From: a virus
DNA: 64,000 bases
Reading direction: 5' to 3' (one strand)
IMG/VR virus record: IMGVR_UViG_3300040801_001492
Span: 37,446-101,445 of that record
The notes under the pieces were generated by a model. It did not search any database, was not told where the DNA came from, and was given only the letters and a program-made list of their open reading frames with translations. This document shows positions 1 through 64,000 of this stretch, in pieces. Within the stretch, counting starts at the first letter, position 1, and each line of letters starts with the position of its first letter. The position numbers and the translations under genes are program-made.

Positions 1-141
1 CTTGATTTATATATAGATAAGAATCAACCATTTACTTTTTATAATTTATTTCATTCCAATGGATATTATTGGAAACCTTATAAAACAGAACCACGTCTTC
101 GTTGGTTAAGTAAGCATATTAAAAAAACATTAAAACAATAA
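1..141 (+). CDS. C-terminal end of a hypothetical protein (partial)
   Basis: Frame 1 is open from the first base to a TAA at 139-141 and gives the last 46 residues of a protein that starts outside the window. The tail is basic and aromatic, with a YYWKPYK stretch and a lysine-rich end. The next gene begins 2 nt after the stop, as is usual in this tightly packed early operon. I do not recognise the family. The frame could be chance because it is short, but it matches the coding strand and spacing of all neighbours. Confidence 0.55.
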   Translation, partial: LDLYIDKNQPFTFYNLFHSNGYYWKPYKTEPRLRWLSKHIKKTLKQ

Positions 142-143
142 TT

Positions 144-329
144 ATGGAAACATTTGAAGTATATTCTAAAATATTAGATGAAAACATCAAGAAAGATGTT
201 GTTAACTCACCTATCTGGAAAGAATGTTATCATCTAGAAGAAATTGACCCCGATGAAGACTTCTATTGTTATACTATCAAATTTGATGGTGTAAAACCTG
301 TTCAATGTACTAAATATAAAAAGATATGA
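144..329 (+). CDS. Small hypothetical early protein, 61 aa
   Basis: This is a short acidic protein with no motif I recognise. It starts at an ATG 2 nt after the upstream stop, and its TGA overlaps the ATG of the following lipoprotein gene (ATGA, 326-329). That suggests translational coupling. No signal peptide or membrane segment is visible. It is likely one of the fast-evolving early host-takeover genes that fill the left end of such phages, but this is inference from position only. Confidence 0.7.
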   Translation: METFEVYSKILDENIKKDVVNSPIWKECYHLEEIDPDEDFYCYTIKFDGVKPVQCTKYKKI

Positions 330-715
330 AAAAATTATTATTCTTATTACTATTTATACCATTCTTTATAGGCTGTGAAAAAGAACCTATAGATGATGAG
401 GTATGTTGGGAATGTACTATTACCGAAACATTGACACTAAGTGATAGTGATGATTTACAGTATTTTCTTGACCAAGGATATACTGAGGACGATCTTATTT
501 GGCTAAAAGAAGTAAATACATACTGTTATAGTTCTTCTGCTCTTAATAACGAAGGATATACTGTAAAACAATGGGAATATATACTTGAAGATTCTTTTAA
601 TCATTACAGTTCTACAAGAGCAGGTGTACCTGTATATTTTCAAGACGATAGTTTTGTTTTCTCTAAAGTAAGTTATAAAGATAGAGAAGCAGAATGTGTA
701 TTAATAACCAATTAA
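326..715 (+). CDS. Predicted lipoprotein, 129 aa
   Basis: The N-terminus is a classic lipoprotein signal: MKK, a leucine/phenylalanine-rich core, then a lipobox-like FFIGC with the lipidated cysteine at residue 17, followed by an acidic EKE. The mature part has CxxC (CWEC) and further cysteines, and no domain I recognise. It should be exported and lipid-anchored in the envelope of the Gram-negative host. Early phage lipoproteins often act in superinfection exclusion, but nothing in this sequence proves that role. The gene is coupled to the upstream one through an ATGA overlap. Confidence 0.75.
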   Translation: MKKLLFLLLFIPFFIGCEKEPIDDEVCWECTITETLTLSDSDDLQYFLDQGYTEDDLIWLKEVNTYCYSSSALNNEGYTVKQWEYILEDSFNHYSSTRAGVPVYFQDDSFVFSKVSYKDREAECVLITN

Positions 716-727
716 AACCATATAATC

Positions 728-997
728 ATGTTAAAAGTTAATAACCTTAAAGTAAGATGGGCACATAGGTTGCCGTCAAATAATATTGAAGGACTGTCTG
801 TATGCAATGTTTCTGATGAGAAAGAAACTATACTAGGCTCAGGTACATCAACCTGTTCTAAAGAAGATAATTTTTGCTATGATACAGGCCGTAAAATATC
901 ATTAGCAAGAGCACTTAAACAGTCTAATCTTTCTAAAAAAGAAAGAAATGAGATATGGGAAGGATATAGAAATATGACTGAAGAATTAAGATGGTAA
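728..997 (+). CDS. Conserved phage protein of unknown function, 89 aa
   Basis: The pattern of a cysteine-containing strand, a CSKEDNFCYDTGRKISLARAL block (about residues 43-63) and a basic helix ending in an R..IW..Y motif recurs in small proteins of many unrelated phages. I know no function for it. It begins 12 nt after the lipoprotein stop and is followed after 6 nt by the next gene. It is soluble, with no signal peptide. Confidence 0.75.
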   Translation: MLKVNNLKVRWAHRLPSNNIEGLSVCNVSDEKETILGSGTSTCSKEDNFCYDTGRKISLARALKQSNLSKKERNEIWEGYRNMTEELRW

Positions 998-1003
998 TAT
1001 ATT

Positions 1004-1366
1004 ATGAAAAAGATATTAATACCAGTTGAAACTAAAGACCGACTACCAGACAAAGATGGCGTTTATAGGACAGACCATGGCTTCGCTATTTTCAATAATG
1101 GCAAATTCACGTCATGTAAATACGGTGATGTTTTAACTTGGCTTGAAGAAGTGTCAGAGGAAGAATATTTGAAGCAGAAGATGAAGGAAGTAAATGATGA
1201 TAGCATTTATTCAATAGACGATATAAACGATCTACTTTATTGTATTCAGTCTTTTATTAGATCATTTTTCATGACTCAAAAATGGAATCATTTTAGAGAA
1301 AATTGGGATCATATTAAAAATGACAATACAATTCTTGGGGAATCAACACAGGAGGAAGAACAATGA
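1004..1366 (+). CDS. Hypothetical protein, 120 aa
   Basis: The N-terminal half (P..KDGVYRTDHGFAIFNNGKF...W) resembles small beta-rich phage proteins in which a display-like phrase is followed by a tryptophan-leucine-glutamate motif. The C-terminal half is helical and charged. No catalytic motif is evident. Its TGA overlaps the ATG of the next small membrane gene, and a strong GGAGG ribosome site for that gene lies inside this one (about 1350-1355). Confidence 0.7.
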   Translation: MKKILIPVETKDRLPDKDGVYRTDHGFAIFNNGKFTSCKYGDVLTWLEEVSEEEYLKQKMKEVNDDSIYSIDDINDLLYCIQSFIRSFFMTQKWNHFRENWDHIKNDNTILGESTQEEEQ

Positions 1367-1461
1367 AATTTATTGACTATATAATAGAAAAGATAGTATG
1401 GTTAGCAATAATACTATTTATTGTTGCTATGGTAGTATCAATAATAAAAATATTTTGGTAA
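1363..1461 (+). CDS. Single-span membrane miniprotein, 32 aa
   Basis: This tiny ORF has an unusually good ribosome site for this genome (GGAGGAAGAACA then ATG). It starts in the ATGA overlap with the upstream gene. The product is a short charged N-terminus (KFIDYIIEK) followed by one hydrophobic helix of about 20 residues ending in KIFW. It could be a small effector or assembly factor in the inner membrane. The function is unknown. Confidence 0.55.
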   Translation: MKFIDYIIEKIVWLAIILFIVAMVVSIIKIFW

Positions 1462-1462
1462 T

Positions 1463-1561
1463 ATGAATGGAGCTGATATATTCTTAATATTTATACTGAT
1501 ATGGATTATTGGTAATATTATTGCTATGATTATATCAGTAACTAAAAATAGATATAAATGA
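1463..1561 (+). CDS. Single-span membrane miniprotein, 32 aa
   Basis: A second tiny ORF begins 1 nt after the first membrane miniprotein and ends in an ATGA overlap with the 126-aa gene at 1558. The product is almost entirely one hydrophobic helix (ADIFLIFILIWIIGNIIAMI) with a basic KNRYK tail, so N-out/C-in topology is likely. The head-to-tail pairing with its neighbour suggests the two may work as a pair. The function is unknown. Confidence 0.5.
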   Translation: MNGADIFLIFILIWIIGNIIAMIISVTKNRYK

Positions 1562-1938
1562 AAGTAATAAAAGACTTTAAATTTAATATATATAAAGTAA
1601 CTACTGAAGATTTTACTGTTAAATGCAATAGAGCACCATTACCTGGTACTTGTGCTACAGATGTACTGATAGAATGGGAAAGAATTAATCATTCAGGTTC
1701 TGATAACAGTAAAAAATTAGCAGAAGCTATAAAAGCTATAGTTAATTATATTATTGAAGATGAAGAAATATATTGTATAGTATTTACTGATTCAGGTGGT
1801 TATGATAATATCTATTCTGTACTAACAGATAAATATTTTACTAAAAAAGAAGGATATACTGTTTTTCAGTATAGACCACATGGAAAAGATAAAGATTATT
1901 ATATGAGACATATAGTATATGTAAAACCTGAAAATTAA
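1558..1938 (+). CDS. Hypothetical protein, 126 aa
   Basis: This is a soluble alpha/beta protein with no recognised motif. The C-terminal half is rich in tyrosine and ends in a repeated Y..D pattern. Its start overlaps the stop of the upstream membrane miniprotein, and the downstream membrane gene starts 3 nt after its stop, so it is part of the same transcript. Confidence 0.7.
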   Translation: MKVIKDFKFNIYKVTTEDFTVKCNRAPLPGTCATDVLIEWERINHSGSDNSKKLAEAIKAIVNYIIEDEEIYCIVFTDSGGYDNIYSVLTDKYFTKKEGYTVFQYRPHGKDKDYYMRHIVYVKPEN

Positions 1939-1941
1939 GTT

Positions 1942-2220
1942 ATGAAAAAATTTATACTAATATTTATAGGTATAGTTAGTATACTTATAGAATTTTTATT
2001 AATATTAGCTGTAGTAAATATTATTATAGCTGCTATAGGAAAACCATTATTGTTGTCTATAATATTATATGTAATAGCTATATTAATATTATTTTTGTTT
2101 GTATTAGGAGTAGTATTTATTAGTGAATATATTAATACAATTATTCAACTATTTAAATATGAAAAAGCATTGAAAAAACATAATGACTTTATTAATACTA
2201 ATTTAAAGAAAACTAAATAA
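1942..2220 (+). CDS. Two-span membrane protein, 92 aa
   Basis: Two long hydrophobic segments (about residues 4-32 and 38-60) are separated by a short GKP turn and followed by a basic cytoplasmic tail of about 30 residues. This hairpin topology is typical of small phage inner-membrane proteins, including holins. Its early position argues against lysis and towards host modification or exclusion. The gene ends directly before the hairpin-rich spacer at 2221-2390. Confidence 0.7.
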   Translation: MKKFILIFIGIVSILIEFLLILAVVNIIIAAIGKPLLLSIILYVIAILILFLFVLGVVFISEYINTIIQLFKYEKALKKHNDFINTNLKKTK

Positions 2221-2390
2221 AGATGTTATCTTTCGTTGTTTTGTAATAGTTTGCAATATGGTTTTTTTATAATCGTGTTACATTCTAAATAAATGGCGAA
2301 TTAAAGCTGGCTGCCTAGTAGGTAGTTTTTAAGGTTGAGAGGGGAAGACGGCAAACTTCCCCTCTTTTTATTAACTAAAAATTTATTAAA
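2221..2390 (+). other. Structured intergenic spacer with two tandem hairpins
   Basis: This 170-nt gap interrupts an otherwise gapless operon. It contains a first hairpin (CTGCC/GGTAG, loop TAGTA, about 2310-2324) followed by five T, and a second, stronger one at 2338-2365 also followed by T. The upstream part holds G/T-rich sequence without a clear promoter. It could be a tandem terminator, an attenuator, or a small RNA ending at these hairpins. Confidence 0.55.
2338..2370 (+). terminator. Rho-independent terminator
   Basis: A perfect 10-bp stem (AGAGGGGAAG at 2338-2347 pairing with CTTCCCCTCT at 2356-2365) closes an 8-nt loop and is followed by a T run. It lies after the two-span membrane gene and 20 nt before the next start, so it should end or attenuate the first early transcript. 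Confidence 0.8.
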
Positions 2391-2576
2391 ATGAGAGATT
2401 CATTGAAAATTATGCTTTACCTTATTATGAGTGTTGTTATATTAGTCATAGTATGGGTTATTATCTGTCCTATTTTATTAAATGGAGAAACTGTTCTAGA
2501 AAAAGTAGGAGGATTTGTTCTTCTAATAGGTACTCCTGCTATTATATTATTAGCTTCAGATAGATTTATTAACTAA
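2391..2576 (+). CDS. Two-span membrane protein, 61 aa
   Basis: Two hydrophobic helices (about residues 6-28 and 37-56) are linked by a short polar turn. There is no signal cleavage site and the end is short (SDRFIN). It is the first gene after the terminator at 2338-2370. It may be a small inner-membrane modifier, but the function is unknown. Confidence 0.6.
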   Translation: MRDSLKIMLYLIMSVVILVIVWVIICPILLNGETVLEKVGGFVLLIGTPAIILLASDRFIN

Positions 2577-2590
2577 CTAAATATAAAACT

Positions 2591-2773
2591 ATGAAAACTA
2601 CATCCGACGAAATGAAGAAAGCCAAACGTATAGCTATGCGTGATATGCTTAGCGAATCTGTTAGTGATAAGCTAGCAATGGGAGTTGTTAAACCTTTCTT
2701 TCTAATACATGAGAAAGATATTTTATTGTATTCTAAAAGTAATATAAATGAAACGTATCCATTATACCAATAA
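2591..2773 (+). CDS. Hypothetical protein, 60 aa
   Basis: This is a short protein with a basic helical N-terminus (MKKAKRIAMRDMLSES). Its 3' end overlaps the start of the next gene by 26 nt in another frame. I recognise no domain. The codon pattern fits the neighbours, so it is probably real, though a shorter size limit would make it easy to miss. Confidence 0.5.
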   Translation: MKTTSDEMKKAKRIAMRDMLSESVSDKLAMGVVKPFFLIHEKDILLYSKSNINETYPLYQ

Positions 2774-3221
2774 AGACTATATAGACGTAACTAGAGAATA
2801 TCATTCAACTGATATGTGGCTTAAACCGATAGGATTATGGTATTCATTAGACTATGTATGGGAACAGGTATGTATTGGTTACAATGTACCTTGTGGTAAG
2901 AATAAACTTTTACTGGATATTATTGATGAAGGTATATTTATTATTGATTCATTAGATAAGCTAAGAGTATTTATAGATAAATATGCTGACCTAGATAAAG
3001 GATTTATTAACTGGACAAGTGTACAGAATAAATATGATGGTTTCGAAGTACGTAACTATAACTATATACTAAGCCAGATAAGAAAATATTATCCTTATGA
3101 GCTTGAATATATTTGGTTTAACTCACTTGATTGTGCTAGTGGATGTTTATGGAATTTGTCAGCAATTCATAGTATTACAAAATTAGAGGAAAGCTTACAG
3201 AAATCTGGGGTTTTCTCATAA
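2748..3221 (+). CDS. Phage protein with KPxGLW and WxSxDxxSGCxWN motifs, 157 aa
   Basis: The protein carries an N-terminal WLKPIGLWYSLDYVW motif (about residues 24-38) and a C-terminal WFNSLDCASGCLWNL motif (about 125-139). From memory, this paired pattern recurs in uncharacterised proteins of many phages. The spacing of an early KP.GLW.S strand and a late W/D/C-rich strand reminds me of ADP-ribosyltransferase-like folds, but no catalytic triad can be assigned from sequence alone. It overlaps the upstream gene by 26 nt. Confidence 0.7.
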   Translation: MKRIHYTNKDYIDVTREYHSTDMWLKPIGLWYSLDYVWEQVCIGYNVPCGKNKLLLDIIDEGIFIIDSLDKLRVFIDKYADLDKGFINWTSVQNKYDGFEVRNYNYILSQIRKYYPYELEYIWFNSLDCASGCLWNLSAIHSITKLEESLQKSGVFS

Positions 3222-3234
3222 AATATATATAATT

Positions 3235-3633
3235 ATGGAGAAATTAAAATTAGATGGCTACAAACATGATAAAAGACAATCATTACGTACTTTTATTACT
3301 AATTTTCTTAAAACCTATAATCGAGAATATCATACCTTATATGCAGAAGGAGAGAATGAAGGATTATTACAGACACCTTGGCGATGCTCACGTTCACTAG
3401 GTGATATAACAGCTATATGTAACTATTACTATCCTGATACAACGAAAGAGGAAGTAAAGGAAATACTATTAGGATCGGGTAAGAATCTAGTAGGACATTA
3501 TTGTAGTGATATACATAAAAGAGTGTATGAACATTTATCTATACATCCTGGTTGGGTTCAAGCTGATAATGGTATGTTTGATGAATATGGTGATGAAATA
3601 ACATATAATGACTATGAAGATAAGAATACATGA
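3235..3633 (+). CDS. Hypothetical protein, 132 aa
   Basis: This soluble protein has a basic N-terminus, a central CRS..GDI..ICNYYYP segment and an acidic tyrosine-rich tail. I do not recognise it. The mid-region looks helical and could be a small DNA- or protein-binding unit. The last codons overlap the next gene by 26 nt. Confidence 0.65.
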   Translation: MEKLKLDGYKHDKRQSLRTFITNFLKTYNREYHTLYAEGENEGLLQTPWRCSRSLGDITAICNYYYPDTTKEEVKEILLGSGKNLVGHYCSDIHKRVYEHLSIHPGWVQADNGMFDEYGDEITYNDYEDKNT

Positions 3634-4438
3634 TGAATTAAATTATCCTTTTAGTTCAATAGAAAAAGAATTATTTATAAGAGCACATGCTGACATAAAA
3701 AGTATACACTTAGCACACTCTGATAGTATAAATACCATTGATTTAATACGTAAAATATCTAAATATTTACATTTAACAGGCTTATATACTCTTTATGATG
3801 AAAAATCTAAATATATACTAGATAGGAAATTAACTGATATACAGTGGATGGGTTTACATACATTAGTAATACTTACTGTATCAGCATTAAATCAATATTC
3901 TGATAATATTATTTACTATAAACCAGGTAACCATATAGAAACTCCTTTTAGTACAACACTAACAACATTAGTAAAAGTATTAGATTATCTATGTGGTAAA
4001 ATATTCTATGTTAATGAAATTGAATATTCCGTATGGTTTAATATTTATCATAATATATTAGGTAGTATATTATGTCCTGATGTTGGTGCTAGAGTTTTCT
4101 TTAATGAGAATATATATATATCACTAGAATTAGTTAAAAATCTCCTTAGTCAGGATAATATAAAAGATATTTATAGAATTATATTAATAGAATCCGATGA
4201 ACCGAGTAAATATGCTCTTAGTTTAGGCGACCTTGATTATAGAGATGAATTTGGATATACAGTATATGATATATTAGATAGTTTAAAGAGAACTATTGTT
4301 TTTGATAAGGAGATAGATGATGATATGTATCATATAAATGAGGATGTTACTGGTATCCTTAAATGTAACACTAATATTATAAATTATACTAATTACGATA
4401 AAATGGTTAAAAAATATACAGATGAAAAGAAGACTTAA
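3608..4438 (+). CDS. Hypothetical protein, 276 aa
   Basis: This is a mostly helical soluble protein without signal peptide, membrane span or known motif. A second in-frame ATG lies two codons downstream (3614) and either may be used. It overlaps the previous gene by 26 nt and the next by 17 nt, so the four genes 2748-5594 are tightly coupled. With the 390-aa neighbour it sits just ahead of the replication genes and may contribute to replication start or regulation. This is inference from position. Confidence 0.65.
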   Translation: MTMKIRIHDELNYPFSSIEKELFIRAHADIKSIHLAHSDSINTIDLIRKISKYLHLTGLYTLYDEKSKYILDRKLTDIQWMGLHTLVILTVSALNQYSDNIIYYKPGNHIETPFSTTLTTLVKVLDYLCGKIFYVNEIEYSVWFNIYHNILGSILCPDVGARVFFNENIYISLELVKNLLSQDNIKDIYRIILIESDEPSKYALSLGDLDYRDEFGYTVYDILDSLKRTIVFDKEIDDDMYHINEDVTGILKCNTNIINYTNYDKMVKKYTDEKKT

Positions 4439-5594
4439 AGAAAATATTGCAGATAATTCAGATGGAACAACTTCATTTACTACTTCCAATGGTGCAAGTT
4501 GGAATATATATGATGTAGAACAGGTTAAGTTTGATACTTTACAAGAATACTTAAAAGAAAGCAGAGAAGCAATGAAAATACAAAATTTTGAAGCACGACA
4601 ACCTTTTATACCAGAAGAAGCTGTAAAAGAAGAACCGAAAACCAAATTACCAAAGAAAGTGAGTAAGTTTATTAATGATATGAGAGAGAAATATGAGCAG
4701 TTACAGCAAAATAAAGAACTATCTGTATCTTCTTTGTCTAATAAAGAAAGCTCATTAGAAGATTTATTTGAAACAGATATATTGTCCTGCGTATATAATA
4801 GTTCTGTATCTTATTATCTATGGCATTCTTATCGAACTACTAAGAATCCTATATATTTATTAGCTCTTTTTATAGGTGCTAATATTTTAAGAACTGATAT
4901 ACACATTAGGATAGCTTACCAATGTGCATCTAGTTTACCTTTAGATGATAGTACAGAAAGTAAGAAAAAGTTTGAATCTGTTTTGAATAGAATATATGCT
5001 CCTGGTAATTTTGATAGACGTATAAGAGGATTATTAACAAGTATACCTGGATATAAGGCTAGTAGTGATACTGAACTAATAATAGATAGTAAAAACATGT
5101 TAGAAGATATTTTACCTATAATGTTAGAACATTTTAAAAATGGTGTAGTATATCCTGAGTTTAATATCAGCGATTACTATAGTTTATTAGAACTAAAACG
5201 TACAATACGTAAGTATAATATAACTACATGTAAGCTATTAGATAAAATATTATCTTTTAAAAAAAGCATGGAATTTGAATCTATTATAATGGGTTTAACT
5301 ATAGTATATATGCCCTATGAAAATATGATGATAGCATGTTTTGCTGAGGTAAATAATGTATTATCTTCTATTAAATTATCACGCCATCATATAAAAAGTT
5401 TTAATATGTTTTTGGAAAAATATAATACAAATAATTTGGTTAAGAGCAAAAAAAGTAGTATGTTAGAACCAGTAACTATTGATGGTAAGGTATATGATAA
5501 GCATATTATTAACCAAGCTATTGAAGATTCTTTAGATGATGTATTGTTAAATGTTGAAATAGAGGAGGAACTAAATGAAGAAGAAGAAAGCTAA
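4422..5594 (+). CDS. Hypothetical protein, 390 aa
   Basis: The N-terminal 100 residues are low-complexity and charged, with a proline/glutamate stretch around residues 60-75. A long helical body follows, and the C-terminus is very acidic (EIEEELNEEEES). I recognise no enzyme motif. The acidic tail contains the ribosome site (GAGGAGG) for the next small ORF. Its place immediately upstream of a possible helicase loader suggests a replication or regulation role, without direct proof. Confidence 0.65.
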   Translation: MKRRLKENIADNSDGTTSFTTSNGASWNIYDVEQVKFDTLQEYLKESREAMKIQNFEARQPFIPEEAVKEEPKTKLPKKVSKFINDMREKYEQLQQNKELSVSSLSNKESSLEDLFETDILSCVYNSSVSYYLWHSYRTTKNPIYLLALFIGANILRTDIHIRIAYQCASSLPLDDSTESKKKFESVLNRIYAPGNFDRRIRGLLTSIPGYKASSDTELIIDSKNMLEDILPIMLEHFKNGVVYPEFNISDYYSLLELKRTIRKYNITTCKLLDKILSFKKSMEFESIIMGLTIVYMPYENMMIACFAEVNNVLSSIKLSRHHIKSFNMFLEKYNTNNLVKSKKSSMLEPVTIDGKVYDKHIINQAIEDSLDDVLLNVEIEEELNEEEES

Positions 5595-5718
5595 AAAGCC
5601 TATAATAGGTTTAGGTAAAAGTAGTTTACCTAAGGGACATCTTATATATGATGAGAATGAGTTAGAGAGAGAAACGCTTAAAATTAAATATTATGAGAGG
5701 ATTAAGATTAATTATTGA
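5575..5718 (+). CDS. Short basic protein, 47 aa
   Basis: This small ORF has one of the best Shine-Dalgarno sites in the window (AGAGGAGGAACTAA then ATG). It overlaps the upstream gene by 20 nt and the downstream one by 26 nt. The product begins with a KKKKAKK patch and ends in an alternating charged helix. A lysine-rich start like this could bind nucleic acid. No family is recognised. Confidence 0.5.
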   Translation: MKKKKAKKPIIGLGKSSLPKGHLIYDENELERETLKIKYYERIKINY

Positions 5719-6274
5719 TCTTACACGTGTAGTAGCTAATGAAATAACAATAACTGAGTATTTATCTTTATATTATATTAAACTAGTTAATGCAGGCGAA
5801 GATCATAAATTATTCTTTAAATCGTTTTTACCTTCTGATAAGGATTATACATATTTAGGACAGAAAGGATTTGTTGTCACATCTGCTTTTAGTAAGTCAC
5901 AATATGAACTAACAGATAAAGGTAGAAAACTATTTCCTAACATAGATAATTCATTTGAAGAATTTTATAATATGTTTCCACATAAAGTACCTGATAGTAC
6001 AGGGCACTATAGACCAGTATCTACTAAGGATATAACAAGTGTAAGTGCTCAGGCTACTCGTAAGCTGTGGAATAGAATAATTGGGTCTAATCCTTCATTA
6101 CAGGATAATATTATTGAAGGACTAAAGAAAGAGTTGAAATATAGAGAACGTAGTGGTACAATGATGTACCTTAATAATATAGATACGTGGTTACGTAATT
6201 ATACATGGGAAAAATGGTTAGCTGATATTAATGATGAGGAGAAAAATGTGAATGGTAGTATGACAAAAATTTAA
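5693..6274 (+). CDS. Possible helicase loader / DnaD-like replication protein, 193 aa
   Basis: The N-terminal half looks like a winged-helix domain (helix-rich, ending in a Y.LTDKGRKLF strand-turn typical of wHTH proteins). The C-terminal half (F.EFYNMFPHK...ATRKLWNRI...Y.NNIDTWLRN..WEKW) resembles the C-terminal motif of phage helicase loaders and DnaD-type proteins. The next gene encodes a DnaB-like helicase, which supports a loading role at the origin. The assignment is by pattern and context. A transcription regulator with a wHTH fold is the main alternative. Confidence 0.55.
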   Translation: MRGLRLIIDLTRVVANEITITEYLSLYYIKLVNAGEDHKLFFKSFLPSDKDYTYLGQKGFVVTSAFSKSQYELTDKGRKLFPNIDNSFEEFYNMFPHKVPDSTGHYRPVSTKDITSVSAQATRKLWNRIIGSNPSLQDNIIEGLKKELKYRERSGTMMYLNNIDTWLRNYTWEKWLADINDEEKNVNGSMTKI

Positions 6275-6291
6275 ACTTTTTTAATTAAAAA

Positions 6292-6323
6292 TTTGTAATT
6301 TTCGCATATTTTAGTTATATTTG
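6292..6323 (+). promoter_or_regulatory. Bacteroidota-type sigma-A promoter for replication genes
   Basis: TTTG at 6292-6295 is separated by exactly 20 nt from TATATTTG at 6316-6323, which fits the Bacteroidota -33 (TTTG) and -7 (TAnnTTTG) elements. Transcription should begin near 6329-6333. The helicase ATG at 6348 is therefore preferred over an in-frame TTG at 6333 that would sit on the transcription start. Confidence 0.8.
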
Positions 6324-6347
6324 TAGAAAGATTTGTGGGGAGAAAAT

Positions 6348-7481
6348 ATGCACTATAAAGAGACGTTAAAACAATTACAGCTAAATAAACAGAAACGTTT
6401 AGCTGGTGATGTAATATCTATACCATGGTCATTACCTAGATTATCTAAGATATTACCTGGTATTGAAAAATCAAGATACTATTTAGTTACTGCAAGTGCC
6501 AAAGCAGGAAAATCGCAACTCACTGATTATCTGTTTGTTTACCAACCTATCGAATGGTTGATGAACAATATGGATTCTAATATATCACTAAAGATATTCT
6601 ATTTTTCTTTAGAGATGTCTATTAAGGCTAAGTTGCTATCTGCTATGTGCTATAAGCTTTTTCAGGAGCATCAGATTGTTATTAGTCCTCAGGATTTAAG
6701 TTCGGTATTTTCATCTTATATTATGGATGATGAAATTGAACAGCTTATTCAAGAGGAGAAATTTACTCATTGGTTTGATACATTAGAATCGGTAGTTACC
6801 TATCATGATGATGTACGCAATCCTTATGGTATATTTAAAGTAATAAAATCTTATGCTGAACATCCTGATAATGGTAGATACACATATAAATCTATACCAT
6901 GGCAGAATGATGACGGTACGTTTATTCAAAAGACAGTAAGGGATAAATATATTCCTGTCCGTCCTAATGAATATGTACTTATTATTGTTGACCATATAGG
7001 TTTATTACAGCCTAAGGCTGGTGATAATCTACACCAGGCTATTAGTGAGTTTAGTAGCGGATATTGTCTTGAGATGCGTGATAGATGGGGTTATTCGCCT
7101 GTAATAGTACAGCAACAAACAGCCGATTCTTCTAAGGCACAATTTACTGTCAGAGGAGATACTATTATAGATAAGATTAAACCTGATCAAGAAGGGCTGG
7201 CTGATAATAAATATACAGCCAGGGATGTAGACTTGATGATTAGTTTATTCTATCCTAAGAGATATAATATAAATTTCTATGAAGGAATAGATTTAACTAA
7301 GATCGGAGAGCAACATAGAGAGTTTGCAATTAATTTAAACAGAAATGGTATATCTAATGCATCATTACAGTTATTTTTTGTAGGTTCAAATTCTTATTTT
7401 GAAGAATTACCTAAGGAGATAAATGATTTTGATTATGAAAGATATAATCAACTGTTAACTAAAAATAAGAGGAATAAATAA
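6348..7481 (+). CDS. DnaB-like replicative DNA helicase (RecA-fold), 377 aa
   Basis: The protein unwinds DNA at the replication fork using ATP. It has a Walker A motif (ASAKAGKSQ, lysine at residue 55), the DnaB hallmark FSLEM (86-90), and a Walker B strand ending in VDH (D215) followed by IGLLQP. A glutamine-rich QQQTADSS stretch matches the DnaB H3 region. At 377 residues it lacks the N-terminal primase-interaction domain of full DnaB, as in many phage helicases. The start was set at 6348 because of the promoter just upstream and the GGGGAG ribosome site. It is followed after 1 nt by an ATPase gene. Confidence 0.85.
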   Translation: MHYKETLKQLQLNKQKRLAGDVISIPWSLPRLSKILPGIEKSRYYLVTASAKAGKSQLTDYLFVYQPIEWLMNNMDSNISLKIFYFSLEMSIKAKLLSAMCYKLFQEHQIVISPQDLSSVFSSYIMDDEIEQLIQEEKFTHWFDTLESVVTYHDDVRNPYGIFKVIKSYAEHPDNGRYTYKSIPWQNDDGTFIQKTVRDKYIPVRPNEYVLIIVDHIGLLQPKAGDNLHQAISEFSSGYCLEMRDRWGYSPVIVQQQTADSSKAQFTVRGDTIIDKIKPDQEGLADNKYTARDVDLMISLFYPKRYNINFYEGIDLTKIGEQHREFAINLNRNGISNASLQLFFVGSNSYFEELPKEINDFDYERYNQLLTKNKRNK

Positions 7482-7482
7482 T

Positions 7483-8187
7483 ATGTCAGAATTAATAGGA
7501 ATTGTAGGAGCAACTGGTACAGGAAAAAGTACAGCTATCATGCAAGACCCTGATTTAGGTATTGAAGGATTAAATCCTAAGGAAACATTTATTATCAATA
7601 TAGCAAATAAACCATTGCCATTTAAAGGATGGAAGAAACACTTTATTCCTTTGAATAAGGATGGGGAAGGAAACTTGCTTAATTCTGATAATCCAATAGA
7701 TGTACTAAAAGTACTGGATTATATAGATAAGGTAAGAACAGATATTAAATATATTATAATAGATGATTTTCAATACGTACTTGCCTTTGAATTTATGTCT
7801 AAAGCTTTAGAAAAAGGCTTTGACAAGTTTTCTATAATGGCAAAAAATGCTTTCGATATACTTAATAAAGGACGTAAGCTAAGAGATGACCTTAAAGTAT
7901 TTGTACTTACTCATTCAGAAGAGTATCAGAAAGATTTTGAAACTGTACGTAAGATGAAAACAATCGGCAAACTTTTGGACGATAAGGTAACATTGGAAGG
8001 CTTATTTACTGTATTATTATATACCCATTCGGAATGGGATGATAAGGCAGAAAAAGGCAGTTACTTCTTTGTTACTAATAGAACAAATGATTACCCCGCC
8101 AAGAGTCCTGTACGTATGTTTGATAGTATAAAGATACCTAATGATTTGGGCTTTGTTAGCCGTAAGATTGATGAATATAATAAATAA
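7483..8187 (+). CDS. Sak4-like RecA-fold ATPase (recombination), 234 aa
   Basis: This is a P-loop ATPase with Walker A GATGTGKST at residues 9-17 and a Walker B strand YIIIDDFQYV near residue 90. A late TNRTNDYPAKSP motif is also typical of phage Sak4/AAA_24 single-strand annealing ATPases. Such proteins assist annealing and recombination during phage replication together with SSB, and the SSB-like gene follows directly. The start ATG has an upstream AGAGGAATAAAT site. A related RecA-family ATPase role cannot be excluded. Confidence 0.75.
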   Translation: MSELIGIVGATGTGKSTAIMQDPDLGIEGLNPKETFIINIANKPLPFKGWKKHFIPLNKDGEGNLLNSDNPIDVLKVLDYIDKVRTDIKYIIIDDFQYVLAFEFMSKALEKGFDKFSIMAKNAFDILNKGRKLRDDLKVFVLTHSEEYQKDFETVRKMKTIGKLLDDKVTLEGLFTVLLYTHSEWDDKAEKGSYFFVTNRTNDYPAKSPVRMFDSIKIPNDLGFVSRKIDEYNK

Positions 8188-8204
8188 TAATTTAATTAAA
8201 AACT

Positions 8205-8816
8205 ATGAGTGGAATTAATTTTAACAATGAGAGCGAGTTTATTAATGAAGTGAGTATTTTTAACAATGGCGAACCAGGTATTGTTGAGAATGTTAAAGTG
8301 AGAGTAGAGGTGAAGTCTCCTGAAGATGAAGATAAGAAACCTGCATATAAGTTTATTGCTCAAGATAAGCATGGAGAGATTAACGAAGGATTTTTCTATT
8401 ATGAATCAGCCGAAGATAAAGGATTCAAGAATTATCAAGCACAGAGACTTATAAGGTTAGCTAAGGGAGTACTTGGGGATGATGTTGAATTTCCAGTTTT
8501 TAATACACCAAAAGAGGCACTAGATAATATTATGAAGATGGTTGCTAAAGGTTGTAAAGATAAATATTATCGTGTAGCTGTATGCTACGGTACAACCAGA
8601 AGGCCCGATTCATATCTACGCTTTAGATCATTTGGTCGTTTTATTGAGCCTATGTCGGTTGAACCGGCTACATTAAAGTTTGATAATAGCGATAATATGG
8701 TTAAGAAAGCTATAGAACCTACTAGTGAACAGTTGTTAGTACAACAGATGAACCAAAACCTACCAGAACAACCATCACCTTCTCCAGATGAAGAGAAGAG
8801 TGATCTACCGTTCTAG
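8205..8816 (+). CDS. Single-stranded DNA-binding protein (SSB-like), 203 aa
   Basis: The body is beta-rich with conserved aromatic and basic positions. The C-terminus has a disordered proline/glutamine stretch and then an acidic tip ending in SDLPF, closely like the DDxxPF tip by which bacterial SSBs recruit partners. It sits between a recombination ATPase and a primase, which matches an SSB role in coating fork DNA. It ends with a genuine TAG stop just upstream of a terminator. The OB fold itself is inferred, not proven. Confidence 0.7.
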   Translation: MSGINFNNESEFINEVSIFNNGEPGIVENVKVRVEVKSPEDEDKKPAYKFIAQDKHGEINEGFFYYESAEDKGFKNYQAQRLIRLAKGVLGDDVEFPVFNTPKEALDNIMKMVAKGCKDKYYRVAVCYGTTRRPDSYLRFRSFGRFIEPMSVEPATLKFDNSDNMVKKAIEPTSEQLLVQQMNQNLPEQPSPSPDEEKSDLPF

Positions 8817-8854
8817 GTAGAATATTTTCTCAGTATAATTATATAACCATTGAA

Positions 8855-8886
8855 AGTAGGCTCCTATATTGGGGCCTACTTTTTTT
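8855..8886 (+). terminator. Rho-independent terminator after the SSB gene
   Basis: A 10-bp stem with one G-T pair (AGTAGGCTCC at 8855-8864 with GGGGCCTACT at 8871-8880) closes a TATATT loop and leads into seven T. It separates helicase-ATPase-SSB from the primase gene and should reduce read-through to it. Confidence 0.85.
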
Positions 8887-8898
8887 ATCTATCTATAT

Positions 8899-9948
8899 AT
8901 GGATAAATCAATTATTGATTTTAACGATCCTATCTATGCTAATAGGTCTTTTGTTACTAAAGAATCTTTATTGGAATATGTCAGTGAATATGATATTCTT
9001 AAGAATTATTATCCCGATATTGAACTAGGCACTGTAATCAATAGTCCTCTTCGTAAAGATAACCATCCTAGCTTTAGCTTATTCTATTCAGAAGCTAATG
9101 ATTGTATTCTTTATAAAGACCAGGCTACAGGTGATATAGGTAATATCTTCGATTTTATACAAAGACTATACAATATACCCAGTTATGCTGATACCTTAGA
9201 ACAGATAGCTACTGATTTTGGTATAGATAAATATTTTATTATCTCTAAACCAAAAACTAAAAAACTTAAGGCAACTAAAGCATATCACACGTCTTATAAA
9301 GAAACATATACGTATGAGCTTAAGATAGTAGCTAGAGACTGGAAAGAATCAGATTTAGTTTTTTGGGATTCATTTGGTATATGTCTGGACACATTAAAAC
9401 GATTTAATGTAGTACCTATAGAAGGTTATTATTCTAATAACCAAGGTACTTCTATTTATGTTAATACAAGGGATTTAAGCTATGCTTTTTTAGAATATAA
9501 AGATTTACAACTTACTTATAAGATATATAGACCATTTCAGAGTAAAGAACGTAAATGGCGAACTAATCATCCTTATGGTGTTCATCAGGGATATAACCAG
9601 TTACCTCATATAGGTGAACATCTGATAATCACCAAATCATTGAAAGATGTAATGTCTTTATATGATGTAGCATCTATTCCTTCTATTGCTATACAAGCAG
9701 AAACTAATTCTATTAAGCCTCAAGTTATGAATGAATATATCAGTAGGTTTAATAATGTTTATACACTCTTTGATACTGATATAACAGGATTAGAAAGTAT
9801 GCTTAAATATCTCAAAAAGTATAATATTATAGGTATTAGTATTCCTATAAAAAAATATCCATTAGCAAAAGATTTTAGTGACTTAGTAAAATTTTATGGT
9901 AGTGAAAAAGCATTATATTTCTTAAATAACAAATTAAAAATTTCTTAA
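8899..9948 (+). CDS. DnaG-like primase with degenerate zinc and TOPRIM sites, 349 aa
   Basis: The N-terminal 120 residues follow the DnaG zinc-binding domain pattern (SPLRKDNHPSFSLF, then YKDQATGDIGNIFDFI), but the metal cysteines are absent. The C-terminal TOPRIM region has ITKSLKDVM (K246 stands where the usual catalytic Glu is expected, D250) and LFDTDITG (D292, D294). It likely makes RNA primers with the neighbouring helicase. The start at 8899 was chosen because the longer TTG frame (8869) begins inside the terminator hairpin. Loss of zinc ligands and Glu may mean altered metal use. Confidence 0.75.
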   Translation: MDKSIIDFNDPIYANRSFVTKESLLEYVSEYDILKNYYPDIELGTVINSPLRKDNHPSFSLFYSEANDCILYKDQATGDIGNIFDFIQRLYNIPSYADTLEQIATDFGIDKYFIISKPKTKKLKATKAYHTSYKETYTYELKIVARDWKESDLVFWDSFGICLDTLKRFNVVPIEGYYSNNQGTSIYVNTRDLSYAFLEYKDLQLTYKIYRPFQSKERKWRTNHPYGVHQGYNQLPHIGEHLIITKSLKDVMSLYDVASIPSIAIQAETNSIKPQVMNEYISRFNNVYTLFDTDITGLESMLKYLKKYNIIGISIPIKKYPLAKDFSDLVKFYGSEKALYFLNNKLKIS

Positions 9949-9950
9949 TT

Positions 9951-10655
9951 ATGGTAACAAAACTTATTTGTAAGACGCCTAAACATTATCAACTTACTGA
10001 AGGTAAAGTATATGAAGTAGTTGAATTTGTTAATGGTGAAACAAGTGTATTATTAACTAATGATTTAGGTGTTCTAAAACGCTATTCCATGAAACTTTTT
10101 GAAAAAGAAGTAAGTGTAGATACTCTGTTTGATGAAATAATAAAAGAACTTAATTTTAAAATGCCTGTTACTCGTCCTCAAGGCAATTCTTCAGTAATTT
10201 ACTTTGAAATTTTAGGACAACCTAATAATGGATTAACCTTATTTCGCTCACAGACAAGTTGTAGCGTAAAAGATATAGAAGGTATAAATTCATTGATAGG
10301 TAGACTAAGAAGACTTATAGATCAGTATTTAGATCATAATGATAAGGTTAAACTATTATCTGCTAATGACCGATATGAATTAAAGTCTATGTTAGGTACA
10401 GCATTGGCTGATAAAATAAACTGGACTGATATAATACAAGAAATAAAAGCAGTTACCTTTTATTTTGTTACTACTCACTATGATAAACAAGATGGTGAAG
10501 ATGTTTTTGGAGAAAATTTCAGAAATGTTTTAATGAAAACATTGCATTCTATATCTACTACACGTAACGAGAATATTAAAAATATAATAAGAAGAACTAA
10601 AAATTATTCAGGTCAAAATCTTATTGCATTAGTAATTCCAAATCCTATAAAATAA
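9951..10655 (+). CDS. Hypothetical protein with SH3-like N-terminus, 234 aa
   Basis: Residues 1-55 (CKTPKHYQLTEGKVYEVVEF then VLLTNDLGVLKRYSMKLFE) form a small beta-barrel pattern common in phage proteins. The remaining 180 residues are helical and unrecognised. It starts 2 nt after the primase stop and lies 7 nt upstream of the C26 amidotransferase gene, so it may belong to the replication block or to the amide-enzyme block. No catalytic residues are evident. Confidence 0.65.
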   Translation: MVTKLICKTPKHYQLTEGKVYEVVEFVNGETSVLLTNDLGVLKRYSMKLFEKEVSVDTLFDEIIKELNFKMPVTRPQGNSSVIYFEILGQPNNGLTLFRSQTSCSVKDIEGINSLIGRLRRLIDQYLDHNDKVKLLSANDRYELKSMLGTALADKINWTDIIQEIKAVTFYFVTTHYDKQDGEDVFGENFRNVLMKTLHSISTTRNENIKNIIRRTKNYSGQNLIALVIPNPIK

Positions 10656-10662
10656 TAAAATT

Positions 10663-11451
10663 ATGAAAATTCCGAAGATTGGTATTCCATTTTGGAGAAT
10701 GGGAGATAATAGTTTAGGTGTAACATTGCCTTACTATACATATTTTGAACGTTTTGGTTATATTGTAGTGCTTAATCCCATGGTTGAACCAAATCAAGAA
10801 TTATATACTGATATTGACCTATTAGTATTGCCTGGTGGTGCTGATATACTACCAGAAAGGTATAATCATATGCCTAGCCTGTTTACAGGTAAGCCGGACT
10901 TGATAAAAGATTATTTTGATATGCATGTACTTCCTAGGTATATTGCTGATACAGATATTCCTATATTTGGTATATGTAGAGGTTTTCAATCTATAGCTGT
11001 ACATTTTGGATATCCATTAATACAGGATATGTATCATGAAACTAATAAACCCGATAAGAGGTGGGAAAATGTACATAAGCTGTCTGTTAATTCAGCTTTT
11101 GTAGAAGAGATGGCAAAATTTAACGAAAAAATAGAAGATAATTCTGATAAAATATATGATTCACTATATAATATTAAATTACCTTTTAATCGTGAATATG
11201 ACAAAATTAAGAAAAGAAATCTTATTACTTTTTCAGTTAATTCATTGCACCATCAGGCTGTATCTAGTACACAGATAGAAGAAGATAAATCTTTTAATAT
11301 TATAGCCAAGTATCAAGGTGCTTTTGCTCCTTTTATTGAAGCAATGGTTTCTGAAGATAGCAGAATAGCAGGAGTACAATATCATCCTGAAGAGCTGTTT
11401 GACGAACCAATAGCTAAGTATTTAATTTATAAATTATTATATAAAGTATGA
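10663..11451 (+). CDS. Class I glutamine amidotransferase / gamma-glutamyl hydrolase (peptidase C26), 262 aa
   Basis: The fold is readable from LVLPGGADILPERY, the nucleophile elbow GICRGFQ (Cys105) and the closing QYHPEE (His241, Glu243), giving a complete Cys-His-Glu triad. C26 enzymes of the PuuD type cleave gamma-glutamyl amide bonds, and related domains release ammonia from glutamine. In this cluster it could trim a gamma-glutamyl product or supply ammonia. It has no signal peptide, so it acts in the cytoplasm. Its TGA overlaps the ATG of the GGCT gene, indicating coupled expression. Confidence 0.85.
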   Translation: MKIPKIGIPFWRMGDNSLGVTLPYYTYFERFGYIVVLNPMVEPNQELYTDIDLLVLPGGADILPERYNHMPSLFTGKPDLIKDYFDMHVLPRYIADTDIPIFGICRGFQSIAVHFGYPLIQDMYHETNKPDKRWENVHKLSVNSAFVEEMAKFNEKIEDNSDKIYDSLYNIKLPFNREYDKIKKRNLITFSVNSLHHQAVSSTQIEEDKSFNIIAKYQGAFAPFIEAMVSEDSRIAGVQYHPEELFDEPIAKYLIYKLLYKV

Positions 11452-11825
11452 AAAAAGAAAGAATTTTTGTTTATGGTACCTTACTAGAAGGTTGTGGTAA
11501 TCATCAATATTATCTGCGTGATGCTAAGAAACTAGGCGAACATATAACAGATTCACAATTTACTATGCTACATTTAGGTGGTTTTCCTGGAGTTATAGGA
11601 ATAGGTAATACAGCTATTAGAGGTGAAGTATATGAGATTACTGAAAATGAGTTTAGGGATATAGATGGTTTAGAAGGATATAATCCTAATAATCCTTCTT
11701 ATGGTCTGTATGATAGAACACAAATAAAAACTCCATGGGGTAATGCATGGATATACCTATATAATCATCGTGATAATCATCATTTTAATAAAATAACCTC
11801 AGGATCATGGAGAAACAAAGACTAA
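11448..11825 (+). CDS. Gamma-glutamylcyclotransferase-like protein (GGCT/AIG2), 125 aa
   Basis: The N-terminal FVYGTLLEG motif and the catalytic Glu in IDGLEGY (E76) define the GGCT fold. It releases a gamma-glutamyl group as 5-oxoproline from gamma-glutamyl amines or peptides. Length fits the family. It overlaps the C26 gene by 4 nt upstream and the ATP-grasp gene by 19 nt downstream. Its presence next to ligases points to a pathway that uses gamma-glutamyl bonds, for making, editing or recycling the product. Confidence 0.85.
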   Translation: MKKERIFVYGTLLEGCGNHQYYLRDAKKLGEHITDSQFTMLHLGGFPGVIGIGNTAIRGEVYEITENEFRDIDGLEGYNPNNPSYGLYDRTQIKTPWGNAWIYLYNHRDNHHFNKITSGSWRNKD

Positions 11826-12601
11826 GAAAACGCCGTGTACAGATACGTACAAGAAATCATTCAGCTAGACCATTAAGGGGTAATATAATGGCTGACCGTT
11901 CAGCTATTGTACGATTAGGTTCACTTACTACATTAGAGGATGCCTATACAAGAAAGAAAAATCTTAATAATATTGTTGAGATAAATACTGTGGAAGCTGT
12001 ACAGAACAGTAGAGATAAATTTGCTATGAAAAAATGTTTTGATAATGCAAAAATCTCTCATGCAGACTATTACATTGATTCTACTAAAATAGATGATAGT
12101 ATAGATTATCCTATTGTAGCTAAACGTAGATTTGGTTTTAAAGGTAGAGGTATGTATCTACTATTTTCCAGAGGTGAATTTTTAAACTTTATGGAAAAGC
12201 AATATGATAAAGACTACTTCTTTGAAAAATTCTATAATTATGCACGTGAATATAGGCTACATATATGTAATGGTCAAATATTTATGGTGTGGCGTAAGTT
12301 ACGTAAGAAAGATGCTGAAGAAAGGTGGTATTTTAATGATTCTAACTGTAACTGGGTAAGTGAACAGCATGAGTTATTTAACAAACCAGTTAACTGGAAA
12401 GATATATGTAAGCATAGTATAAAGGCAATGAAAGCTGTTGGATTAGATTTAGGAGCTGTTGATGTGAGGGTACAATCTGATAAGCACGAAACACCGTTAT
12501 TTATTATTTGCGAAGTAAATAGTGCTCCTGCCTTAGGTAATAGGGGCATTGAAGAATATAAAAAACAAATCCAAAATTTTATTGATAATTATGAAAAATG
12601 A
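11807..12601 (+). CDS. ATP-grasp carboxylate-amine ligase, 264 aa
   Basis: The N-terminus (VQIRTRNHSARPLR...AIVRLGS) matches phage and bacterial ATP-grasp ligases. The ATP-binding strand PIVAKRRFGFKGRGM, the acidic FFEKF segment and the late metal-binding ICEVNSAPALG (Glu and Asn) complete the core. Such enzymes activate a carboxylate as acyl-phosphate and join it to an amine. The long start at 11807 is kept because it preserves the RTRN.S motif. It overlaps GGCT and the type-2 ligase gene. Confidence 0.85.
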   Translation: MEKQRLRKRRVQIRTRNHSARPLRGNIMADRSAIVRLGSLTTLEDAYTRKKNLNNIVEINTVEAVQNSRDKFAMKKCFDNAKISHADYYIDSTKIDDSIDYPIVAKRRFGFKGRGMYLLFSRGEFLNFMEKQYDKDYFFEKFYNYAREYRLHICNGQIFMVWRKLRKKDAEERWYFNDSNCNWVSEQHELFNKPVNWKDICKHSIKAMKAVGLDLGAVDVRVQSDKHETPLFIICEVNSAPALGNRGIEEYKKQIQNFIDNYEK

Positions 12602-13487
12602 TATTTTTATTTTTGATAGTATAGGATCAGACCCTGAGTTTTTCTTAACTGATGAGAATGGTAAATATGTTTCTGGTGCTTTAGTCACTACAGGAGGTAA
12701 GCGTAAGCCGGAAAAATTAGATAAATTAGGTTTTAATATCTTTACTGATAATCTGGCAGTAGAAGGTAATATACCACCAGCATCAACATTTGATAAGTTT
12801 AATAATAATATGCTTAAGCTTATTGATTATATAGGTGAAAGAGCAGAACAGAAGAACCTTAGTGTAGCTCATGTTGGTCAGGCTGAGTTTAGTACAGAAG
12901 ATTGTAATAGTATACAAGGACAGGAATTTGCCTGCTCAGCATCATTATATGCATGGCAGGGTATATATTATAAAACATTTGATGCTGTATCTATCAATGC
13001 CTGTCGTACTACAGATTTTTCTAGAGATAGAATGAGAACAGCTGGTTTTCATATTCATATAGGCTATCATGTAGAAAATAAAACTTTTACTGATCCTTTA
13101 GTATATGACTTACTAGTGGCTAAAATATTTGACCTGTTTGTTAGCTTACCTACTCTTGAGATACAGAATAAAGAAACGTTCAGAGAAGAAAATTTTGGTT
13201 TATTAGGTAACTTTAGAAGCAAAAGATATGGTGTTGAATGTAGGTCGTTAAGCGGTTATTTTACTCATCCTACTTATTATAAATGGCTGTGGACACAGAT
13301 ACAACACATGTTTGAATATATCAACTCATTAAGTAAAGATGAGCTTACAGAGCTTCTGGAACTGCATATTTTTGATGCTCCTAATAAAGCTATGGTAAAA
13401 CAAGAGTTTGAGAAATTTTCACCAGAGACTCCTGATATGATACATCACTTTTCTAATTTAATTAATATTAATACTTATGCAATATAA
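12591..13487 (+). CDS. phiEco32-type COOH-NH2 ligase (glutamine-synthetase-like amidoligase), 298 aa
   Basis: The signature GSDPEFF (D14, E16), the central TDNLAVEGNIPPAS and the later AGFHIHIG (H154, H156) identify the glutamine-synthetase-related COOH-NH2 ligase type 2 first noted in phage phiEco32. It should form an amide or peptide bond with ATP. The start at 12591 was chosen over a longer TTG frame because MKNDIFIFD leads straight into the fold and overlaps the ATP-grasp gene by only 11 nt. It is a core member of the amide-enzyme cluster. Confidence 0.85.
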   Translation: MKNDIFIFDSIGSDPEFFLTDENGKYVSGALVTTGGKRKPEKLDKLGFNIFTDNLAVEGNIPPASTFDKFNNNMLKLIDYIGERAEQKNLSVAHVGQAEFSTEDCNSIQGQEFACSASLYAWQGIYYKTFDAVSINACRTTDFSRDRMRTAGFHIHIGYHVENKTFTDPLVYDLLVAKIFDLFVSLPTLEIQNKETFREENFGLLGNFRSKRYGVECRSLSGYFTHPTYYKWLWTQIQHMFEYINSLSKDELTELLELHIFDAPNKAMVKQEFEKFSPETPDMIHHFSNLININTYAI

Positions 13488-15471
13488 TAAATACAACCTT
13501 ATTCTTCTTGTTATTGTTGTAATCTTCTATATCATGTTGCCTGAAGATATAACAGCTGCGTGTGGTTTATTTGCTTTCTTCGGTTCTAATCCTACCAAAT
13601 ATTTTAGCTGGAAAGATTTTAAGATATTAGGTGTTTTTAATGATGCCAGAGGTAATGATGCGTGCGGTATAACAACAAACGATAATGTACAGAAATATTG
13701 GCATCAGGGTATTGTTGAGTTTAAGGATGCTATAATAAAGAAAGAGATAATACACAATTTTACTGTTAAAGACCATATCTTAGGACATACAAGAAAAGCA
13801 TCTAGTGGAGGTAATTGTATAGACACAGCACAACCTTTAATATTCTATAAAAACGATGGCCCCCCATTATCGAAAGCATATAAAGATGAAAATTATAGGC
13901 TTTGGTTGAAAAAACAGCCTAAGAAAAGTATTGTTTTTAGTGGTATACATAATGGTACAATACATAATATAGATAAGTTAGCAGAAAAATATCATGTTAA
14001 AACGAAAGATAAGAATGACACTGCTATGTTATTTGAGATACTGTTTAAAGGACATTATGAAGTACTAACTGAATATGAAGGTACAGCATCATTAGTTTTT
14101 TATGATTACTATACCGAACAGATATATATCTGGAGAGGCGAATCCTTGGCTTACAGCAGTAGTGTTGCTGTTTCTGAAGAAAGACCATTATTTTATTATG
14201 CCCCTGCTAAGAATAATTTCTATTTATCTTCTTTAAAAAACTCATTACTATTTATAGGAGCTCCTGAGAACCATGCAATGGAAGTACCTTCTAATACTCT
14301 GTTTGTATATCATAAAGGAAAACTGGTAAGTAATGTAGCTTATGATAGGTCGAAAGCTAAACAGGTAGTTACATATTCTTCTACAGGTAATGCATGGAAT
14401 TACAGAGATAGTAATAATTCATGGGATAGGTATTCTGCAAGACATTATACGCCTGCTATACAAGGATTTCATAATAATAAGTATGGTAATAATAATACAA
14501 CAGATAAGCTACGTAAAGATGATACTAAGCGTCTTTATCTTGTAACATCTGGTTCATTCTCTAAAGGAGCTTATAGGCTAATAAATGAGAATGTAGCAGC
14601 TATTGCAATAAATAACCCACGCAGATTAGCTTTTTGTAAAGGTAGATATTGGTATGGTAATAATTTAGCACATGGTCTATTGCCTGTTAATACTTTAGGT
14701 ATCATACCACATAAAAAACAATTACCTCTAGCTATTTCTAAAGCTAAACTATATGGGTTTATTGAAGGTGTACTGGTAGAAGATTTAGCATCATATTTTA
14801 TTATGCAAGATACTTATAATAACATATTAGCAGATTTAATTGAAGCAGATAAGATTGATATAAATGATATTATTCTAAAAGAGAGGGATTTACTAGAAAA
14901 TTTAGCTTTCTTTACTGACCATTTTACTGATAGTATAGTATCAGTAAGTGAGATTGAAGCAGTTAAGTTTTTAAACAATCGTAATGAATATCATTATTAT
15001 ACAGGTGTTACACATCCTAAATTCTCTAATAGGAAATATGCTTTTGAAAATGGTGACCTTAATTACATAGAATATATGAGTAATATATCTTATGATCTTA
15101 ACCATACACAGGAAGATGTTACTGAAGTATTGGATTATATAGAAACACCTATGGAATTTTATGCAGAGAAAGGACAAGCTGAATCAGATATAGATGCTAT
15201 AGGTAGAATACTTATACAACAAAAAGACAAAGATATACCTATTTCTTTCTTTACTAAAGTTTTAAGAGGTGAAATAGAATATGATATAAATACTAGTCTT
15301 AAAGAAGAATTTCTTTTAGCTAAATCAATATATTATAAAACATTCTATTCACATCTAAAATTTAATAGATGTGATAAAGACCAGTGTAAAGACTGTTCTT
15401 ATTATGAGAAATATTTAGAATATTGTATACGTTGTGTACAAGAATCAAGTTTAAAAATTGTTACAAAATAA
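13477..15471 (+). CDS. Class II glutamine amidotransferase with N-terminal extension, 664 aa
   Basis: Residues 29-260 are a GATase II (Ntn hydrolase) domain: CGLFAFFGSN with nucleophile Cys29, then CGITT, GHTRKASSGG and FSGIHNGTIHN. It should release ammonia from glutamine. The Cys is not at the N-terminus: a hydrophobic stretch (about 8-21) and PEDITAA precede it, so processing is needed. An alternative ATG at 13534 would leave a nine-residue propeptide, like that of PurF. The 400-residue C-terminal part is unknown and ends in a Cys cluster (CDKDQCKDC...CIRC) that may bind zinc. It overlaps the ligase gene by 11 nt. Confidence 0.8.
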   Translation: MQYNKYNLILLVIVVIFYIMLPEDITAACGLFAFFGSNPTKYFSWKDFKILGVFNDARGNDACGITTNDNVQKYWHQGIVEFKDAIIKKEIIHNFTVKDHILGHTRKASSGGNCIDTAQPLIFYKNDGPPLSKAYKDENYRLWLKKQPKKSIVFSGIHNGTIHNIDKLAEKYHVKTKDKNDTAMLFEILFKGHYEVLTEYEGTASLVFYDYYTEQIYIWRGESLAYSSSVAVSEERPLFYYAPAKNNFYLSSLKNSLLFIGAPENHAMEVPSNTLFVYHKGKLVSNVAYDRSKAKQVVTYSSTGNAWNYRDSNNSWDRYSARHYTPAIQGFHNNKYGNNNTTDKLRKDDTKRLYLVTSGSFSKGAYRLINENVAAIAINNPRRLAFCKGRYWYGNNLAHGLLPVNTLGIIPHKKQLPLAISKAKLYGFIEGVLVEDLASYFIMQDTYNNILADLIEADKIDINDIILKERDLLENLAFFTDHFTDSIVSVSEIEAVKFLNNRNEYHYYTGVTHPKFSNRKYAFENGDLNYIEYMSNISYDLNHTQEDVTEVLDYIETPMEFYAEKGQAESDIDAIGRILIQQKDKDIPISFFTKVLRGEIEYDINTSLKEEFLLAKSIYYKTFYSHLKFNRCDKDQCKDCSYYEKYLEYCIRCVQESSLKIVTK

Positions 15472-15477
15472 AATATA

Positions 15478-16950
15478 ATGACAGCATATACAAAAGATAT
15501 AGACGCAGTAGTTACTACCGTACAAGGAAAGAAAACCTTACGCAAATATTGTCGTTATATAGGCAAAGAGTATCATGAGATTAATGTAGATTGTTTTAAA
15601 ATTAATGGTACATGGTATAGAACTAAAGGTGATAAAATTATTTATGATTATGAACTATATAAATGGAGACTTAAATCAGATGCTCCTTTTGTAAGAGGTG
15701 TAATTGATATTCTACCTAATAATGAATATCAATACGGTCATTTTACTCCTTTGAAAGGAAAAAATATTGATATTATGGTAGGTAAATCATTATATAGAAT
15801 AATGACTGGTATAGATATATCATTGATAGAAAAAGGTAGCCTTATTGAAGGTCGTAATGGTGTCTTCTATTCAGCTGAAATAAAAGATTCTTTTAAAAAA
15901 GAATTAGACCAGTATGTTAATATTGGTGGAAGACAAGCATCTTTTTATAATATATCATGGGATTATAGCTCTGAATATAATATACCTGAATTTCAAAATG
16001 TATTTAGTAATACAAAACTAAAAGGTAAACTATATAATAATTATTATAATTATCTAAAATATACTTTCGGGATTGAGTTTGAAACAGATAATGGTGCTAT
16101 TCCTGAGAGGTATCTTAGACCGATGGGTTTAATACCTTGTAGAGATGGTAGTATAGGTGGTTTCGAATATGTTACTGTACCGTTATATCAGGAGAAAGGT
16201 ATACAGGCTGTACATGAGCACTGTAAATTATTATCTTATTTTTGTGTTATCAATAAATATAATTCCGTACATCTTCATCTAGGAGGTTATCCTAGAACAA
16301 AAGAACATGTTGTGGGATTATATAGAATGTTAACATTTTTACAGGACGATATATATAAATTATTTCCTTCTGCATATAGAAATACTAGTTTATTTAAAAG
16401 ACGTTCTTATTGTGAGCCTTTAGCTTATGTACCAGGTTCGCAAGATATTGATAACTCATTAAGTAATATTATTGCAAGATTAGGAGGACGTTATGATGGT
16501 ACTTTACCAGAAGGTCAACATCATCCTATGGATTTTACAGGTGAACATAAGTGGCAAATTAGTCCTAGATATAAAATAATAAATCTTATTCCTCTAATCT
16601 GGGGTAATAGAGGTACTGTCGAGTTTAGAGTACACACACCTACTATAGATTTTAATAAAGTTATTTATTGGTTATTTATATGTTCAGCTATTTTACAATA
16701 TGCAGAACAAAAATATATGAAATTTACTGTACCAACAAATAATTTTCAAAAATCAGTATCGTTATCTAAGATTATGAAAACTGTTTATCCTCTTGATATA
16801 GCTAATAAGATTATTGACTATATAGATGTTAGGACAAAATACTATGCAAATGGTAATGATCCTTCAGGTGAACACGAAGTATTAGATGAGACTAAGCTTA
16901 GAACACTTCCTGTTAATAATATTAACCCTTTAATTAGAGTATATGAATAG
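15478..16950 (+). CDS. Amidoligase-family protein (second GS-like ligase), 490 aa
   Basis: After a 190-residue unique N-terminal domain, the amidoligase core begins with FGIEFET (E200, E202) and continues with CRDGSIGGFEYVT, VHLHLGGY and a late TVEFRVHTPT. This matches the putative amidoligase enzyme family, related to but distinct from the type-2 ligase upstream. It would link a carboxylate to an amine using ATP. The TAG stop overlaps the next ATG. The unique N-terminal half may bind the acceptor. Confidence 0.8.
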   Translation: MTAYTKDIDAVVTTVQGKKTLRKYCRYIGKEYHEINVDCFKINGTWYRTKGDKIIYDYELYKWRLKSDAPFVRGVIDILPNNEYQYGHFTPLKGKNIDIMVGKSLYRIMTGIDISLIEKGSLIEGRNGVFYSAEIKDSFKKELDQYVNIGGRQASFYNISWDYSSEYNIPEFQNVFSNTKLKGKLYNNYYNYLKYTFGIEFETDNGAIPERYLRPMGLIPCRDGSIGGFEYVTVPLYQEKGIQAVHEHCKLLSYFCVINKYNSVHLHLGGYPRTKEHVVGLYRMLTFLQDDIYKLFPSAYRNTSLFKRRSYCEPLAYVPGSQDIDNSLSNIIARLGGRYDGTLPEGQHHPMDFTGEHKWQISPRYKIINLIPLIWGNRGTVEFRVHTPTIDFNKVIYWLFICSAILQYAEQKYMKFTVPTNNFQKSVSLSKIMKTVYPLDIANKIIDYIDVRTKYYANGNDPSGEHEVLDETKLRTLPVNNINPLIRVYE

Positions 16951-17206
16951 AGAAGAACAAATACAATATAGTAAAAATCTTGTTAGTAAAGAGCTTATAC
17001 TACTTTATGGAACTGCTATACAGGATTTATATGCTTATCAAGAGATGAATGATGATAATATTAATCCATTACGGCTATTTATTGAGAATGAGATAGAGAA
17101 ATGCGATTTGATAAGTGAAAATGAAAAATACTATAGCTTAACAGTAATTGATTCGTTAATTTTACATTTAATAGAACTAATAGAAGATGAAAGAAAAATA
17201 CAATAA
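16943..17206 (+). CDS. Small helical hypothetical protein, 87 aa
   Basis: This is an acidic, all-helical small protein without motif. It overlaps the amidoligase by 8 nt and the nuclease gene by 20 nt, so it is translated with them. Its size and acidity would suit an adaptor or inhibitor of a neighbouring enzyme, but there is no direct evidence. Confidence 0.65.
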   Translation: MNREEQIQYSKNLVSKELILLYGTAIQDLYAYQEMNDDNINPLRLFIENEIEKCDLISENEKYYSLTVIDSLILHLIELIEDERKIQ

Positions 17207-18305
17207 TTTATTGGCTGATTATTTAGCAGAAAGACAAGTACTGAAAACACCTGAAGAATATTTTAAATATCCAGCACTATCTTCTTCTATAATAAAGAAT
17301 GTCTGTTATGATCCTTCTGTATTAGACAAGCCACGTGATACACTACCTAGCTTATATATGAATCTAGGTAGTGCTGTTGACCTAATGGTCACACAACCTG
17401 ATAATACAGAAGATATAGTTGTAATGGATAGTATACCCAGTGATAATAATATTCAAATGATTGAGTTAGTATTACAACATTATCCTGATATACAGTCTTT
17501 GGAAGAACTGAATGATGAACAGGTGTCTTATCTTTATGATACTATAGGTTCACGTGTTAATTGGGGTATAAAAGTTAAAAAAGATAAGCTGGTTGATTAT
17601 TCTAATGATTATTTTGTTAAGATAAAAAATAATAAAAATAAAATTATTTTAACAAAACCTTTATATAGCCTTGCTACAGATATAAGTTTAGCATTACAGA
17701 CATATCCTACTACCAAACATTTGTTTAATGGTAGTAATGAGAGGTTTACTATTTTTTATCAATATAAGGTAACATTTAGTTTTAGTGGTTTAGAATTTAA
17801 AAGTATGTTTGATATATTGGTTATAGATAATGTACATAAAACAATATCTATCTATGACCTTAAGGTAGGTGGTAATCCTTTTCTCAGTAGTTTTTATAAA
17901 TTCAAATGGTATTATCAGGCAGGATTATATCAATTAGCATTATCAAAACTAATGTTTGAATTTAAGAAAATATCAAATGCTCATAAATCTTTTGGAGAAG
18001 AATATAATGTTGAAGATTTTACTTTTATACATGTTAATACAAACAATATAAAACACATCTTCCAATATAGTGTACCTGAAGAACTACAAGATACAATAGT
18101 TAGTACAGGTTTATCAGAAGGGTTTAAATATATATATTCTTTACGTGGTATTATAAAAGCTATTAATTATTATATGGAAGCTGTAGAAGGAAATGAAAAT
18201 TCATCTGTTACATATGATAATGTTATGCCATATGTATTACATATAAATAAGGGAGTAATTCCTTTATTTTATTATATGGACACAGACCTAGGTATTTTGC
18301 AATAA
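17187..18305 (+). CDS. PD-(D/E)XK nuclease (Cas4/lambda-exonuclease-like), 372 aa
   Basis: The core shows LGSAVDLMV (helix), FKSMFDILVID with metal-binding Asp209, then YDLKVGG with Asp224 and Lys226, and a following YYQAGLYQLAL helix. This is the DUF3799/Cas4-like layout of a phage exonuclease. It probably resects or degrades DNA in recombination with the Sak4-like ATPase and SSB, or breaks down host DNA for dNTP supply. No Cas4-type iron-sulfur cysteines were found. It is followed by the ribonucleotide reductase gene. Confidence 0.8.
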   Translation: MKEKYNNLLADYLAERQVLKTPEEYFKYPALSSSIIKNVCYDPSVLDKPRDTLPSLYMNLGSAVDLMVTQPDNTEDIVVMDSIPSDNNIQMIELVLQHYPDIQSLEELNDEQVSYLYDTIGSRVNWGIKVKKDKLVDYSNDYFVKIKNNKNKIILTKPLYSLATDISLALQTYPTTKHLFNGSNERFTIFYQYKVTFSFSGLEFKSMFDILVIDNVHKTISIYDLKVGGNPFLSSFYKFKWYYQAGLYQLALSKLMFEFKKISNAHKSFGEEYNVEDFTFIHVNTNNIKHIFQYSVPEELQDTIVSTGLSEGFKYIYSLRGIIKAINYYMEAVEGNENSSVTYDNVMPYVLHINKGVIPLFYYMDTDLGILQ

Positions 18306-18311
18306 TTTTAG

Positions 18312-18319
18312 TAACTTTG
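18312..18319 (+). promoter_or_regulatory. Possible -7 promoter element before nrdJ
   Basis: TAACTTTG fits the Bacteroidota -7 consensus TAnnTTTG and lies 16 nt before the chosen reductase ATG. No TTTG occurs 20 nt upstream, unlike the other three promoters in the window, so this is a weaker or differently regulated promoter. Confidence 0.45.
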
Positions 18320-18334
18320 TATAAAAATTTTTAT

Positions 18335-20809
18335 ATGATATATACAAAAAAACATGTTTATGAAGAAACTTTAAAATTCTTTGATGGTGATGATTTAGCT
18401 ACTAATGTATGGATAGATAAATATGCTTTAAGAGATAAAAAAGAGAATTTCCTGGAAAATAATCCTATGCATATGTATGAACGTGTGGCATCGGAATTGA
18501 ATAGGATAGAAAGAACTTATGATAATCCTTTATCTTATGGTACTATACTTAGGTTACTATTAGAAAGGAAGTTTATACCTGCTGGTAGTAACCTTTTTGG
18601 TATAGGTAATGATTATCAATATACTTCACTGGCTAATTGCTTTGTTATAGGTAATACAGAAGATAGCTATTCAGGATTACTACAGACAGATGCTGAGCAG
18701 GCTCTTCTTATGAAGAGAAGAGGTGGTGTAGGACACGACATATCACACTTACGTCCTAAAGGTAGCTTAGTACAAAATGCTGCTAAAACATCAACAGGCT
18801 CAGTATCTTTTATGAATAGATTTTCTAATACTACACGTGAAGTAGGACAGGGAGGACGTAGAGGAGCGTTAATGCTTACCATGATAATTACTCATCCTGA
18901 TATATTTGATTTTATTACAGCTAAGGATGATTTAACAAAGATTACTGGTGCTAATATATCAGTACGTATAACTGATGAGTTTATGGAGGCTGTTAAAAAG
19001 GACAAGGACTTTGTTTTACGTTATCCACATATACCTAATCTAGAAGGTGATATTGATGAGCTTCCTTTGAATGAAACTATTACTAATAAGTATGGTTATA
19101 TGTTTCGTAAGATAAAGGCAAGACAATTATGGAATGTTATCATTAAACAGGCTCATAAAAATGGTGAGCCTGGCTTATTATTCTGGGATAATATAGTTAA
19201 TAATTCGCCTGCTGATTGCTACGAACAGTTTCAAACAAAATCAACCAATCCTTGCGGAGAGGTACCACTCTCATTCTATGATAGTTGCAGACTTGCTTCT
19301 ATGATATTACCTTCATATGTAGTTGATCCATTTACTAAAAATGCTAGATTTGATTTTGATTTATTTGCTGAGGATGTAGAGAAAGCACAGCGGTTAATGG
19401 ATGATACTATTGATTTAGAAAAAGAACGTATAGAAGCTATCTTAGAAAAGATAAATAAGGAGTATTCTGTTAATAATATTGAATCTGTACTATGGCAAAA
19501 AATACTAACATCATTATTAGACGGTCGTAGGACAGGCTTAGGTACTCTAGGATTAGCTGATGCATTAGCTATGCTTAATATACCTTATGGTAGCCCTGAG
19601 TCTATTAGAATAGCTGAGGATATACATAAATCATTAGCCTTAGGTTCTTATAGTTCATCTATTATATTAGCTAAAGAAAGAGGTTGTTTTACTGCTTATG
19701 ATTATAAGAGGGAAAAAGACCATATTTTTATTAGAAAAATATATGATAAACTATCTAACAAGCTGCAGAAAGAATATGAAAAGTATGGTAGACGTAATAT
19801 TAGCAATCTATCTATAGCACCTACAGGTACATTAGCTATCCTTACAGGTTATTCAAGTGGTATAGAACCTGTTTTTAAACTGTTTTATAACCGTAAGAGA
19901 CGGGTAGATGAAAATCATCCTAACAAATCCTTTAAAGACGATAGTGGTGACTGGTGGGAAGAATATAAAGTATTACATCTACAGTTTAAAAAATATCTTA
20001 AGCAGTTTGGTGATATAGATGAAAAAGATTTACATAAATATATAGAAAAATCGCCTTATTATAATGTTACTACTGAAGATATTTATCCTGTGGATAAAAT
20101 TAAGTTACAATCAGCTATACAACAATGGATAGATCATAGTATAAGTATTACACATAATGTTTCTGAAGATACTACTTATGAATCTATAGAAAGTATCTAT
20201 TTTAAGGCTTGGGAAACAGGATGTAAGGGTTCTACTGTATATAGGCAAAACAGCAGATTAGGTGTTCTTACATCAGGCAAACCTGAAGAGAAATTTAAAC
20301 AGCATGATTCAATAAAAAGACCTAAAGATGTACCATGTGATATTTACATACCTACCAGCAAAGGACAGAAATATGTCGTCTGTATAGGTATTATAGATAA
20401 TCATCCTTTTGAGATATTTGCTTTTGATTATGATGATAATTTTAAGATACCTGAAGATAAAGGTATTCTTAGGAAAGTTAAGAAAGGATATTATGATTTA
20501 ATTATACCTAATGGTAGCAATATAGTTATTAAAGATGTTACATCTAAGATGAGCCAGTCGGAAGAAGACCGTACACGTATGATTTCAACTGCCCTAAGGC
20601 ACGGTGCTGATATTAAATTTGTTGTTGAACAACTTAGAAAATCTAAAGGAGATATTACTACATTCAGTAAAGTTATTGCTAGAGTATTAAGTAAATATAT
20701 TAATTCAGGTACTTTACAAAAAGCTACCTGTCCTGTATGTAATGCTACGTTAGTTTATGAAGGCGGTTGTAATATATGTAAGAATTGTGGCTTTTCAAAA
20801 TGTGAATAA
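18335..20809 (+). CDS. nrdJ: Class II (B12-dependent) ribonucleotide reductase, 824 aa
   Basis: It converts ribonucleotides to deoxyribonucleotides. Key sites are LANCFVIGN, the loop-rich RRGGVGHDISHLR, the active-site NPCGE, the SIAPTGT substrate-binding motif and a C-terminal zinc finger (CPVCN...GGCNICKNCGFSKCE) that is diagnostic of adenosylcobalamin-dependent NrdJ. Length matches the family. The start is set at ATG 18335 because the longer TTG frame begins inside the -7 element. The phage would depend on host cobalamin. It stands alone without a NrdB-type subunit, as expected for class II. Confidence 0.92.
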   Translation: MIYTKKHVYEETLKFFDGDDLATNVWIDKYALRDKKENFLENNPMHMYERVASELNRIERTYDNPLSYGTILRLLLERKFIPAGSNLFGIGNDYQYTSLANCFVIGNTEDSYSGLLQTDAEQALLMKRRGGVGHDISHLRPKGSLVQNAAKTSTGSVSFMNRFSNTTREVGQGGRRGALMLTMIITHPDIFDFITAKDDLTKITGANISVRITDEFMEAVKKDKDFVLRYPHIPNLEGDIDELPLNETITNKYGYMFRKIKARQLWNVIIKQAHKNGEPGLLFWDNIVNNSPADCYEQFQTKSTNPCGEVPLSFYDSCRLASMILPSYVVDPFTKNARFDFDLFAEDVEKAQRLMDDTIDLEKERIEAILEKINKEYSVNNIESVLWQKILTSLLDGRRTGLGTLGLADALAMLNIPYGSPESIRIAEDIHKSLALGSYSSSIILAKERGCFTAYDYKREKDHIFIRKIYDKLSNKLQKEYEKYGRRNISNLSIAPTGTLAILTGYSSGIEPVFKLFYNRKRRVDENHPNKSFKDDSGDWWEEYKVLHLQFKKYLKQFGDIDEKDLHKYIEKSPYYNVTTEDIYPVDKIKLQSAIQQWIDHSISITHNVSEDTTYESIESIYFKAWETGCKGSTVYRQNSRLGVLTSGKPEEKFKQHDSIKRPKDVPCDIYIPTSKGQKYVVCIGIIDNHPFEIFAFDYDDNFKIPEDKGILRKVKKGYYDLIIPNGSNIVIKDVTSKMSQSEEDRTRMISTALRHGADIKFVVEQLRKSKGDITTFSKVIARVLSKYINSGTLQKATCPVCNATLVYEGGCNICKNCGFSKCE

Positions 20810-20811
20810 AT

Positions 20812-21009
20812 ATGAGTAACTATAATAAAGTAATATGTCCTTTTTGCAACAAACAAATACCTTATATATATGAGACTGTTTATATCTATAAAAAAAAGAA
20901 AAGACGACGGCATAAGCCAAAGAAACAGAAAATAGTTGTAGGTATTGATTTCGAAGGACATAAAAATAACTGTTCTCAATACAGAGAATTTATAAATAAA
21001 AATAAATGA
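20812..21009 (+). CDS. Small zinc-finger-like protein, 65 aa
   Basis: A CPFC pair near residues 9-12 and a later H..NC pair could make one zinc-binding site. Between them is a very basic patch (KKKKRRRHKPKK). It lies 2 nt after nrdJ and overlaps the polymerase ATG, and it may bind nucleic acid as an accessory to replication. The family is unknown. Confidence 0.65.
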   Translation: MSNYNKVICPFCNKQIPYIYETVYIYKKKKRRRHKPKKQKIVVGIDFEGHKNNCSQYREFINKNK

Positions 21010-22985
21010 TTTATTATTTAGGAGTAGAGAGACAAGATAATCAGTTTGGAATAGCTACTATAGCTATGATATATGATTATTTTAAAGATAAGAAGGAGAT
21101 TGCTTTTGATACAGAAACGACAGGATTATCCCCGCAGGATAATTCTGTTCTTCTGTACCAATTAGGAGATGTAGATAATCAATTTGTTGTTAATGCTAAA
21201 GAATATGATTTATCTATCTTTAAAGATTTATTTGAAGATGAAGATAAGGTATTCTTAATGCATCATGCTGCTTTTGACTTAGGTTTTCTTTATAAGTATA
21301 AAATTCTACCTGTTAATATATGGGACACTTACTTAGCTGAAGCTGTTCTTTATAAAGGTAATAAGAAGATGCGTAAATCTTTAGATGAGGTAGCATATAG
21401 ATACTGTAAAACAACCTTAGATAAGAGTATACGTGGTATAATACATAAGGTAGGTATTACTTCTGAGGTAATAAAATATGGAGCTGATGATGTTGCTTAT
21501 CTACATAGTATTAAAAGACATCAATATGCACTATTAGAAAAGAAGGAATTATTACTGTCTATACGTCTTGAAAATGAATTTGTTAAAGCATTAGCTTATA
21601 CAAGTTTTTGTGGTATCTATCTTGATAAAAACTCTTGGATAGCTAAGTTTCAAGAAGACTACGATAGTATGTTGAAGTATAAGGAACAGCTTGATGATTA
21701 TATTATTGAACATGGTTATACTAAATATATAGACCAACAGCTATCATTAGATTTTGGTAATAGTAAAAAAGCATCTTGTCTTATTAATTGGTCATCACCT
21801 TTACAGGTAGGTTCGTTATTTAAAGATATAGGTATTAATATTATTGATGCTAAAGGTAAAGAGTCTGTTAATGTTAATAACCTAAAGTTTCAGGTAAATA
21901 AGTTTGATATTCTTCCTATTTATATGGAATATAAGAAGTATGAAAAATCTACTTCAACTTATGGTATGGGAGTATTAAAAACTATTAATTCTGTAACAGG
22001 CAGGATACATACTGTTTTTAGCCAAGTTAAAGATACGGGGAGAATTTCTTCAGGAGATAAAAAACGTGATAAAAATTCTATCAATTTACAGAATTTACCG
22101 GCAGAAGAACGTACTCGTAAATGTTTTCAAGCTCAGGGAGAAAATATTCTTATTGATGCCGACTATAGTGGTCAAGAACAAATTATCTTTGCTAATTTTA
22201 CTAAAGAACCTAATCTAATTAAATTTTATGAAAATGATTTAGGTGATATGCATAGCTATATAGCATCGTTAATCTATCCTGAACTACAAGGATTATCTCT
22301 ATCTGAAATAAAAGAAAAATATCCTCAGTTAAGACAGAATGCTAAGGCAGCCGGTTTTGCTATCAACTATGGGGGTAATGGACGTACTATAGCTAATAAT
22401 TTAAATATACCAGAGGAAGAAGGCAATGAGATTTATGAAAAATATTTTAAAGCATTTCCTCAGGTAGAAGAATATTTTAAGAGGGTTACTTATGATGCAC
22501 TTACTAAAGGACATATTTTAATAAATGATTTTATTAAAAGTAAATGTTATATTTTTCAGTATCATGAGTATCTTCAGTTAGTTAAACAGGTTAATCAGCC
22601 TGGTTTTTGGACTAATTATAGAGCATCTAAACAAAGTACTTTAACCAGAGAACGTGAATATTATAAAAGTATTGTAAGTAAATATTTTGGATTAAAGGGT
22701 GAATTTACTCGTATGTCTCTAAATTATCCAATACAGGGTACAGGTGCAGAAATGATAAAAATGGCTACGATATTTTTCTTTAATCATTTAGTAAAAAATA
22801 ATTTACTATTTAAGGTATATATAGTTAATCTTATTCATGATGAGATATTAATTGAAACACCTAAAGAATTAGCTGAAGAATTAAAAACAGTTTTACAAGA
22901 TTGTATGGAAAAAGCAGGTGGTTATTTTTGTAAAACTATACCAATAAAAGCAACACCTGTTATTTCTAATCATTGGACACATTAA
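21006..22985 (+). CDS. Family A DNA polymerase with 3'-5' exonuclease, 659 aa
   Basis: The N-terminal DnaQ-like exonuclease has AFDTETTGL (D35, E37) and later HHAAFDLGFL and GADDVAYL motifs. The polymerase domain has motif A DADYSGQEQ (D384), motif B RQNAKAAGFAINYG and motif C IHDE (611-613). It lacks the 5'-3' nuclease of bacterial Pol I, as usual in phages. It is the replicative polymerase of the phage, working with the helicase, primase and SSB encoded upstream. It overlaps the previous gene by 4 nt. Confidence 0.93.
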   Translation: MIYYLGVERQDNQFGIATIAMIYDYFKDKKEIAFDTETTGLSPQDNSVLLYQLGDVDNQFVVNAKEYDLSIFKDLFEDEDKVFLMHHAAFDLGFLYKYKILPVNIWDTYLAEAVLYKGNKKMRKSLDEVAYRYCKTTLDKSIRGIIHKVGITSEVIKYGADDVAYLHSIKRHQYALLEKKELLLSIRLENEFVKALAYTSFCGIYLDKNSWIAKFQEDYDSMLKYKEQLDDYIIEHGYTKYIDQQLSLDFGNSKKASCLINWSSPLQVGSLFKDIGINIIDAKGKESVNVNNLKFQVNKFDILPIYMEYKKYEKSTSTYGMGVLKTINSVTGRIHTVFSQVKDTGRISSGDKKRDKNSINLQNLPAEERTRKCFQAQGENILIDADYSGQEQIIFANFTKEPNLIKFYENDLGDMHSYIASLIYPELQGLSLSEIKEKYPQLRQNAKAAGFAINYGGNGRTIANNLNIPEEEGNEIYEKYFKAFPQVEEYFKRVTYDALTKGHILINDFIKSKCYIFQYHEYLQLVKQVNQPGFWTNYRASKQSTLTREREYYKSIVSKYFGLKGEFTRMSLNYPIQGTGAEMIKMATIFFFNHLVKNNLLFKVYIVNLIHDEILIETPKELAEELKTVLQDCMEKAGGYFCKTIPIKATPVISNHWTH

Positions 22986-22995
22986 TAAATAAGTT

Positions 22996-23427
22996 ATGAA
23001 AACAAGAGAAGATTTTTGGGAAGTAGATAAGCAAATGTCAAAGAAAATAAGAGATGAAATTGAAAAAGAAGCATTAATCGAAAATAACAATCGTATACTA
23101 AACTTTATGGATTTTCTTTATGACCCTGTTACAGGTACTATGAGCACACGTAGTGGAATAAAAACAAATATTAAAGAATATATATTATGTACTTGTTCTG
23201 AACTAGAATCTCCTTGTAGCTATTGTAAAGGAAAAATTGATATGAAATTTAATTCTTCATGGGATTGGCTTATGCCTATAATTGAGGAAATATTTAATCT
23301 CGATAAAGACTTGTGGGAAGCAAGAGAAAACATAAAAGATGCATTGATGACTTTTAATATAGAAGAAACCTATTCTGAAGTTATTGAATTTATTAAGAGG
23401 TATAATAAAAATAAAGATGAAAACTGA
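22996..23427 (+). CDS. Conserved phage protein with cysteine cluster, 143 aa
   Basis: A central CTCSELESPCSYCKGK segment has four cysteines that could bind zinc, followed by SSWDWLMPIIEEI, a phrase common in uncharacterised proteins of Bacteroidota phages. It starts 10 nt after the polymerase stop and its end overlaps the phosphoesterase start by 11 nt. The function is unknown. Confidence 0.7.
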   Translation: MKTREDFWEVDKQMSKKIRDEIEKEALIENNNRILNFMDFLYDPVTGTMSTRSGIKTNIKEYILCTCSELESPCSYCKGKIDMKFNSSWDWLMPIIEEIFNLDKDLWEARENIKDALMTFNIEETYSEVIEFIKRYNKNKDEN

Positions 23428-24019
23428 AATATTACACGAAGATAGACAGAATATATTTTTTACCTCAGATTTACATCTAAATCATGAAAGAGTAATTGAA
23501 TATTGCAATAGACCTTTTTCTAATGTTATAGAGATGAATAAAACTATAGTAAATAACTGGAATAAGGTTGTTGATACTGGAGATATAGTTTTTGTATTAG
23601 GTGATTTTTCTTTTGGTAATCAGAAGACATGGTTATATTTTATTGAACAATTAGAAGGATTTATTTATTTAGTAAAAGGTAATCACGATAAAAGTATACC
23701 TAAAGAAAATACTAATCTTAATGATAAGTTCAAATGGGTTGATGGTTTTCTTAATACCAGAATAATAGATACTGAATTTGATGGTAATGAACAACGAGTA
23801 ACATTATGTCATTATCCTATGTTATCCTGGTATCATTCACATAAAGGAGCATGGCAACTATTTGGACATATACATTCGAATGATTATAATAAATTACTAC
23901 ATACAAAAGAATCTCCTTTTAAAACTTCTCAGTATGATGTAGGAGTAGATAATAATAATTTTACTCCTGTACATTGGAATGAAATAAAAAGTATATTAAC
24001 TAAACAAATAAGGTCATGA
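23417..24019 (+). CDS. Calcineurin-like metallophosphoesterase, 200 aa
   Basis: All metal motifs are present: TSDLHLNH, GDFSFGN, GNHDK, LCHYPM and FGHIHS. The family hydrolyses phosphomonoesters or diesters; in phages it may act on nucleotides or RNA ends. The start at 23417 was chosen over a longer TTG frame because the motif order and the 11-nt overlap with the upstream gene fit better. The zinc-ribbon gene follows with an ATGA overlap. Confidence 0.85.
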   Translation: MKTEILHEDRQNIFFTSDLHLNHERVIEYCNRPFSNVIEMNKTIVNNWNKVVDTGDIVFVLGDFSFGNQKTWLYFIEQLEGFIYLVKGNHDKSIPKENTNLNDKFKWVDGFLNTRIIDTEFDGNEQRVTLCHYPMLSWYHSHKGAWQLFGHIHSNDYNKLLHTKESPFKTSQYDVGVDNNNFTPVHWNEIKSILTKQIRS

Positions 24020-24183
24020 GTAAAGATGTAGCTACTTGTCCACTTTGTGGATCAGATTTACAAAAAATAAATGATATTACTTACGAATGTTATGAATGTA
24101 AAATAATCGTTACATTAGAAATTGATACAAGTAATATGGAAGACGAACCTGATTATATTAAAGGAGTAGACTATTATGATTGA
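24016..24183 (+). CDS. Zinc-ribbon miniprotein, 55 aa
   Basis: This short ORF starts in the ATGA overlap with the phosphoesterase stop. It has CPLCG near residue 8 and CYEC near residue 25, a compact four-cysteine zinc ribbon, then an acidic tail. It overlaps the next gene start by 8 nt. Such proteins often bind RNA polymerase or nucleic acid. The function here is unknown. Confidence 0.65.
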   Translation: MSKDVATCPLCGSDLQKINDITYECYECKIIVTLEIDTSNMEDEPDYIKGVDYYD

Positions 24184-24382
24184 TAAAATAGATAAATTAC
24201 AAGATGTATTTGATAATGGATTAACCGAAGTATGGTTTGTATCTACTCCTACTGGTAAATTATATAAATATGTTGGCTCTATAAATAACGTATTACAAGA
24301 ATTTATAGTAGAAATTGATAAAAATAATGAAGAAGATATAAACATCTATGGTTCTGATACTATTTTGGAAATTTTTGCGTAA
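24176..24382 (+). CDS. Hypothetical protein, 68 aa
   Basis: This is a small acidic protein (TPTGKLYKYVGS... then acidic DKNNEEDINIYG) with predicted strands and no motif. It overlaps the zinc-ribbon gene by 8 nt and ends at the structured spacer 24383-24494. Confidence 0.6.
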   Translation: MIDKIDKLQDVFDNGLTEVWFVSTPTGKLYKYVGSINNVLQEFIVEIDKNNEEDINIYGSDTILEIFA

Positions 24383-24494
24383 TTAGAGAAAAATGACTTA
24401 ACCAGATGGTTTCTGAGAGACTTTCTATATACCAGTAATGGTATTATATCAAAAAACATGAAAGTCTCTTAAATCGTCTTAAAATAGCTTTAAA
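24383..24494 (+). other. Structured noncoding element with nested hairpins
   Basis: A perfect 10-bp inverted repeat (AGAGACTTTC at 24416-24425 with GAAAGTCTCT at 24460-24469) encloses a second hairpin (ATACCA/TGGTAT, 24429-24444) closed by a GTAA tetraloop of the GNRA class. A small AACC/GGTT hairpin lies just upstream (24400-24411). There is no T run, so it is not a standard terminator. It may be an RNA processing site, a regulatory leader for the next gene, or a small RNA. Confidence 0.6.
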
Positions 24495-24680
24495 ATGGAT
24501 TTAGATAAAAAAGAACTATATACAATAGTAATTTGGCCAGAATCACAATATTTTATAGGAAAACCACATTGTTACCTAATAAATGATGAGCATGGTTATA
24601 TAAATTTTGGAGATTCTGCTTATTTTGTTAGATTAGATATTTATGAAAATATGGGTGCTGATACAAAATTTAATAAGTAA
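24495..24680 (+). CDS. Hypothetical protein, 61 aa
   Basis: This small protein has alternating hydrophobic strands (LYTIVIW, CYLI, YFVRLDIY) and no known motif. It is the first gene after the nested-hairpin element, so its translation could be controlled by that structure. Confidence 0.6.
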   Translation: MDLDKKELYTIVIWPESQYFIGKPHCYLINDEHGYINFGDSAYFVRLDIYENMGADTKFNK

Positions 24681-24692
24681 ACAATAATAACT

Positions 24693-25106
24693 ATGAGAAT
24701 AATTAAATTTAGAGCTTGGGATGAAAATGCTGAGGTTATGTTTTACTCAGACCAAGACAAAGGAGATTATTATTTCTTTTTAGATACAGATGGGTTACAC
24801 GCTGGATGCCCAGAATTAACATATTCGAGTGGCCCTATGGAACCACCCCAGTACGAACACAGGGAAGTTGGCAATATCATGCAGTACACTGGGTTGTTTG
24901 ACAAGAACGGCAAAGAGATATATGAATCAGATATAATGATTGCTATGATAAACTCAACCCTTGCTGAAGCTGAAGTTAAGTTCTATAATGGTTGTTTTTA
25001 TTTACAGCACATAGGAGTTGAGAAAATGGCTGTGCCATTAGCTGAACAACACTATTGGCAAGAAATTATCGGCAACATATACGAAAATCCAGAATTACTA
25101 AAATGA
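24693..25106 (+). CDS. YopX-family protein, 137 aa
   Basis: The protein starts MRIIKFRAWDENAEVM and carries the YopX hallmark IMQYTGLFDKNGKEIYESDIM (around residues 68-88). YopX proteins are common in phages and prophages and have no settled function. GC content and codon choice are higher than in the neighbours, suggesting recent acquisition as a cassette. Its TGA overlaps the next ATG. Confidence 0.88.
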   Translation: MRIIKFRAWDENAEVMFYSDQDKGDYYFFLDTDGLHAGCPELTYSSGPMEPPQYEHREVGNIMQYTGLFDKNGKEIYESDIMIAMINSTLAEAEVKFYNGCFYLQHIGVEKMAVPLAEQHYWQEIIGNIYENPELLK

Positions 25107-25858
25107 AAACATTTGCAGTAGGAGATATTCATGGTGCTTATAAAGCATTACTACAAGTATTAGAGAAATCTAACTTTAGTAAACAAGAAGATAGATTAAT
25201 CTGCTTAGGTGATGTAGCCGATGGTTGGTCTGAAGTGCCTGAATGTTTTGATGAATTATTAACTATTAATAATCTTATCTATATAATGGGTAATCATGAT
25301 TTGTGGCTTTATGAGTGGCTCAAATTTGGTACTTCTCCTGATATATGGACTCAACAAGGTGGACAAGCAACTATTGATGCTTATATAAGACGATTTGAAA
25401 AAGAAGGTAATCAATTTGCTAAAAGTCATGAATATTTTTTACATAAAGCACCTCATTATTATATAGATGAAAAGAATAGACTATATGTACATGGTGGCTT
25501 TAATTGGCATATTCCAATAGAAGAAAATGAACCTTATGATTTAAGATGGAATAGACATGCTTATGAAACAGCCTGCATGTGGGAAACGTATAATAAAAAT
25601 TCATTATATAAATCTGATAAAGAAAAAGATTCTTTTAAAGATTATAGTGAAGTATTTATAGGACATACTGCTACTAATTATTCTACTAATTGGAGAATAC
25701 CAGCAACTGATAAACCTGTACATGTAGCTAACTTATGGAATCTTGACCAAGGAGCTGGTTGGGATGGTAAACTTACATTAATGAATGTAGACACTAAAGA
25801 ATATTATCAAAGTGATATAGTTACAACACTATATCCAGAATCAAAAGGAAGGAATTAG
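25103..25858 (+). CDS. PPP-type metallophosphatase (Ser/Thr phosphatase-like), 251 aa
   Basis: The motifs VGDIHG, LGDVADGW, GNHDLW and VHGGF, with a late FIGHT, define the PPP family like lambda phosphatase. It would remove phosphate from proteins or small substrates in the infected cell. The start at 25103 (AAATGAAAACATTTGC) was chosen because it forms an ATGA overlap and begins right at the TFAVGDIHG strand. It ends with TAG. It differs in family from the phosphoesterase at 23417. Confidence 0.88.
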   Translation: MKTFAVGDIHGAYKALLQVLEKSNFSKQEDRLICLGDVADGWSEVPECFDELLTINNLIYIMGNHDLWLYEWLKFGTSPDIWTQQGGQATIDAYIRRFEKEGNQFAKSHEYFLHKAPHYYIDEKNRLYVHGGFNWHIPIEENEPYDLRWNRHAYETACMWETYNKNSLYKSDKEKDSFKDYSEVFIGHTATNYSTNWRIPATDKPVHVANLWNLDQGAGWDGKLTLMNVDTKEYYQSDIVTTLYPESKGRN

Positions 25859-25861
25859 ATT

Positions 25862-26299
25862 ATGAAAAAACTATTATTAACATTAGCAATTATTGCCTTG
25901 CCTTTGATGGGGTATGGGCAGATTATAAAAGTAGATGATGAATCTCATTTGGTTGTTGACAGTACCACATACAACCCAAAGACCAAGACTTTCTCTTTTT
26001 GGAGTGCGAACCAAGAATATTTAGTGATTAAAAAAGAGAAAACCACCTTTGTTGTTGATACCGTTGGCTCATCATGGAAGTATTATCATGGTGATCGTAT
26101 TATTCTCCAAGACCTAATAGACTATCAAGAGTATTGCTATAATGATAGTACTGTTAGCTGGGAATATCAATTTGAAGAGATTGATAAAGGAAGCGGAGTT
26201 GGGTTTACAAACTATAACAAACCAAAGAAAAGAGTTGTTAGGCACAAAATACCAACTTTCAACGGCTTTATTGAATGGATGAAAAATAAAGAGAAATGA
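25862..26299 (+). CDS. Predicted secreted protein, 145 aa
   Basis: The N-terminus MKKLLLTLAIIALPLMGYGQ is a typical Sec signal peptide of Bacteroidota with cleavage near residue 19. The mature part is beta-rich with no known domain and ends in a basic segment. GC-richer codons than the flanking genes suggest foreign origin. It would act in the periplasm or outside the cell. Host envelope modification is possible but unproven. Confidence 0.75.
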   Translation: MKKLLLTLAIIALPLMGYGQIIKVDDESHLVVDSTTYNPKTKTFSFWSANQEYLVIKKEKTTFVVDTVGSSWKYYHGDRIILQDLIDYQEYCYNDSTVSWEYQFEEIDKGSGVGFTNYNKPKKRVVRHKIPTFNGFIEWMKNKEK

Positions 26300-26592
26300 A
26301 ACAATATAAATTAACAATGGATGATGTTGTTAACTGGTGGCTAGATAAATATCATAATACTAATATTAAAAAAGTTATTTCTGACCATCCTGAATGGGAT
26401 ATGGATAATTTTGATTCACATATTTTTTATGAAGAATATCAAGTAACACAGGAACAACATGATGAATGGAGAGAATGGTTAGTTAAGAGATTAATGAAAG
26501 AATATAAATTACCACGTAAGGCAGTAGAAAAATTTTTATGGTCTATATATCTAAATTCTGCTCCTATGGTAAAAAATGAAAACAATGAATAA
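26296..26592 (+). CDS. Hypothetical protein, 98 aa
   Basis: This is an acidic, tryptophan-rich helical protein (VVNWWLDKYH, HDEWREWLVKRLM). It overlaps the secreted-protein gene by an ATGA and the next gene by 17 nt. No domain is recognised. The repeated W..WL pattern suggests a small helical bundle. Confidence 0.65.
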   Translation: MKQYKLTMDDVVNWWLDKYHNTNIKKVISDHPEWDMDNFDSHIFYEEYQVTQEQHDEWREWLVKRLMKEYKLPRKAVEKFLWSIYLNSAPMVKNENNE

Positions 26593-26830
26593 TAAACAAA
26601 AATATTATAAATATACTATTACACTTAGTCCTGTTTATTCAGAAAGAGTAAATATGGACTATGGGTATGGACATGGATTTGTTATATATATGGATAATAA
26701 ACCACAAGTTATATATAGTCATATATTTGAATTTTGGACTGAAGATAAATTTGCCGTAAATGATCTTTTAAAAAAAGTATGTGGAACAAAAGGTATTATT
26801 GCTATAAATGGAGATTTTAAAAACAAATAA
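26576..26830 (+). CDS. Hypothetical protein, 84 aa
   Basis: This is a beta-strand-rich small protein with a YGYGHGFVIYMD segment. A second ATG at 26585 is also possible as start. It overlaps the upstream gene and lies 5 nt before the ribbon-helix-helix-like gene. The function is unknown. Confidence 0.6.
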   Translation: MKTMNNKQKYYKYTITLSPVYSERVNMDYGYGHGFVIYMDNKPQVIYSHIFEFWTEDKFAVNDLLKKVCGTKGIIAINGDFKNK

Positions 26831-26835
26831 AAGCA

Positions 26836-27066
26836 ATGAGTAAAAAAATTACAATTACATTAAGCGATAAAGCAGAAGAATATTTTAATGAGGTAATGTA
26901 TTCCTTACCAAAAAATGATGATGGTACTGGTATATGTACACAAAGTCAAGCAATAAATCATGTTTTAGAAGCAGCATATGACTTTGAACAAACCCAAGGA
27001 ATTGATATATTAGGCTTTATTTACTGTAGAGATAATGAAGAAAAGTTAAATAATGAAATTTGGTAA
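26836..27066 (+). CDS. Ribbon-helix-helix-like DNA-binding protein, 76 aa
   Basis: The N-terminal strand KITITLSDKAEEYFNEV followed by a QSQAINHVLEAAYDF helix resembles CopG/Arc-type ribbon-helix-helix proteins, which bind DNA as dimers. The linker between strand and second helix is longer than usual, so this is only a moderate match. It is the last protein gene of the left arm and could autoregulate it or act on the promoter at 27059-27090. Confidence 0.55.
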   Translation: MSKKITITLSDKAEEYFNEVMYSLPKNDDGTGICTQSQAINHVLEAAYDFEQTQGIDILGFIYCRDNEEKLNNEIW

Positions 27067-27090
27067 TTACAGATATTTTTTATATCTTTG
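27059..27090 (+). promoter_or_regulatory. Dedicated Bacteroidota-type promoter for the tRNA
   Basis: TTTG at 27059-27062, 20 nt, then TATCTTTG at 27083-27090 matches the host sigma-A promoter exactly. The -33 element overlaps the end of the preceding gene. Transcription should start around 27096-27100, at or just before the first tRNA base. Confidence 0.85.
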
Positions 27091-27099
27091 TATAACTTA

Positions 27100-27172
27100 A
27101 GCGGGTTAGAGGAGATGGCTACCTTGTGAGTCTCATAAGCTCAAGACGCAGGTTCGAGTCCTGCACCCGCTA
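27100..27172 (+). tRNA. tRNA with anticodon CAT (elongator Met or Ile2)
   Basis: A full cloverleaf folds: acceptor AGCGGGT/ACCCGCT (7 bp), D arm GAGG/CCTT, anticodon stem TGAGT/GCTCA with loop CTCATAA (anticodon 27134-27136), a 4-nt variable region and T arm GCAGG/CCTGC with loop TTCGAGT. CCA is not encoded. The A-U first pair and the lack of GGG/CCC in the anticodon stem exclude an initiator. Whether it reads AUG or, after lysidine modification, AUA cannot be told from sequence. The AT-rich genome uses ATA heavily, which favours Ile2 as a useful gift. Confidence 0.93.
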
Positions 27173-27212
27173 CATTAATTACCTCCATAGTGATTAATAC
27201 CAATCTCAAATG

Positions 27213-27243
27213 AAAATACCCCAACGTAATGCTGGGGTATTTT
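27213..27243. terminator. Bidirectional terminator between the converging arms
   Basis: An 11-bp stem (AAAATACCCCA at 27213-27223 with TGGGGTATTTT at 27233-27243) closes a 9-nt loop and is followed by a T run to 27247 on the plus strand. On the minus strand the same stem ends in TATTTTCATTTG, a weaker T-rich tail. It serves the tRNA transcript from the left and the last late gene from the right. Confidence 0.85.
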
Positions 27244-27274
27244 TTTTAACTGAGAACGTGTTTATATATAGAGA

Positions 27275-30200
27275 TTAGTATGGACTTTTCTGAAACTCAT
27301 CATATAGTTCGAATAGTCGTTCTAACTGTGCACCACCATATGCCCATTGTATAGTATAATAAAAGGCTGGTGTCCTATCATAAGGACTATTTTCACCTAA
27401 TATAAAGTCTCTTCCTTCATCGAAAGTATTAAATAGTGTCTGTTTAGTAGATGATAATAGTGATGCTAATGGAACAGGATTCTGCATCAGCCTAAGAAAC
27501 TCATCGGGATTCCAAATAAACATTAATTCAGAATCACCTTTAGCAACCATTTTAAATAGTGTACGTGTAAACCAGTTATCCATATATCTAGGTTCACCAT
27601 CATCACCATCGCCTCCTAAGAAGAGCAACAATGCAGCGAAAGATAATATAGTTCTTATTTCAGCCAACATAGCACGTATCTGTCCTTCCTTCATCTCAAG
27701 AAAATCATCAAAAGTAACTTTACCTTGTAGTTCAGGATTTTCTAACATCCATTGCTGGTATCTACGCTGTGCTCTTCTAATGTTAGTACGTACTCTACGT
27801 GTCTTACCTGTAGGGTCAGTATATACTTCACCTAATACATTACGTAATCCACCAAAGGTTATTAGGTCTAAAGTAGCTTTAGCTAAATTAGGTGCTAATA
27901 CCTGTCCTATAAATTCGTTAAACTTAAAGCCTGCCTGTAATTCACTATCACTTAATTTGCTTAGTTCATCTTTACCAGGTATAATCTCTGAAAAAACAGC
28001 TCTAAACCTACCCCAACGAGCAGCTTGTATATGGTCATCAAAAACTAAATCACCAAACCGTTCACGTACAATACCAGGCATCCACGATTTAAAAGCCATC
28101 ATAACATTTAAAGCTAAAGACATATCTGACTTAGCTATATCTTCCTGTGATAATGAACCAATAGTATTATCAGATGTTCCTTTAACAGCATTTCTAAATT
28201 GTATGTAATTATCTAAGTTTAATCCATCAATAGATACCTTACCTGTTTCTTCATTATACTCAACAATATCTATAAGAGGTTTTACATCTTTAACATCCTG
28301 TCCAGGACGGTTTAATCTTACTAGATTACCGTCTTTATTTATACCGTAATTATGCATCATAGCTATAAGAGTAGCATCGTTATGATTTTCATCAACCTTA
28401 CGTAAAGGCATAAATAATGTTCTGGGGTCAATAACTTTACTTACTCTATTAATAGATTTTTGAAACTTTAACCTATCTATAGGGTCTTCTGCATATACAT
28501 CAAATAATTTACAAGCAGCTTTTACACGTTTATAATCAGTTGCCATAAGCTTATATGCTTTATTCATCATATCACGTGTATAAGACATACCTTTTAATCC
28601 CTCAAAATAAGCAGTTACCTTACTAGCTATAAAAGCACCTGCAGAAGGTATTATAGCAAAAGATAAAGCACGCTTACTATGATACTGCTTAAGGTCGGTT
28701 ATTAGCTTAACTGTATTAATCTTCTTAGACAAACTCTTTTCTTTAAACTTAATACCGTATAAATAATAGTCTATATAGTCTTCTAATAACTTATACGTAT
28801 CTGTAGAAAATCCTACTTTAGTAGCTATCTTTTTTAGTACTCCTTTAACACGTCTACCTGTCTGTGTAGTTATTTCGGTACCTTCCTGTGCTGCAGAAGG
28901 ATTACCTATCAGTCCTTTTAAACCTAATATAGTAGGCTCTATCTCAGACATCAGCTCATAGTTCTTTACTACCTCAGCAAAAGCTATTAACGAAGATGAT
29001 AGGTTATATGATTTCTGCATCAGGTCTATTTCACCGTTTCTATTACGTAAAGGATTTTTAAACAATATAGGTATACGCCTTTGAATACCATTCTCATCAT
29101 AGTCAGCTAAGTATATATCTTCTTCACGTACCTTGAATGAATCAAAAAATTCTCTGAACATATGCATTACACCACCTCGTTCACGTCCTATATAGTCGGA
29201 TGCTTCTTTTCTAATATTAGGAATAAAGTTAGGCGGTAATTCAGATATATTATCTATCTTAAGAATATGCCTGAAAGCATTCATATATTTGATATAAGTA
29301 CTATAGTAGCCTAATAAGGGCTTATTCGCTTCCAAATATTTATATTCTTCAGACTTATATCTATCTTCTACTTCGGGTTTAATCTTAAGATAAGTAGTAT
29401 TATTAGGATTAATCCATGCTTTATCTGACTTAAGTAAATTATTATTTTCTACCCACCTATTTAATCTATTTTTATACTCTCTCTCCTCTGGGAATCGTGC
29501 CTTATAAATAGCCTGTATTCTCTCATATCGTTGTTTATAAGTCTCCTCATTGAACTTCTTTTCATCTATATCATAAATAGTCTTAAGTATAGGTGCTCCT
29601 TCCTCAGGAGACATAAGACGTGCTTTATTAACCTTATCCCAAAACTCTTTATCATATTTACTAATAAGATTACCTGTTTCAAAGTTAATCATCTTATCAA
29701 AAGCAGCCTGTCTGGATAAACCATTATTAGATGCCCATTGAAATAAAGCTTTCTCTTTATCAGCAATCTCCTCACCTACAGACTTAACATATTGTCTTGT
29801 TTTATGTATCTGTGTCTGTATAAGCTTCCATACCTGTTTAAATACAGGGTTTTGTATTTGTGATATACGGTTAAAGTTCTGTGTAATAAAGTTTAATTCT
29901 TTTTGTGGAGCTAAACCACCTTTAGGTGTCTTATATTCGCTGGGTATATCTTCTAATATACGTTGTTCAATAATATCATGTAGTTTAGCCTTAATAGAAT
30001 GAACAGCACTAAATGCTTTATCTCGCTTTTCGTTTAATACTTCATACAACTCAGGTTCACGTTTCTGCATATCTTCGAAGTAATCAAGGGTATTATCCAT
30101 TAATTCAGTATATACATTAACCTCATCATATAACTCTTGTAACTCACCTATTTCAGGATAATTATTATTAAGTTTACCATCGGGTGTATATTTATGTTCA

Positions 30201-31351
30201 GCTAAAGCCTGTTCTGTCTCATCTAATATCTGATAGATAGATATGAATATATCTGAAATATCAGCTTTCATAATAGTTTTTTGAGTAGCACGTGTAATAG
30301 ACTTAATCTTAGCTTCTAACCGTTCTCTTTCTAATATAGTAATACCTGATTCAGACTGTTTCTTCCTAAGCTTATTAACCAGCTTCATCTGCTTTTCAAG
30401 AAGAGTATTCAATCTCTCATATTCAGTTAGCTCACCTGCTATAGGCACCTGTCTTAAATATCTACTGGCATATTCACCTATCTCTACCTTATCTAGCTCA
30501 GTAGAAAAGTAGTTATAATCACCTTGTAAATCTTTACGCAGCGGTTTAAGTCGTATATGTACAGGTATAAGACGGTTCTCTCTGAAAAACTTCACGCCGA
30601 ATCTTTCCTCATAAATACGCTTATATTCAGACATATTGAGATTATAATCCTCTATATCAGAAGTACCCATAAGCTCATCAATAAGCTGTTCACCTTTGTA
30701 ATTATCTCCGTGGGAATGTTTTATCTTGAAATCATAATTAATAGCTGAACCATCTGAAAACAATGCAAATACATCAGTTGTACCGCCTCTATTATGTACA
30801 GGATCAATGACTCCATTCTCAGAATAGATATGCACCTGTCCTTTAGGATCAATTTTCTTTTGTATATCTTTAATCTGCTTAACTACATCCTGTACACCTG
30901 TTTTTAAAGCCTCCAGATGATTATCCGACATCCTAAATATATCATGATTAAGTGCTTCTTTACGTATCTCAGTTAGATTACCTTTATTATTACCATAGAA
31001 ATCTATTAACTGACTTAATACTCCATGGAAGAATATACCAGCTTTACGTTTCTTAATATTATCAGGTCTTTGGTTTATCTGCTTGGCTTTGATAGCACCA
31101 CCTACTCTACTCTGCCATGCTTTCTTACCTAGCTCAGATACTCGCTTCTCTATAGGTACATCAAAGAAAGTATAATATGTATCATCAGGATCATCTTTCC
31201 TATGGTGTAGTATTAGATTCTCCTTAACATAATCTATACGAGCTTTTATCTGCTCTACAGAATCATCAGGCTTAGGATTAAATAATGTCCCATAGTTTCT
31301 AACAATATTCCTTACTTCTTCAGCACTTCTATTGGTTTCTATACAACTCAT
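27275..31351 (-). CDS. Large virion cargo protein with PD-(D/E)XK nuclease-like domain, 1358 aa
   Basis: This is the last gene of the late operon and starts 8 nt after the giant polymerase gene. Around residues 105-260 it has GIFFHGVLSQLI, then GGTTDVFALF (Asp193), NYDFKIKH (Asp207, Lys209) and a following Q/E helix, the ordered core of a PD-(D/E)XK nuclease. The rest is helical with coiled coil near 310-430 and a hydrophobic stretch (SFAALLLFLGG) near the C-terminus. By position it corresponds to the crAss-like cargo protein next to the RNA polymerase, and is probably ejected into the host. Nuclease activity is inferred from the motif. Confidence 0.7.
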   Translation of the reverse strand: MSCIETNRSAEEVRNIVRNYGTLFNPKPDDSVEQIKARIDYVKENLILHHRKDDPDDTYYTFFDVPIEKRVSELGKKAWQSRVGGAIKAKQINQRPDNIKKRKAGIFFHGVLSQLIDFYGNNKGNLTEIRKEALNHDIFRMSDNHLEALKTGVQDVVKQIKDIQKKIDPKGQVHIYSENGVIDPVHNRGGTTDVFALFSDGSAINYDFKIKHSHGDNYKGEQLIDELMGTSDIEDYNLNMSEYKRIYEERFGVKFFRENRLIPVHIRLKPLRKDLQGDYNYFSTELDKVEIGEYASRYLRQVPIAGELTEYERLNTLLEKQMKLVNKLRKKQSESGITILERERLEAKIKSITRATQKTIMKADISDIFISIYQILDETEQALAEHKYTPDGKLNNNYPEIGELQELYDEVNVYTELMDNTLDYFEDMQKREPELYEVLNEKRDKAFSAVHSIKAKLHDIIEQRILEDIPSEYKTPKGGLAPQKELNFITQNFNRISQIQNPVFKQVWKLIQTQIHKTRQYVKSVGEEIADKEKALFQWASNNGLSRQAAFDKMINFETGNLISKYDKEFWDKVNKARLMSPEEGAPILKTIYDIDEKKFNEETYKQRYERIQAIYKARFPEEREYKNRLNRWVENNNLLKSDKAWINPNNTTYLKIKPEVEDRYKSEEYKYLEANKPLLGYYSTYIKYMNAFRHILKIDNISELPPNFIPNIRKEASDYIGRERGGVMHMFREFFDSFKVREEDIYLADYDENGIQRRIPILFKNPLRNRNGEIDLMQKSYNLSSSLIAFAEVVKNYELMSEIEPTILGLKGLIGNPSAAQEGTEITTQTGRRVKGVLKKIATKVGFSTDTYKLLEDYIDYYLYGIKFKEKSLSKKINTVKLITDLKQYHSKRALSFAIIPSAGAFIASKVTAYFEGLKGMSYTRDMMNKAYKLMATDYKRVKAACKLFDVYAEDPIDRLKFQKSINRVSKVIDPRTLFMPLRKVDENHNDATLIAMMHNYGINKDGNLVRLNRPGQDVKDVKPLIDIVEYNEETGKVSIDGLNLDNYIQFRNAVKGTSDNTIGSLSQEDIAKSDMSLALNVMMAFKSWMPGIVRERFGDLVFDDHIQAARWGRFRAVFSEIIPGKDELSKLSDSELQAGFKFNEFIGQVLAPNLAKATLDLITFGGLRNVLGEVYTDPTGKTRRVRTNIRRAQRRYQQWMLENPELQGKVTFDDFLEMKEGQIRAMLAEIRTILSFAALLLFLGGDGDDGEPRYMDNWFTRTLFKMVAKGDSELMFIWNPDEFLRLMQNPVPLASLLSSTKQTLFNTFDEGRDFILGENSPYDRTPAFYYTIQWAYGGAQLERLFELYDEFQKSPY

Positions 31352-31359
31352 AATAATTT

Positions 31360-34300
31360 TTAATCAATTCCACACATTTGTTCAATCTCTCCTTGTGTTA
31401 GTCCGTCTATGAAGGCTAACTTCTCATACCTACCTAAATAAGCTTTATCAGGATAATACTTATCAAAGTTTCTCAGTAAATCTTCAGAAGTAAAACCTGT
31501 ATTATCAGGTTCTTTCTGTATCTCTTTAGCATTAGTTTCTGCTATACTTTCTTTTATAGCTGAACTATCCAGTCCAGATTCTTTAGTTACACGAAGAACA
31601 TATCTACCCCTAGCCTCACCCGGTCTTTCTGTTAGCATAGTTTTAATGTTAGATATATCATCAAATCTTTGTTTAACTAACTCAGCAGACCTGCTATCAT
31701 CAAAATATTTAATCTTAGTGTTGTTAACTATTTGGTCAGCATTAAAGTTATTCCATAATAATATGCCATTATTAGATGTTTTCATCATCCTATCAACATC
31801 AGTAAAAAAATTTAAATCAGTAATAGGTTCATTTAATGTTAAATAATCAACAAAAGAAGTAACATCTCCTTTATTAGTTTGTTTCTGCATATCTAATAAG
31901 GCTTGTCCTAATGCTTCACTAATTTTATTATCTTTTATTAGTTGTTTTACTTCTTTAAGAGATACTCCTTTAAATTGAAATTCAGATGGAGTATACAACC
32001 CCATTTCTGTTTGTCGTAATTGTTCAGTTTCATAACGATAAAATTTATCATATTTCTGGTCGTCTTCATGTTCTAATCGCCATATTTTACGTTTTTCTTC
32101 CATAGGAAGTTTTCGAAACTCTTTTTCTATTTCACTACGTGTCAGATTTGCAATTACCATATCATCTAATGCCTGATACATATCTACCTCATCTAATAAA
32201 TAATCCTGGAATAATCCCATCATCATCTCATCACTACTAATATCTGTTTCTGTTACACCAACCACTTCATTAATATAAAGAGTAGATGCTGTCAATACCT
32301 GTCCTAAAACTGTATCATCAACTATTGTTTTAGTTGTATTAGCAAACATACTCTGGAAGAAGTTTATAATATCGTTGACTATTCTGGCAAATATGTTTTG
32401 CTTATTATCAACAACTTCTTCTTCAGTAAGAGCAGGAATAGTTTTTAATTCTTCCTGTACTTCTCTATTAGTAAGTGAATATGATATAAGCTCTATAGGG
32501 CTATTTACACGCTTTTTAAAGTCTTCTGACAACTGTTCTTCATAAGACCTTACATGCTTATATAAACTGTTCATACGCTCTTTAAAAGCGTTATTATTGA
32601 TATACTGATAAAGAGTAGCACCGTGTAGTACTTCATGTAGTACAGTTTCTTCAAAAGCATCTGTATTAAGGTCACTACGATAATGAACAGTAGGATTAGT
32701 ATATCCTCTACCAAAAGTAAAAGCACCATCATACTCAAATTCTTCAGCAGCCTGCTCATTCAGTTTCCAAGGTATAGTAGTTATCTGTTTAAGGTTAGTA
32801 GCTAAATCTTTATATAAATCATTTTCGCTCTCCTTTTCTATAATACGAAGCATCCTATTAACACTAACACCTTTATCTAGATACTTCCTATACTTATTAT
32901 CACCTGTAGTATTATCTGCATTTATCTTAGTAGGATAAGGCAATCCTTTGCTTTTCTTAGCTTCAATCTGTAATAGCTCATTAACATTTTTTTCATCATA
33001 ATCCTTAACATCTTCACTGCTAGCTAATATATCTTCTGCATTAACAGTAGCAAAAGCAGTAGGATCATAGTTATTAGCAGGAAGTATACTCTTTACTTCT
33101 GATGTCTCTGAAGGATAAAACTCAATAAACCTATTTTGTTCACCTAGCTTAGGTATAAGTTTAAATGTTCTACCGCTAACACGCTTATAAAGCAGTACTT
33201 CTCTAGCAGCTGATTCATCTTTACCTTTATAGTTAGAAGGATTTTCTACATATACATCAGCAGTAAAGTATTCCTTACCATCATAGAATCCTTTAGTATC
33301 TTCGTATATCTCATATCTATCTTTTATATTCTTACCTTTATACCAGAAAGCAAAGCTTGTACGTGGTATAAGTTTAGTATTATAAGCATTATTTTGATAC
33401 ATCTGTGTAAGGAAATTATTTATTACTTTCTCTTTATTCTCCATACTTAAACCGTTATACATACCTATCACCTGAGAAGCAAATGGCATGAATATTCTGT
33501 TAGGTATAAGATGTAGATAGGATAATGGACTACGTTGCATACCATTCTGCCATAGACTATGGAAGATGAGATGTTCTACAAACTGAGCCATATCAGGAGT
33601 AGCTTCATTCCATAATGAATATATATCTCCTTCAATAGCATCAGACTCATGTACATCATAATTCTTTTGGAAGGTAGTTACACTGTTTACTTTAGATGTA
33701 GTCTTAGTCTTATGTACCTTACTATTAATAAGAGGCTTAAGCTCTTTTAAAGCTATATGTTCAGTATTAGTTCTTTCAAGCTCTAACAGCCTATGAGGTA
33801 TAGAGTTATCACCTGTAAATAATCCTTTATATATATCCTGCAATTCGAAGGTATCTGTAGAAACGGCTGCAGTAATCAAGAATGTAAAGAACTGTAGTTT
33901 GACATTATTACTTATCTTATCAACATCTTTAGGATCATTCTTTAATCTCCAATCCTTCAACTCTACCGATAGGTTCTCAAACATCTCAGTAAGCTGTGGG
34001 TCTTGTAGTAATAGTGACGACCATGCATACATATTAGGTATATTCTCACGTGTCCATGCCTGTTCAGTAAGAATAGAATTATTAAGAGCTTCTTCTATAG
34101 AAGGTATATCAAATAGTTTACTGATAGACCTATACCTATTGAAGTTCTCTGCTACTATACCAGTATAGTGCTTAGCTAATGTTGAGGTTGAGTCAGGACG
34201 TAATATCCTATTAACAGAAGACATCTGCCTACCTAATAGCTGATAAGACATAAAGTTATCTAGTGCTTGTATCTGTAGCTCAACAGACTCATTATTAATA

Positions 34301-37300
34301 TTACTAAGTTGTTTCTTTGTTAAATACTGGTAATTATATTGTTTCTTCCGCTTATTATACTTATCTATTACTGCATCAGGCACTGGTTGGTCACCATAAG
34401 ATAGTATCTCCTCAATAGCTGATGTTAGTGTTTCAGTATATCTCAAAGGTACGTTCTTAAGCTTAGACTTGCTTGTGTTCTTCTTATTAACCAGTTCAGT
34501 TAATGCAGCAGCATACCATTCATCCCTATTCTTTCTCTTAGAAGATGAGAACTTCTTCTTGCCGAAGTAATCCTTATAAGGAGCATGGTTATAGAAAGGC
34601 TCTGTCATATGAAAGTTCATATTAGCCCTTCTTATCTTAAGGTAATCTTTAACTACATCCGAAGTAAATAGATAAGCGATAGATTCTATCCCTACACCTT
34701 TCTTTATACCTGTTCTATTAAGAGCAGCTACAGCATTGAAAGTAAATGAATCTGTTAATCTAAAGATAAAGTCATCTTTTCTAACATCAACAAAAGCATT
34801 TAAAAACTCAGAGAAGTTATCACCTATATTATAGCCATCACTATCTTCTAACAGTCCTACATTATAACCAGTATCAGTCTCCTGTCCACTAAAGAACAGA
34901 GGTATAAGATTATTTAACCTAATAGGATTGCTTTGTGTAAAAGCATGTGTAGTGTTCTGTACAGCACCTAACGCTATATTTTGTTTACCACCCCACATCT
35001 GTAATGCTTTCTGTGAATTAAACCAGAAGGCTAATAGGTCAGCCTTATTTTCACTGTGCATAGCCTCTTCAACAGGAGTAAGCTTACGTCCTTTATATGC
35101 TTTATCTACAACTTTCTTAAGGTTATCTGATGTATTAGGTCTAACTAAATCTTCAAACCTACCAGGATGTAATAGTGTCTTAAATATTATCTCATTGATA
35201 CGGTTTTGCTTATTCTTATTGCTGTCTTGACGTACAGGACGCTTCATCCTATCTTTTAAATCATACTCATTCAGATAAGTAGTTAGTTTATCAACGTCAA
35301 AGTCAGAACCTGATTTAACTGTTATCTCAGGTGGTAACACAACCTTAGCACCATGATAGTGAGGTAAGAACTCCACTATCTCCATTGATTCTAATGAATT
35401 AATACTCTGACTAGGTATTCTATTAGCTGGTATATTAAGCATCTCAAAGAAATCTTCGCCTAACAATTTAGTATCTCTTTCTCTGATAGCCACATTAAGA
35501 ACAGTAAGACCACCTAATGATTTAACCCAAGGAATCCATGCTGTAGGCAAAGAAACCATAACCTGCATAGCTTTTATTTCACCACCTTCATTACGATAAA
35601 ACTTAAGTTTACGATTACCTTCTCTATATCTCTTCAAATCATCATATAGTAATGAAGATTCTTGTATAAACATCTCACCGAAGTTCTTACGCTTGATAAC
35701 ATTATTCGCTACAGAAGCAATAAGTATTTCCTCTATCTTATCACTGGTAGTAAGCAAATCAAAGATAGTATGTTCTGAGTTCATTACTATCTCAATAGCA
35801 TCAATAACATTATTAGGCATAAGCCTATTCTCAAACATATCAACTATCTTAGACTTGAACCTATCTTTATTCTCCTTAGGAAGAGTATATAAGCCAGATT
35901 CTTCATTATAAGCGATACCTAAATCATCTAGTAATGTACTTCTATTGTCAGCTACTATCTCATTAACTAATTTCTTATATTCAGATATTTCAGGCATCAG
36001 GTCTTCACCTACACCTTGAACAGGTACACCTAGTTCCATCAGGTTAGCAAACTCAAGCTTATTTCTTTGCACTGAGTTAGTTACTTTACCAGACTCTTCA
36101 TCATGCACATCCAGCTGTATACCAAAATCATCATAGCTTAGTGATTGAATAGTGTATTCATCATCTTCTAATTGAGGAATACTACCATCAGGATTAGTTA
36201 ACATAGTAATCTTCTCAGCACTGGTAAAAGTAAGTATACCTACCTGTGAACTGAGCATATTTAGATATGTATTGAATATTTCACCATCAGGTATAGCTGA
36301 AGGAAAGATAGGTGCAGTAGATGTTTTAAAATACTGATTAACAAAGATACCATCCTGATTAGCTATTCGACCAAAACCCATAGGTTTAATAATAGGTAAG
36401 GCCGCTAAGTCAGCTATATCAATAACTTCACCTCTATACATAGGTTCAGTAGGTACTTTATTATTTGTATGTTCACTAAAGACACCATCAGTAAAGACAG
36501 ACTCATCAATATCAAATATTGTCGATGGTTTATCTAATAACCTTAGAGCAAACTTCTGCATCTCATACTGATAAGTACGCTCCTGTGCTTCGCCCCACAT
36601 ACCATTCCTTACTAATATATCTCTATATTCATCCAGAGTAGCGTATGACTGTGCATCGGTAGACATTATATCTTTATAAGCATCATGTATAGTAGATAAA
36701 TCTTTATTATTGACTACTACATCATCAACTACAATCTTATCAACAGTACCCATAACACCATCAGGATTAAGTCTATCACGACCATCCAAACGTGGATATA
36801 GCTCATTGAGAAGAGTATTTACTGCTAATGAGTTGTTTGTTCTGTACTTAGTAGAAGCAGCACCTGTTGTACGTGTATGGAACTCATTGAAGTCTTTGTA
36901 TGATGCTATATCACCAAAGAATAGTTTAAGCTGTTCAGTAACACCTACATACTGGTTATATAATGCCGTAAGCAGCATACGATTAAGGTCACCTTGTGGT
37001 AAGGCACCTGAATAATCAAATTTCATACCCTGCTCTTCTAACCATTGTGGGTCAATACCAGGCACATAATTACGTTCTTCTATACCAGTAGAAAAAGTTT
37101 TCGTTTCTGTATAAATAATATTATCTTCACGGAGAGAATATAAAGTTTTCTCCATCAAATCATCTATAAACAAATCAAATGAACCATCAAGATAGTTACT
37201 ATACTTATTAATAAATTGGTCAGCTAATCCAACTAGATATTCAGGATTAGTTTGTGCTTCTGTTGTAAGGTTATGGTCTACATTGGTATTAAAAAAATCT

Positions 37301-40300
37301 TCTAAAGCAGGAGGCTTTAGCCTAACCTTATCAGGAGCCATACGATAGATAAACTCAAAAGCACGTAATGTCTTTATATTATCTCTATAGAAACGCAGGT
37401 CACCACCAAAGTTTACTGGGTCTGCAAAATATGCAAATGAAGTAACTAGCTCGTCTTTTAGATAATTAGCTAACATCTCTTTGAAGGCATCTCTTGATAC
37501 GTTATCTACTGGTCTACCTACTTTAAGAGCATAGACTGGCTTACGTTCAGCAGCCTGTAATAAAGGAATATAACCTCTTAATATAGCATTGAAAGAAGCT
37601 CTCTTGTAGTCACCATGATTAGCTTTATTCATATCAGAAGAGTTACCTTGCTGTGATTTAACACCTTTAAGAACAGCTAATTCTATCTTCTGATTATTAT
37701 TTAATACTGCATCTACCCATTGTGAATGTAGAGTAAATAGGTTACCTCTTGTTCCGTCATAAGGCTGTAGATGTTCAACAGCTTCGGGTATAACAACTTC
37801 ACCGCCTTCTCTATAGATAGAGTTAAGTGCGTTTACTGTAGCTGATATATTTGAATTAAGAGCTATACTGTACTCAGGGTCACCATTCTGGTTAAAGTAC
37901 ATCAGGTCACTATCATTCAAGAAGAAGTTCTGTGCATAGTCAACTAATGAATCCAGCTCTTTCTGATTCTTAATAACACGCTTATCATATAGGTCTGATA
38001 AAGCTATATGTTTATTTTTTATCTCACTAACTTCTCTATATAAAGTATCTAGATAATCATTTATAAGCTGCTTATTGTAAATATCTTTCTTGTTATCAGA
38101 TATAAGAATACCTAACTTATCTAATACCTTAAGATTTTCATCTAATCTATTATCCGAGTCTTTATTATATCTTAAGTTAGCTTTATAGTCTTTTTTAAAT
38201 TCTTCTATGTTAATCTGATAATTACCATTACTATCTCTTGATGAATAGGAGTTTTTCTTACCAACAGATACCTGTGCATTATTCTGCCACTTATTCTTAA
38301 TCAGGTAGCCTTGCTTATCAGATGCTGCATTAAGTAGCTGAAATGAACCATCGTGATTAAATAGTGCTATCAGAGGAACATTCTTATTATTAGCAAATGA
38401 CTTGAAGAATGCATTCTGTAGGTTAAATTCAGAACGTGATAGTCCTTGTTCACCTAACCTTAGCCTTGTGATAAGAGTATCTAATTCAGGAAACTTAGGT
38501 ATTAATAATTCCAGCTTTCTATGCATCTCATCTAAAGTATACACATTAGCAAGTTGGTTCTTTAATATGTTTAATACACGCCTAAAGGCTGCTGTTGACT
38601 TAGCACCGTATTCAGATATGACAGGTGTAGTCTTACCATTAATATAGTTAACATCAGTTAACCCTGCTATTAACAATCTTACTGGTTCAGGAACAATTTC
38701 ACTTAGGTCTACTTCATAGCTTTCTTTATATGAATAGGTATCACCTACTCTATCATCTTCCTCAGTAACTTTAGCTAGCTGTATACGATACTGCTTAAGG
38801 AAACGCTTATGTTCCTTAACAAAGTCAGTCCAGTTATTAACAATAGTATCAGCCATAGGCTTACTTTCAGAAACACTATCCTGAAGAAGCATATACTGAA
38901 CTTTTATATCTCTGTATATATCACTTACATTACCTTCTAGGTTATATAAAGCTTCTGCTCCATACTTATCAGAACCAAACAGCCTCTGGAAGAACCTAAA
39001 GTTTATATCTCTTAAGAAGATATAGGACTCTTTCTCCTTAACATTAGCTATCCTATCTAAGGTAGTACGTGTCTCTCTCTGTGGTGTTACAAAACTACCC
39101 ATACGAAGACGCTCAAAGCGTTCAATCATAGGTAGGTCTGCTTTACGGTTTATATTAAGTACGTTTAATATAAAATCTAATAGCTTAGTAAACCATGATT
39201 TCTTAAGTTGTGCTTCCTCTGATTTACCAAACCTATAATGCTGAGGAGCTAACATATAGATACGAAATTCTTCAGCAAGAATTTCTTCTACTTCAGTATC
39301 TGTTAGTTCTTCATTACCTAATCTTTTCTTTGTTAGCGTATAGAGATTATTTACTTCCTCATCAGACATAAAGACCTGACTAAAGACGTGCCACGCCTCA
39401 TGTATAACAGTACCTTTAGCGGCATCGCTGCCTATCAATACTAATGAACTATCAACTAGCTTACCCCATACATCAGGTAAAGCATCAGTTACTTCTATTG
39501 GGAAGTTAGGAAATCTCTCTCTAAACCATGCTAACTGCTCATCTATCTGTTCACGTTCATAGTTATCTACTATACTACGTGACCTATCAAGTTGATTATT
39601 ATTTATCTTAACAAAAGCCTTAGCCTCTTTCTTAGCTGCATCTAAGTCTTGATATGTATCTAACAAGATTTTTTGCTGAGCATCGCTTAATGAGCCCCAT
39701 GCATCTTCCTCATTAACATCATCAACCTGAGTCTTCTCTTCATGTGCTAACGTACCATCAGTTAATCCTGATGTTTCTTGAGGAGCCTTCTTTTGGAATT
39801 TCTTCATATCTATCTTACCAACAGCTTTAGGCTTTTCTTCCTTTTCTTTAGGTTTTAGAAAACCTTGTAGTTTAGCTGCGTTCTCAGCAACCTTAGTTTT
39901 CTTATCAATTTGCTTCTGTTCGGCTCTATTCTCTTTAACTTCACCGGGTGTACTGAGCTGTATAGACTGGTTAATATATAATGGATTATTAACTAACTGA
40001 TAAGGATTTTTTACATCTGTCTTTCTTACATTAACAGTACCTTTAGGAGTATTACTCTTCTTATTTGAGAATAAAAATCCTTTATAACCACCGTCTTTAG
40101 TATTCCATGTCTTAGTAGTAAGCTTTTGTTCACCGTTGACGGTAATAACATCATACTCAATAAAAGTATTATTATCTTTAAGCAGCTTATTATTAAAATT
40201 CCACATCTTATTAGACAGGAACTGCTCTAATGCTGCAGTAGCCTCAACATCATTAATACCTTCAGGTGTCATCTGATATTCACCAAATACTACACCTCTA

Positions 40301-43300
40301 ATACCCGTCTTCTGTCTCTTACCAGATTCGTAAGGACGTAAAAAGAAAAACCTATATCTTGAATCTTCTGAGTTCATGTAAAGAGTATTCTGTATGAACC
40401 TCTCTATACCGCTTGCCTCAGAGGGATTTTCTATAGCATACTTTATAAGATTAACAAACCTCTTAACCGAATTAGTTTCTCCTAATGTCTTAGGTTTAAT
40501 AGCCTCATACCTATTCATAAACATAGCATAGGCATAACCACTCCTAAGACCATACTTAGCACCACTAATATAACGCTCTGTATGCTCATTATATAGATGA
40601 TCGCCTTTCTTATGTGTAGCTATAGTAACAGTCAGCTCATTAACATTATCTATACCAAAAGCAGATAATACATCCTGCTCTTGTAATAAATTTTCACCTT
40701 GTTTATTTTTTACAACTTTTACACCAGGATTGATATGGCTAATCTCAAAGGTATATGTCTTATTATACATATCTTCTCTGAGAGCAGTATATTCCTTGAT
40801 AGACTCAGCTAACACTTCATTTGCATATGTTTCAGCATCTGCATTAGACGCACCTGGATTCTTATCTTTAAAAGATTCTTTTAGTTTATCTAACGAAAAT
40901 CTTTCCTTACCTAATCCAGATGTAGTTGTTTTTGGTAATGGGAAGGAAGCATATATTATATTTTTTAAATTATCAACATCTAAACGACCCGATTCACTTA
41001 TTAAGGTAGGTTTACCATTCTCTCTGGTATAAACAACCATCTTAATATCTTCCTTAACAGATGTGGGAATCTCTGAGCCATACTTATTTACAGCCTCATC
41101 ATAAGTAACAGTTTTCTTTTCTGTTTTTAATTTTACACTACTATCATAAAACTTAAGCTGCTTACGTAAGATATTATCCGGCTCTAGTTGAGCAACCTGA
41201 TCAAAAGAGACTGACTTAAGAAGATAGAGATGTTTCTTATTATTATCTACTTTATAAGCATAGTTATTAACGAATGAATACCACCTACCTAAGTCAGGAA
41301 AATCTTTTATATCATTTTGATTGCCTTGAGATACTAGCCACGAATCCATACCAAAGAAAGGATGCTTAGCACTTTCATGCTCTTTAGCTACTTCTTTCTG
41401 TACTTCATGTGTCTCTGTTAGGTACTGCTCAGGTGACTCCTTAGCACCTTTCTCCTGCTTATCACGTATGATAGACGTTTCTTTCAAAGCAGTCTCATAT
41501 AGCTTCGTAATGCCTCCTAATAGCTTTGTTGCATTCTGCAGCTGCATAGAGTATTCTCTACTGAGAGGTTGTAATTCTTCTAAGTCATTATTTATTCTAT
41601 CTACTATAGCCTGTTCATCAGCTATCATAGCTTCTAGTCTTGCTATATTTTCTGGTAACCGTCCTAAGCGTTCTATAGCTTCGGGGTCAATCTTCTCAGC
41701 CTGTATACCTATATTACGCCATTGTGATGGTGATAATGTTTTACCAGCACCTAGCTTTTCATATTCACTACCACTAAGTTTTTTCTTCTGTGACATAGTA
41801 GTAGCAATAAGATTACCTATACGGTCTTCTTGCTCTATAGGAGTAAGAGTATTATCTGCTCTTATATCAGCTACCTGGTCAGCTATACCTAAGATATTAG
41901 CTGCTGTAGTATAATACCCCTTAAGAAGACCACGTAGCTTATTAAGGTGCTTACCTGTAATCTGCAGTCCTGCTCTACTAAGTTCTATCTTATCATCTGT
42001 ATCAGTAGCTAACTCTTGTAGCTTACTTCTAATATCATCAAATTGAGAAACATATTCTAATCCTTCTCGCTCTACATTCTCTTTCTCACGCTCTAACAGC
42101 TCTATCTTCTGCCTGAAAGCAGCTACACTATTTTCAAGTGTATTAATATTTTCTTGTATAGTAGTAGCTTCTCTGAGAATCTCATCCATATTCATAAACA
42201 TCTTATGAACAGTCTCTCCTTGATTACGTAGAACTTTAATAAGCTGTACCCTATCTGTCTTCTTAGAAGTGAGTAACGAACCTGTCTTTTTCAGTCCATC
42301 TAACTCTTTCTTAGCTAGTTTATCTGTCTGTTCATATAGATATTCTAAATATTCCTGTGCCCTTAGTATACGTTCTTCACGTGACTGTATCTGATTCTTA
42401 TAATCACTAATAAGAAGATTAATACCTCTAACAAATGTATCACGCCTAAGTTCGTTCTTTACTTCCTGAGGCGTCTTAATTATATCTATTCTATCTATTT
42501 GATAGCCTGCACCTTTATATTGATATGTATTATCACCGTTTATATAAGCAGTAGATAAACTAGGCTTACCTTCAACAACATTACCTTCAGTATCTAATTC
42601 ATCAACCTTAGTAGCTACTACTTGCATACTACCTCTAGTTGAAGGATCATCTGTTTTTACACGTACAGTATGCTTAAGCTTATTACCGTCCTTATCCGTT
42701 AATGATAATAGCATCTCACCTGAATGAAGTATAGGTACACCACCTACCTCACCAGCTTCAGTAGCTTGGTTAAATAATCCTTGCAGATTCTCGTCTAACT
42801 TAAGAATCTCATTCTGCTTATGTGTCTTACCTGCTAAATCTGAATCAGCATTTTGTATATCTTTAGTTTGGGTAGTAAACTCATCATATCTCTCCTGTAG
42901 CTTACTCTTAGTATATAAGTCACGTAATGCACCATAAGACTGTTCTAACGACTGCCTATGAGCATCAATATTTTCTATTGCAATATTTATATCATTGATT
43001 TCTGTCTGTGACAGCTTAGATTTATTATTCTTCAGCTCCTCTTTGAGGTCAGTAACCATCTGTTCAGTATAACCATCTTCAGTTGAACTGATAGATATGT
43101 TACCTGTATTAGCTTTATAGTTAGATAGGTTATTAAGAAGCTCATTAATACGCTTACTATGGAAGTCAGACATAAACTCCAATGATAACTTCTCATGCTT
43201 AATCATATTAGAGAATTGATTAAACACATCTTGCTGTCCTTTCTTAGGTTCTATGTTAAGAGTAAAAGGATGGTTACTCTCTACTCGTCTATGTATCTTA

Positions 43301-45099
43301 TCTAACCTCTCAGCAGTATCTACTAGTTCTTTACGTATTTTATCTACATTACCCACAATACCTTCTTCTTCCAGTTGCTTAGCATCAACCTCAGCCAAAT
43401 GGTTAATATGTGCTTTAAGAACATCTAATCCACCTTCAACCTGTAAGAATGGAAGCATATAGTTAGAGTTAATCATAAACTTAGCCTGTGCAGCCGCTTC
43501 AGCATCATTACGCTCCATAGCACCTATAGCCATCTGACGCATTAACTCCATCTTCATAAAAGATTCTCCAGCCTGCTTAACCTTAACAGGGTCTATCTTA
43601 TAACTACCATCTGCCTGTACTATCTTCTGTCCAGCTAACTTATGTCCTTCAGGATAAACTTCAGCTAAATCATTTATTGTTCTTGTATAGTTAAGGTAGT
43701 TTTCTCTCATTAGAGTTTGTAAACCAGGTGCATCCTTACGTTCTTGTTGACCAAAGAACCGTCCTAATGCTCCAGGTTGACGTGCTTGCTGTCCTTTAAG
43801 TACTCTCTCTTCCTGACGTATATCACGTGCTGTCTGAAACATACCCATACCACCACCTAAAACAGTACCTAAGAAGATACTCTTTTGCATCTCTACATCA
43901 GTAAGGTTATCTACATAAGCCTTGAGAGTGTTTATTAAACTACTGGCTAATTCTCTATCTTCACCTTCAGCAGCTTGTTTAATAGAAGCTTTACTGGCTG
44001 CATACTGCATACCTTCTTCCCAAAAGCCTTCACGTACTAAGTTTTGTAAAGCTGTCTTAGTATATCTGCCTGCTTGCTGTCCTTTAGTTAGTGGATTGAA
44101 TTGTGCTAATACTTCAGCAAAGTCTTCACCGAGTACTCTGCTTAAAGCACTTTTCTTAGCTCCTCTGGATATAGCGGTTGCTGATTTAGCAGTAGGACTG
44201 AAAGCATTAAACAGCCATTTCTGCTCGAATACATTAGAAGCTAATAGTATTCCAAAGTTTTTATTTAATGTACCTACAGCTGCTTCACCTGCTAGCTCAG
44301 GATTATTATACTGAACCATAGCATCTTTATATGCCTCTCCTGCTTCTGCAGCCGATTCAAACAATGTATTAAGTGTAACAGCTAAAGCATCATTAGTATA
44401 CTTAGCCATATTACCAGCATTAAGCCCAACCTTACCAGCTAACTTAGCTCCCTTACTACCAGTAGTAAATGATTTACGAATAGCATCACTGGTCTTCATA
44501 AGACCTGTTAATCCTTCACCTACTTTTAAAGCTCTTACAGCCTGACCCGGTGCTAACATAGCCATTAAGAAACCTACACCATCAGCACCTTCATTAGCCC
44601 AAAATTGAGAAGAAAATATATTATCTAATAAACTACCTTCACTGATAGCTTTCTTAGCAAATACAGGAAATCTATCCTTAGCTGATTCTTCTATATCTTC
44701 AACAGAGTTTATCCAAGCATTATCCACCATACGACCTATCTCACCCGCATCAAAACCTGTGGCAGCCCAATCAACGGCTCCTGTTAAATATCCAGGCATT
44801 TTAGCTATCTCAGATGTAGCTTTAATAGCTATTCTAGGTACAAAAGTAGCCCATCTCTGTCCTCCTGTTTGTGCCTGTGCTAATCTCTCAGGCACATCAT
44901 ACGCACTATATAAAGGCCCCAGTCTTCTAGCAGTTGACCTATGTATTCCCTGTGTAGGCTCAACTCCAGGCATAGAACCATAAGAAGCTAGTTTATTTAC
45001 ATCTAGATTTAAATCTTGTACTACTTTATGGAATACATCAGGATTAAATTTAGTATTTGATTCCTGTTGTAATTTTTTGGTGGATTCGTATAAAGCCAT
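31360..45099 (-). CDS. Giant virion RNA polymerase polyprotein with two zincin motifs, 4579 aa
   Basis: At 13.7 kb this is the largest gene. Its catalytic RNA polymerase loop is SGSDFDVDKL, with three Asp at 3266, 3268 and 3270, matching the DFDxD metal site of crAss-like virion polymerases. They are packaged and injected to transcribe early genes. The first 1000 or so residues are Gly/Ala-rich hydrophobic segments and then long coiled coils. HEAWH (1900-1904) and HEVLH (4155-4159) are zinc-protease motifs on either side of the polymerase core. The phi14:2 enzyme is about half this length, so extra domains are fused here. It follows a cargo gene and precedes another. Confidence 0.88.
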   Translation of the reverse strand: MALYESTKKLQQESNTKFNPDVFHKVVQDLNLDVNKLASYGSMPGVEPTQGIHRSTARRLGPLYSAYDVPERLAQAQTGGQRWATFVPRIAIKATSEIAKMPGYLTGAVDWAATGFDAGEIGRMVDNAWINSVEDIEESAKDRFPVFAKKAISEGSLLDNIFSSQFWANEGADGVGFLMAMLAPGQAVRALKVGEGLTGLMKTSDAIRKSFTTGSKGAKLAGKVGLNAGNMAKYTNDALAVTLNTLFESAAEAGEAYKDAMVQYNNPELAGEAAVGTLNKNFGILLASNVFEQKWLFNAFSPTAKSATAISRGAKKSALSRVLGEDFAEVLAQFNPLTKGQQAGRYTKTALQNLVREGFWEEGMQYAASKASIKQAAEGEDRELASSLINTLKAYVDNLTDVEMQKSIFLGTVLGGGMGMFQTARDIRQEERVLKGQQARQPGALGRFFGQQERKDAPGLQTLMRENYLNYTRTINDLAEVYPEGHKLAGQKIVQADGSYKIDPVKVKQAGESFMKMELMRQMAIGAMERNDAEAAAQAKFMINSNYMLPFLQVEGGLDVLKAHINHLAEVDAKQLEEEGIVGNVDKIRKELVDTAERLDKIHRRVESNHPFTLNIEPKKGQQDVFNQFSNMIKHEKLSLEFMSDFHSKRINELLNNLSNYKANTGNISISSTEDGYTEQMVTDLKEELKNNKSKLSQTEINDINIAIENIDAHRQSLEQSYGALRDLYTKSKLQERYDEFTTQTKDIQNADSDLAGKTHKQNEILKLDENLQGLFNQATEAGEVGGVPILHSGEMLLSLTDKDGNKLKHTVRVKTDDPSTRGSMQVVATKVDELDTEGNVVEGKPSLSTAYINGDNTYQYKGAGYQIDRIDIIKTPQEVKNELRRDTFVRGINLLISDYKNQIQSREERILRAQEYLEYLYEQTDKLAKKELDGLKKTGSLLTSKKTDRVQLIKVLRNQGETVHKMFMNMDEILREATTIQENINTLENSVAAFRQKIELLEREKENVEREGLEYVSQFDDIRSKLQELATDTDDKIELSRAGLQITGKHLNKLRGLLKGYYTTAANILGIADQVADIRADNTLTPIEQEDRIGNLIATTMSQKKKLSGSEYEKLGAGKTLSPSQWRNIGIQAEKIDPEAIERLGRLPENIARLEAMIADEQAIVDRINNDLEELQPLSREYSMQLQNATKLLGGITKLYETALKETSIIRDKQEKGAKESPEQYLTETHEVQKEVAKEHESAKHPFFGMDSWLVSQGNQNDIKDFPDLGRWYSFVNNYAYKVDNNKKHLYLLKSVSFDQVAQLEPDNILRKQLKFYDSSVKLKTEKKTVTYDEAVNKYGSEIPTSVKEDIKMVVYTRENGKPTLISESGRLDVDNLKNIIYASFPLPKTTTSGLGKERFSLDKLKESFKDKNPGASNADAETYANEVLAESIKEYTALREDMYNKTYTFEISHINPGVKVVKNKQGENLLQEQDVLSAFGIDNVNELTVTIATHKKGDHLYNEHTERYISGAKYGLRSGYAYAMFMNRYEAIKPKTLGETNSVKRFVNLIKYAIENPSEASGIERFIQNTLYMNSEDSRYRFFFLRPYESGKRQKTGIRGVVFGEYQMTPEGINDVEATAALEQFLSNKMWNFNNKLLKDNNTFIEYDVITVNGEQKLTTKTWNTKDGGYKGFLFSNKKSNTPKGTVNVRKTDVKNPYQLVNNPLYINQSIQLSTPGEVKENRAEQKQIDKKTKVAENAAKLQGFLKPKEKEEKPKAVGKIDMKKFQKKAPQETSGLTDGTLAHEEKTQVDDVNEEDAWGSLSDAQQKILLDTYQDLDAAKKEAKAFVKINNNQLDRSRSIVDNYEREQIDEQLAWFRERFPNFPIEVTDALPDVWGKLVDSSLVLIGSDAAKGTVIHEAWHVFSQVFMSDEEVNNLYTLTKKRLGNEELTDTEVEEILAEEFRIYMLAPQHYRFGKSEEAQLKKSWFTKLLDFILNVLNINRKADLPMIERFERLRMGSFVTPQRETRTTLDRIANVKEKESYIFLRDINFRFFQRLFGSDKYGAEALYNLEGNVSDIYRDIKVQYMLLQDSVSESKPMADTIVNNWTDFVKEHKRFLKQYRIQLAKVTEEDDRVGDTYSYKESYEVDLSEIVPEPVRLLIAGLTDVNYINGKTTPVISEYGAKSTAAFRRVLNILKNQLANVYTLDEMHRKLELLIPKFPELDTLITRLRLGEQGLSRSEFNLQNAFFKSFANNKNVPLIALFNHDGSFQLLNAASDKQGYLIKNKWQNNAQVSVGKKNSYSSRDSNGNYQINIEEFKKDYKANLRYNKDSDNRLDENLKVLDKLGILISDNKKDIYNKQLINDYLDTLYREVSEIKNKHIALSDLYDKRVIKNQKELDSLVDYAQNFFLNDSDLMYFNQNGDPEYSIALNSNISATVNALNSIYREGGEVVIPEAVEHLQPYDGTRGNLFTLHSQWVDAVLNNNQKIELAVLKGVKSQQGNSSDMNKANHGDYKRASFNAILRGYIPLLQAAERKPVYALKVGRPVDNVSRDAFKEMLANYLKDELVTSFAYFADPVNFGGDLRFYRDNIKTLRAFEFIYRMAPDKVRLKPPALEDFFNTNVDHNLTTEAQTNPEYLVGLADQFINKYSNYLDGSFDLFIDDLMEKTLYSLREDNIIYTETKTFSTGIEERNYVPGIDPQWLEEQGMKFDYSGALPQGDLNRMLLTALYNQYVGVTEQLKLFFGDIASYKDFNEFHTRTTGAASTKYRTNNSLAVNTLLNELYPRLDGRDRLNPDGVMGTVDKIVVDDVVVNNKDLSTIHDAYKDIMSTDAQSYATLDEYRDILVRNGMWGEAQERTYQYEMQKFALRLLDKPSTIFDIDESVFTDGVFSEHTNNKVPTEPMYRGEVIDIADLAALPIIKPMGFGRIANQDGIFVNQYFKTSTAPIFPSAIPDGEIFNTYLNMLSSQVGILTFTSAEKITMLTNPDGSIPQLEDDEYTIQSLSYDDFGIQLDVHDEESGKVTNSVQRNKLEFANLMELGVPVQGVGEDLMPEISEYKKLVNEIVADNRSTLLDDLGIAYNEESGLYTLPKENKDRFKSKIVDMFENRLMPNNVIDAIEIVMNSEHTIFDLLTTSDKIEEILIASVANNVIKRKNFGEMFIQESSLLYDDLKRYREGNRKLKFYRNEGGEIKAMQVMVSLPTAWIPWVKSLGGLTVLNVAIRERDTKLLGEDFFEMLNIPANRIPSQSINSLESMEIVEFLPHYHGAKVVLPPEITVKSGSDFDVDKLTTYLNEYDLKDRMKRPVRQDSNKNKQNRINEIIFKTLLHPGRFEDLVRPNTSDNLKKVVDKAYKGRKLTPVEEAMHSENKADLLAFWFNSQKALQMWGGKQNIALGAVQNTTHAFTQSNPIRLNNLIPLFFSGQETDTGYNVGLLEDSDGYNIGDNFSEFLNAFVDVRKDDFIFRLTDSFTFNAVAALNRTGIKKGVGIESIAYLFTSDVVKDYLKIRRANMNFHMTEPFYNHAPYKDYFGKKKFSSSKRKNRDEWYAAALTELVNKKNTSKSKLKNVPLRYTETLTSAIEEILSYGDQPVPDAVIDKYNKRKKQYNYQYLTKKQLSNINNESVELQIQALDNFMSYQLLGRQMSSVNRILRPDSTSTLAKHYTGIVAENFNRYRSISKLFDIPSIEEALNNSILTEQAWTRENIPNMYAWSSLLLQDPQLTEMFENLSVELKDWRLKNDPKDVDKISNNVKLQFFTFLITAAVSTDTFELQDIYKGLFTGDNSIPHRLLELERTNTEHIALKELKPLINSKVHKTKTTSKVNSVTTFQKNYDVHESDAIEGDIYSLWNEATPDMAQFVEHLIFHSLWQNGMQRSPLSYLHLIPNRIFMPFASQVIGMYNGLSMENKEKVINNFLTQMYQNNAYNTKLIPRTSFAFWYKGKNIKDRYEIYEDTKGFYDGKEYFTADVYVENPSNYKGKDESAAREVLLYKRVSGRTFKLIPKLGEQNRFIEFYPSETSEVKSILPANNYDPTAFATVNAEDILASSEDVKDYDEKNVNELLQIEAKKSKGLPYPTKINADNTTGDNKYRKYLDKGVSVNRMLRIIEKESENDLYKDLATNLKQITTIPWKLNEQAAEEFEYDGAFTFGRGYTNPTVHYRSDLNTDAFEETVLHEVLHGATLYQYINNNAFKERMNSLYKHVRSYEEQLSEDFKKRVNSPIELISYSLTNREVQEELKTIPALTEEEVVDNKQNIFARIVNDIINFFQSMFANTTKTIVDDTVLGQVLTASTLYINEVVGVTETDISSDEMMMGLFQDYLLDEVDMYQALDDMVIANLTRSEIEKEFRKLPMEEKRKIWRLEHEDDQKYDKFYRYETEQLRQTEMGLYTPSEFQFKGVSLKEVKQLIKDNKISEALGQALLDMQKQTNKGDVTSFVDYLTLNEPITDLNFFTDVDRMMKTSNNGILLWNNFNADQIVNNTKIKYFDDSRSAELVKQRFDDISNIKTMLTERPGEARGRYVLRVTKESGLDSSAIKESIAETNAKEIQKEPDNTGFTSEDLLRNFDKYYPDKAYLGRYEKLAFIDGLTQGEIEQMCGID

Positions 45100-45100
45100 A

Positions 45101-46765
45101 TTACTGTTGAGTTGTTAATGCTAATTTATTATAAAGAGAAGGATTATTTCTTATAATTTGTATATATGTATTATACATATCAGGATTAGATTCTAATAAA
45201 GTTGATAAATAATTAACAAAAGAAGGTAAAATACTTGGTTTTAAATCTGATATATATCCTACTGTTTCTGCTACAGTACCTGGGTCTTGAACAAAAACAC
45301 GTGCTGATTTAGATTCATCATCTTTTGTTGTACCTGTAATACCTAACATAAGACCTGCTTCTGGATTCATTGCAAATTCTTGAACTTGAATATCATCTTC
45401 TATTTGTTTTAAATTATCTTTGCTAGTTTTTTCTACAGGTTCAAAAGCTTCCTGATCTCTTAATATACTAAACCCTTTCTGCATGGAACTATTAATTTGG
45501 GTATTTATTTTTTTAATATCTGTAATCATATCAGGATTAGCAGAAGCTATGTCGCTAAATTTCCAAGTCATTATACGTGTATCAGGACTACCATATCTAT
45601 CTTTCATTTTATCTACTAAACGCCTTCTTAAAGCATCGCCTGTAATTTGCTTTTGTTCTATATCACTTAATTTAGATGTAATTACATCTCCTATTCCTGG
45701 AATGTTACCAAATAAGGCTTTTGATGCAATTAATTGTGAAAACTTTTGTGAATCTTTTCTTACTTCCATCAGGTCATCCACAGAACTAATATCTTCTAAT
45801 CCTAATTCTTTACCTAATTCTCTAGCAGCTTCATTAGCTTCAGTTCTCCAGGCTGGATTAGTTATAAATTCCTTATCTTTTATATCTATACCAGCATATC
45901 CAGCTGGTATAATTGGATTAGCTCCTTCTGGTACATTATCTGCTTCTCTTGCAGCTATAGGAATATAATCAGGATTCTGCATATAATCAATTCTTGTCTG
46001 TCCTATAGCTGAATAAGCACCTTGCTGTATAGCATCCATTACTACATTCTGGTCTAGATTAGCTAACTCAGGCATACTAGCTTGTATTTGATTAACCATA
46101 GCCTGTCCTTCAGGAGTCTGTAGAAAGTCTCTAACCTGGTCTTCATCCTGAAAGCCATACTGTATAATAGATTGTATAAAAGGCTGATTAGCTGAACGTG
46201 ATAATCCAGCATCTCTTAGTGTTTTAGATAGATTACTAAATACTGCTTCTGAATTTTTAACAATATCATTCCTATTAATAGGAGTAAATCCAAAATCAGC
46301 TCCTTGCTGCCATTCATCAAAACCTACCTGAGCAGGATTCTTAGTTGATAGGAAGTTAGCACCTAACTGCTGCCTCATTTGATTATACTGGTCTACTGCT
46401 TGAACTTTTTGTTTGTTATATCTATAGAAAGGATGTGACCTTTCTTTGGCTATCATAGATACTAATTCAGGGGCTGCTGCACTATAATCACCTTTATATT
46501 TGTTTTGTACAACATCAGTAATACCTTCTTCGAAGTCTGATATTTTTTTCTCTAATAGATTAGGATCATAAGTCTCTAAATCACCTATACGTGCCTTTTC
46601 TTGAGCTACAGCACCTACGGCAGTATCAAAACGCTCTTGTCTGCCTGCTACAGCTTGTAAAAATTTATCTTCAGCTTCAGGATTATACATTGAATATATC
46701 TCTGATTCTCCTTGCTGTGCATACCTATAAGGATTATATCTACCTGAATAAAAGTTCTGTCTCAT
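45101..46765 (-). CDS. Virion cargo protein, 554 aa
   Basis: This is a Gln/Asn- and Ala-rich, largely helical protein. It begins MRQNFYSGRYNPYRY, then YNPEAEDKFLQAV, a start typical of crAss-like internal proteins. It lies between the 746-aa cargo gene, which it touches at one base, and the giant polymerase gene, one base away. It probably rides inside the tail or capsid and is ejected with DNA. No enzyme motif is seen. Confidence 0.65.
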   Translation of the reverse strand: MRQNFYSGRYNPYRYAQQGESEIYSMYNPEAEDKFLQAVAGRQERFDTAVGAVAQEKARIGDLETYDPNLLEKKISDFEEGITDVVQNKYKGDYSAAAPELVSMIAKERSHPFYRYNKQKVQAVDQYNQMRQQLGANFLSTKNPAQVGFDEWQQGADFGFTPINRNDIVKNSEAVFSNLSKTLRDAGLSRSANQPFIQSIIQYGFQDEDQVRDFLQTPEGQAMVNQIQASMPELANLDQNVVMDAIQQGAYSAIGQTRIDYMQNPDYIPIAAREADNVPEGANPIIPAGYAGIDIKDKEFITNPAWRTEANEAARELGKELGLEDISSVDDLMEVRKDSQKFSQLIASKALFGNIPGIGDVITSKLSDIEQKQITGDALRRRLVDKMKDRYGSPDTRIMTWKFSDIASANPDMITDIKKINTQINSSMQKGFSILRDQEAFEPVEKTSKDNLKQIEDDIQVQEFAMNPEAGLMLGITGTTKDDESKSARVFVQDPGTVAETVGYISDLKPSILPSFVNYLSTLLESNPDMYNTYIQIIRNNPSLYNKLALTTQQ

Positions 46766-49005
46766 TAGTCAGTATTTTCATAATATTTCAAACCTACATC
46801 ATATGGATCGCCTTTAAGCCAATTCCAAGTATTATAATCGTCAGGACGTGTTACTCTAGCATTAGGAGCTAACATCCTTAGTGTATCATATCCTCTACGA
46901 TAAGCGGCATTATCTGCAAAATAACTAGCTGCAGTCCTTGATAAGGCAGCTGCAGGATTACTAGCTACTCTCTGTGCCCTGTAAGCATTCTCTATCTCAG
47001 CATTCATAGCAGCTTCTTCAGCAGCTAACTGAGCATTAGTCTTATTAGCTTCCATGCGTAACATGGCATTAGTATTTACTTCATCTTGGAAGCTCTTAGA
47101 CCTACTCTGTCCTAATACTCTATTGACACCTGTATTAGCTGTAGTAGTAGTTCCTACTGTCTGTGTAGCATTAAGACCAGCATTACGAGCAGCCATAGCA
47201 TTCATTCTACGAGCCATAGTAGCATCTTCTTCCATTGTTAGTCTATCTCTAGCATAATTTACTCTTTCAGGAGCCATACGTCCTAAGTTAACTTTATTAG
47301 GCTTATTACGTGCTAAAGCTACGCTTTCTGCTATAGAACCAACACCTGATAATATATGTCCTAATGGACTAAGTGAAGGATTTTCTTCAGTACCACGTAC
47401 ACCTGCGTTAGGATCAATATCATCTTCCATACCTACTAAACTTGAAGTATCAATAGGAGCATTATCTAACCTAGGTGCTAATGGTTTAGGAGCTTCCACT
47501 CTATCTATAGTAGGAGCAGAGGCGGTAGGTGCAGTTAATGCATCATAGCTTCTTAAGGAAGCAAAATCAAATTCAGGTAATCCTATAGGCATATCTATAT
47601 TATAAGTTTGCATAAACCTTTCATTAGGACTAAGCTTTAAACGACTACCATAGTCTCTTTGCCCATATGGTATATATTCTGGTAAATCTATATAATTACC
47701 GTCTTGTTTCTTCGGAAGACATCCACCCTTCTTCATCTGAGTAGACTTCTCTTTCTCAGCATTATATAATTCTTGTGCTACTTTAGCATCAGTAAATTTT
47801 TTCTTTACAGCCTCATCAAGTAATGGATCAAATTTAGCCATACTTTGGTCTGTATTAAGTTTATATTTTTTACTCATCTTTCTTAAATCTTTAGCAAAAC
47901 CACTTTCTTCTGAGAAGACATAGGGAGCTTCTGCTTCAGGATCAAACCATACAACTTCTTTATCTTCGGTCATAGCTACTGGATGATTTTTAGTAATAGA
48001 TATAGGATTACCGTTCTTATCTACAGGAATACCACCACTTGAATCATCGTGTGAATCACCATCATAAGTTAACATACCGCCATATTTAGCTGTAGGTAAG
48101 TTATTTAATCTCATATTTAAATGTCTATTATGTTGCATTTCAGTTGCCATATCTTCTATACGCTTACGTTCACCTCTCTGTCCTAAGAAAGCTTGTGCTA
48201 ATCCAATGACACCAGTACCAATACCTTTCTTTAAAGCAGCAGTATTAGATTCCTTCATATAAGCATTAGGATCAATCCTACCACTATTTATCATATCCTG
48301 CATAGCCATATCGTTTTGACCAGCCCAAGTGTCAGTTAATTGCTCTGTTAGATTGATACCCATTGACATAAGGTTACCACCAAACTCATATTCAGGTTCC
48401 CAACCATGTGCTATAGCCTGAAAATATTTCTTTTGCTTATCTGTTAGTTGTCTTCCATGAGGTGGATTTTTTAACATCTCTTTAGCTTTTTGTGGTGATA
48501 TAGCTCCACCCTTAGCTTTATTCTCTATGATAGTATCATAATCATAAGCAGGATAGGCAAATTCCTTACCTGATGTTTTATCTATACCTGTAGTATATCT
48601 CTTTGGCTGCACAGGAAGAGTTTTAACATACTCAAATTCAGGGTATTTCTTATATACATCTGGTGTTAATTCATAACTTTGTCCTGACATTTCATATTTA
48701 TCAGGATACCTTTTAAATTCACTATATAGTGTTTTAGCAATCTCTAACGGATTAGTCTCCAAAGGAGCACTACTAATATCTAAATTATTGATAGGTTCAT
48801 CCAATAGAGGCCCCCCATCTTGTTTATCCCATTTACTAGCATTACGAGCAAAATTAGCTTTCTTCACCATAGCTGGTGAATATCTGCTTTTATTTGCTAA
48901 TACTGTCCTAGCAAACTCCTGTACACCTTTACCTCTCTTTTTAGCAGCCTTGGTAAAGGTACCTCTCTTAGAAGGTTTTATATTGATTTTACTTTTATTA
49001 GCCAT
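46765..49005 (-). CDS. Virion cargo protein, 746 aa
   Basis: The basic N-terminus KSKINIKPSKRGTFTKAAKK and the mid-domain GGMLTYDGDSHDDSSGGIPV...KEVVWFDPEAE..YVFSEE are recurrent in crAss-like proteins located after the muzzle gene. In the best-studied phage the syntenic product is a capsid/tail cargo protein. The start at 49005 (MANKSK) was chosen over a TTG at 49014 that lies within the promoter -7 box. It may be translated from a nearly leaderless mRNA. A Gly/Ala/Asn-rich C-terminal third follows. Confidence 0.75.
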   Translation of the reverse strand: MANKSKINIKPSKRGTFTKAAKKRGKGVQEFARTVLANKSRYSPAMVKKANFARNASKWDKQDGGPLLDEPINNLDISSAPLETNPLEIAKTLYSEFKRYPDKYEMSGQSYELTPDVYKKYPEFEYVKTLPVQPKRYTTGIDKTSGKEFAYPAYDYDTIIENKAKGGAISPQKAKEMLKNPPHGRQLTDKQKKYFQAIAHGWEPEYEFGGNLMSMGINLTEQLTDTWAGQNDMAMQDMINSGRIDPNAYMKESNTAALKKGIGTGVIGLAQAFLGQRGERKRIEDMATEMQHNRHLNMRLNNLPTAKYGGMLTYDGDSHDDSSGGIPVDKNGNPISITKNHPVAMTEDKEVVWFDPEAEAPYVFSEESGFAKDLRKMSKKYKLNTDQSMAKFDPLLDEAVKKKFTDAKVAQELYNAEKEKSTQMKKGGCLPKKQDGNYIDLPEYIPYGQRDYGSRLKLSPNERFMQTYNIDMPIGLPEFDFASLRSYDALTAPTASAPTIDRVEAPKPLAPRLDNAPIDTSSLVGMEDDIDPNAGVRGTEENPSLSPLGHILSGVGSIAESVALARNKPNKVNLGRMAPERVNYARDRLTMEEDATMARRMNAMAARNAGLNATQTVGTTTTANTGVNRVLGQSRSKSFQDEVNTNAMLRMEANKTNAQLAAEEAAMNAEIENAYRAQRVASNPAAALSRTAASYFADNAAYRRGYDTLRMLAPNARVTRPDDYNTWNWLKGDPYDVGLKYYENTD

Positions 49006-49011
49006 AATTTG

Positions 49012-49043
49012 CAAAGTTATAAATTAAAAATGAATTTTCCAAA
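49012..49043 (-). promoter_or_regulatory. Internal late-operon promoter, possibly leaderless
   Basis: On the minus strand TTTG (49043-49040), 20 nt, then TAACTTTG (49019-49012) forms a full Bacteroidota promoter. The cargo-gene ATG is at 49005, only 6 nt after the -7 element, so the transcript would start at or next to the initiation codon. It gives the cargo and polymerase genes their own transcription by host RNA polymerase. Confidence 0.8.
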
Positions 49044-49072
49044 TATTTTCGTATATATTTTATGTATGGTTT

Positions 49073-49089
49073 TCTTAGGTTTCCTAAGA
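49073..49089 (+). other. Perfect short hairpin after the muzzle gene
   Basis: TCTTAGG and CCTAAGA pair around a TTT loop. On the plus strand it is followed by TTTTTATT, like a terminator for antisense transcription. On the minus strand it lies 12 nt past the muzzle stop but without a T run, so it may instead be a weak terminator or an mRNA 3'-end protector. Confidence 0.5.
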
Positions 49090-49100
49090 TTTTTATTAGG

Positions 49101-52100
49101 TTATCTTAATTTTGTAGGAAAATAATACGTTGTTACATCTCCTAACTTGAAAGTATTATTATCACTATTATCATATGTTAACTTAACTTTCATGTAAGTA
49201 TCTCTAAATCTGCCGTTATCAGCAGCACTAAGTTTACCACCATTAGTATTATAGTGTCTTATATTATTATATCGCCATTCTCTAAATCTCCTTGATAAAG
49301 CGTTAGCAGTATCTGTCTCTATATCTAATGCACCTGTATACTGGTAACTTGTATATGCCTGCAGAGTACTGAATGTATCAGTTAACTGTTCTACTTCTGA
49401 AGCATTAAGAGATACAGACAGCCACTTCATCAAATCAAACCTAACAACTTCATGTTGTCTAGGATTAATAATTAATGTAATAGTTGAATCATCCGCAGAT
49501 GCCCCATAATAAGAAGCGTAATTACCTTCGTTATGTTTATGAAAAGCAGAATCTGATAAGACCAAGCTGTCTGGGTTCGATAGGAGCGTTTTCCTGAACC
49601 AAATGAAGTCTTTTGGTACATAGGTATAGAATCCAGTGAAAGTGTCTGTAAAGCCGTTAAAAACGATTACAGAGCTATCTATATCACTATTACCATCCTC
49701 TATGTAAAATAGTACTTCTCTATTAGCAGCATCATAACCTGTAATAGCATCATCAATAGTATTATTTTCGAAGTAAGACTTTAATCCTTTGGTATCTGAT
49801 AATGACTCTATCTTATCAGTAATACGTCTTATAGAGCAGTTATAGTCGTCTACATAATACAATCCTAAATCCGTTGGTATAATACCTTTATGAATAGAAG
49901 AACCTGATGTAGTACTGATATAGTCATACCTCTGAAGTACTCCACCTGTACCTAATCCTAAAGTTGAAGTGTTTTGTGTCTGTACAACTTCTCTTTCTAA
50001 TACAGATAGGAAAGATATAGCTTGTGGTTGAAAAGATATTACTCTATTATCTTTATGTAAGATACGTGTAATACCACCATATTGAGTATCTAAAATCAAA
50101 TGATTGGCTAATGAAAACTTAAGCCAGCTATCAGAATATTCATTCGGTGTTTTTAACTGAGAAGACATAACTTTAGTATCTTCTACTATAGTATCAGAGA
50201 AGCCAAATGGTTTAGGCATATACTGATGTGACATATCATAAGCCGAATAAGCATTATTATATCTATATAAGTTACCTACATTCTCAGGATAAGTGGTAGG
50301 AAACTGACTAATACCTATAGATTCTACTTCTGATAAATAATATAAAGGAACATCAGCAGCTGCGGCTCCTGTAGGATTAGTAAAATAATTAGTTAATAAG
50401 TCAGAACGGTAATTAAGATTAATACTTGTTTCTACAGGAAATTGTATTAAACTTTGAATAGACTTTCTTGAATCTCCTGTATCTTCTTCTTCATCTATAA
50501 AAGCATATAGGTATGAAAACATAGATATATATGTATCACCGCCATATGTAGTTGTATCTTGTGTACCGCCTGATGTATCTTTAGCTATAAATTCTCCACA
50601 AGGTATATAAGTATTAACACTTCTATTTTCAAAAGTATTACCACCATAAATAGAAGTGCCTAATGGTACTCTATAAACACCTAATATACCTTCATAAATA
50701 CCACCAGCATTAAACTTACTAGTATCTAATGTAGATGTTATATCTAAATTAATTAACATAGCTGTTCCTTTAAAACCGAAGCTAGAATCATTATTATAAA
50801 AATCACTTGTTCGGTTATAATAAGGTATACTATCTATTGTATGTGCAGGCGGGTCTTTAAATTCAGGAGTAGTTAATAACCACTCATCACTGCCTGCTCT
50901 AAACTCAGAACGTGTATTTGTACTAAATGTATGTATAGTAGCATCATCATAATAAAATACCCATGTTGTATCTTCGTTATCATCTACTAAAGTATGGTGA
51001 TCATCTAGAATACCAGGAAAATCTAAATTACCCAGAAATTCTAAAAAACCATTTTCAGACATGGACATGTTTTTATTAAAAACTACTTCTGGACAAACGA
51101 AGTCTACTAAATCTTGATTCATACCGTCTGATTTAGCATCACCTGCTACTTCAAATTCAGGTGGTGTATCATCATCAGCATCATATCTATCAATATCTAT
51201 TAAACAGAATGAACTATAATGTATATTTCCTGAATCATATTTAAAGGTAGGATTAATAAATCCCATGCCTTTAATAGTTTTATCATTGTCTTCCCTATTA
51301 ACACGTACTATTCTAAAACCTGATATTTCTGATTTAAAATCAGTAGGTAGTTCATCCCAGTCAATAGTAAATTTAACAGCTAATTTACTACCATTACCTG
51401 CAGACGCCATATAATTAAGTTCTTCCCAATTAGGTGTTCTAATATCAGCTATCCATTTAACAAACGAAGACCTACCATATGTATCATAGAAGACAATACC
51501 AAACCTATATACCTCATCTCTGGCATATCCTACTTCTTCATAAACTACTTCAGGATTATCATAGGCATCAGAATCAGCATCAGGTTTCCAGTAAGGAAAG
51601 CTAGTATCTGTATATTGTGTACCTAAATCAAATGTATCTGTAGCAAATTCATAGGAGATAAAAGGGCCTGTACCGCCTAAATCAGCCGTAGCAGGAGCAG
51701 CAACTATTTCTTGGTATTTATACTGATAACCTGAAGTATCATCATTAGATATATCATTATATGCATTATAACAATCGTCTTCTTCAGGTACTAAAGTATA
51801 ATCGGGGCCTGAGCCGCTGTCAATAATTATCTTATCAGAACTATCTTGATTAACCGCACATTCAGGTGTATTAGCAACTGATGTATAAGTATAATTATAA
51901 GTATACATCATTTCATCTACTACAATAGTACTAGCTGTACCTGTATAATTAGCAGAAGGTTCACTGCCAGGTAAATAACCAGTTCCTTGTATTATGATAT
52001 AATGAGAACCTAAATAATCACTATATGTAGTAGAAGATAATCCTGATAAATCTAATACAGCAGTATCAGTACCTCCATCAATATCTATAGTTAAAGAAGG

Positions 52101-53498
52101 CTGTAAATTACCTACAGAAGATGTTACTATCTCAGTAAAAACAAAATTTAATACTGCACCTCCTACAGGATTAGCTAAATCTTCCGCATCTACTTCTATA
52201 TATATTTGCCAATCTCCTGCTGTATTTAGATAAGTATTACCATTAGCTAATGTAGGATAATCATTACCATTAGCTGCCGCTACAGGATCGGTTGTTTCAT
52301 CTAGTGTCTCCGAACCATTAGTAGTAGTACCACTAGCTTTCCATGCCCAGCGATATGCCCTGGTATCTAGAAAATTCATAACACCTGCTCCTGCAGTATA
52401 AGTATCTAAATATAGTTGGTCTACATCAAACCATTCCTCAGTAATATTACCTGCTAAGAGATAATTATTTTTATTAACAAGAGTCTGTGGTATGAAATTA
52501 TTACGAAGTATCTGAAACTCTTCTAAAGCAAGCTCACCTATCTGATAACCATAATCAACAGCATAGATAGTATCACTGGCTATAGACATCTCAGTAACTA
52601 TACGTACAGTAGGTACATTACCATAAGCCTGATAATCTAAAGCTACAATACGTATCTTACTAAAATCAGAATAGTCACTTTCTAAACTAATAGTTATATT
52701 AACACATTTATTGGTATTCTCTTCGGGTTCACTACCACCAAACCTATTAGTATCAGATGAAGGGTACTCAGCCGAAGTAAGATTAAACATACCACTGGCG
52801 GGAGAAAACATAGTCTCCGTACCATTTACTGAATATAATTGGTAAGCATATTGTACCCTACCAGACTTAAGAATACCACCGGTACCTAGCTCTAAGTCAA
52901 TAGTACCATAAGTATGCTCAGGAAGAATCCTCAACCTATCAACATCAAGTGATTCTAAAGGATTAGTATCATCGTTATTTACTATATTAAGATGATAGAG
53001 GTTGTTATAACCATCAGTCCAGTATATCTTATGTACGGAGGAATTTTCGTAGTTAGCTACTATATCTTTAATAGGATAAGTTTCACTAAATCCTAGGTCT
53101 GATTTGTAAATTAAACTATCACATTTATTAGTACCACCATCATCATAAACAGCATAGGTGCCATTAAAGTAATAAGTATCTGTTAATACTATATTCTGAG
53201 CTTCTTCTAATTCATCAATAGGTATCTTATATATCCTATCAGGATTAGTTTCACCGCATGTAGTAATAATAATTAAATCGCTTCTAGATACTACCCATCC
53301 GAGAAGAGTTCCTGTATTAGGTATAGTAAATGAAGCTGAAGTACCAGGTGTATTAACTAAGTTACCTGAAGCTAATCCATCAGAATCATCTGATATAACT
53401 CTAAAATTCTCCAAATCAAAATAGTGAGTATTATCATATTTTGTTGGAGCAGTATCTTTATCTAATCCACCAATAAAAGTATTAACAAACTTTTCCAT
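49101..53498 (-). CDS. Muzzle-like tail protein, 1465 aa
   Basis: This is a very large beta-rich protein starting VNTFIGGLDKDTAP..YDNTHYFDLENFRV, the opening found in phage tail nozzle or muzzle proteins that close the tail tube. There is no signal peptide. The many YDD, TDT and GGT turns fit beta-propeller architecture. The gene starts at the stop of the 254-aa ring candidate (1-nt overlap) and precedes the cargo genes, which is the crAss001-type order ring proteins, muzzle, cargo, polymerase. The function is inferred from order and N-terminal pattern. Confidence 0.75.
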   Translation of the reverse strand: MEKFVNTFIGGLDKDTAPTKYDNTHYFDLENFRVISDDSDGLASGNLVNTPGTSASFTIPNTGTLLGWVVSRSDLIIITTCGETNPDRIYKIPIDELEEAQNIVLTDTYYFNGTYAVYDDGGTNKCDSLIYKSDLGFSETYPIKDIVANYENSSVHKIYWTDGYNNLYHLNIVNNDDTNPLESLDVDRLRILPEHTYGTIDLELGTGGILKSGRVQYAYQLYSVNGTETMFSPASGMFNLTSAEYPSSDTNRFGGSEPEENTNKCVNITISLESDYSDFSKIRIVALDYQAYGNVPTVRIVTEMSIASDTIYAVDYGYQIGELALEEFQILRNNFIPQTLVNKNNYLLAGNITEEWFDVDQLYLDTYTAGAGVMNFLDTRAYRWAWKASGTTTNGSETLDETTDPVAAANGNDYPTLANGNTYLNTAGDWQIYIEVDAEDLANPVGGAVLNFVFTEIVTSSVGNLQPSLTIDIDGGTDTAVLDLSGLSSTTYSDYLGSHYIIIQGTGYLPGSEPSANYTGTASTIVVDEMMYTYNYTYTSVANTPECAVNQDSSDKIIIDSGSGPDYTLVPEEDDCYNAYNDISNDDTSGYQYKYQEIVAAPATADLGGTGPFISYEFATDTFDLGTQYTDTSFPYWKPDADSDAYDNPEVVYEEVGYARDEVYRFGIVFYDTYGRSSFVKWIADIRTPNWEELNYMASAGNGSKLAVKFTIDWDELPTDFKSEISGFRIVRVNREDNDKTIKGMGFINPTFKYDSGNIHYSSFCLIDIDRYDADDDTPPEFEVAGDAKSDGMNQDLVDFVCPEVVFNKNMSMSENGFLEFLGNLDFPGILDDHHTLVDDNEDTTWVFYYDDATIHTFSTNTRSEFRAGSDEWLLTTPEFKDPPAHTIDSIPYYNRTSDFYNNDSSFGFKGTAMLINLDITSTLDTSKFNAGGIYEGILGVYRVPLGTSIYGGNTFENRSVNTYIPCGEFIAKDTSGGTQDTTTYGGDTYISMFSYLYAFIDEEEDTGDSRKSIQSLIQFPVETSINLNYRSDLLTNYFTNPTGAAAADVPLYYLSEVESIGISQFPTTYPENVGNLYRYNNAYSAYDMSHQYMPKPFGFSDTIVEDTKVMSSQLKTPNEYSDSWLKFSLANHLILDTQYGGITRILHKDNRVISFQPQAISFLSVLEREVVQTQNTSTLGLGTGGVLQRYDYISTTSGSSIHKGIIPTDLGLYYVDDYNCSIRRITDKIESLSDTKGLKSYFENNTIDDAITGYDAANREVLFYIEDGNSDIDSSVIVFNGFTDTFTGFYTYVPKDFIWFRKTLLSNPDSLVLSDSAFHKHNEGNYASYYGASADDSTITLIINPRQHEVVRFDLMKWLSVSLNASEVEQLTDTFSTLQAYTSYQYTGALDIETDTANALSRRFREWRYNNIRHYNTNGGKLSAADNGRFRDTYMKVKLTYDNSDNNTFKLGDVTTYYFPTKLR

Positions 53499-54262
53499 TA
53501 ATAATTACGTTTTGAGCCTGAATATTTAAATCCAGAATAAAAATGTTCCATATAAGGATGAGGTGCTTTCCATCTGTTAGCCAATGTCTGCATACGTGAT
53601 GCGTCGGGCATAAGACCAGCACCTTTAGCTGAACCTACATTGAATAAGTAATCCTGCCTTATTATTTCGTACTTTCTCTCACTAAGTAAATCCTGCATCA
53701 TCATCTTGAAAGCCATCCTTTCGGCACAATAACTTGTTACTGCCCTAAGATACTTAACATCATCAGGTAAGGTAGGAAGACCAGATTCTATATCTACAGG
53801 AAAAGCTTTGTAAGACAGCTCTACACGACCTGTAGTAAAAGCAGTATATATATAGTTACCCTGTGTTTTATATCTATATAGCTCAGGATAATTATCATCG
53901 AAAACAACAGTATAAAACTCCTCACCTGTAGCAGGATTAGTATCTGTTGCTACCTCTGTTTCGGTAGACATATATTCATTACTTGACAGGAAGAATAGGT
54001 CAGTTACTTCAGTCATCATAGTACCTGTAGTATACTCACGTACACCACTAAGCTGATACAGGTCGTGAGGAAGTAATCCTCTGTTCTCAGCTATAGTAAC
54101 TACATAATCCTGTACATCCTTTAAAGGGTCTAAAATACCTATTAGACCAACAGCTTTCCATATATATTCAGAAACACTTGTTTTATCTACCGATTGAAAA
54201 CCATATTCTTCATGTAGTTGTTCAATGATATATTCTATTGGTTGAACTTTACCGCTTATCAT
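53498..54262 (-). CDS. Tail ring / collar protein candidate, 254 aa
   Basis: The N-terminal half is helical (EYIIEQLHEEYGF, then YIWKAVGLIGI). The C-terminal half has the phrase VELSYKAFPVD..GLPTLPDDVKYLRAVTSYCAE, which is common in phage tail-completion and gp4-like adaptors. Together with the upstream 178-aa and 235-aa proteins it forms a three-gene set expected to stack as rings below the portal. It shares single-base overlaps with both neighbours. Confidence 0.7.
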   Translation of the reverse strand: MISGKVQPIEYIIEQLHEEYGFQSVDKTSVSEYIWKAVGLIGILDPLKDVQDYVVTIAENRGLLPHDLYQLSGVREYTTGTMMTEVTDLFFLSSNEYMSTETEVATDTNPATGEEFYTVVFDDNYPELYRYKTQGNYIYTAFTTGRVELSYKAFPVDIESGLPTLPDDVKYLRAVTSYCAERMAFKMMMQDLLSERKYEIIRQDYLFNVGSAKGAGLMPDASRMQTLANRWKAPHPYMEHFYSGFKYSGSKRNY

Positions 54263-54798
54263 TATTCAAAAAAATTAAGGTGGTTTACTTTACTTGCTCT
54301 ACTTAGTATCTGATCGTTTGTTCTTGTCATATCAATATAATATGCTGTTTGATTAGGTACAGTCGAAGTAAGCTTCTCCCAGTACCATACATACCTATAA
54401 CCATCTGTATGTTCATTAAGCTCTCTTATAACAGGTTTATTTTTTATTTTTTTTAACTCTTCAGAAGACATACCTGGATAACGTTCTTGCCATAGTTTCT
54501 TAGTGGCTTTCCAGTCAATAGATAATCTACGTGTATCTAATTCACCGTTCTCATTGATAGTAGGCTCAACATATTTTTTCTTTATACGAAGATAGCCTAA
54601 ATTAGCCGGTAACCTAAACTGTAGATTATCCAACACTATCATCTTAGCTATCTCAGTGAATACTTCCTTGTATAAAGCCTTTACTTGCTTTTTAGATAAA
54701 TAACTCTTATCTTTATATAAAGACTTATAGTATTTGTAAATATCATCAAAGCTATAATCAGCTATTACTCTACTCTTACCTCTTCTGTACGCTAGCAT
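54262..54798 (-). CDS. Ring / collar protein candidate, 178 aa
   Basis: The segment YYKSLYKDK...VFTEIAKMIVLDNLQFRLPANLGYLRIKKK (about residues 20-75) is a conserved pattern in neck or tail adaptor proteins of large phages of Bacteroidota. The start at 54798 (MLAYRRGK) was chosen over a longer frame that runs deep into the upstream gene; the remaining overlap is 23 nt. It ends with a basic and aromatic tail. The precise ring position is unknown. Confidence 0.65.
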   Translation of the reverse strand: MLAYRRGKSRVIADYSFDDIYKYYKSLYKDKSYLSKKQVKALYKEVFTEIAKMIVLDNLQFRLPANLGYLRIKKKYVEPTINENGELDTRRLSIDWKATKKLWQERYPGMSSEELKKIKNKPVIRELNEHTDGYRYVWYWEKLTSTVPNQTAYYIDMTRTNDQILSRASKVNHLNFFE

Positions 54799-55483
54799 TA
54801 CTATCCGATTGTAAATTATCTTCACTATCATCTTTCTTATCCTCAGCCTGCATAAGAGTAAGACCAAATTTTTCCTGCACAATTAATGTCTTCAGCTGGT
54901 CTATCATTGATTTATTGATAGGATATTCATCATCATATGTCCATGTAGCATCAGCAAACTGTGCTGCCTCAATAGGGTTTTGAAAAACCCCTCTTATATG
55001 TACATATGTATTTGTTAGGTGATAACCTGATTTGCTTATCAAGTATAACCTCTCACCCATAGTAAAGGCATATACCATATGAGAGTTGAAGTGTCCATTA
55101 CCAGATACTAAAGCCTGCTCATAAGGAACAACCTTATAATGCTCTGTAAGCTTATCAGGAGGCCCCACACGTGTAAACGTGCCTGTGCCATCCCTACGCT
55201 CTATAGTAGCTGGTATATCAACTGCTGTACGTAGCATATACCTATAATCAGTTATACTTAAATCATTAGCTGATACTTGTTCAAGAGCTACTGTACCTAA
55301 GTCCTGTACAATATTATTATCTATACCTGTAAAAGGCTTAGTAAAGGCTTGTTTAAGTAGACGTGCTCTCTGTGACTGAATCCAGTCTATAACTAGCCTT
55401 CTATCTACAGGATCGGTTAACTTAAGCTGTGCTCTTCGTAACTCTAATAATTCAAATACTAACTGATTTAATGTTGTTGTCAT
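54776..55483 (-). CDS. Ring / neck protein candidate, 235 aa
   Basis: The N-terminal helices (NQLVFELLELRRAQ, IDWIQSQRARLLKQAF) and following beta-rich part with GVFQNPIEAAQF fit a crAss-like ring protein that docks near the portal. The C-terminus is acidic and disordered. It is the first of three overlapping genes leading to the muzzle. The call rests on gene order. A scaffold or chaperone role is less likely. Confidence 0.6.
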   Translation of the reverse strand: MTTTLNQLVFELLELRRAQLKLTDPVDRRLVIDWIQSQRARLLKQAFTKPFTGIDNNIVQDLGTVALEQVSANDLSITDYRYMLRTAVDIPATIERRDGTGTFTRVGPPDKLTEHYKVVPYEQALVSGNGHFNSHMVYAFTMGERLYLISKSGYHLTNTYVHIRGVFQNPIEAAQFADATWTYDDEYPINKSMIDQLKTLIVQEKFGLTLMQAEDKKDDSEDNLQSDSNASVQKR

Positions 55484-55486
55484 GTT

Positions 55487-56110
55487 TTAAAATTTAAAAG
55501 ATGCATTAAAACCTATACCAGGCTGTACTTTAGTTGTTTCATTGTTATAAAATAGTCCACCTGATACACCATATATTGTTCTCTTCTTTGTTGCTACAGA
55601 TAGATTGATAGCTGCTAAGTGGCTATTATCGAAGATATACATATACTGTATACCACCATATATTCCTGTAGTAGGTACTTCTACCTCTACTTCCTTAATA
55701 ACAGGTTTTTCTACCTCTATTGTAGTAACATAATTTTCTTTGTACACCTCAGAGTTCCAACTTCGTATTATATGATCTGTAAACCACTCATCATGTAGAA
55801 AAACTGAGAAGTATTCGGTATTTAATGTATCTGATATAACAGTACCATCTTCCATAGGTTTTTCTATATAAGCAGTATCCTGTGGTAGATATATAGTATC
55901 TGCAGGCATACTTAAGTAAATAGTATCTCTTATAGTATCTACAACGATAACAGGTGGTTTATTAGCTATAGCTACTAATGAATCATAGAAAGCTGTATTA
56001 ACAACTGATTCATCATCTTTAATCCACTGAAATCTATTGTATTTACCAAATAAGATTAAGGCAGCTATTAATATAACTGCACCTATAATACTACTTATTG
56101 TCTTCGTCAT
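55487..56110 (-). CDS. Membrane-anchored protein with beta-rich C-terminus, 207 aa
   Basis: A single N-terminal transmembrane helix (about residues 6-22) is followed by a DTIYLP-type repeat region and charged VEKPVIKEVEVEVP. The C-terminal strands GIYGGIQYMYIF...GFNASFKF end in Phe, like outer-membrane barrel strands. Such a layout could bridge the envelope, as spanins do, or anchor a tail component. It overlaps the upstream coiled-coil gene by 20 nt. No enzyme motif is visible. Confidence 0.6.
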   Translation of the reverse strand: MTKTISSIIGAVILIAALILFGKYNRFQWIKDDESVVNTAFYDSLVAIANKPPVIVVDTIRDTIYLSMPADTIYLPQDTAYIEKPMEDGTVISDTLNTEYFSVFLHDEWFTDHIIRSWNSEVYKENYVTTIEVEKPVIKEVEVEVPTTGIYGGIQYMYIFDNSHLAAINLSVATKKRTIYGVSGGLFYNNETTKVQPGIGFNASFKF

Positions 56111-56288
56111 CTTTTTGAAGTTCTCTGATTTGTAATTCTATATATTCTAAAACCCCCTCTAACTTAGATACAAGTTTATTGGCTTCTACGAATTTATTTC
56201 TGTACTTTATATATTCATTCTCTAGTTCTTTTAAAGTACTTTGTTCTTCAACTTTCTCTTCTTTTTTAGTAATCTTCTTTTCTGTCAT
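56091..56288 (-). CDS. Small coiled-coil protein, 65 aa
   Basis: This is nearly all charged heptad-like helix (EEKVEEQSTLKELENEY, then KLEGVLEYIELQIREL). It is highly acidic and basic with no hydrophobic segment. It overlaps the membrane-anchored gene downstream and may pair with it. Confidence 0.6.
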   Translation of the reverse strand: MTEKKITKKEEKVEEQSTLKELENEYIKYRNKFVEANKLVSKLEGVLEYIELQIRELQKDDEDNK

Positions 56289-56411
56289 AATTTCTAATTT
56301 TTACTGTTATTTAATATTTTTGTTTATCCGTATAGTGGCTCGTTAACCGAGTTATATAGAGTAATAGTATTGTTTTATCCTCATTTTATAAGTAAATTAG
56401 ATACATTATCA
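56289..56411 (-). other. Intergenic spacer without a clear signal
   Basis: These 123 nt separate the Asp-box gene from the coiled-coil gene. I see a small CTCG/CGAG hairpin around 56340-56352, but no TAnnTTTG promoter, no T-run terminator and no ORF. Confidence 0.5.
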
Positions 56412-58319
56412 TTATAGTGTACCTACATATTGACCCCCAGCTCCTACAAAATATATTTGCTTGTTTTTACTCATAACAGCATAAGTAGGGTTGTTTATTC
56501 TACTATCTAATATATCCCATGTATCTCCACTATCCCTAGAAAGATATATATAATTATCCCCCCCAGCTTTACCAGTAACCAAAATATAAGTTCCATCCAT
56601 TGATACCGATACAGAATTCCAAGCAACATTAATATCTCCAAGAGGCCTTAATTCCTCCCATGTTTCCCCTAAATTTTTAGTAACCCATAACCTATTTCCC
56701 TTTTCTCCCATTACTATAACTGACCCATCACTACTCATATCAATATGACTTACACTAAAATGCATTGAAGTACCCCCAGAACTTATTACCCAATTATTTC
56801 CCCCATCAATTGATATCCATATATTGCCCATTATCTCTCGTATTATTAAAATAGTACCATCATAATTTATTCCCATTCCCCACCAATTACCATTGGCATC
56901 CCCTTTTGGTTGTACTTCATTAAATGATACCCCATTATTAGTTGAAATATATAATCTATGTTCTGATGCAAATATTGTATTCCCATCACCACTAATTTTT
57001 GAACCGTACCAATCTTTTGAGATATCTCCAGCTGGTTGAACTTCATTCCAAATATTTCCTGAATCAAGAGATAAATATAATCTTTTATTGGGACTAGTAT
57101 GGCCAACTATAATTTTGTCACCTAGATATGATATTCCTCCGCAAATATATCCACTTAAAGTTTCCCCAATAGGTTTTACTTCATTCCAACTTTCCCCATA
57201 ATTATAAGATATCCAAGGAAACCCAAAATCATCAGTCTCTGGAGTCAATAGCATATTTGAACCAGTTTCGTTTATAAGAGTTAATACTGATTGATAAAAA
57301 TGATTTCCTCCAATTAAGTATACTTCTTCCCAAGATACAGCAGAATTAATTGATAAAAATATCTTATTACTCTGACTTGCCACAATTATATGTGTTCCGT
57401 CATCACTCATTGAACAATCATACCAACCATAATTAACATCACCTGCTGGTTGTATTTCATTCCAAGAAGCTCCACTATTTGTAGATATATAAGCACGTCC
57501 GCCATTCCTTAATGCTATTATTGTAGTTCCATCTGAACTTATAGATACTCCTGTCCATATAAGATCACCTGCAACTGGAGAAATTTCACTCCAATTCTCT
57601 CCGCTATCTATTGAGAGATAGACACCTCCATCATAAATACAAGCAATCATCTTATCACCATCTGGACTTATATCACATGAAAACCAACACCCAGATTCTG
57701 TTGCAAGAGGAGTTCTTTCGGTCCAACTACTTCCACTGTTAGAAGAAGTATATAATTTACCAGTACTGGCATTATCTTCACTTAATAAAATATCACTACC
57801 AGTATAACTAATAGCTACATATCCCCAAAATTTTGTTGCGTCACCGGCTGGTTGTATTTCAGTCCAATTATCTCCACCATCGGTTGATATATAAGCACGC
57901 CCACCATATGCTGCTGCAATTAAAATACTACCATCCCCACTAACCCCGGTACATTTCCATTCACCAGTTCCTCTTCCAGTAATTTTAGACCATGTATCAC
58001 CACTATTTTTAGATAAATAAAGATAATCATTATTAGCACCTACTAACATAACAGAACCATCATCACTACAAGCGCCACTAAGCCATAATTTATCTTTATC
58101 TCCATCTGGTTGGATTTCGTTCCATGAAATACCATAATCAGTTGAAATATTTAATCTGCTACCATAAATACCAACAATCATAGTAGAACCATCTCCTGAA
58201 ATAGCTGTTCCATTAATAATATAATAATAATTCAAAGGATTTATTATAGCAAATTCAGTCCAATAACGGCTCCAACTGAACTGCTGACTGTTATATAAAA
58301 AACTAGGATTAAGTAACAT
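56412..58319 (-). CDS. Asp-box repeat protein (beta-propeller, tail-associated), 635 aa
   Basis: About 13 BNR/Asp-box-like repeats are present, for example AYISTDGGDNWTEI, VYLSIDSGENWSEI and LWVTKNLGETWEEL. Each is preceded by a SxDGxxI strand and spaced about 45 residues apart. Such repeats build propellers found in sialidases, photosynthesis factors and phage adhesins. No catalytic sialidase residues (the N-terminal Arg of FRIP) were seen, so binding to host glycans is more likely than cleavage. It sits among tail genes and begins right after the 160-aa fibre-like gene. Confidence 0.8.
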   Translation of the reverse strand: MLLNPSFLYNSQQFSWSRYWTEFAIINPLNYYYIINGTAISGDGSTMIVGIYGSRLNISTDYGISWNEIQPDGDKDKLWLSGACSDDGSVMLVGANNDYLYLSKNSGDTWSKITGRGTGEWKCTGVSGDGSILIAAAYGGRAYISTDGGDNWTEIQPAGDATKFWGYVAISYTGSDILLSEDNASTGKLYTSSNSGSSWTERTPLATESGCWFSCDISPDGDKMIACIYDGGVYLSIDSGENWSEISPVAGDLIWTGVSISSDGTTIIALRNGGRAYISTNSGASWNEIQPAGDVNYGWYDCSMSDDGTHIIVASQSNKIFLSINSAVSWEEVYLIGGNHFYQSVLTLINETGSNMLLTPETDDFGFPWISYNYGESWNEVKPIGETLSGYICGGISYLGDKIIVGHTSPNKRLYLSLDSGNIWNEVQPAGDISKDWYGSKISGDGNTIFASEHRLYISTNNGVSFNEVQPKGDANGNWWGMGINYDGTILIIREIMGNIWISIDGGNNWVISSGGTSMHFSVSHIDMSSDGSVIVMGEKGNRLWVTKNLGETWEELRPLGDINVAWNSVSVSMDGTYILVTGKAGGDNYIYLSRDSGDTWDILDSRINNPTYAVMSKNKQIYFVGAGGQYVGTL

Positions 58320-58321
58320 AA

Positions 58322-58804
58322 TTATACTGTTTGATAATCTTGTACTGCATTAATATAAAAATAGTCTCCATCATAGAAGATACTAAATATATCAGTTGAA
58401 CTAGCTGCTGCTGTAACTGTAAACTCACTACCACTAGGAAACTTACAATCAGTTGAATTAAAAGCCATAGTTCTACTACCTATACTATCTTGATGTACAA
58501 TTAGCAAATAAGAACCTATAACTGCATTAGAGATGTTAATAGAGGTTACATTACCTGTTAGTGTCAATTCAAAAATACAGTTCTTAGAAGCGTCTATATT
58601 AACTGTAGCAGCATAATCTAGCTCAGTAATCTCCTCTACACCGACAGCTTGCTTAACATATAAAACAGTACCATCATCATTCTCATGGAATTTATTATTC
58701 ATAAACTCCGCAAGAGCATTTGTCCAGTCTTTTAAAACAGCTTTAGAATCTCTTTTATATTTCTTAAGACTAAAGTTGTTATTTACTTTAAACAAATTAT
58801 TCAT
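58322..58804 (-). CDS. Tail fibre/spike-associated protein, 160 aa
   Basis: The C-terminal segment (VNIDASKNCIFELTLTGNVTSINI, then DSIGSRTMAF..TDCKFPSGS..VTAAASSTDIFSIFYDGDYFYIN) is a common virion beta-domain next to fibres. The N-terminal helix could attach to the tail. It ends 2 nt before the Asp-box gene and probably assembles with it. Confidence 0.7.
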   Translation of the reverse strand: MNNLFKVNNNFSLKKYKRDSKAVLKDWTNALAEFMNNKFHENDDGTVLYVKQAVGVEEITELDYAATVNIDASKNCIFELTLTGNVTSINISNAVIGSYLLIVHQDSIGSRTMAFNSTDCKFPSGSEFTVTAAASSTDIFSIFYDGDYFYINAVQDYQTV

Positions 58805-58826
58805 CGTTTTTATCTTTATTCAATAT

Positions 58827-59030
58827 TTATTTGTTAGGTCTTTTCCTAAACCATTCTATAATATCATATAAGGCAGCTACCCAAATAAGCAATCCACCTG
58901 CTAAGAATAATATAGTGTCTAAAAATAGAAGTACTCCATTATCCTTCAATCCCCATAATCCCAATACTGTTAAAGAAAATATAGGAGCAAGGAGTAACCT
59001 AAACCAAAAGTTTTTTAATAATTCTTTCAT
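58827..59030 (-). CDS. Two-span membrane protein, 67 aa
   Basis: Two hydrophobic helices (about residues 9-28 and 31-56) are connected by a short turn and followed by a basic FRKRPNK tail. A positively charged C-terminus after two spans suits a small holin-like protein, but that role is only suggested by topology and by its place among tail genes. Confidence 0.6.
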   Translation of the reverse strand: MKELLKNFWFRLLLAPIFSLTVLGLWGLKDNGVLLFLDTILFLAGGLLIWVAALYDIIEWFRKRPNK

Positions 59031-59049
59031 AATTTTAATTTTTTAATTG

Positions 59050-59313
59050 TTAACTAGCCTCTTTCAGTTCGTCTACAGTTTTACGTGTATCTGTCAAGAC
59101 TTTTCTTAATTCTCTAAATTCTTTACCCAGCTTTTTAATACTCATATTAATCTCACAAAGAGCTTTAGTCATTTCATCAAAGCGTTCTTCATTAGCATTA
59201 TCCCATAGGTCTAATACCCGCTTAATAGCATGTAAGTCACCACTCGTCAATGTCATCTCTTGTTTTGTCTTATCGCTGATAGGTAAATTCTCTAAATCGT
59301 ACTTATCACTCAT
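59050..59313 (-). CDS. Coiled-coil protein, 87 aa
   Basis: This helical acidic/basic protein has a long heptad stretch from about residue 25 to the end (INMSIKKLGKEFRELRKVL and on). No membrane segment is present. It is flanked by membrane proteins and could pair with the spanin-like gene upstream. Confidence 0.6.
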   Translation of the reverse strand: MSDKYDLENLPISDKTKQEMTLTSGDLHAIKRVLDLWDNANEERFDEMTKALCEINMSIKKLGKEFRELRKVLTDTRKTVDELKEAS

Positions 59314-59359
59314 TTTTTTGTAATCCTTTTTATATCTATTTGTAAATTCATTGTATCCA

Positions 59360-59770
59360 TTATCTGTCTGAGACTATCTCCCCTAAATTCTCTCGTCCGT
59401 TTTTTTTTATATCCCATATCTCTATTATCTCAAGTACCTCCTCTGTGCTTACTGCATGGTCTAACATGAACTGTTTGAGGTTATCATCTGACTTTAAAAG
59501 GTAATCAGCCTTAGTATTCACCCTATCTACTTTCGTATCCACAACCCTTACCTGACGAGAGAGTGAGCCTATGGAGTCCATCACAAGGTCAAAGTTCTGC
59601 TGAAGTTCTCTGAACTCCTGTGACTGCATCTCCATATCCTCATTGGCCTCATGTCTACCTATTATCCAGTTGTTGTAAACAGCTATCCCTCCTGCCACGC
59701 TGACAACAGTACCAGCTATCACCGTTGCTGTCTTAGCCCATGTTGTCATCTTTTTAAACCACTTCCACAT
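59360..59770 (-). CDS. Membrane-anchored coiled-coil protein, 136 aa
   Basis: One N-terminal transmembrane helix (about residues 14-33) is followed by a long coiled coil (MEMQSQEFRELQQNF..., VVDTKVDRVNTKADYLL). This is the layout of inner-membrane spanins and of some tail-anchoring proteins. No partner lipoprotein gene is nested within it, so the lysis role is uncertain. Confidence 0.6.
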   Translation of the reverse strand: MWKWFKKMTTWAKTATVIAGTVVSVAGGIAVYNNWIIGRHEANEDMEMQSQEFRELQQNFDLVMDSIGSLSRQVRVVDTKVDRVNTKADYLLKSDDNLKQFMLDHAVSTEEVLEIIEIWDIKKNGRENLGEIVSDR

Positions 59771-59773
59771 ATA

Positions 59774-60136
59774 TTATAAAAGGTTTTGTATTATTATCAT
59801 TGTTCCTGCAAATATACACATTATTCTACCAAAGAGCATAGCCCAGCAAGGAGGGTTAAATAGCATAACAAACTTATCCCATAAAGATGTTGTTCCTATA
59901 AGGCATATTGGTAGTTTTCTTGTTATGTTGTATGTGACATCAAATAAACCCACTCTTAGTAGTATATAAGAGGCTATGAGCCACTCAAAGCCCTCTGTGT
60001 AGTATAAGGGTACTAAGAGCAGAGATAATACGCTGAGGGCTCTTAAAACATGCCCTACGGTCTTTCTATTACTATCATTCAAAGCATCTCCTGATGCTCC
60101 GAGTAATATGTTTAGTATGTAAAGAATTAGTATCAT
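59774..60136 (-). CDS. Multi-span membrane protein, 120 aa
   Basis: There are three to four hydrophobic segments, the last at the extreme C-terminus (MCIFAGTMIIIQNLL). No cleavable signal is evident. It overlaps the upstream small gene by 4 nt and is 3 nt upstream of the coiled-coil membrane gene. The function is unknown, and a holin-like or assembly role is possible. Confidence 0.6.
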   Translation of the reverse strand: MILILYILNILLGASGDALNDSNRKTVGHVLRALSVLSLLLVPLYYTEGFEWLIASYILLRVGLFDVTYNITRKLPICLIGTTSLWDKFVMLFNPPCWAMLFGRIMCIFAGTMIIIQNLL

Positions 60137-60447
60137 TTGATTATTGTTTTATCGTCAATGGGTTTAATATCTATTGGCTTGACATCAATAGGTACTTTCT
60201 GTACTTCCAATTCTTTGACTGTTTCTTCATCAAGAGCATCTTTTGTAAGAGGCACTTTGTCTGTCTTGAGTATATTGACAAGCAGTTCTTTTGTGTCTGC
60301 CTCTTTAATCTCCGTGTTGGGAGGAAAGAATGTTCTTGACCAGAAGTTCTGCTTTTCAAGTGTACCCCTCCAAACGTCATCAGGCTTTTTGTAGAAGAAG
60401 TATTTTCCTCCACTTACCTTTACTGCATCTTTTATTTCGTCTGCCAT
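60133..60447 (-). CDS. Hypothetical protein, 104 aa
   Basis: This basic protein begins ADEIKDAVKVSGGKYFFYKKPDDVW. It has a C-terminal valine/isoleucine/aspartate repeat (VPIDVKPIDIKPIDDKTI), a low-complexity linker. It lies directly after the LRR adhesin gene (4 nt) and may be a chaperone or tail-attachment peptide. There is no known family. Confidence 0.6.
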   Translation of the reverse strand: MADEIKDAVKVSGGKYFFYKKPDDVWRGTLEKQNFWSRTFFPPNTEIKEADTKELLVNILKTDKVPLTKDALDEETVKELEVQKVPIDVKPIDIKPIDDKTIIK

Positions 60448-60451
60448 AATA

Positions 60452-63040
60452 TTATCCGCTTAATGTTACTTGTTTAATTGAAATATTGTCTATGTAAACG
60501 CCTCCGTTGTTTGTTGCACTTAACTCTCTTGCATTTATATATCTAAAATTAGCACTATATGTAAAATATACTGTGGATTCTTTATATGTTGTATCACCAG
60601 CATATAATACATCTGAATACCATCCGCTTGGACTTGTACCAGATAAACCCATTTGCACCCTCCAGCCTCCACCTGTACCAATATGTCTATAATTTATAAT
60701 AACCCTATAAATATTTCCTTCTGTGTATAATGATTCTAAATCAACTTTAATATTTGCCTCATTGGTGGGCGTCGTATTACTTTCCACTTTAAGAGCATAA
60801 CTCCCTGCTTGAACATTCACAGATTCAACCGACAATACAGCGTTATTAGCAGCCGTCCACCCCGTTGTGGCATTATACTCACCCGTAATCTTCTGAGCCG
60901 ATATTGCCTCAGCCACGTAAGCCACAGGAATAATAAAGCTGTCTAAGTCCTCACCCTCTTCGGGCAGTACGTAATGAGTGCCTGTGTAATTGGTTGAGCC
61001 TGCTATCTCTTTGGTGACGGTGAGCTTGTGGCATGAAAAGTTATCTATGTCGCCTATGAAGTCTGCGTCTGCTCTTATGTATATTCTACGAGTTGCACTT
61101 GGATCATCTTCTTTCATAACAAAAGTATAAGTACCGTTTGCGTTAATACTGGTAGAAATATAAGTTAATGAACTTGTATATATTCTTTCTATACTACCAG
61201 CACTATAATTAGAAACTGTAAACTTTACAATAGCTGCTTCTCCTGCGACTATTCCTGTGATCTGTTGTAAATAACTACCACTTGCCTGACTCCCATCACA
61301 ACTCACAACATTACTCAAAGCCCCAGCACCATCAACCCCGGGATGCCATCCAATTCCCTCAGTCCATTCTGTTAAACTACAACTCTGTGCACAGTTGCCC
61401 CCTGTGGTTTCGGCTGAACCATACCCTGAAGTGTCGAGTGACGAACCGCCAGCATCAAGCTCAAACGTATCACCTGAGTTATTAGTCAGCTTCCAGTACT
61501 CGCCATTCAATTCAGTCATCTCCGATAGTCCTGAAAAATATATTACATCACCATCTGCATAGCCATGATCTGCATCAAAAGTAACCACTCCGGGATTGGC
61601 TTTTGTTATGCCTGCCACTCCTTTAGCTGCTGCTTTGGTAATATCTGCAAAACCTCCATCAGTAACAAGGTCATCGCCTAAGACTTCTATTTCTTTGACT
61701 GAGACGTTGTCGATGGTGATGTCGCAAGAATCACCACTTGCAGACCTTATGTAAAATCTGTCAGCGGATGACCTAAATACCACAGATGTAGTTCCTGTCC
61801 CCGTTATAGTAGTATCAAGGGGGAACAATCCGCCACCAGTATTATACACCCATAGTTCACCACTCGTTACATCTGTGACATCAATGGAAATAATATAATA
61901 TTTACCAACGTTTAATACTATTTGAGACATATATAAATTTCCACCATCACTAACAATTCTACATTTTCCACTATCTTCTGTAAAGTAATTACCAGCATCT
62001 TCTCCAGTAATACTCCACCCATCAGGGTCATCCCCCGTCCAAGCCGAAAAATCACCATTGGTAACCTCTTCACTCCCCAAAGGCAACATCTTCGTTATAT
62101 CCTGCCCCTGTGTGACCTGTGTGCCTCCATCAATAGTAGCCGCATAATCTGCAAAAGCTGTAATGTCTTCCGTTGCATTGTCATTGGCTGCATTAAGACT
62201 TGTGTAAAGCTCATCACCCAGCACATCATTAAGAGTTATGGTGTTGCCGTTTGCCAGTAAGGTGTTAAGGTCATCATTGCTATCTGCTGTGCGGTGGGCG
62301 TTTGTGCCGTCTACTCGTATTGTGCAGTTGGTGCAGGTCTTGAGTGATGCTATGGCGTTGTCTACTTCTTGGGCTGTCCAGTTGTTGCTAAGAAAATTAA
62401 TAGCAATACCTGAAACCGCCCATGCAGGTGTGTTATTAAATGAAACGTCTGTGGAATAACAATTTATACGGTCATTAATAGATGTTAAAGAATTCCACCC
62501 AGACACATCACCATAAACATCAGTTCCCGTAAGAAATAAAATCTCTAAAGATGTTAAAGCATTCCACCCAGACACATCACCATAAACATCAGTTCCTCCA
62601 CAATTTATGTATGTTAAAGACGTTAATACAGACCATAATGACATATCTCCTGAAACACTTGTCACTCCACAATTAATATAAGTTAAATTAACCAACTTAC
62701 TCCAACTTGATACATCACCACTTACAAAAGCCTGACTGCCTATGTCAATATAAGTTATATCCGTATCATCACCACTTACCCAAAACTTATACTCTCCTGC
62801 TGAAGAATATGAACTGGTCTTGGTGATTAACGTGCTGTCTTGACCAACCACTTCTTCACTTGTGCCATCGCCCCAATAGATTTTTATTGTCTTGGTTGAG
62901 GGGAGTTTAAATTTGAAGTCGAACTGTGTGGCTGTGTAGTCAATGGTTAGGGCTATGTTGGCTGATAAAAAGCCGCCTTTTTTCTTCCTATTAAGTGGCA
63001 GTGGCCCCACGTTAGGGCTATGTCTTAGTCTATGTAACAT
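60452..63040 (-). CDS. Modular adhesin: PKD-like, LRR and carbohydrate-binding domains, 862 aa
   Basis: Residues 30-110 form a PKD-like domain (IKIYWGDGTSEEV, then SAGEYKFWVSGDD). Residues 110-230 are short LRR repeats (SLTYINCGGTDVYGDVSGWN). Three carbohydrate-binding jelly-roll-like modules follow (EVTNGDFSAW..., GGNCAQ..., GEYNATTGWTAAN...). A small FCCH-like beta domain lies between the first two (NPGVVTFDADHGYADGD). It is a receptor-binding candidate for the host surface. GC content is higher than in most of the window, and two LRR units are near-identical at DNA level (62481-62527 and 62550-62596). Confidence 0.8.
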   Translation of the reverse strand: MLHRLRHSPNVGPLPLNRKKKGGFLSANIALTIDYTATQFDFKFKLPSTKTIKIYWGDGTSEEVVGQDSTLITKTSSYSSAGEYKFWVSGDDTDITYIDIGSQAFVSGDVSSWSKLVNLTYINCGVTSVSGDMSLWSVLTSLTYINCGGTDVYGDVSGWNALTSLEILFLTGTDVYGDVSGWNSLTSINDRINCYSTDVSFNNTPAWAVSGIAINFLSNNWTAQEVDNAIASLKTCTNCTIRVDGTNAHRTADSNDDLNTLLANGNTITLNDVLGDELYTSLNAANDNATEDITAFADYAATIDGGTQVTQGQDITKMLPLGSEEVTNGDFSAWTGDDPDGWSITGEDAGNYFTEDSGKCRIVSDGGNLYMSQIVLNVGKYYIISIDVTDVTSGELWVYNTGGGLFPLDTTITGTGTTSVVFRSSADRFYIRSASGDSCDITIDNVSVKEIEVLGDDLVTDGGFADITKAAAKGVAGITKANPGVVTFDADHGYADGDVIYFSGLSEMTELNGEYWKLTNNSGDTFELDAGGSSLDTSGYGSAETTGGNCAQSCSLTEWTEGIGWHPGVDGAGALSNVVSCDGSQASGSYLQQITGIVAGEAAIVKFTVSNYSAGSIERIYTSSLTYISTSINANGTYTFVMKEDDPSATRRIYIRADADFIGDIDNFSCHKLTVTKEIAGSTNYTGTHYVLPEEGEDLDSFIIPVAYVAEAISAQKITGEYNATTGWTAANNAVLSVESVNVQAGSYALKVESNTTPTNEANIKVDLESLYTEGNIYRVIINYRHIGTGGGWRVQMGLSGTSPSGWYSDVLYAGDTTYKESTVYFTYSANFRYINARELSATNNGGVYIDNISIKQVTLSG
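62481..62596 (-). repeat. Near-identical 47-nt tandem LRR-unit repeats
   Basis: The segments 62481-62527 and 62550-62596 match at 46 of 47 bases (one A/C difference) and are offset by 69 nt, exactly 23 codons. They encode successive LRR turns (SGWN and DVYGDVSGW), so copy number can change without breaking the reading frame. Confidence 0.85.
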
Positions 63041-63043
63041 ATA

Positions 63044-63361
63044 TTAATCTTTTACGTCTTTTATTTTCTTCCTAATAACATTATATATAGCCGAAGCAAG
63101 ACCTAATCCTAATAGCCATGCAACAGTTAAATCTCCTACCTTGGCTACAACAGGTGGTACCATCTGTATAGCATCTATTGTTATATCATTAGATATAACT
63201 AATATTAGTAATGATATGTCTACTAATAGTATAACAGCAAGCTCAGGCCAGTTATCTCTTAACCAGAATATAGGACTAAAACTTACATCTTTCTTTCTCC
63301 TGTTCGCATACCTATTTAAAAAGTAAATCAGTATACCTAATATGTTCATTAATATTTTCAT
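63044..63361 (-). CDS. Two-span membrane protein, 105 aa
   Basis: A basic N-terminal amphipathic segment (FLNRYANRRKKD) precedes two hydrophobic helices (about residues 38-58 and 75-93), then KKIKDVKD. It resembles holin-like or superinfection proteins encoded beside tail fibre genes of Bacteroidota phages, but no specific family is certain. It overlaps the upstream beta-helix gene by 4 nt. Confidence 0.65.
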   Translation of the reverse strand: MKILMNILGILIYFLNRYANRRKKDVSFSPIFWLRDNWPELAVILLVDISLLILVISNDITIDAIQMVPPVVAKVGDLTVAWLLGLGLASAIYNVIRKKIKDVKD

Positions 63362-64000
63362 TTCTTTATGTATATTTTGCCTTTAATAAATGTTACATTC
63401 CCGTCACCGCCTATTATAACTCCTCCTTTGCGTGTTGTAAAACTTACATTGTCACCATAAGAGGTATCTGCTTCATTGGTAGCATAAGCCCTAACGTAAT
63501 ATGTTGTTCCCTCGTCAAGCCCTGTAATGGTAGAGGTAAAGCTCCCTGTGCCAGCACCTTCTTCTGTCTTATCATCTGCTGTTGTGGGGTCTGTTGACGT
63601 AGACCAGCATACGCCTTTTTGACTTACCGTTCCACCACCATCATCATTATTATTACCTATTACAATACAGCCCGTAGTGCTTATGTTGTATGCTTGTCCT
63701 GTTGAAACTGATGGTGCTACCGCAGGGTCTTGTGCTGAATATTCAAATGCTCCTAAGTCTGGCTCATCACCACTAAAGTCAGTTGAATCAATTATTATAC
63801 TTGCCACTATTGTATCAGTCCCTGCATCAATAGCATATGATGTTGATGCTAACTTCAAGAAGTCCAATTCGGGTAACGAGCCGTCAGATTGCCTTGCGCC
63901 CGTTAACCCCGTACTGTCAACTGATATAAAATCAGCATCCGTTATTGTAACCGCCCCTAAATCCCAATCATTATACTCATGTGTATATAGCCCCCCTGAA
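63358..64000 (-). CDS. Beta-helix / FN3-like tail protein, C-terminal part (partial)
   Basis: The frame stays open to the window edge, so only about 214 C-terminal residues are present. The first part (GGLYTHEYNDWDLGAV...ISVDSTGL.GARQSDGSLPE...SYAIDAG...DLGAFEYS) is the end of a right-handed parallel beta-helix of the choice-of-anchor type. It is followed by a Bacteroidota FN3-like domain (GVCWSTS.DPT, then TTYYVRAYATNEADTSYG) and a short basic tail. Beta-helix proteins serve as tailspikes and may cleave or bind surface glycans. The catalytic part would be outside the window. Confidence 0.8.
   Translation of the reverse strand, partial: SGGLYTHEYNDWDLGAVTITDADFISVDSTGLTGARQSDGSLPELDFLKLASTSYAIDAGTDTIVASIIIDSTDFSGDEPDLGAFEYSAQDPAVAPSVSTGQAYNISTTGCIVIGNNNDDGGGTVSQKGVCWSTSTDPTTADDKTEEGAGTGSFTSTITGLDEGTTYYVRAYATNEADTSYGDNVSFTTRKGGVIIGGDGNVTFIKGKIYIKK

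Follow-up and report, generated by a model that had tools for sequence, protein, structure and literature searches.

In crassviral phages, the virion RNA polymerase and the cargo proteins encoded next to it are nearly free of cysteine except at the breaks between their genes, and where neighboring proteins are fused, both of the junction cysteines are absent. In the window (the whole 64-kb stretch of DNA analyzed here, taken from a virus record of 101,445 bases), a giant polymerase of 4579 residues (522.5 kDa; positions 31360..45099, minus strand) has one single cysteine, C4576, three residues before its end (codon 31372..31374, minus strand). The next protein of the chain, with 1358 residues (157.8 kDa; 27275..31351, minus strand), starts with MSC and has C3 and C947; its Cys3 (codon 31343..31345, minus strand) is the proposed partner of C4576. 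An earlier note on this DNA had described the giant, and the cysteine was absent from it. We consider it probable that the fused giant is chained head to tail with the next cargo protein by a disulfide. With slightly less assurance, we also think that crassviruses package the proteins to be ejected as a single covalent thread of peptide links or redox-sensitive disulfide links, which would keep a fixed order and ratio, come apart in the host cytoplasm and admit extra links through a Cys residue at each end.

The giant is encoded by 4579 codons without a stop from an ATG start on the minus strand; read on the plus strand, the same span has many stops. As the earlier note had stated, the frame contains a DFDVD catalytic loop at residues 3266-3270 (35290..35304, minus strand). 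This is the sole DxDxD motif of the protein (GSDFDVDK), and its presence is not a matter of chance because the surrounding R..P....GSDxDxDK shows no variation in 33 relatives. Pfam and PHROGs searches gave no useful name for the giant, and phmmer with the whole giant found no match in the PDB; tblastn matched crassviral polymerases and g067 of phi14:2. Profiles, in contrast, did match the PDB. With an alignment (A1) that comprises five polymerase cores, phi14:2 gp66 was found, but gp66 is itself in this alignment, and the independent test is therefore a second profile (A6), which consists of the window giant and 32 environmental relatives without phi14:2; its sole match in the PDB was 6VR4, the structure of gp66, with an E-value of 4.9e-131. 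When the polymerase core was modeled (residues 2630-3790; 33730..37212, minus strand; pLDDT 83, pTM 0.82), Foldseek aligned it with 6vr4_A (E 7.1e-27, TM 0.64 for the query); cellular beta-prime subunits came next without significance, and no T7-type polymerase, and hence no T7-like single-subunit fold, was among the listed matches. With its conserved DFDxD loop, its relation to 6VR4 in sequence and predicted fold and its crassviral neighborhood, the giant can be assigned to the crassviral two-barrel virion polymerase family (gp66/gp50), and the profile and fold matches thus bear out the earlier designation as a virion RNA polymerase. Presence in the virion and polymerase activity are known for the homologues of phi14:2 and crAss001 only, the phage of the window being uncultured.

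The genome around the giant is crassviral, judging from its predicted proteins. It encodes a muzzle protein (49101..53498, minus strand; Pfam crAss_MUZ, 1.1e-164), ring protein 2 (CrAss_Ring_2, E 1e-21) and, as the upstream neighbor of the giant, a 554-residue homologue of cargo protein 2 that has no cysteine (45101..46765, minus strand; Pfam crAss_CARGO2, 5.3e-09); a family A DNA polymerase and ribonucleotide reductase are found on the other arm. The 1358-residue protein belongs to the group of phi14:2 g065 and crAss001 gp49, given that it matches cr108 gp52 (blastp 2e-73), which in turn matches crAss001 gp49. Its residues about 160-215 (GGTTDVFALF...YDFKIKH) resemble a PD-(D/E)XK nuclease, with a weak PHROG exonuclease match (0.014), and transcription-block proteins of other crAss phages have been reported to contain a PD-(D/E)XK-like nuclease. 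Also, genes for GGACT (gamma-glutamyl cyclotransferase), GATase_6 (glutamine amidotransferase) and Amidoligase_2 are clustered in the early arm (11448-16950), possibly as a peptide- or wall-modifying set.

In terms of length, the giant is indeed about twice the phi14:2 enzyme, as had been noted earlier (4579/2180, or 2.1 times gp66), and the reason is that a protein of the g067/gp47 type is fused in front of the polymerase and a tail of ~500 residues is attached behind it. The N-terminal cargo module (residues about 60-790; 42730..44922, minus strand) is homologous to phi14:2 g067 (blastp 1.5e-37, HMM 3e-73) and crAss001 gp47 (HMM 1e-13); on a profile in window coordinates, g067 maps to residues 67-787, and gp47 maps to residues 58-785 and 1814-1953. 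The RNA polymerase module (residues about 2126-4035; 32995..38724, minus strand) corresponds to crAss001 gp50 (2126-4035) and phi14:2 g066 (2635-3928), and the tail (about 4040-4579) was matched by none of gp47, g067, gp50 and g066. By homology, therefore, the giant unites in one chain a polymerase and a g067/gp47-type cargo protein that has a zincin domain. The module map upholds the earlier proposal that the extra length reflects fused cargo; the accompanying proposal of cutting before or during ejection gained no support. While no relative was found when viral contigs were scanned with the polymerase core or the C-terminal tail as single sequences, a scan with the alignment of polymerase cores found 251. 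The frame has a median length of 3960 aa (range 2329-6070) in 56 complete non-redundant relatives, and sizes of 3000-6000 aa are common for their fused polymerases; the same fusion occurs in cr118_1 of Suoliviridae (4946 aa), and giant RNA polymerases of up to ~6000 aa are described as a hallmark in a review (PMC10136315). Given this median, the fusions in Suoliviridae and the sizes in the review, the length of the giant is ordinary. The fusion reading is thus right but ordinary, cleavage is unsupported rather than excluded, and what is new is the pattern of terminal cysteines.

At the rate of 1.16% Cys in control frames, about 53 cysteines would be expected in the giant. We surveyed 63 clusters of relatives (80% identity) and 11 reference crassviruses, in which a Cys was scored as C-terminal within the last ten residues and as N-terminal at positions 2-10. 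All 22 upstream proteins have a C-terminal Cys, and so have 59 of 60 polymerases; 52 of 53 downstream proteins have an N-terminal Cys. An N-terminal Cys is present in every polymerase with a separate N-module (23/23) but in only 1/29 of those scored as fused, and this one (L073) is really a split locus misplaced by the length cut; the association between the split or fused state and the N-terminal Cys gives a Fisher p of 7e-14 with kinship ignored. The interior of the polymerases holds merely 39 cysteines in 234,098 residues. Among 93 control frames outside the chain, in contrast, N- and C-terminal Cys were found in 7 and 6, respectively. The separate upstream proteins are homologues of the N-module (hhalign 99.1%, E 2e-18; 1% for the control comparison with the polymerase core). 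In eight loci, furthermore, nine extra link proteins are inserted between the polymerase and the last protein; each has Cys at both ends, and the protein after the extra link begins with Cys in all eight readable cases. One series has four links in a row (L072: polymerase-C, C3-762 aa-C760, C3-300 aa-C300, C3-last).

Cysteine hence flanks each gene break and is found at none of the fused junctions, with one exception: L007, a member of the group nearest to the window, has a polymerase of 5420 aa without a terminal Cys, followed by a small frame that also lacks it. Another locus, L039, was rejected as an exception, since its Cys is present when the TTG start is used (TTG AGC AGT TGC). On the tree with corrected labels, the split or fused state of N-module and polymerase needs about three changes, two of which are forced; an estimate of 7-8 changes was discarded because the labels based on N-module detection were wrong for divergent or cut loci. 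In one large clade, the N-module break precedes the first zincin domain (see below), and in crAss001 and Rudgehvirus jaberico, it follows that domain; these breaks therefore arose separately. As far as the open-access literature shows, the rule is undescribed, in that we found no description of terminal-cysteine or disulfide-linked cargo there; an earlier mention in Drobysheva 2021 or Yutin 2018 is possible.

The reference crassviruses serve as natural experiments. In phi14:2, the cysteines (position/length) are C1797/1797 in g067, C3 and C2179/2180 in g066 and C3 in g065, and in crAss001, they are C2339/2341 in gp47, C5 and C2404/2412 in gp50 and C5 in gp49; the rule holds at both junctions of crAss001 though gp47 is encoded on the opposite strand. 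The same layout is seen in cr111, cr128 and cr85. On the other hand, cr118, cr4, cr6 and cr1, which share the fusion of the window, have the C-terminal Cys alone, followed by a Cys at 3-5 in the next protein. In R. jaberico, the fusion is between the polymerase and the gp49-type protein (4098 aa in all), and accordingly C2017/2018 is found on the N-module protein and C3 on the fusion, which has no C-terminal Cys. The chain frames of cr4_1 and cr6_1 (L101 and L105) have in-frame stops under table 11, with the Cys rule still holding; such stops are consistent with the stop reassignment known in Suoliviridae. In one further locus (L050, 7664-13249), the polymerase is directly followed by a 1862-aa protein of opposite orientation, which starts with MQC and has no other cysteine; this end of the chain is rearranged but conforms to the rule.

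The orderly passage of several folded proteins per particle, each of hundreds of kDa, through a tail of <50 Å is an open question for crAss001 (PMC10172136), and N4 ejection raises the same passage problem (PMC12633501). Constrictions of <50 Å require partial unfolding of the cargo. The ejection proteins of T7 and P22 and the N4 vRNAP are almost free of Cys, which fits their need to unfold and to traverse the envelope, and the crassviral chain retains cysteine only at the joints. We infer the following course. The giant would be made late and packed with the following 1358-aa protein, and neighboring cargo (the N-module, the polymerase, the gp49-type protein and any extra links) would be linked head to tail within the virion, each disulfide connecting the extreme C-terminal cysteine of one protein with the N-terminal cysteine, at about residue 3-5, of its successor. 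In the window, the fused giant would accordingly hang on the 1358-aa protein via C4576-C3. The giant would thread the tail N-terminus first, refold in the host and transcribe early genes; one protein in passage would pull the next through in a fixed order, and reduction in the host cytoplasm would free the chained proteins. Gene fusion would be an equivalent solution, a peptide bond replacing the disulfide. Against the thread, besides the exception of L007, is that disulfides normally do not form in the bacterial cytoplasm, so that the proposed bonds would have to form in or after assembly of the particle. Disulfides are indeed present in the tail of crAss001 virions (PMC10172136), and the accessible text of that study mentions none between the cargo proteins; at the biochemical level, we found no evidence of chain bonds.

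Other pairings of the terminal cysteines would be possible, either between ends of the same kind or with a different protein of the virion. Their flexible terminal positions, together with disulfides elsewhere in the virion (PMC10172136), would permit covalent bonds that make no linear thread, such as dimers through the C-terminal Cys or anchors to the portal, cargo protein 1 or another component. We regard such bonds as unlikely, however, because both junction cysteines are missing upon fusion at either junction (in the window, cr118, cr4, cr6 and cr1 at one, and in jaberico at the other), and because inserted proteins gain Cys at each end, which anchoring protein by protein would not predict; besides, the 554-residue cargo protein of the window and its counterparts in cr118 and cr108 have no cysteine. 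It is far less probable still that the giant is simply an ordinary long crassviral polymerase, with ejected proteins avoiding Cys and tolerating it at the termini. While the scarcity of Cys in the ejection proteins of N4, T7 and P22 agrees with mere avoidance, this leaves unexplained the near-universal Cys at the breaks between genes whose proteins share about 20% identity, the loss of both partners on fusion and the double-ended links; also, the other ejection proteins examined lack such a pattern, with a single cysteine, C2 of T7 gp14, and no cysteine in T7 gp15 and gp16 or in P22 gp7, gp20 and gp16.

The remaining alternative, a polyprotein that cuts itself by its zincin domains before packaging or after injection, concerns two HExxH motifs in the giant (at 1900 and 4155), which were absent from the earlier note. 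The first zincin-like metallopeptidase domain (residues 1785-2030; 39010..39747, minus strand) contains HEAWH (residues 1900-1904; 39388-39402, minus strand) with EEILAEEFR downstream; H, E, H and two downstream E are unvaried in 12 relatives, and the domain matches the C-terminal part of crAss001 gp47. It was rejected as a member of the N4/phage MPTase type (hhalign 5.6% against the N4 family). The second (residues 4149-4224; 32428..32655, minus strand; HEVLH at 32623-32637, minus strand) lies in the C-terminal tail and matches internal virion proteins of Pradovirus (T7-like) phages (HMM 2.5e-11), a family related to the zincin behind the N4 polymerase (hhalign 97%, E 1.1e-10). Via the Pradovirus proteins, it counts as an N4/phage-type MPTase domain; the N4 HMM applied directly to the giant was not significant (0.096), and Pfam MPTase gave no match in the giant. 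This relation to the N4-type family would suit a polyprotein, as would the processing of P1 DdrB, which has such a domain (PMC5512222). Nevertheless, the first zincin persists in crAss001 gp47 and cr108, where the proteins are separate or split elsewhere, and its role as a splitter of fused parts was therefore rejected; phi14:2 g067 lacks HExxH, no cleavage site is known, and the N4 vRNAP, which carries such a metallopeptidase domain, is packaged unprocessed (PMC5512222). A self-cutting polyprotein is thus distinctly unlikely, somewhat more so than bonds outside a linear thread.

The second zincin was found in none of the other sampled relatives, and the C-terminal tail of the giant was modeled poorly (pLDDT 38). 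After the polymerase core, the tails of relatives vary and include NADAR, AlkB-type 2OG-Fe(II), SLOG (YpsA), RecD-like helicase, RNase H, ASCH and, weakly, ART-PolyVal domains (L007, L016, L025, L029, L035, L040, L069, L078, L082 and L003), which are likely injected counter-defense or nucleic-acid functions fused to the polymerase. As a separate observation, g070, a tail protein of phi14:2 (L001, 8880-10661), has HExxH at 234 and 461, both weakly N4-zincin-like.

Compared with known systems, the window shares with phi14:2 the polymerase family, the core fold of gp66 (6VR4) and the gene order, with the N-module before and the g065-type protein after; in phi14:2, however, separate genes encode the N-module (1797 aa) and the polymerase (2180 aa), and a Cys pair flanks their break, whereas in the window, the two modules are fused, their junction has no Cys, and a zincin tail is added at the C terminus. 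The giants of Suoliviridae (cr118_1 gp14 of 4946 aa, cr4_1, cr6_1 and cr1_1) resemble the window in having N-module, zincin and polymerase in one frame with one C-terminal Cys and a Cys at 3-5 in the next protein, but the tails differ, being a RecD-like SF1 helicase in cr118 and an N4-type zincin in the window. The cargo of crAss001 has homologous modules but is made of three proteins, with gp47 on the opposite strand; gp47, gp50 and gp49 were detected in virions by mass spectrometry (PMC10172136). The N4 vRNAP (gp50) is likewise a giant single-chain polymerase that is ejected and has behind it a zincin of the second type in the window, yet its polymerase is of the unrelated T7 type, and its 3500 residues have no cysteine and form no terminal-Cys chain. 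Polyvalent proteins (PMC5512222) are also large, injected and multidomain with MPTase and accessory domains, but the hub in the window is a two-barrel polymerase, and that study names neither crAss phages nor Cellulophaga. Finally, P23-45 gp96 (PMC10770324) has a DFDGD polymerase in an injected protein of 5002 aa with a metallopeptidase domain; it is a fusion with the tape measure of a siphovirus, its polymerase is N-terminal, and the homology to the window is, as far as tested, only in the polymerase.

Crass-like phages include some of the most abundant human gut viruses. If true, the disulfide thread would be a possible new mode of delivery that answers the order, ratio and release of the cargo together; it might also take along any protein with a Cys at both termini, which is suggested by the double-ended extra links and by the range of C-terminal domains among relatives. 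Even if the thread fails, the near-perfect coupling of terminal Cys to gene breaks would still need explaining.

Two further observations concern the polymerase block of relatives. Small thioredoxin-like proteins are encoded near it in four loci (L102, L103, L107 and L004) and might make or break the proposed disulfides. In cr108_1 (L004, 16371-16671), the polymerase gene is broken exactly at the catalytic loop, with the first frame ending in GSD and the second aligning just after it; the interruption is probably an intron in the DFDxD codons.
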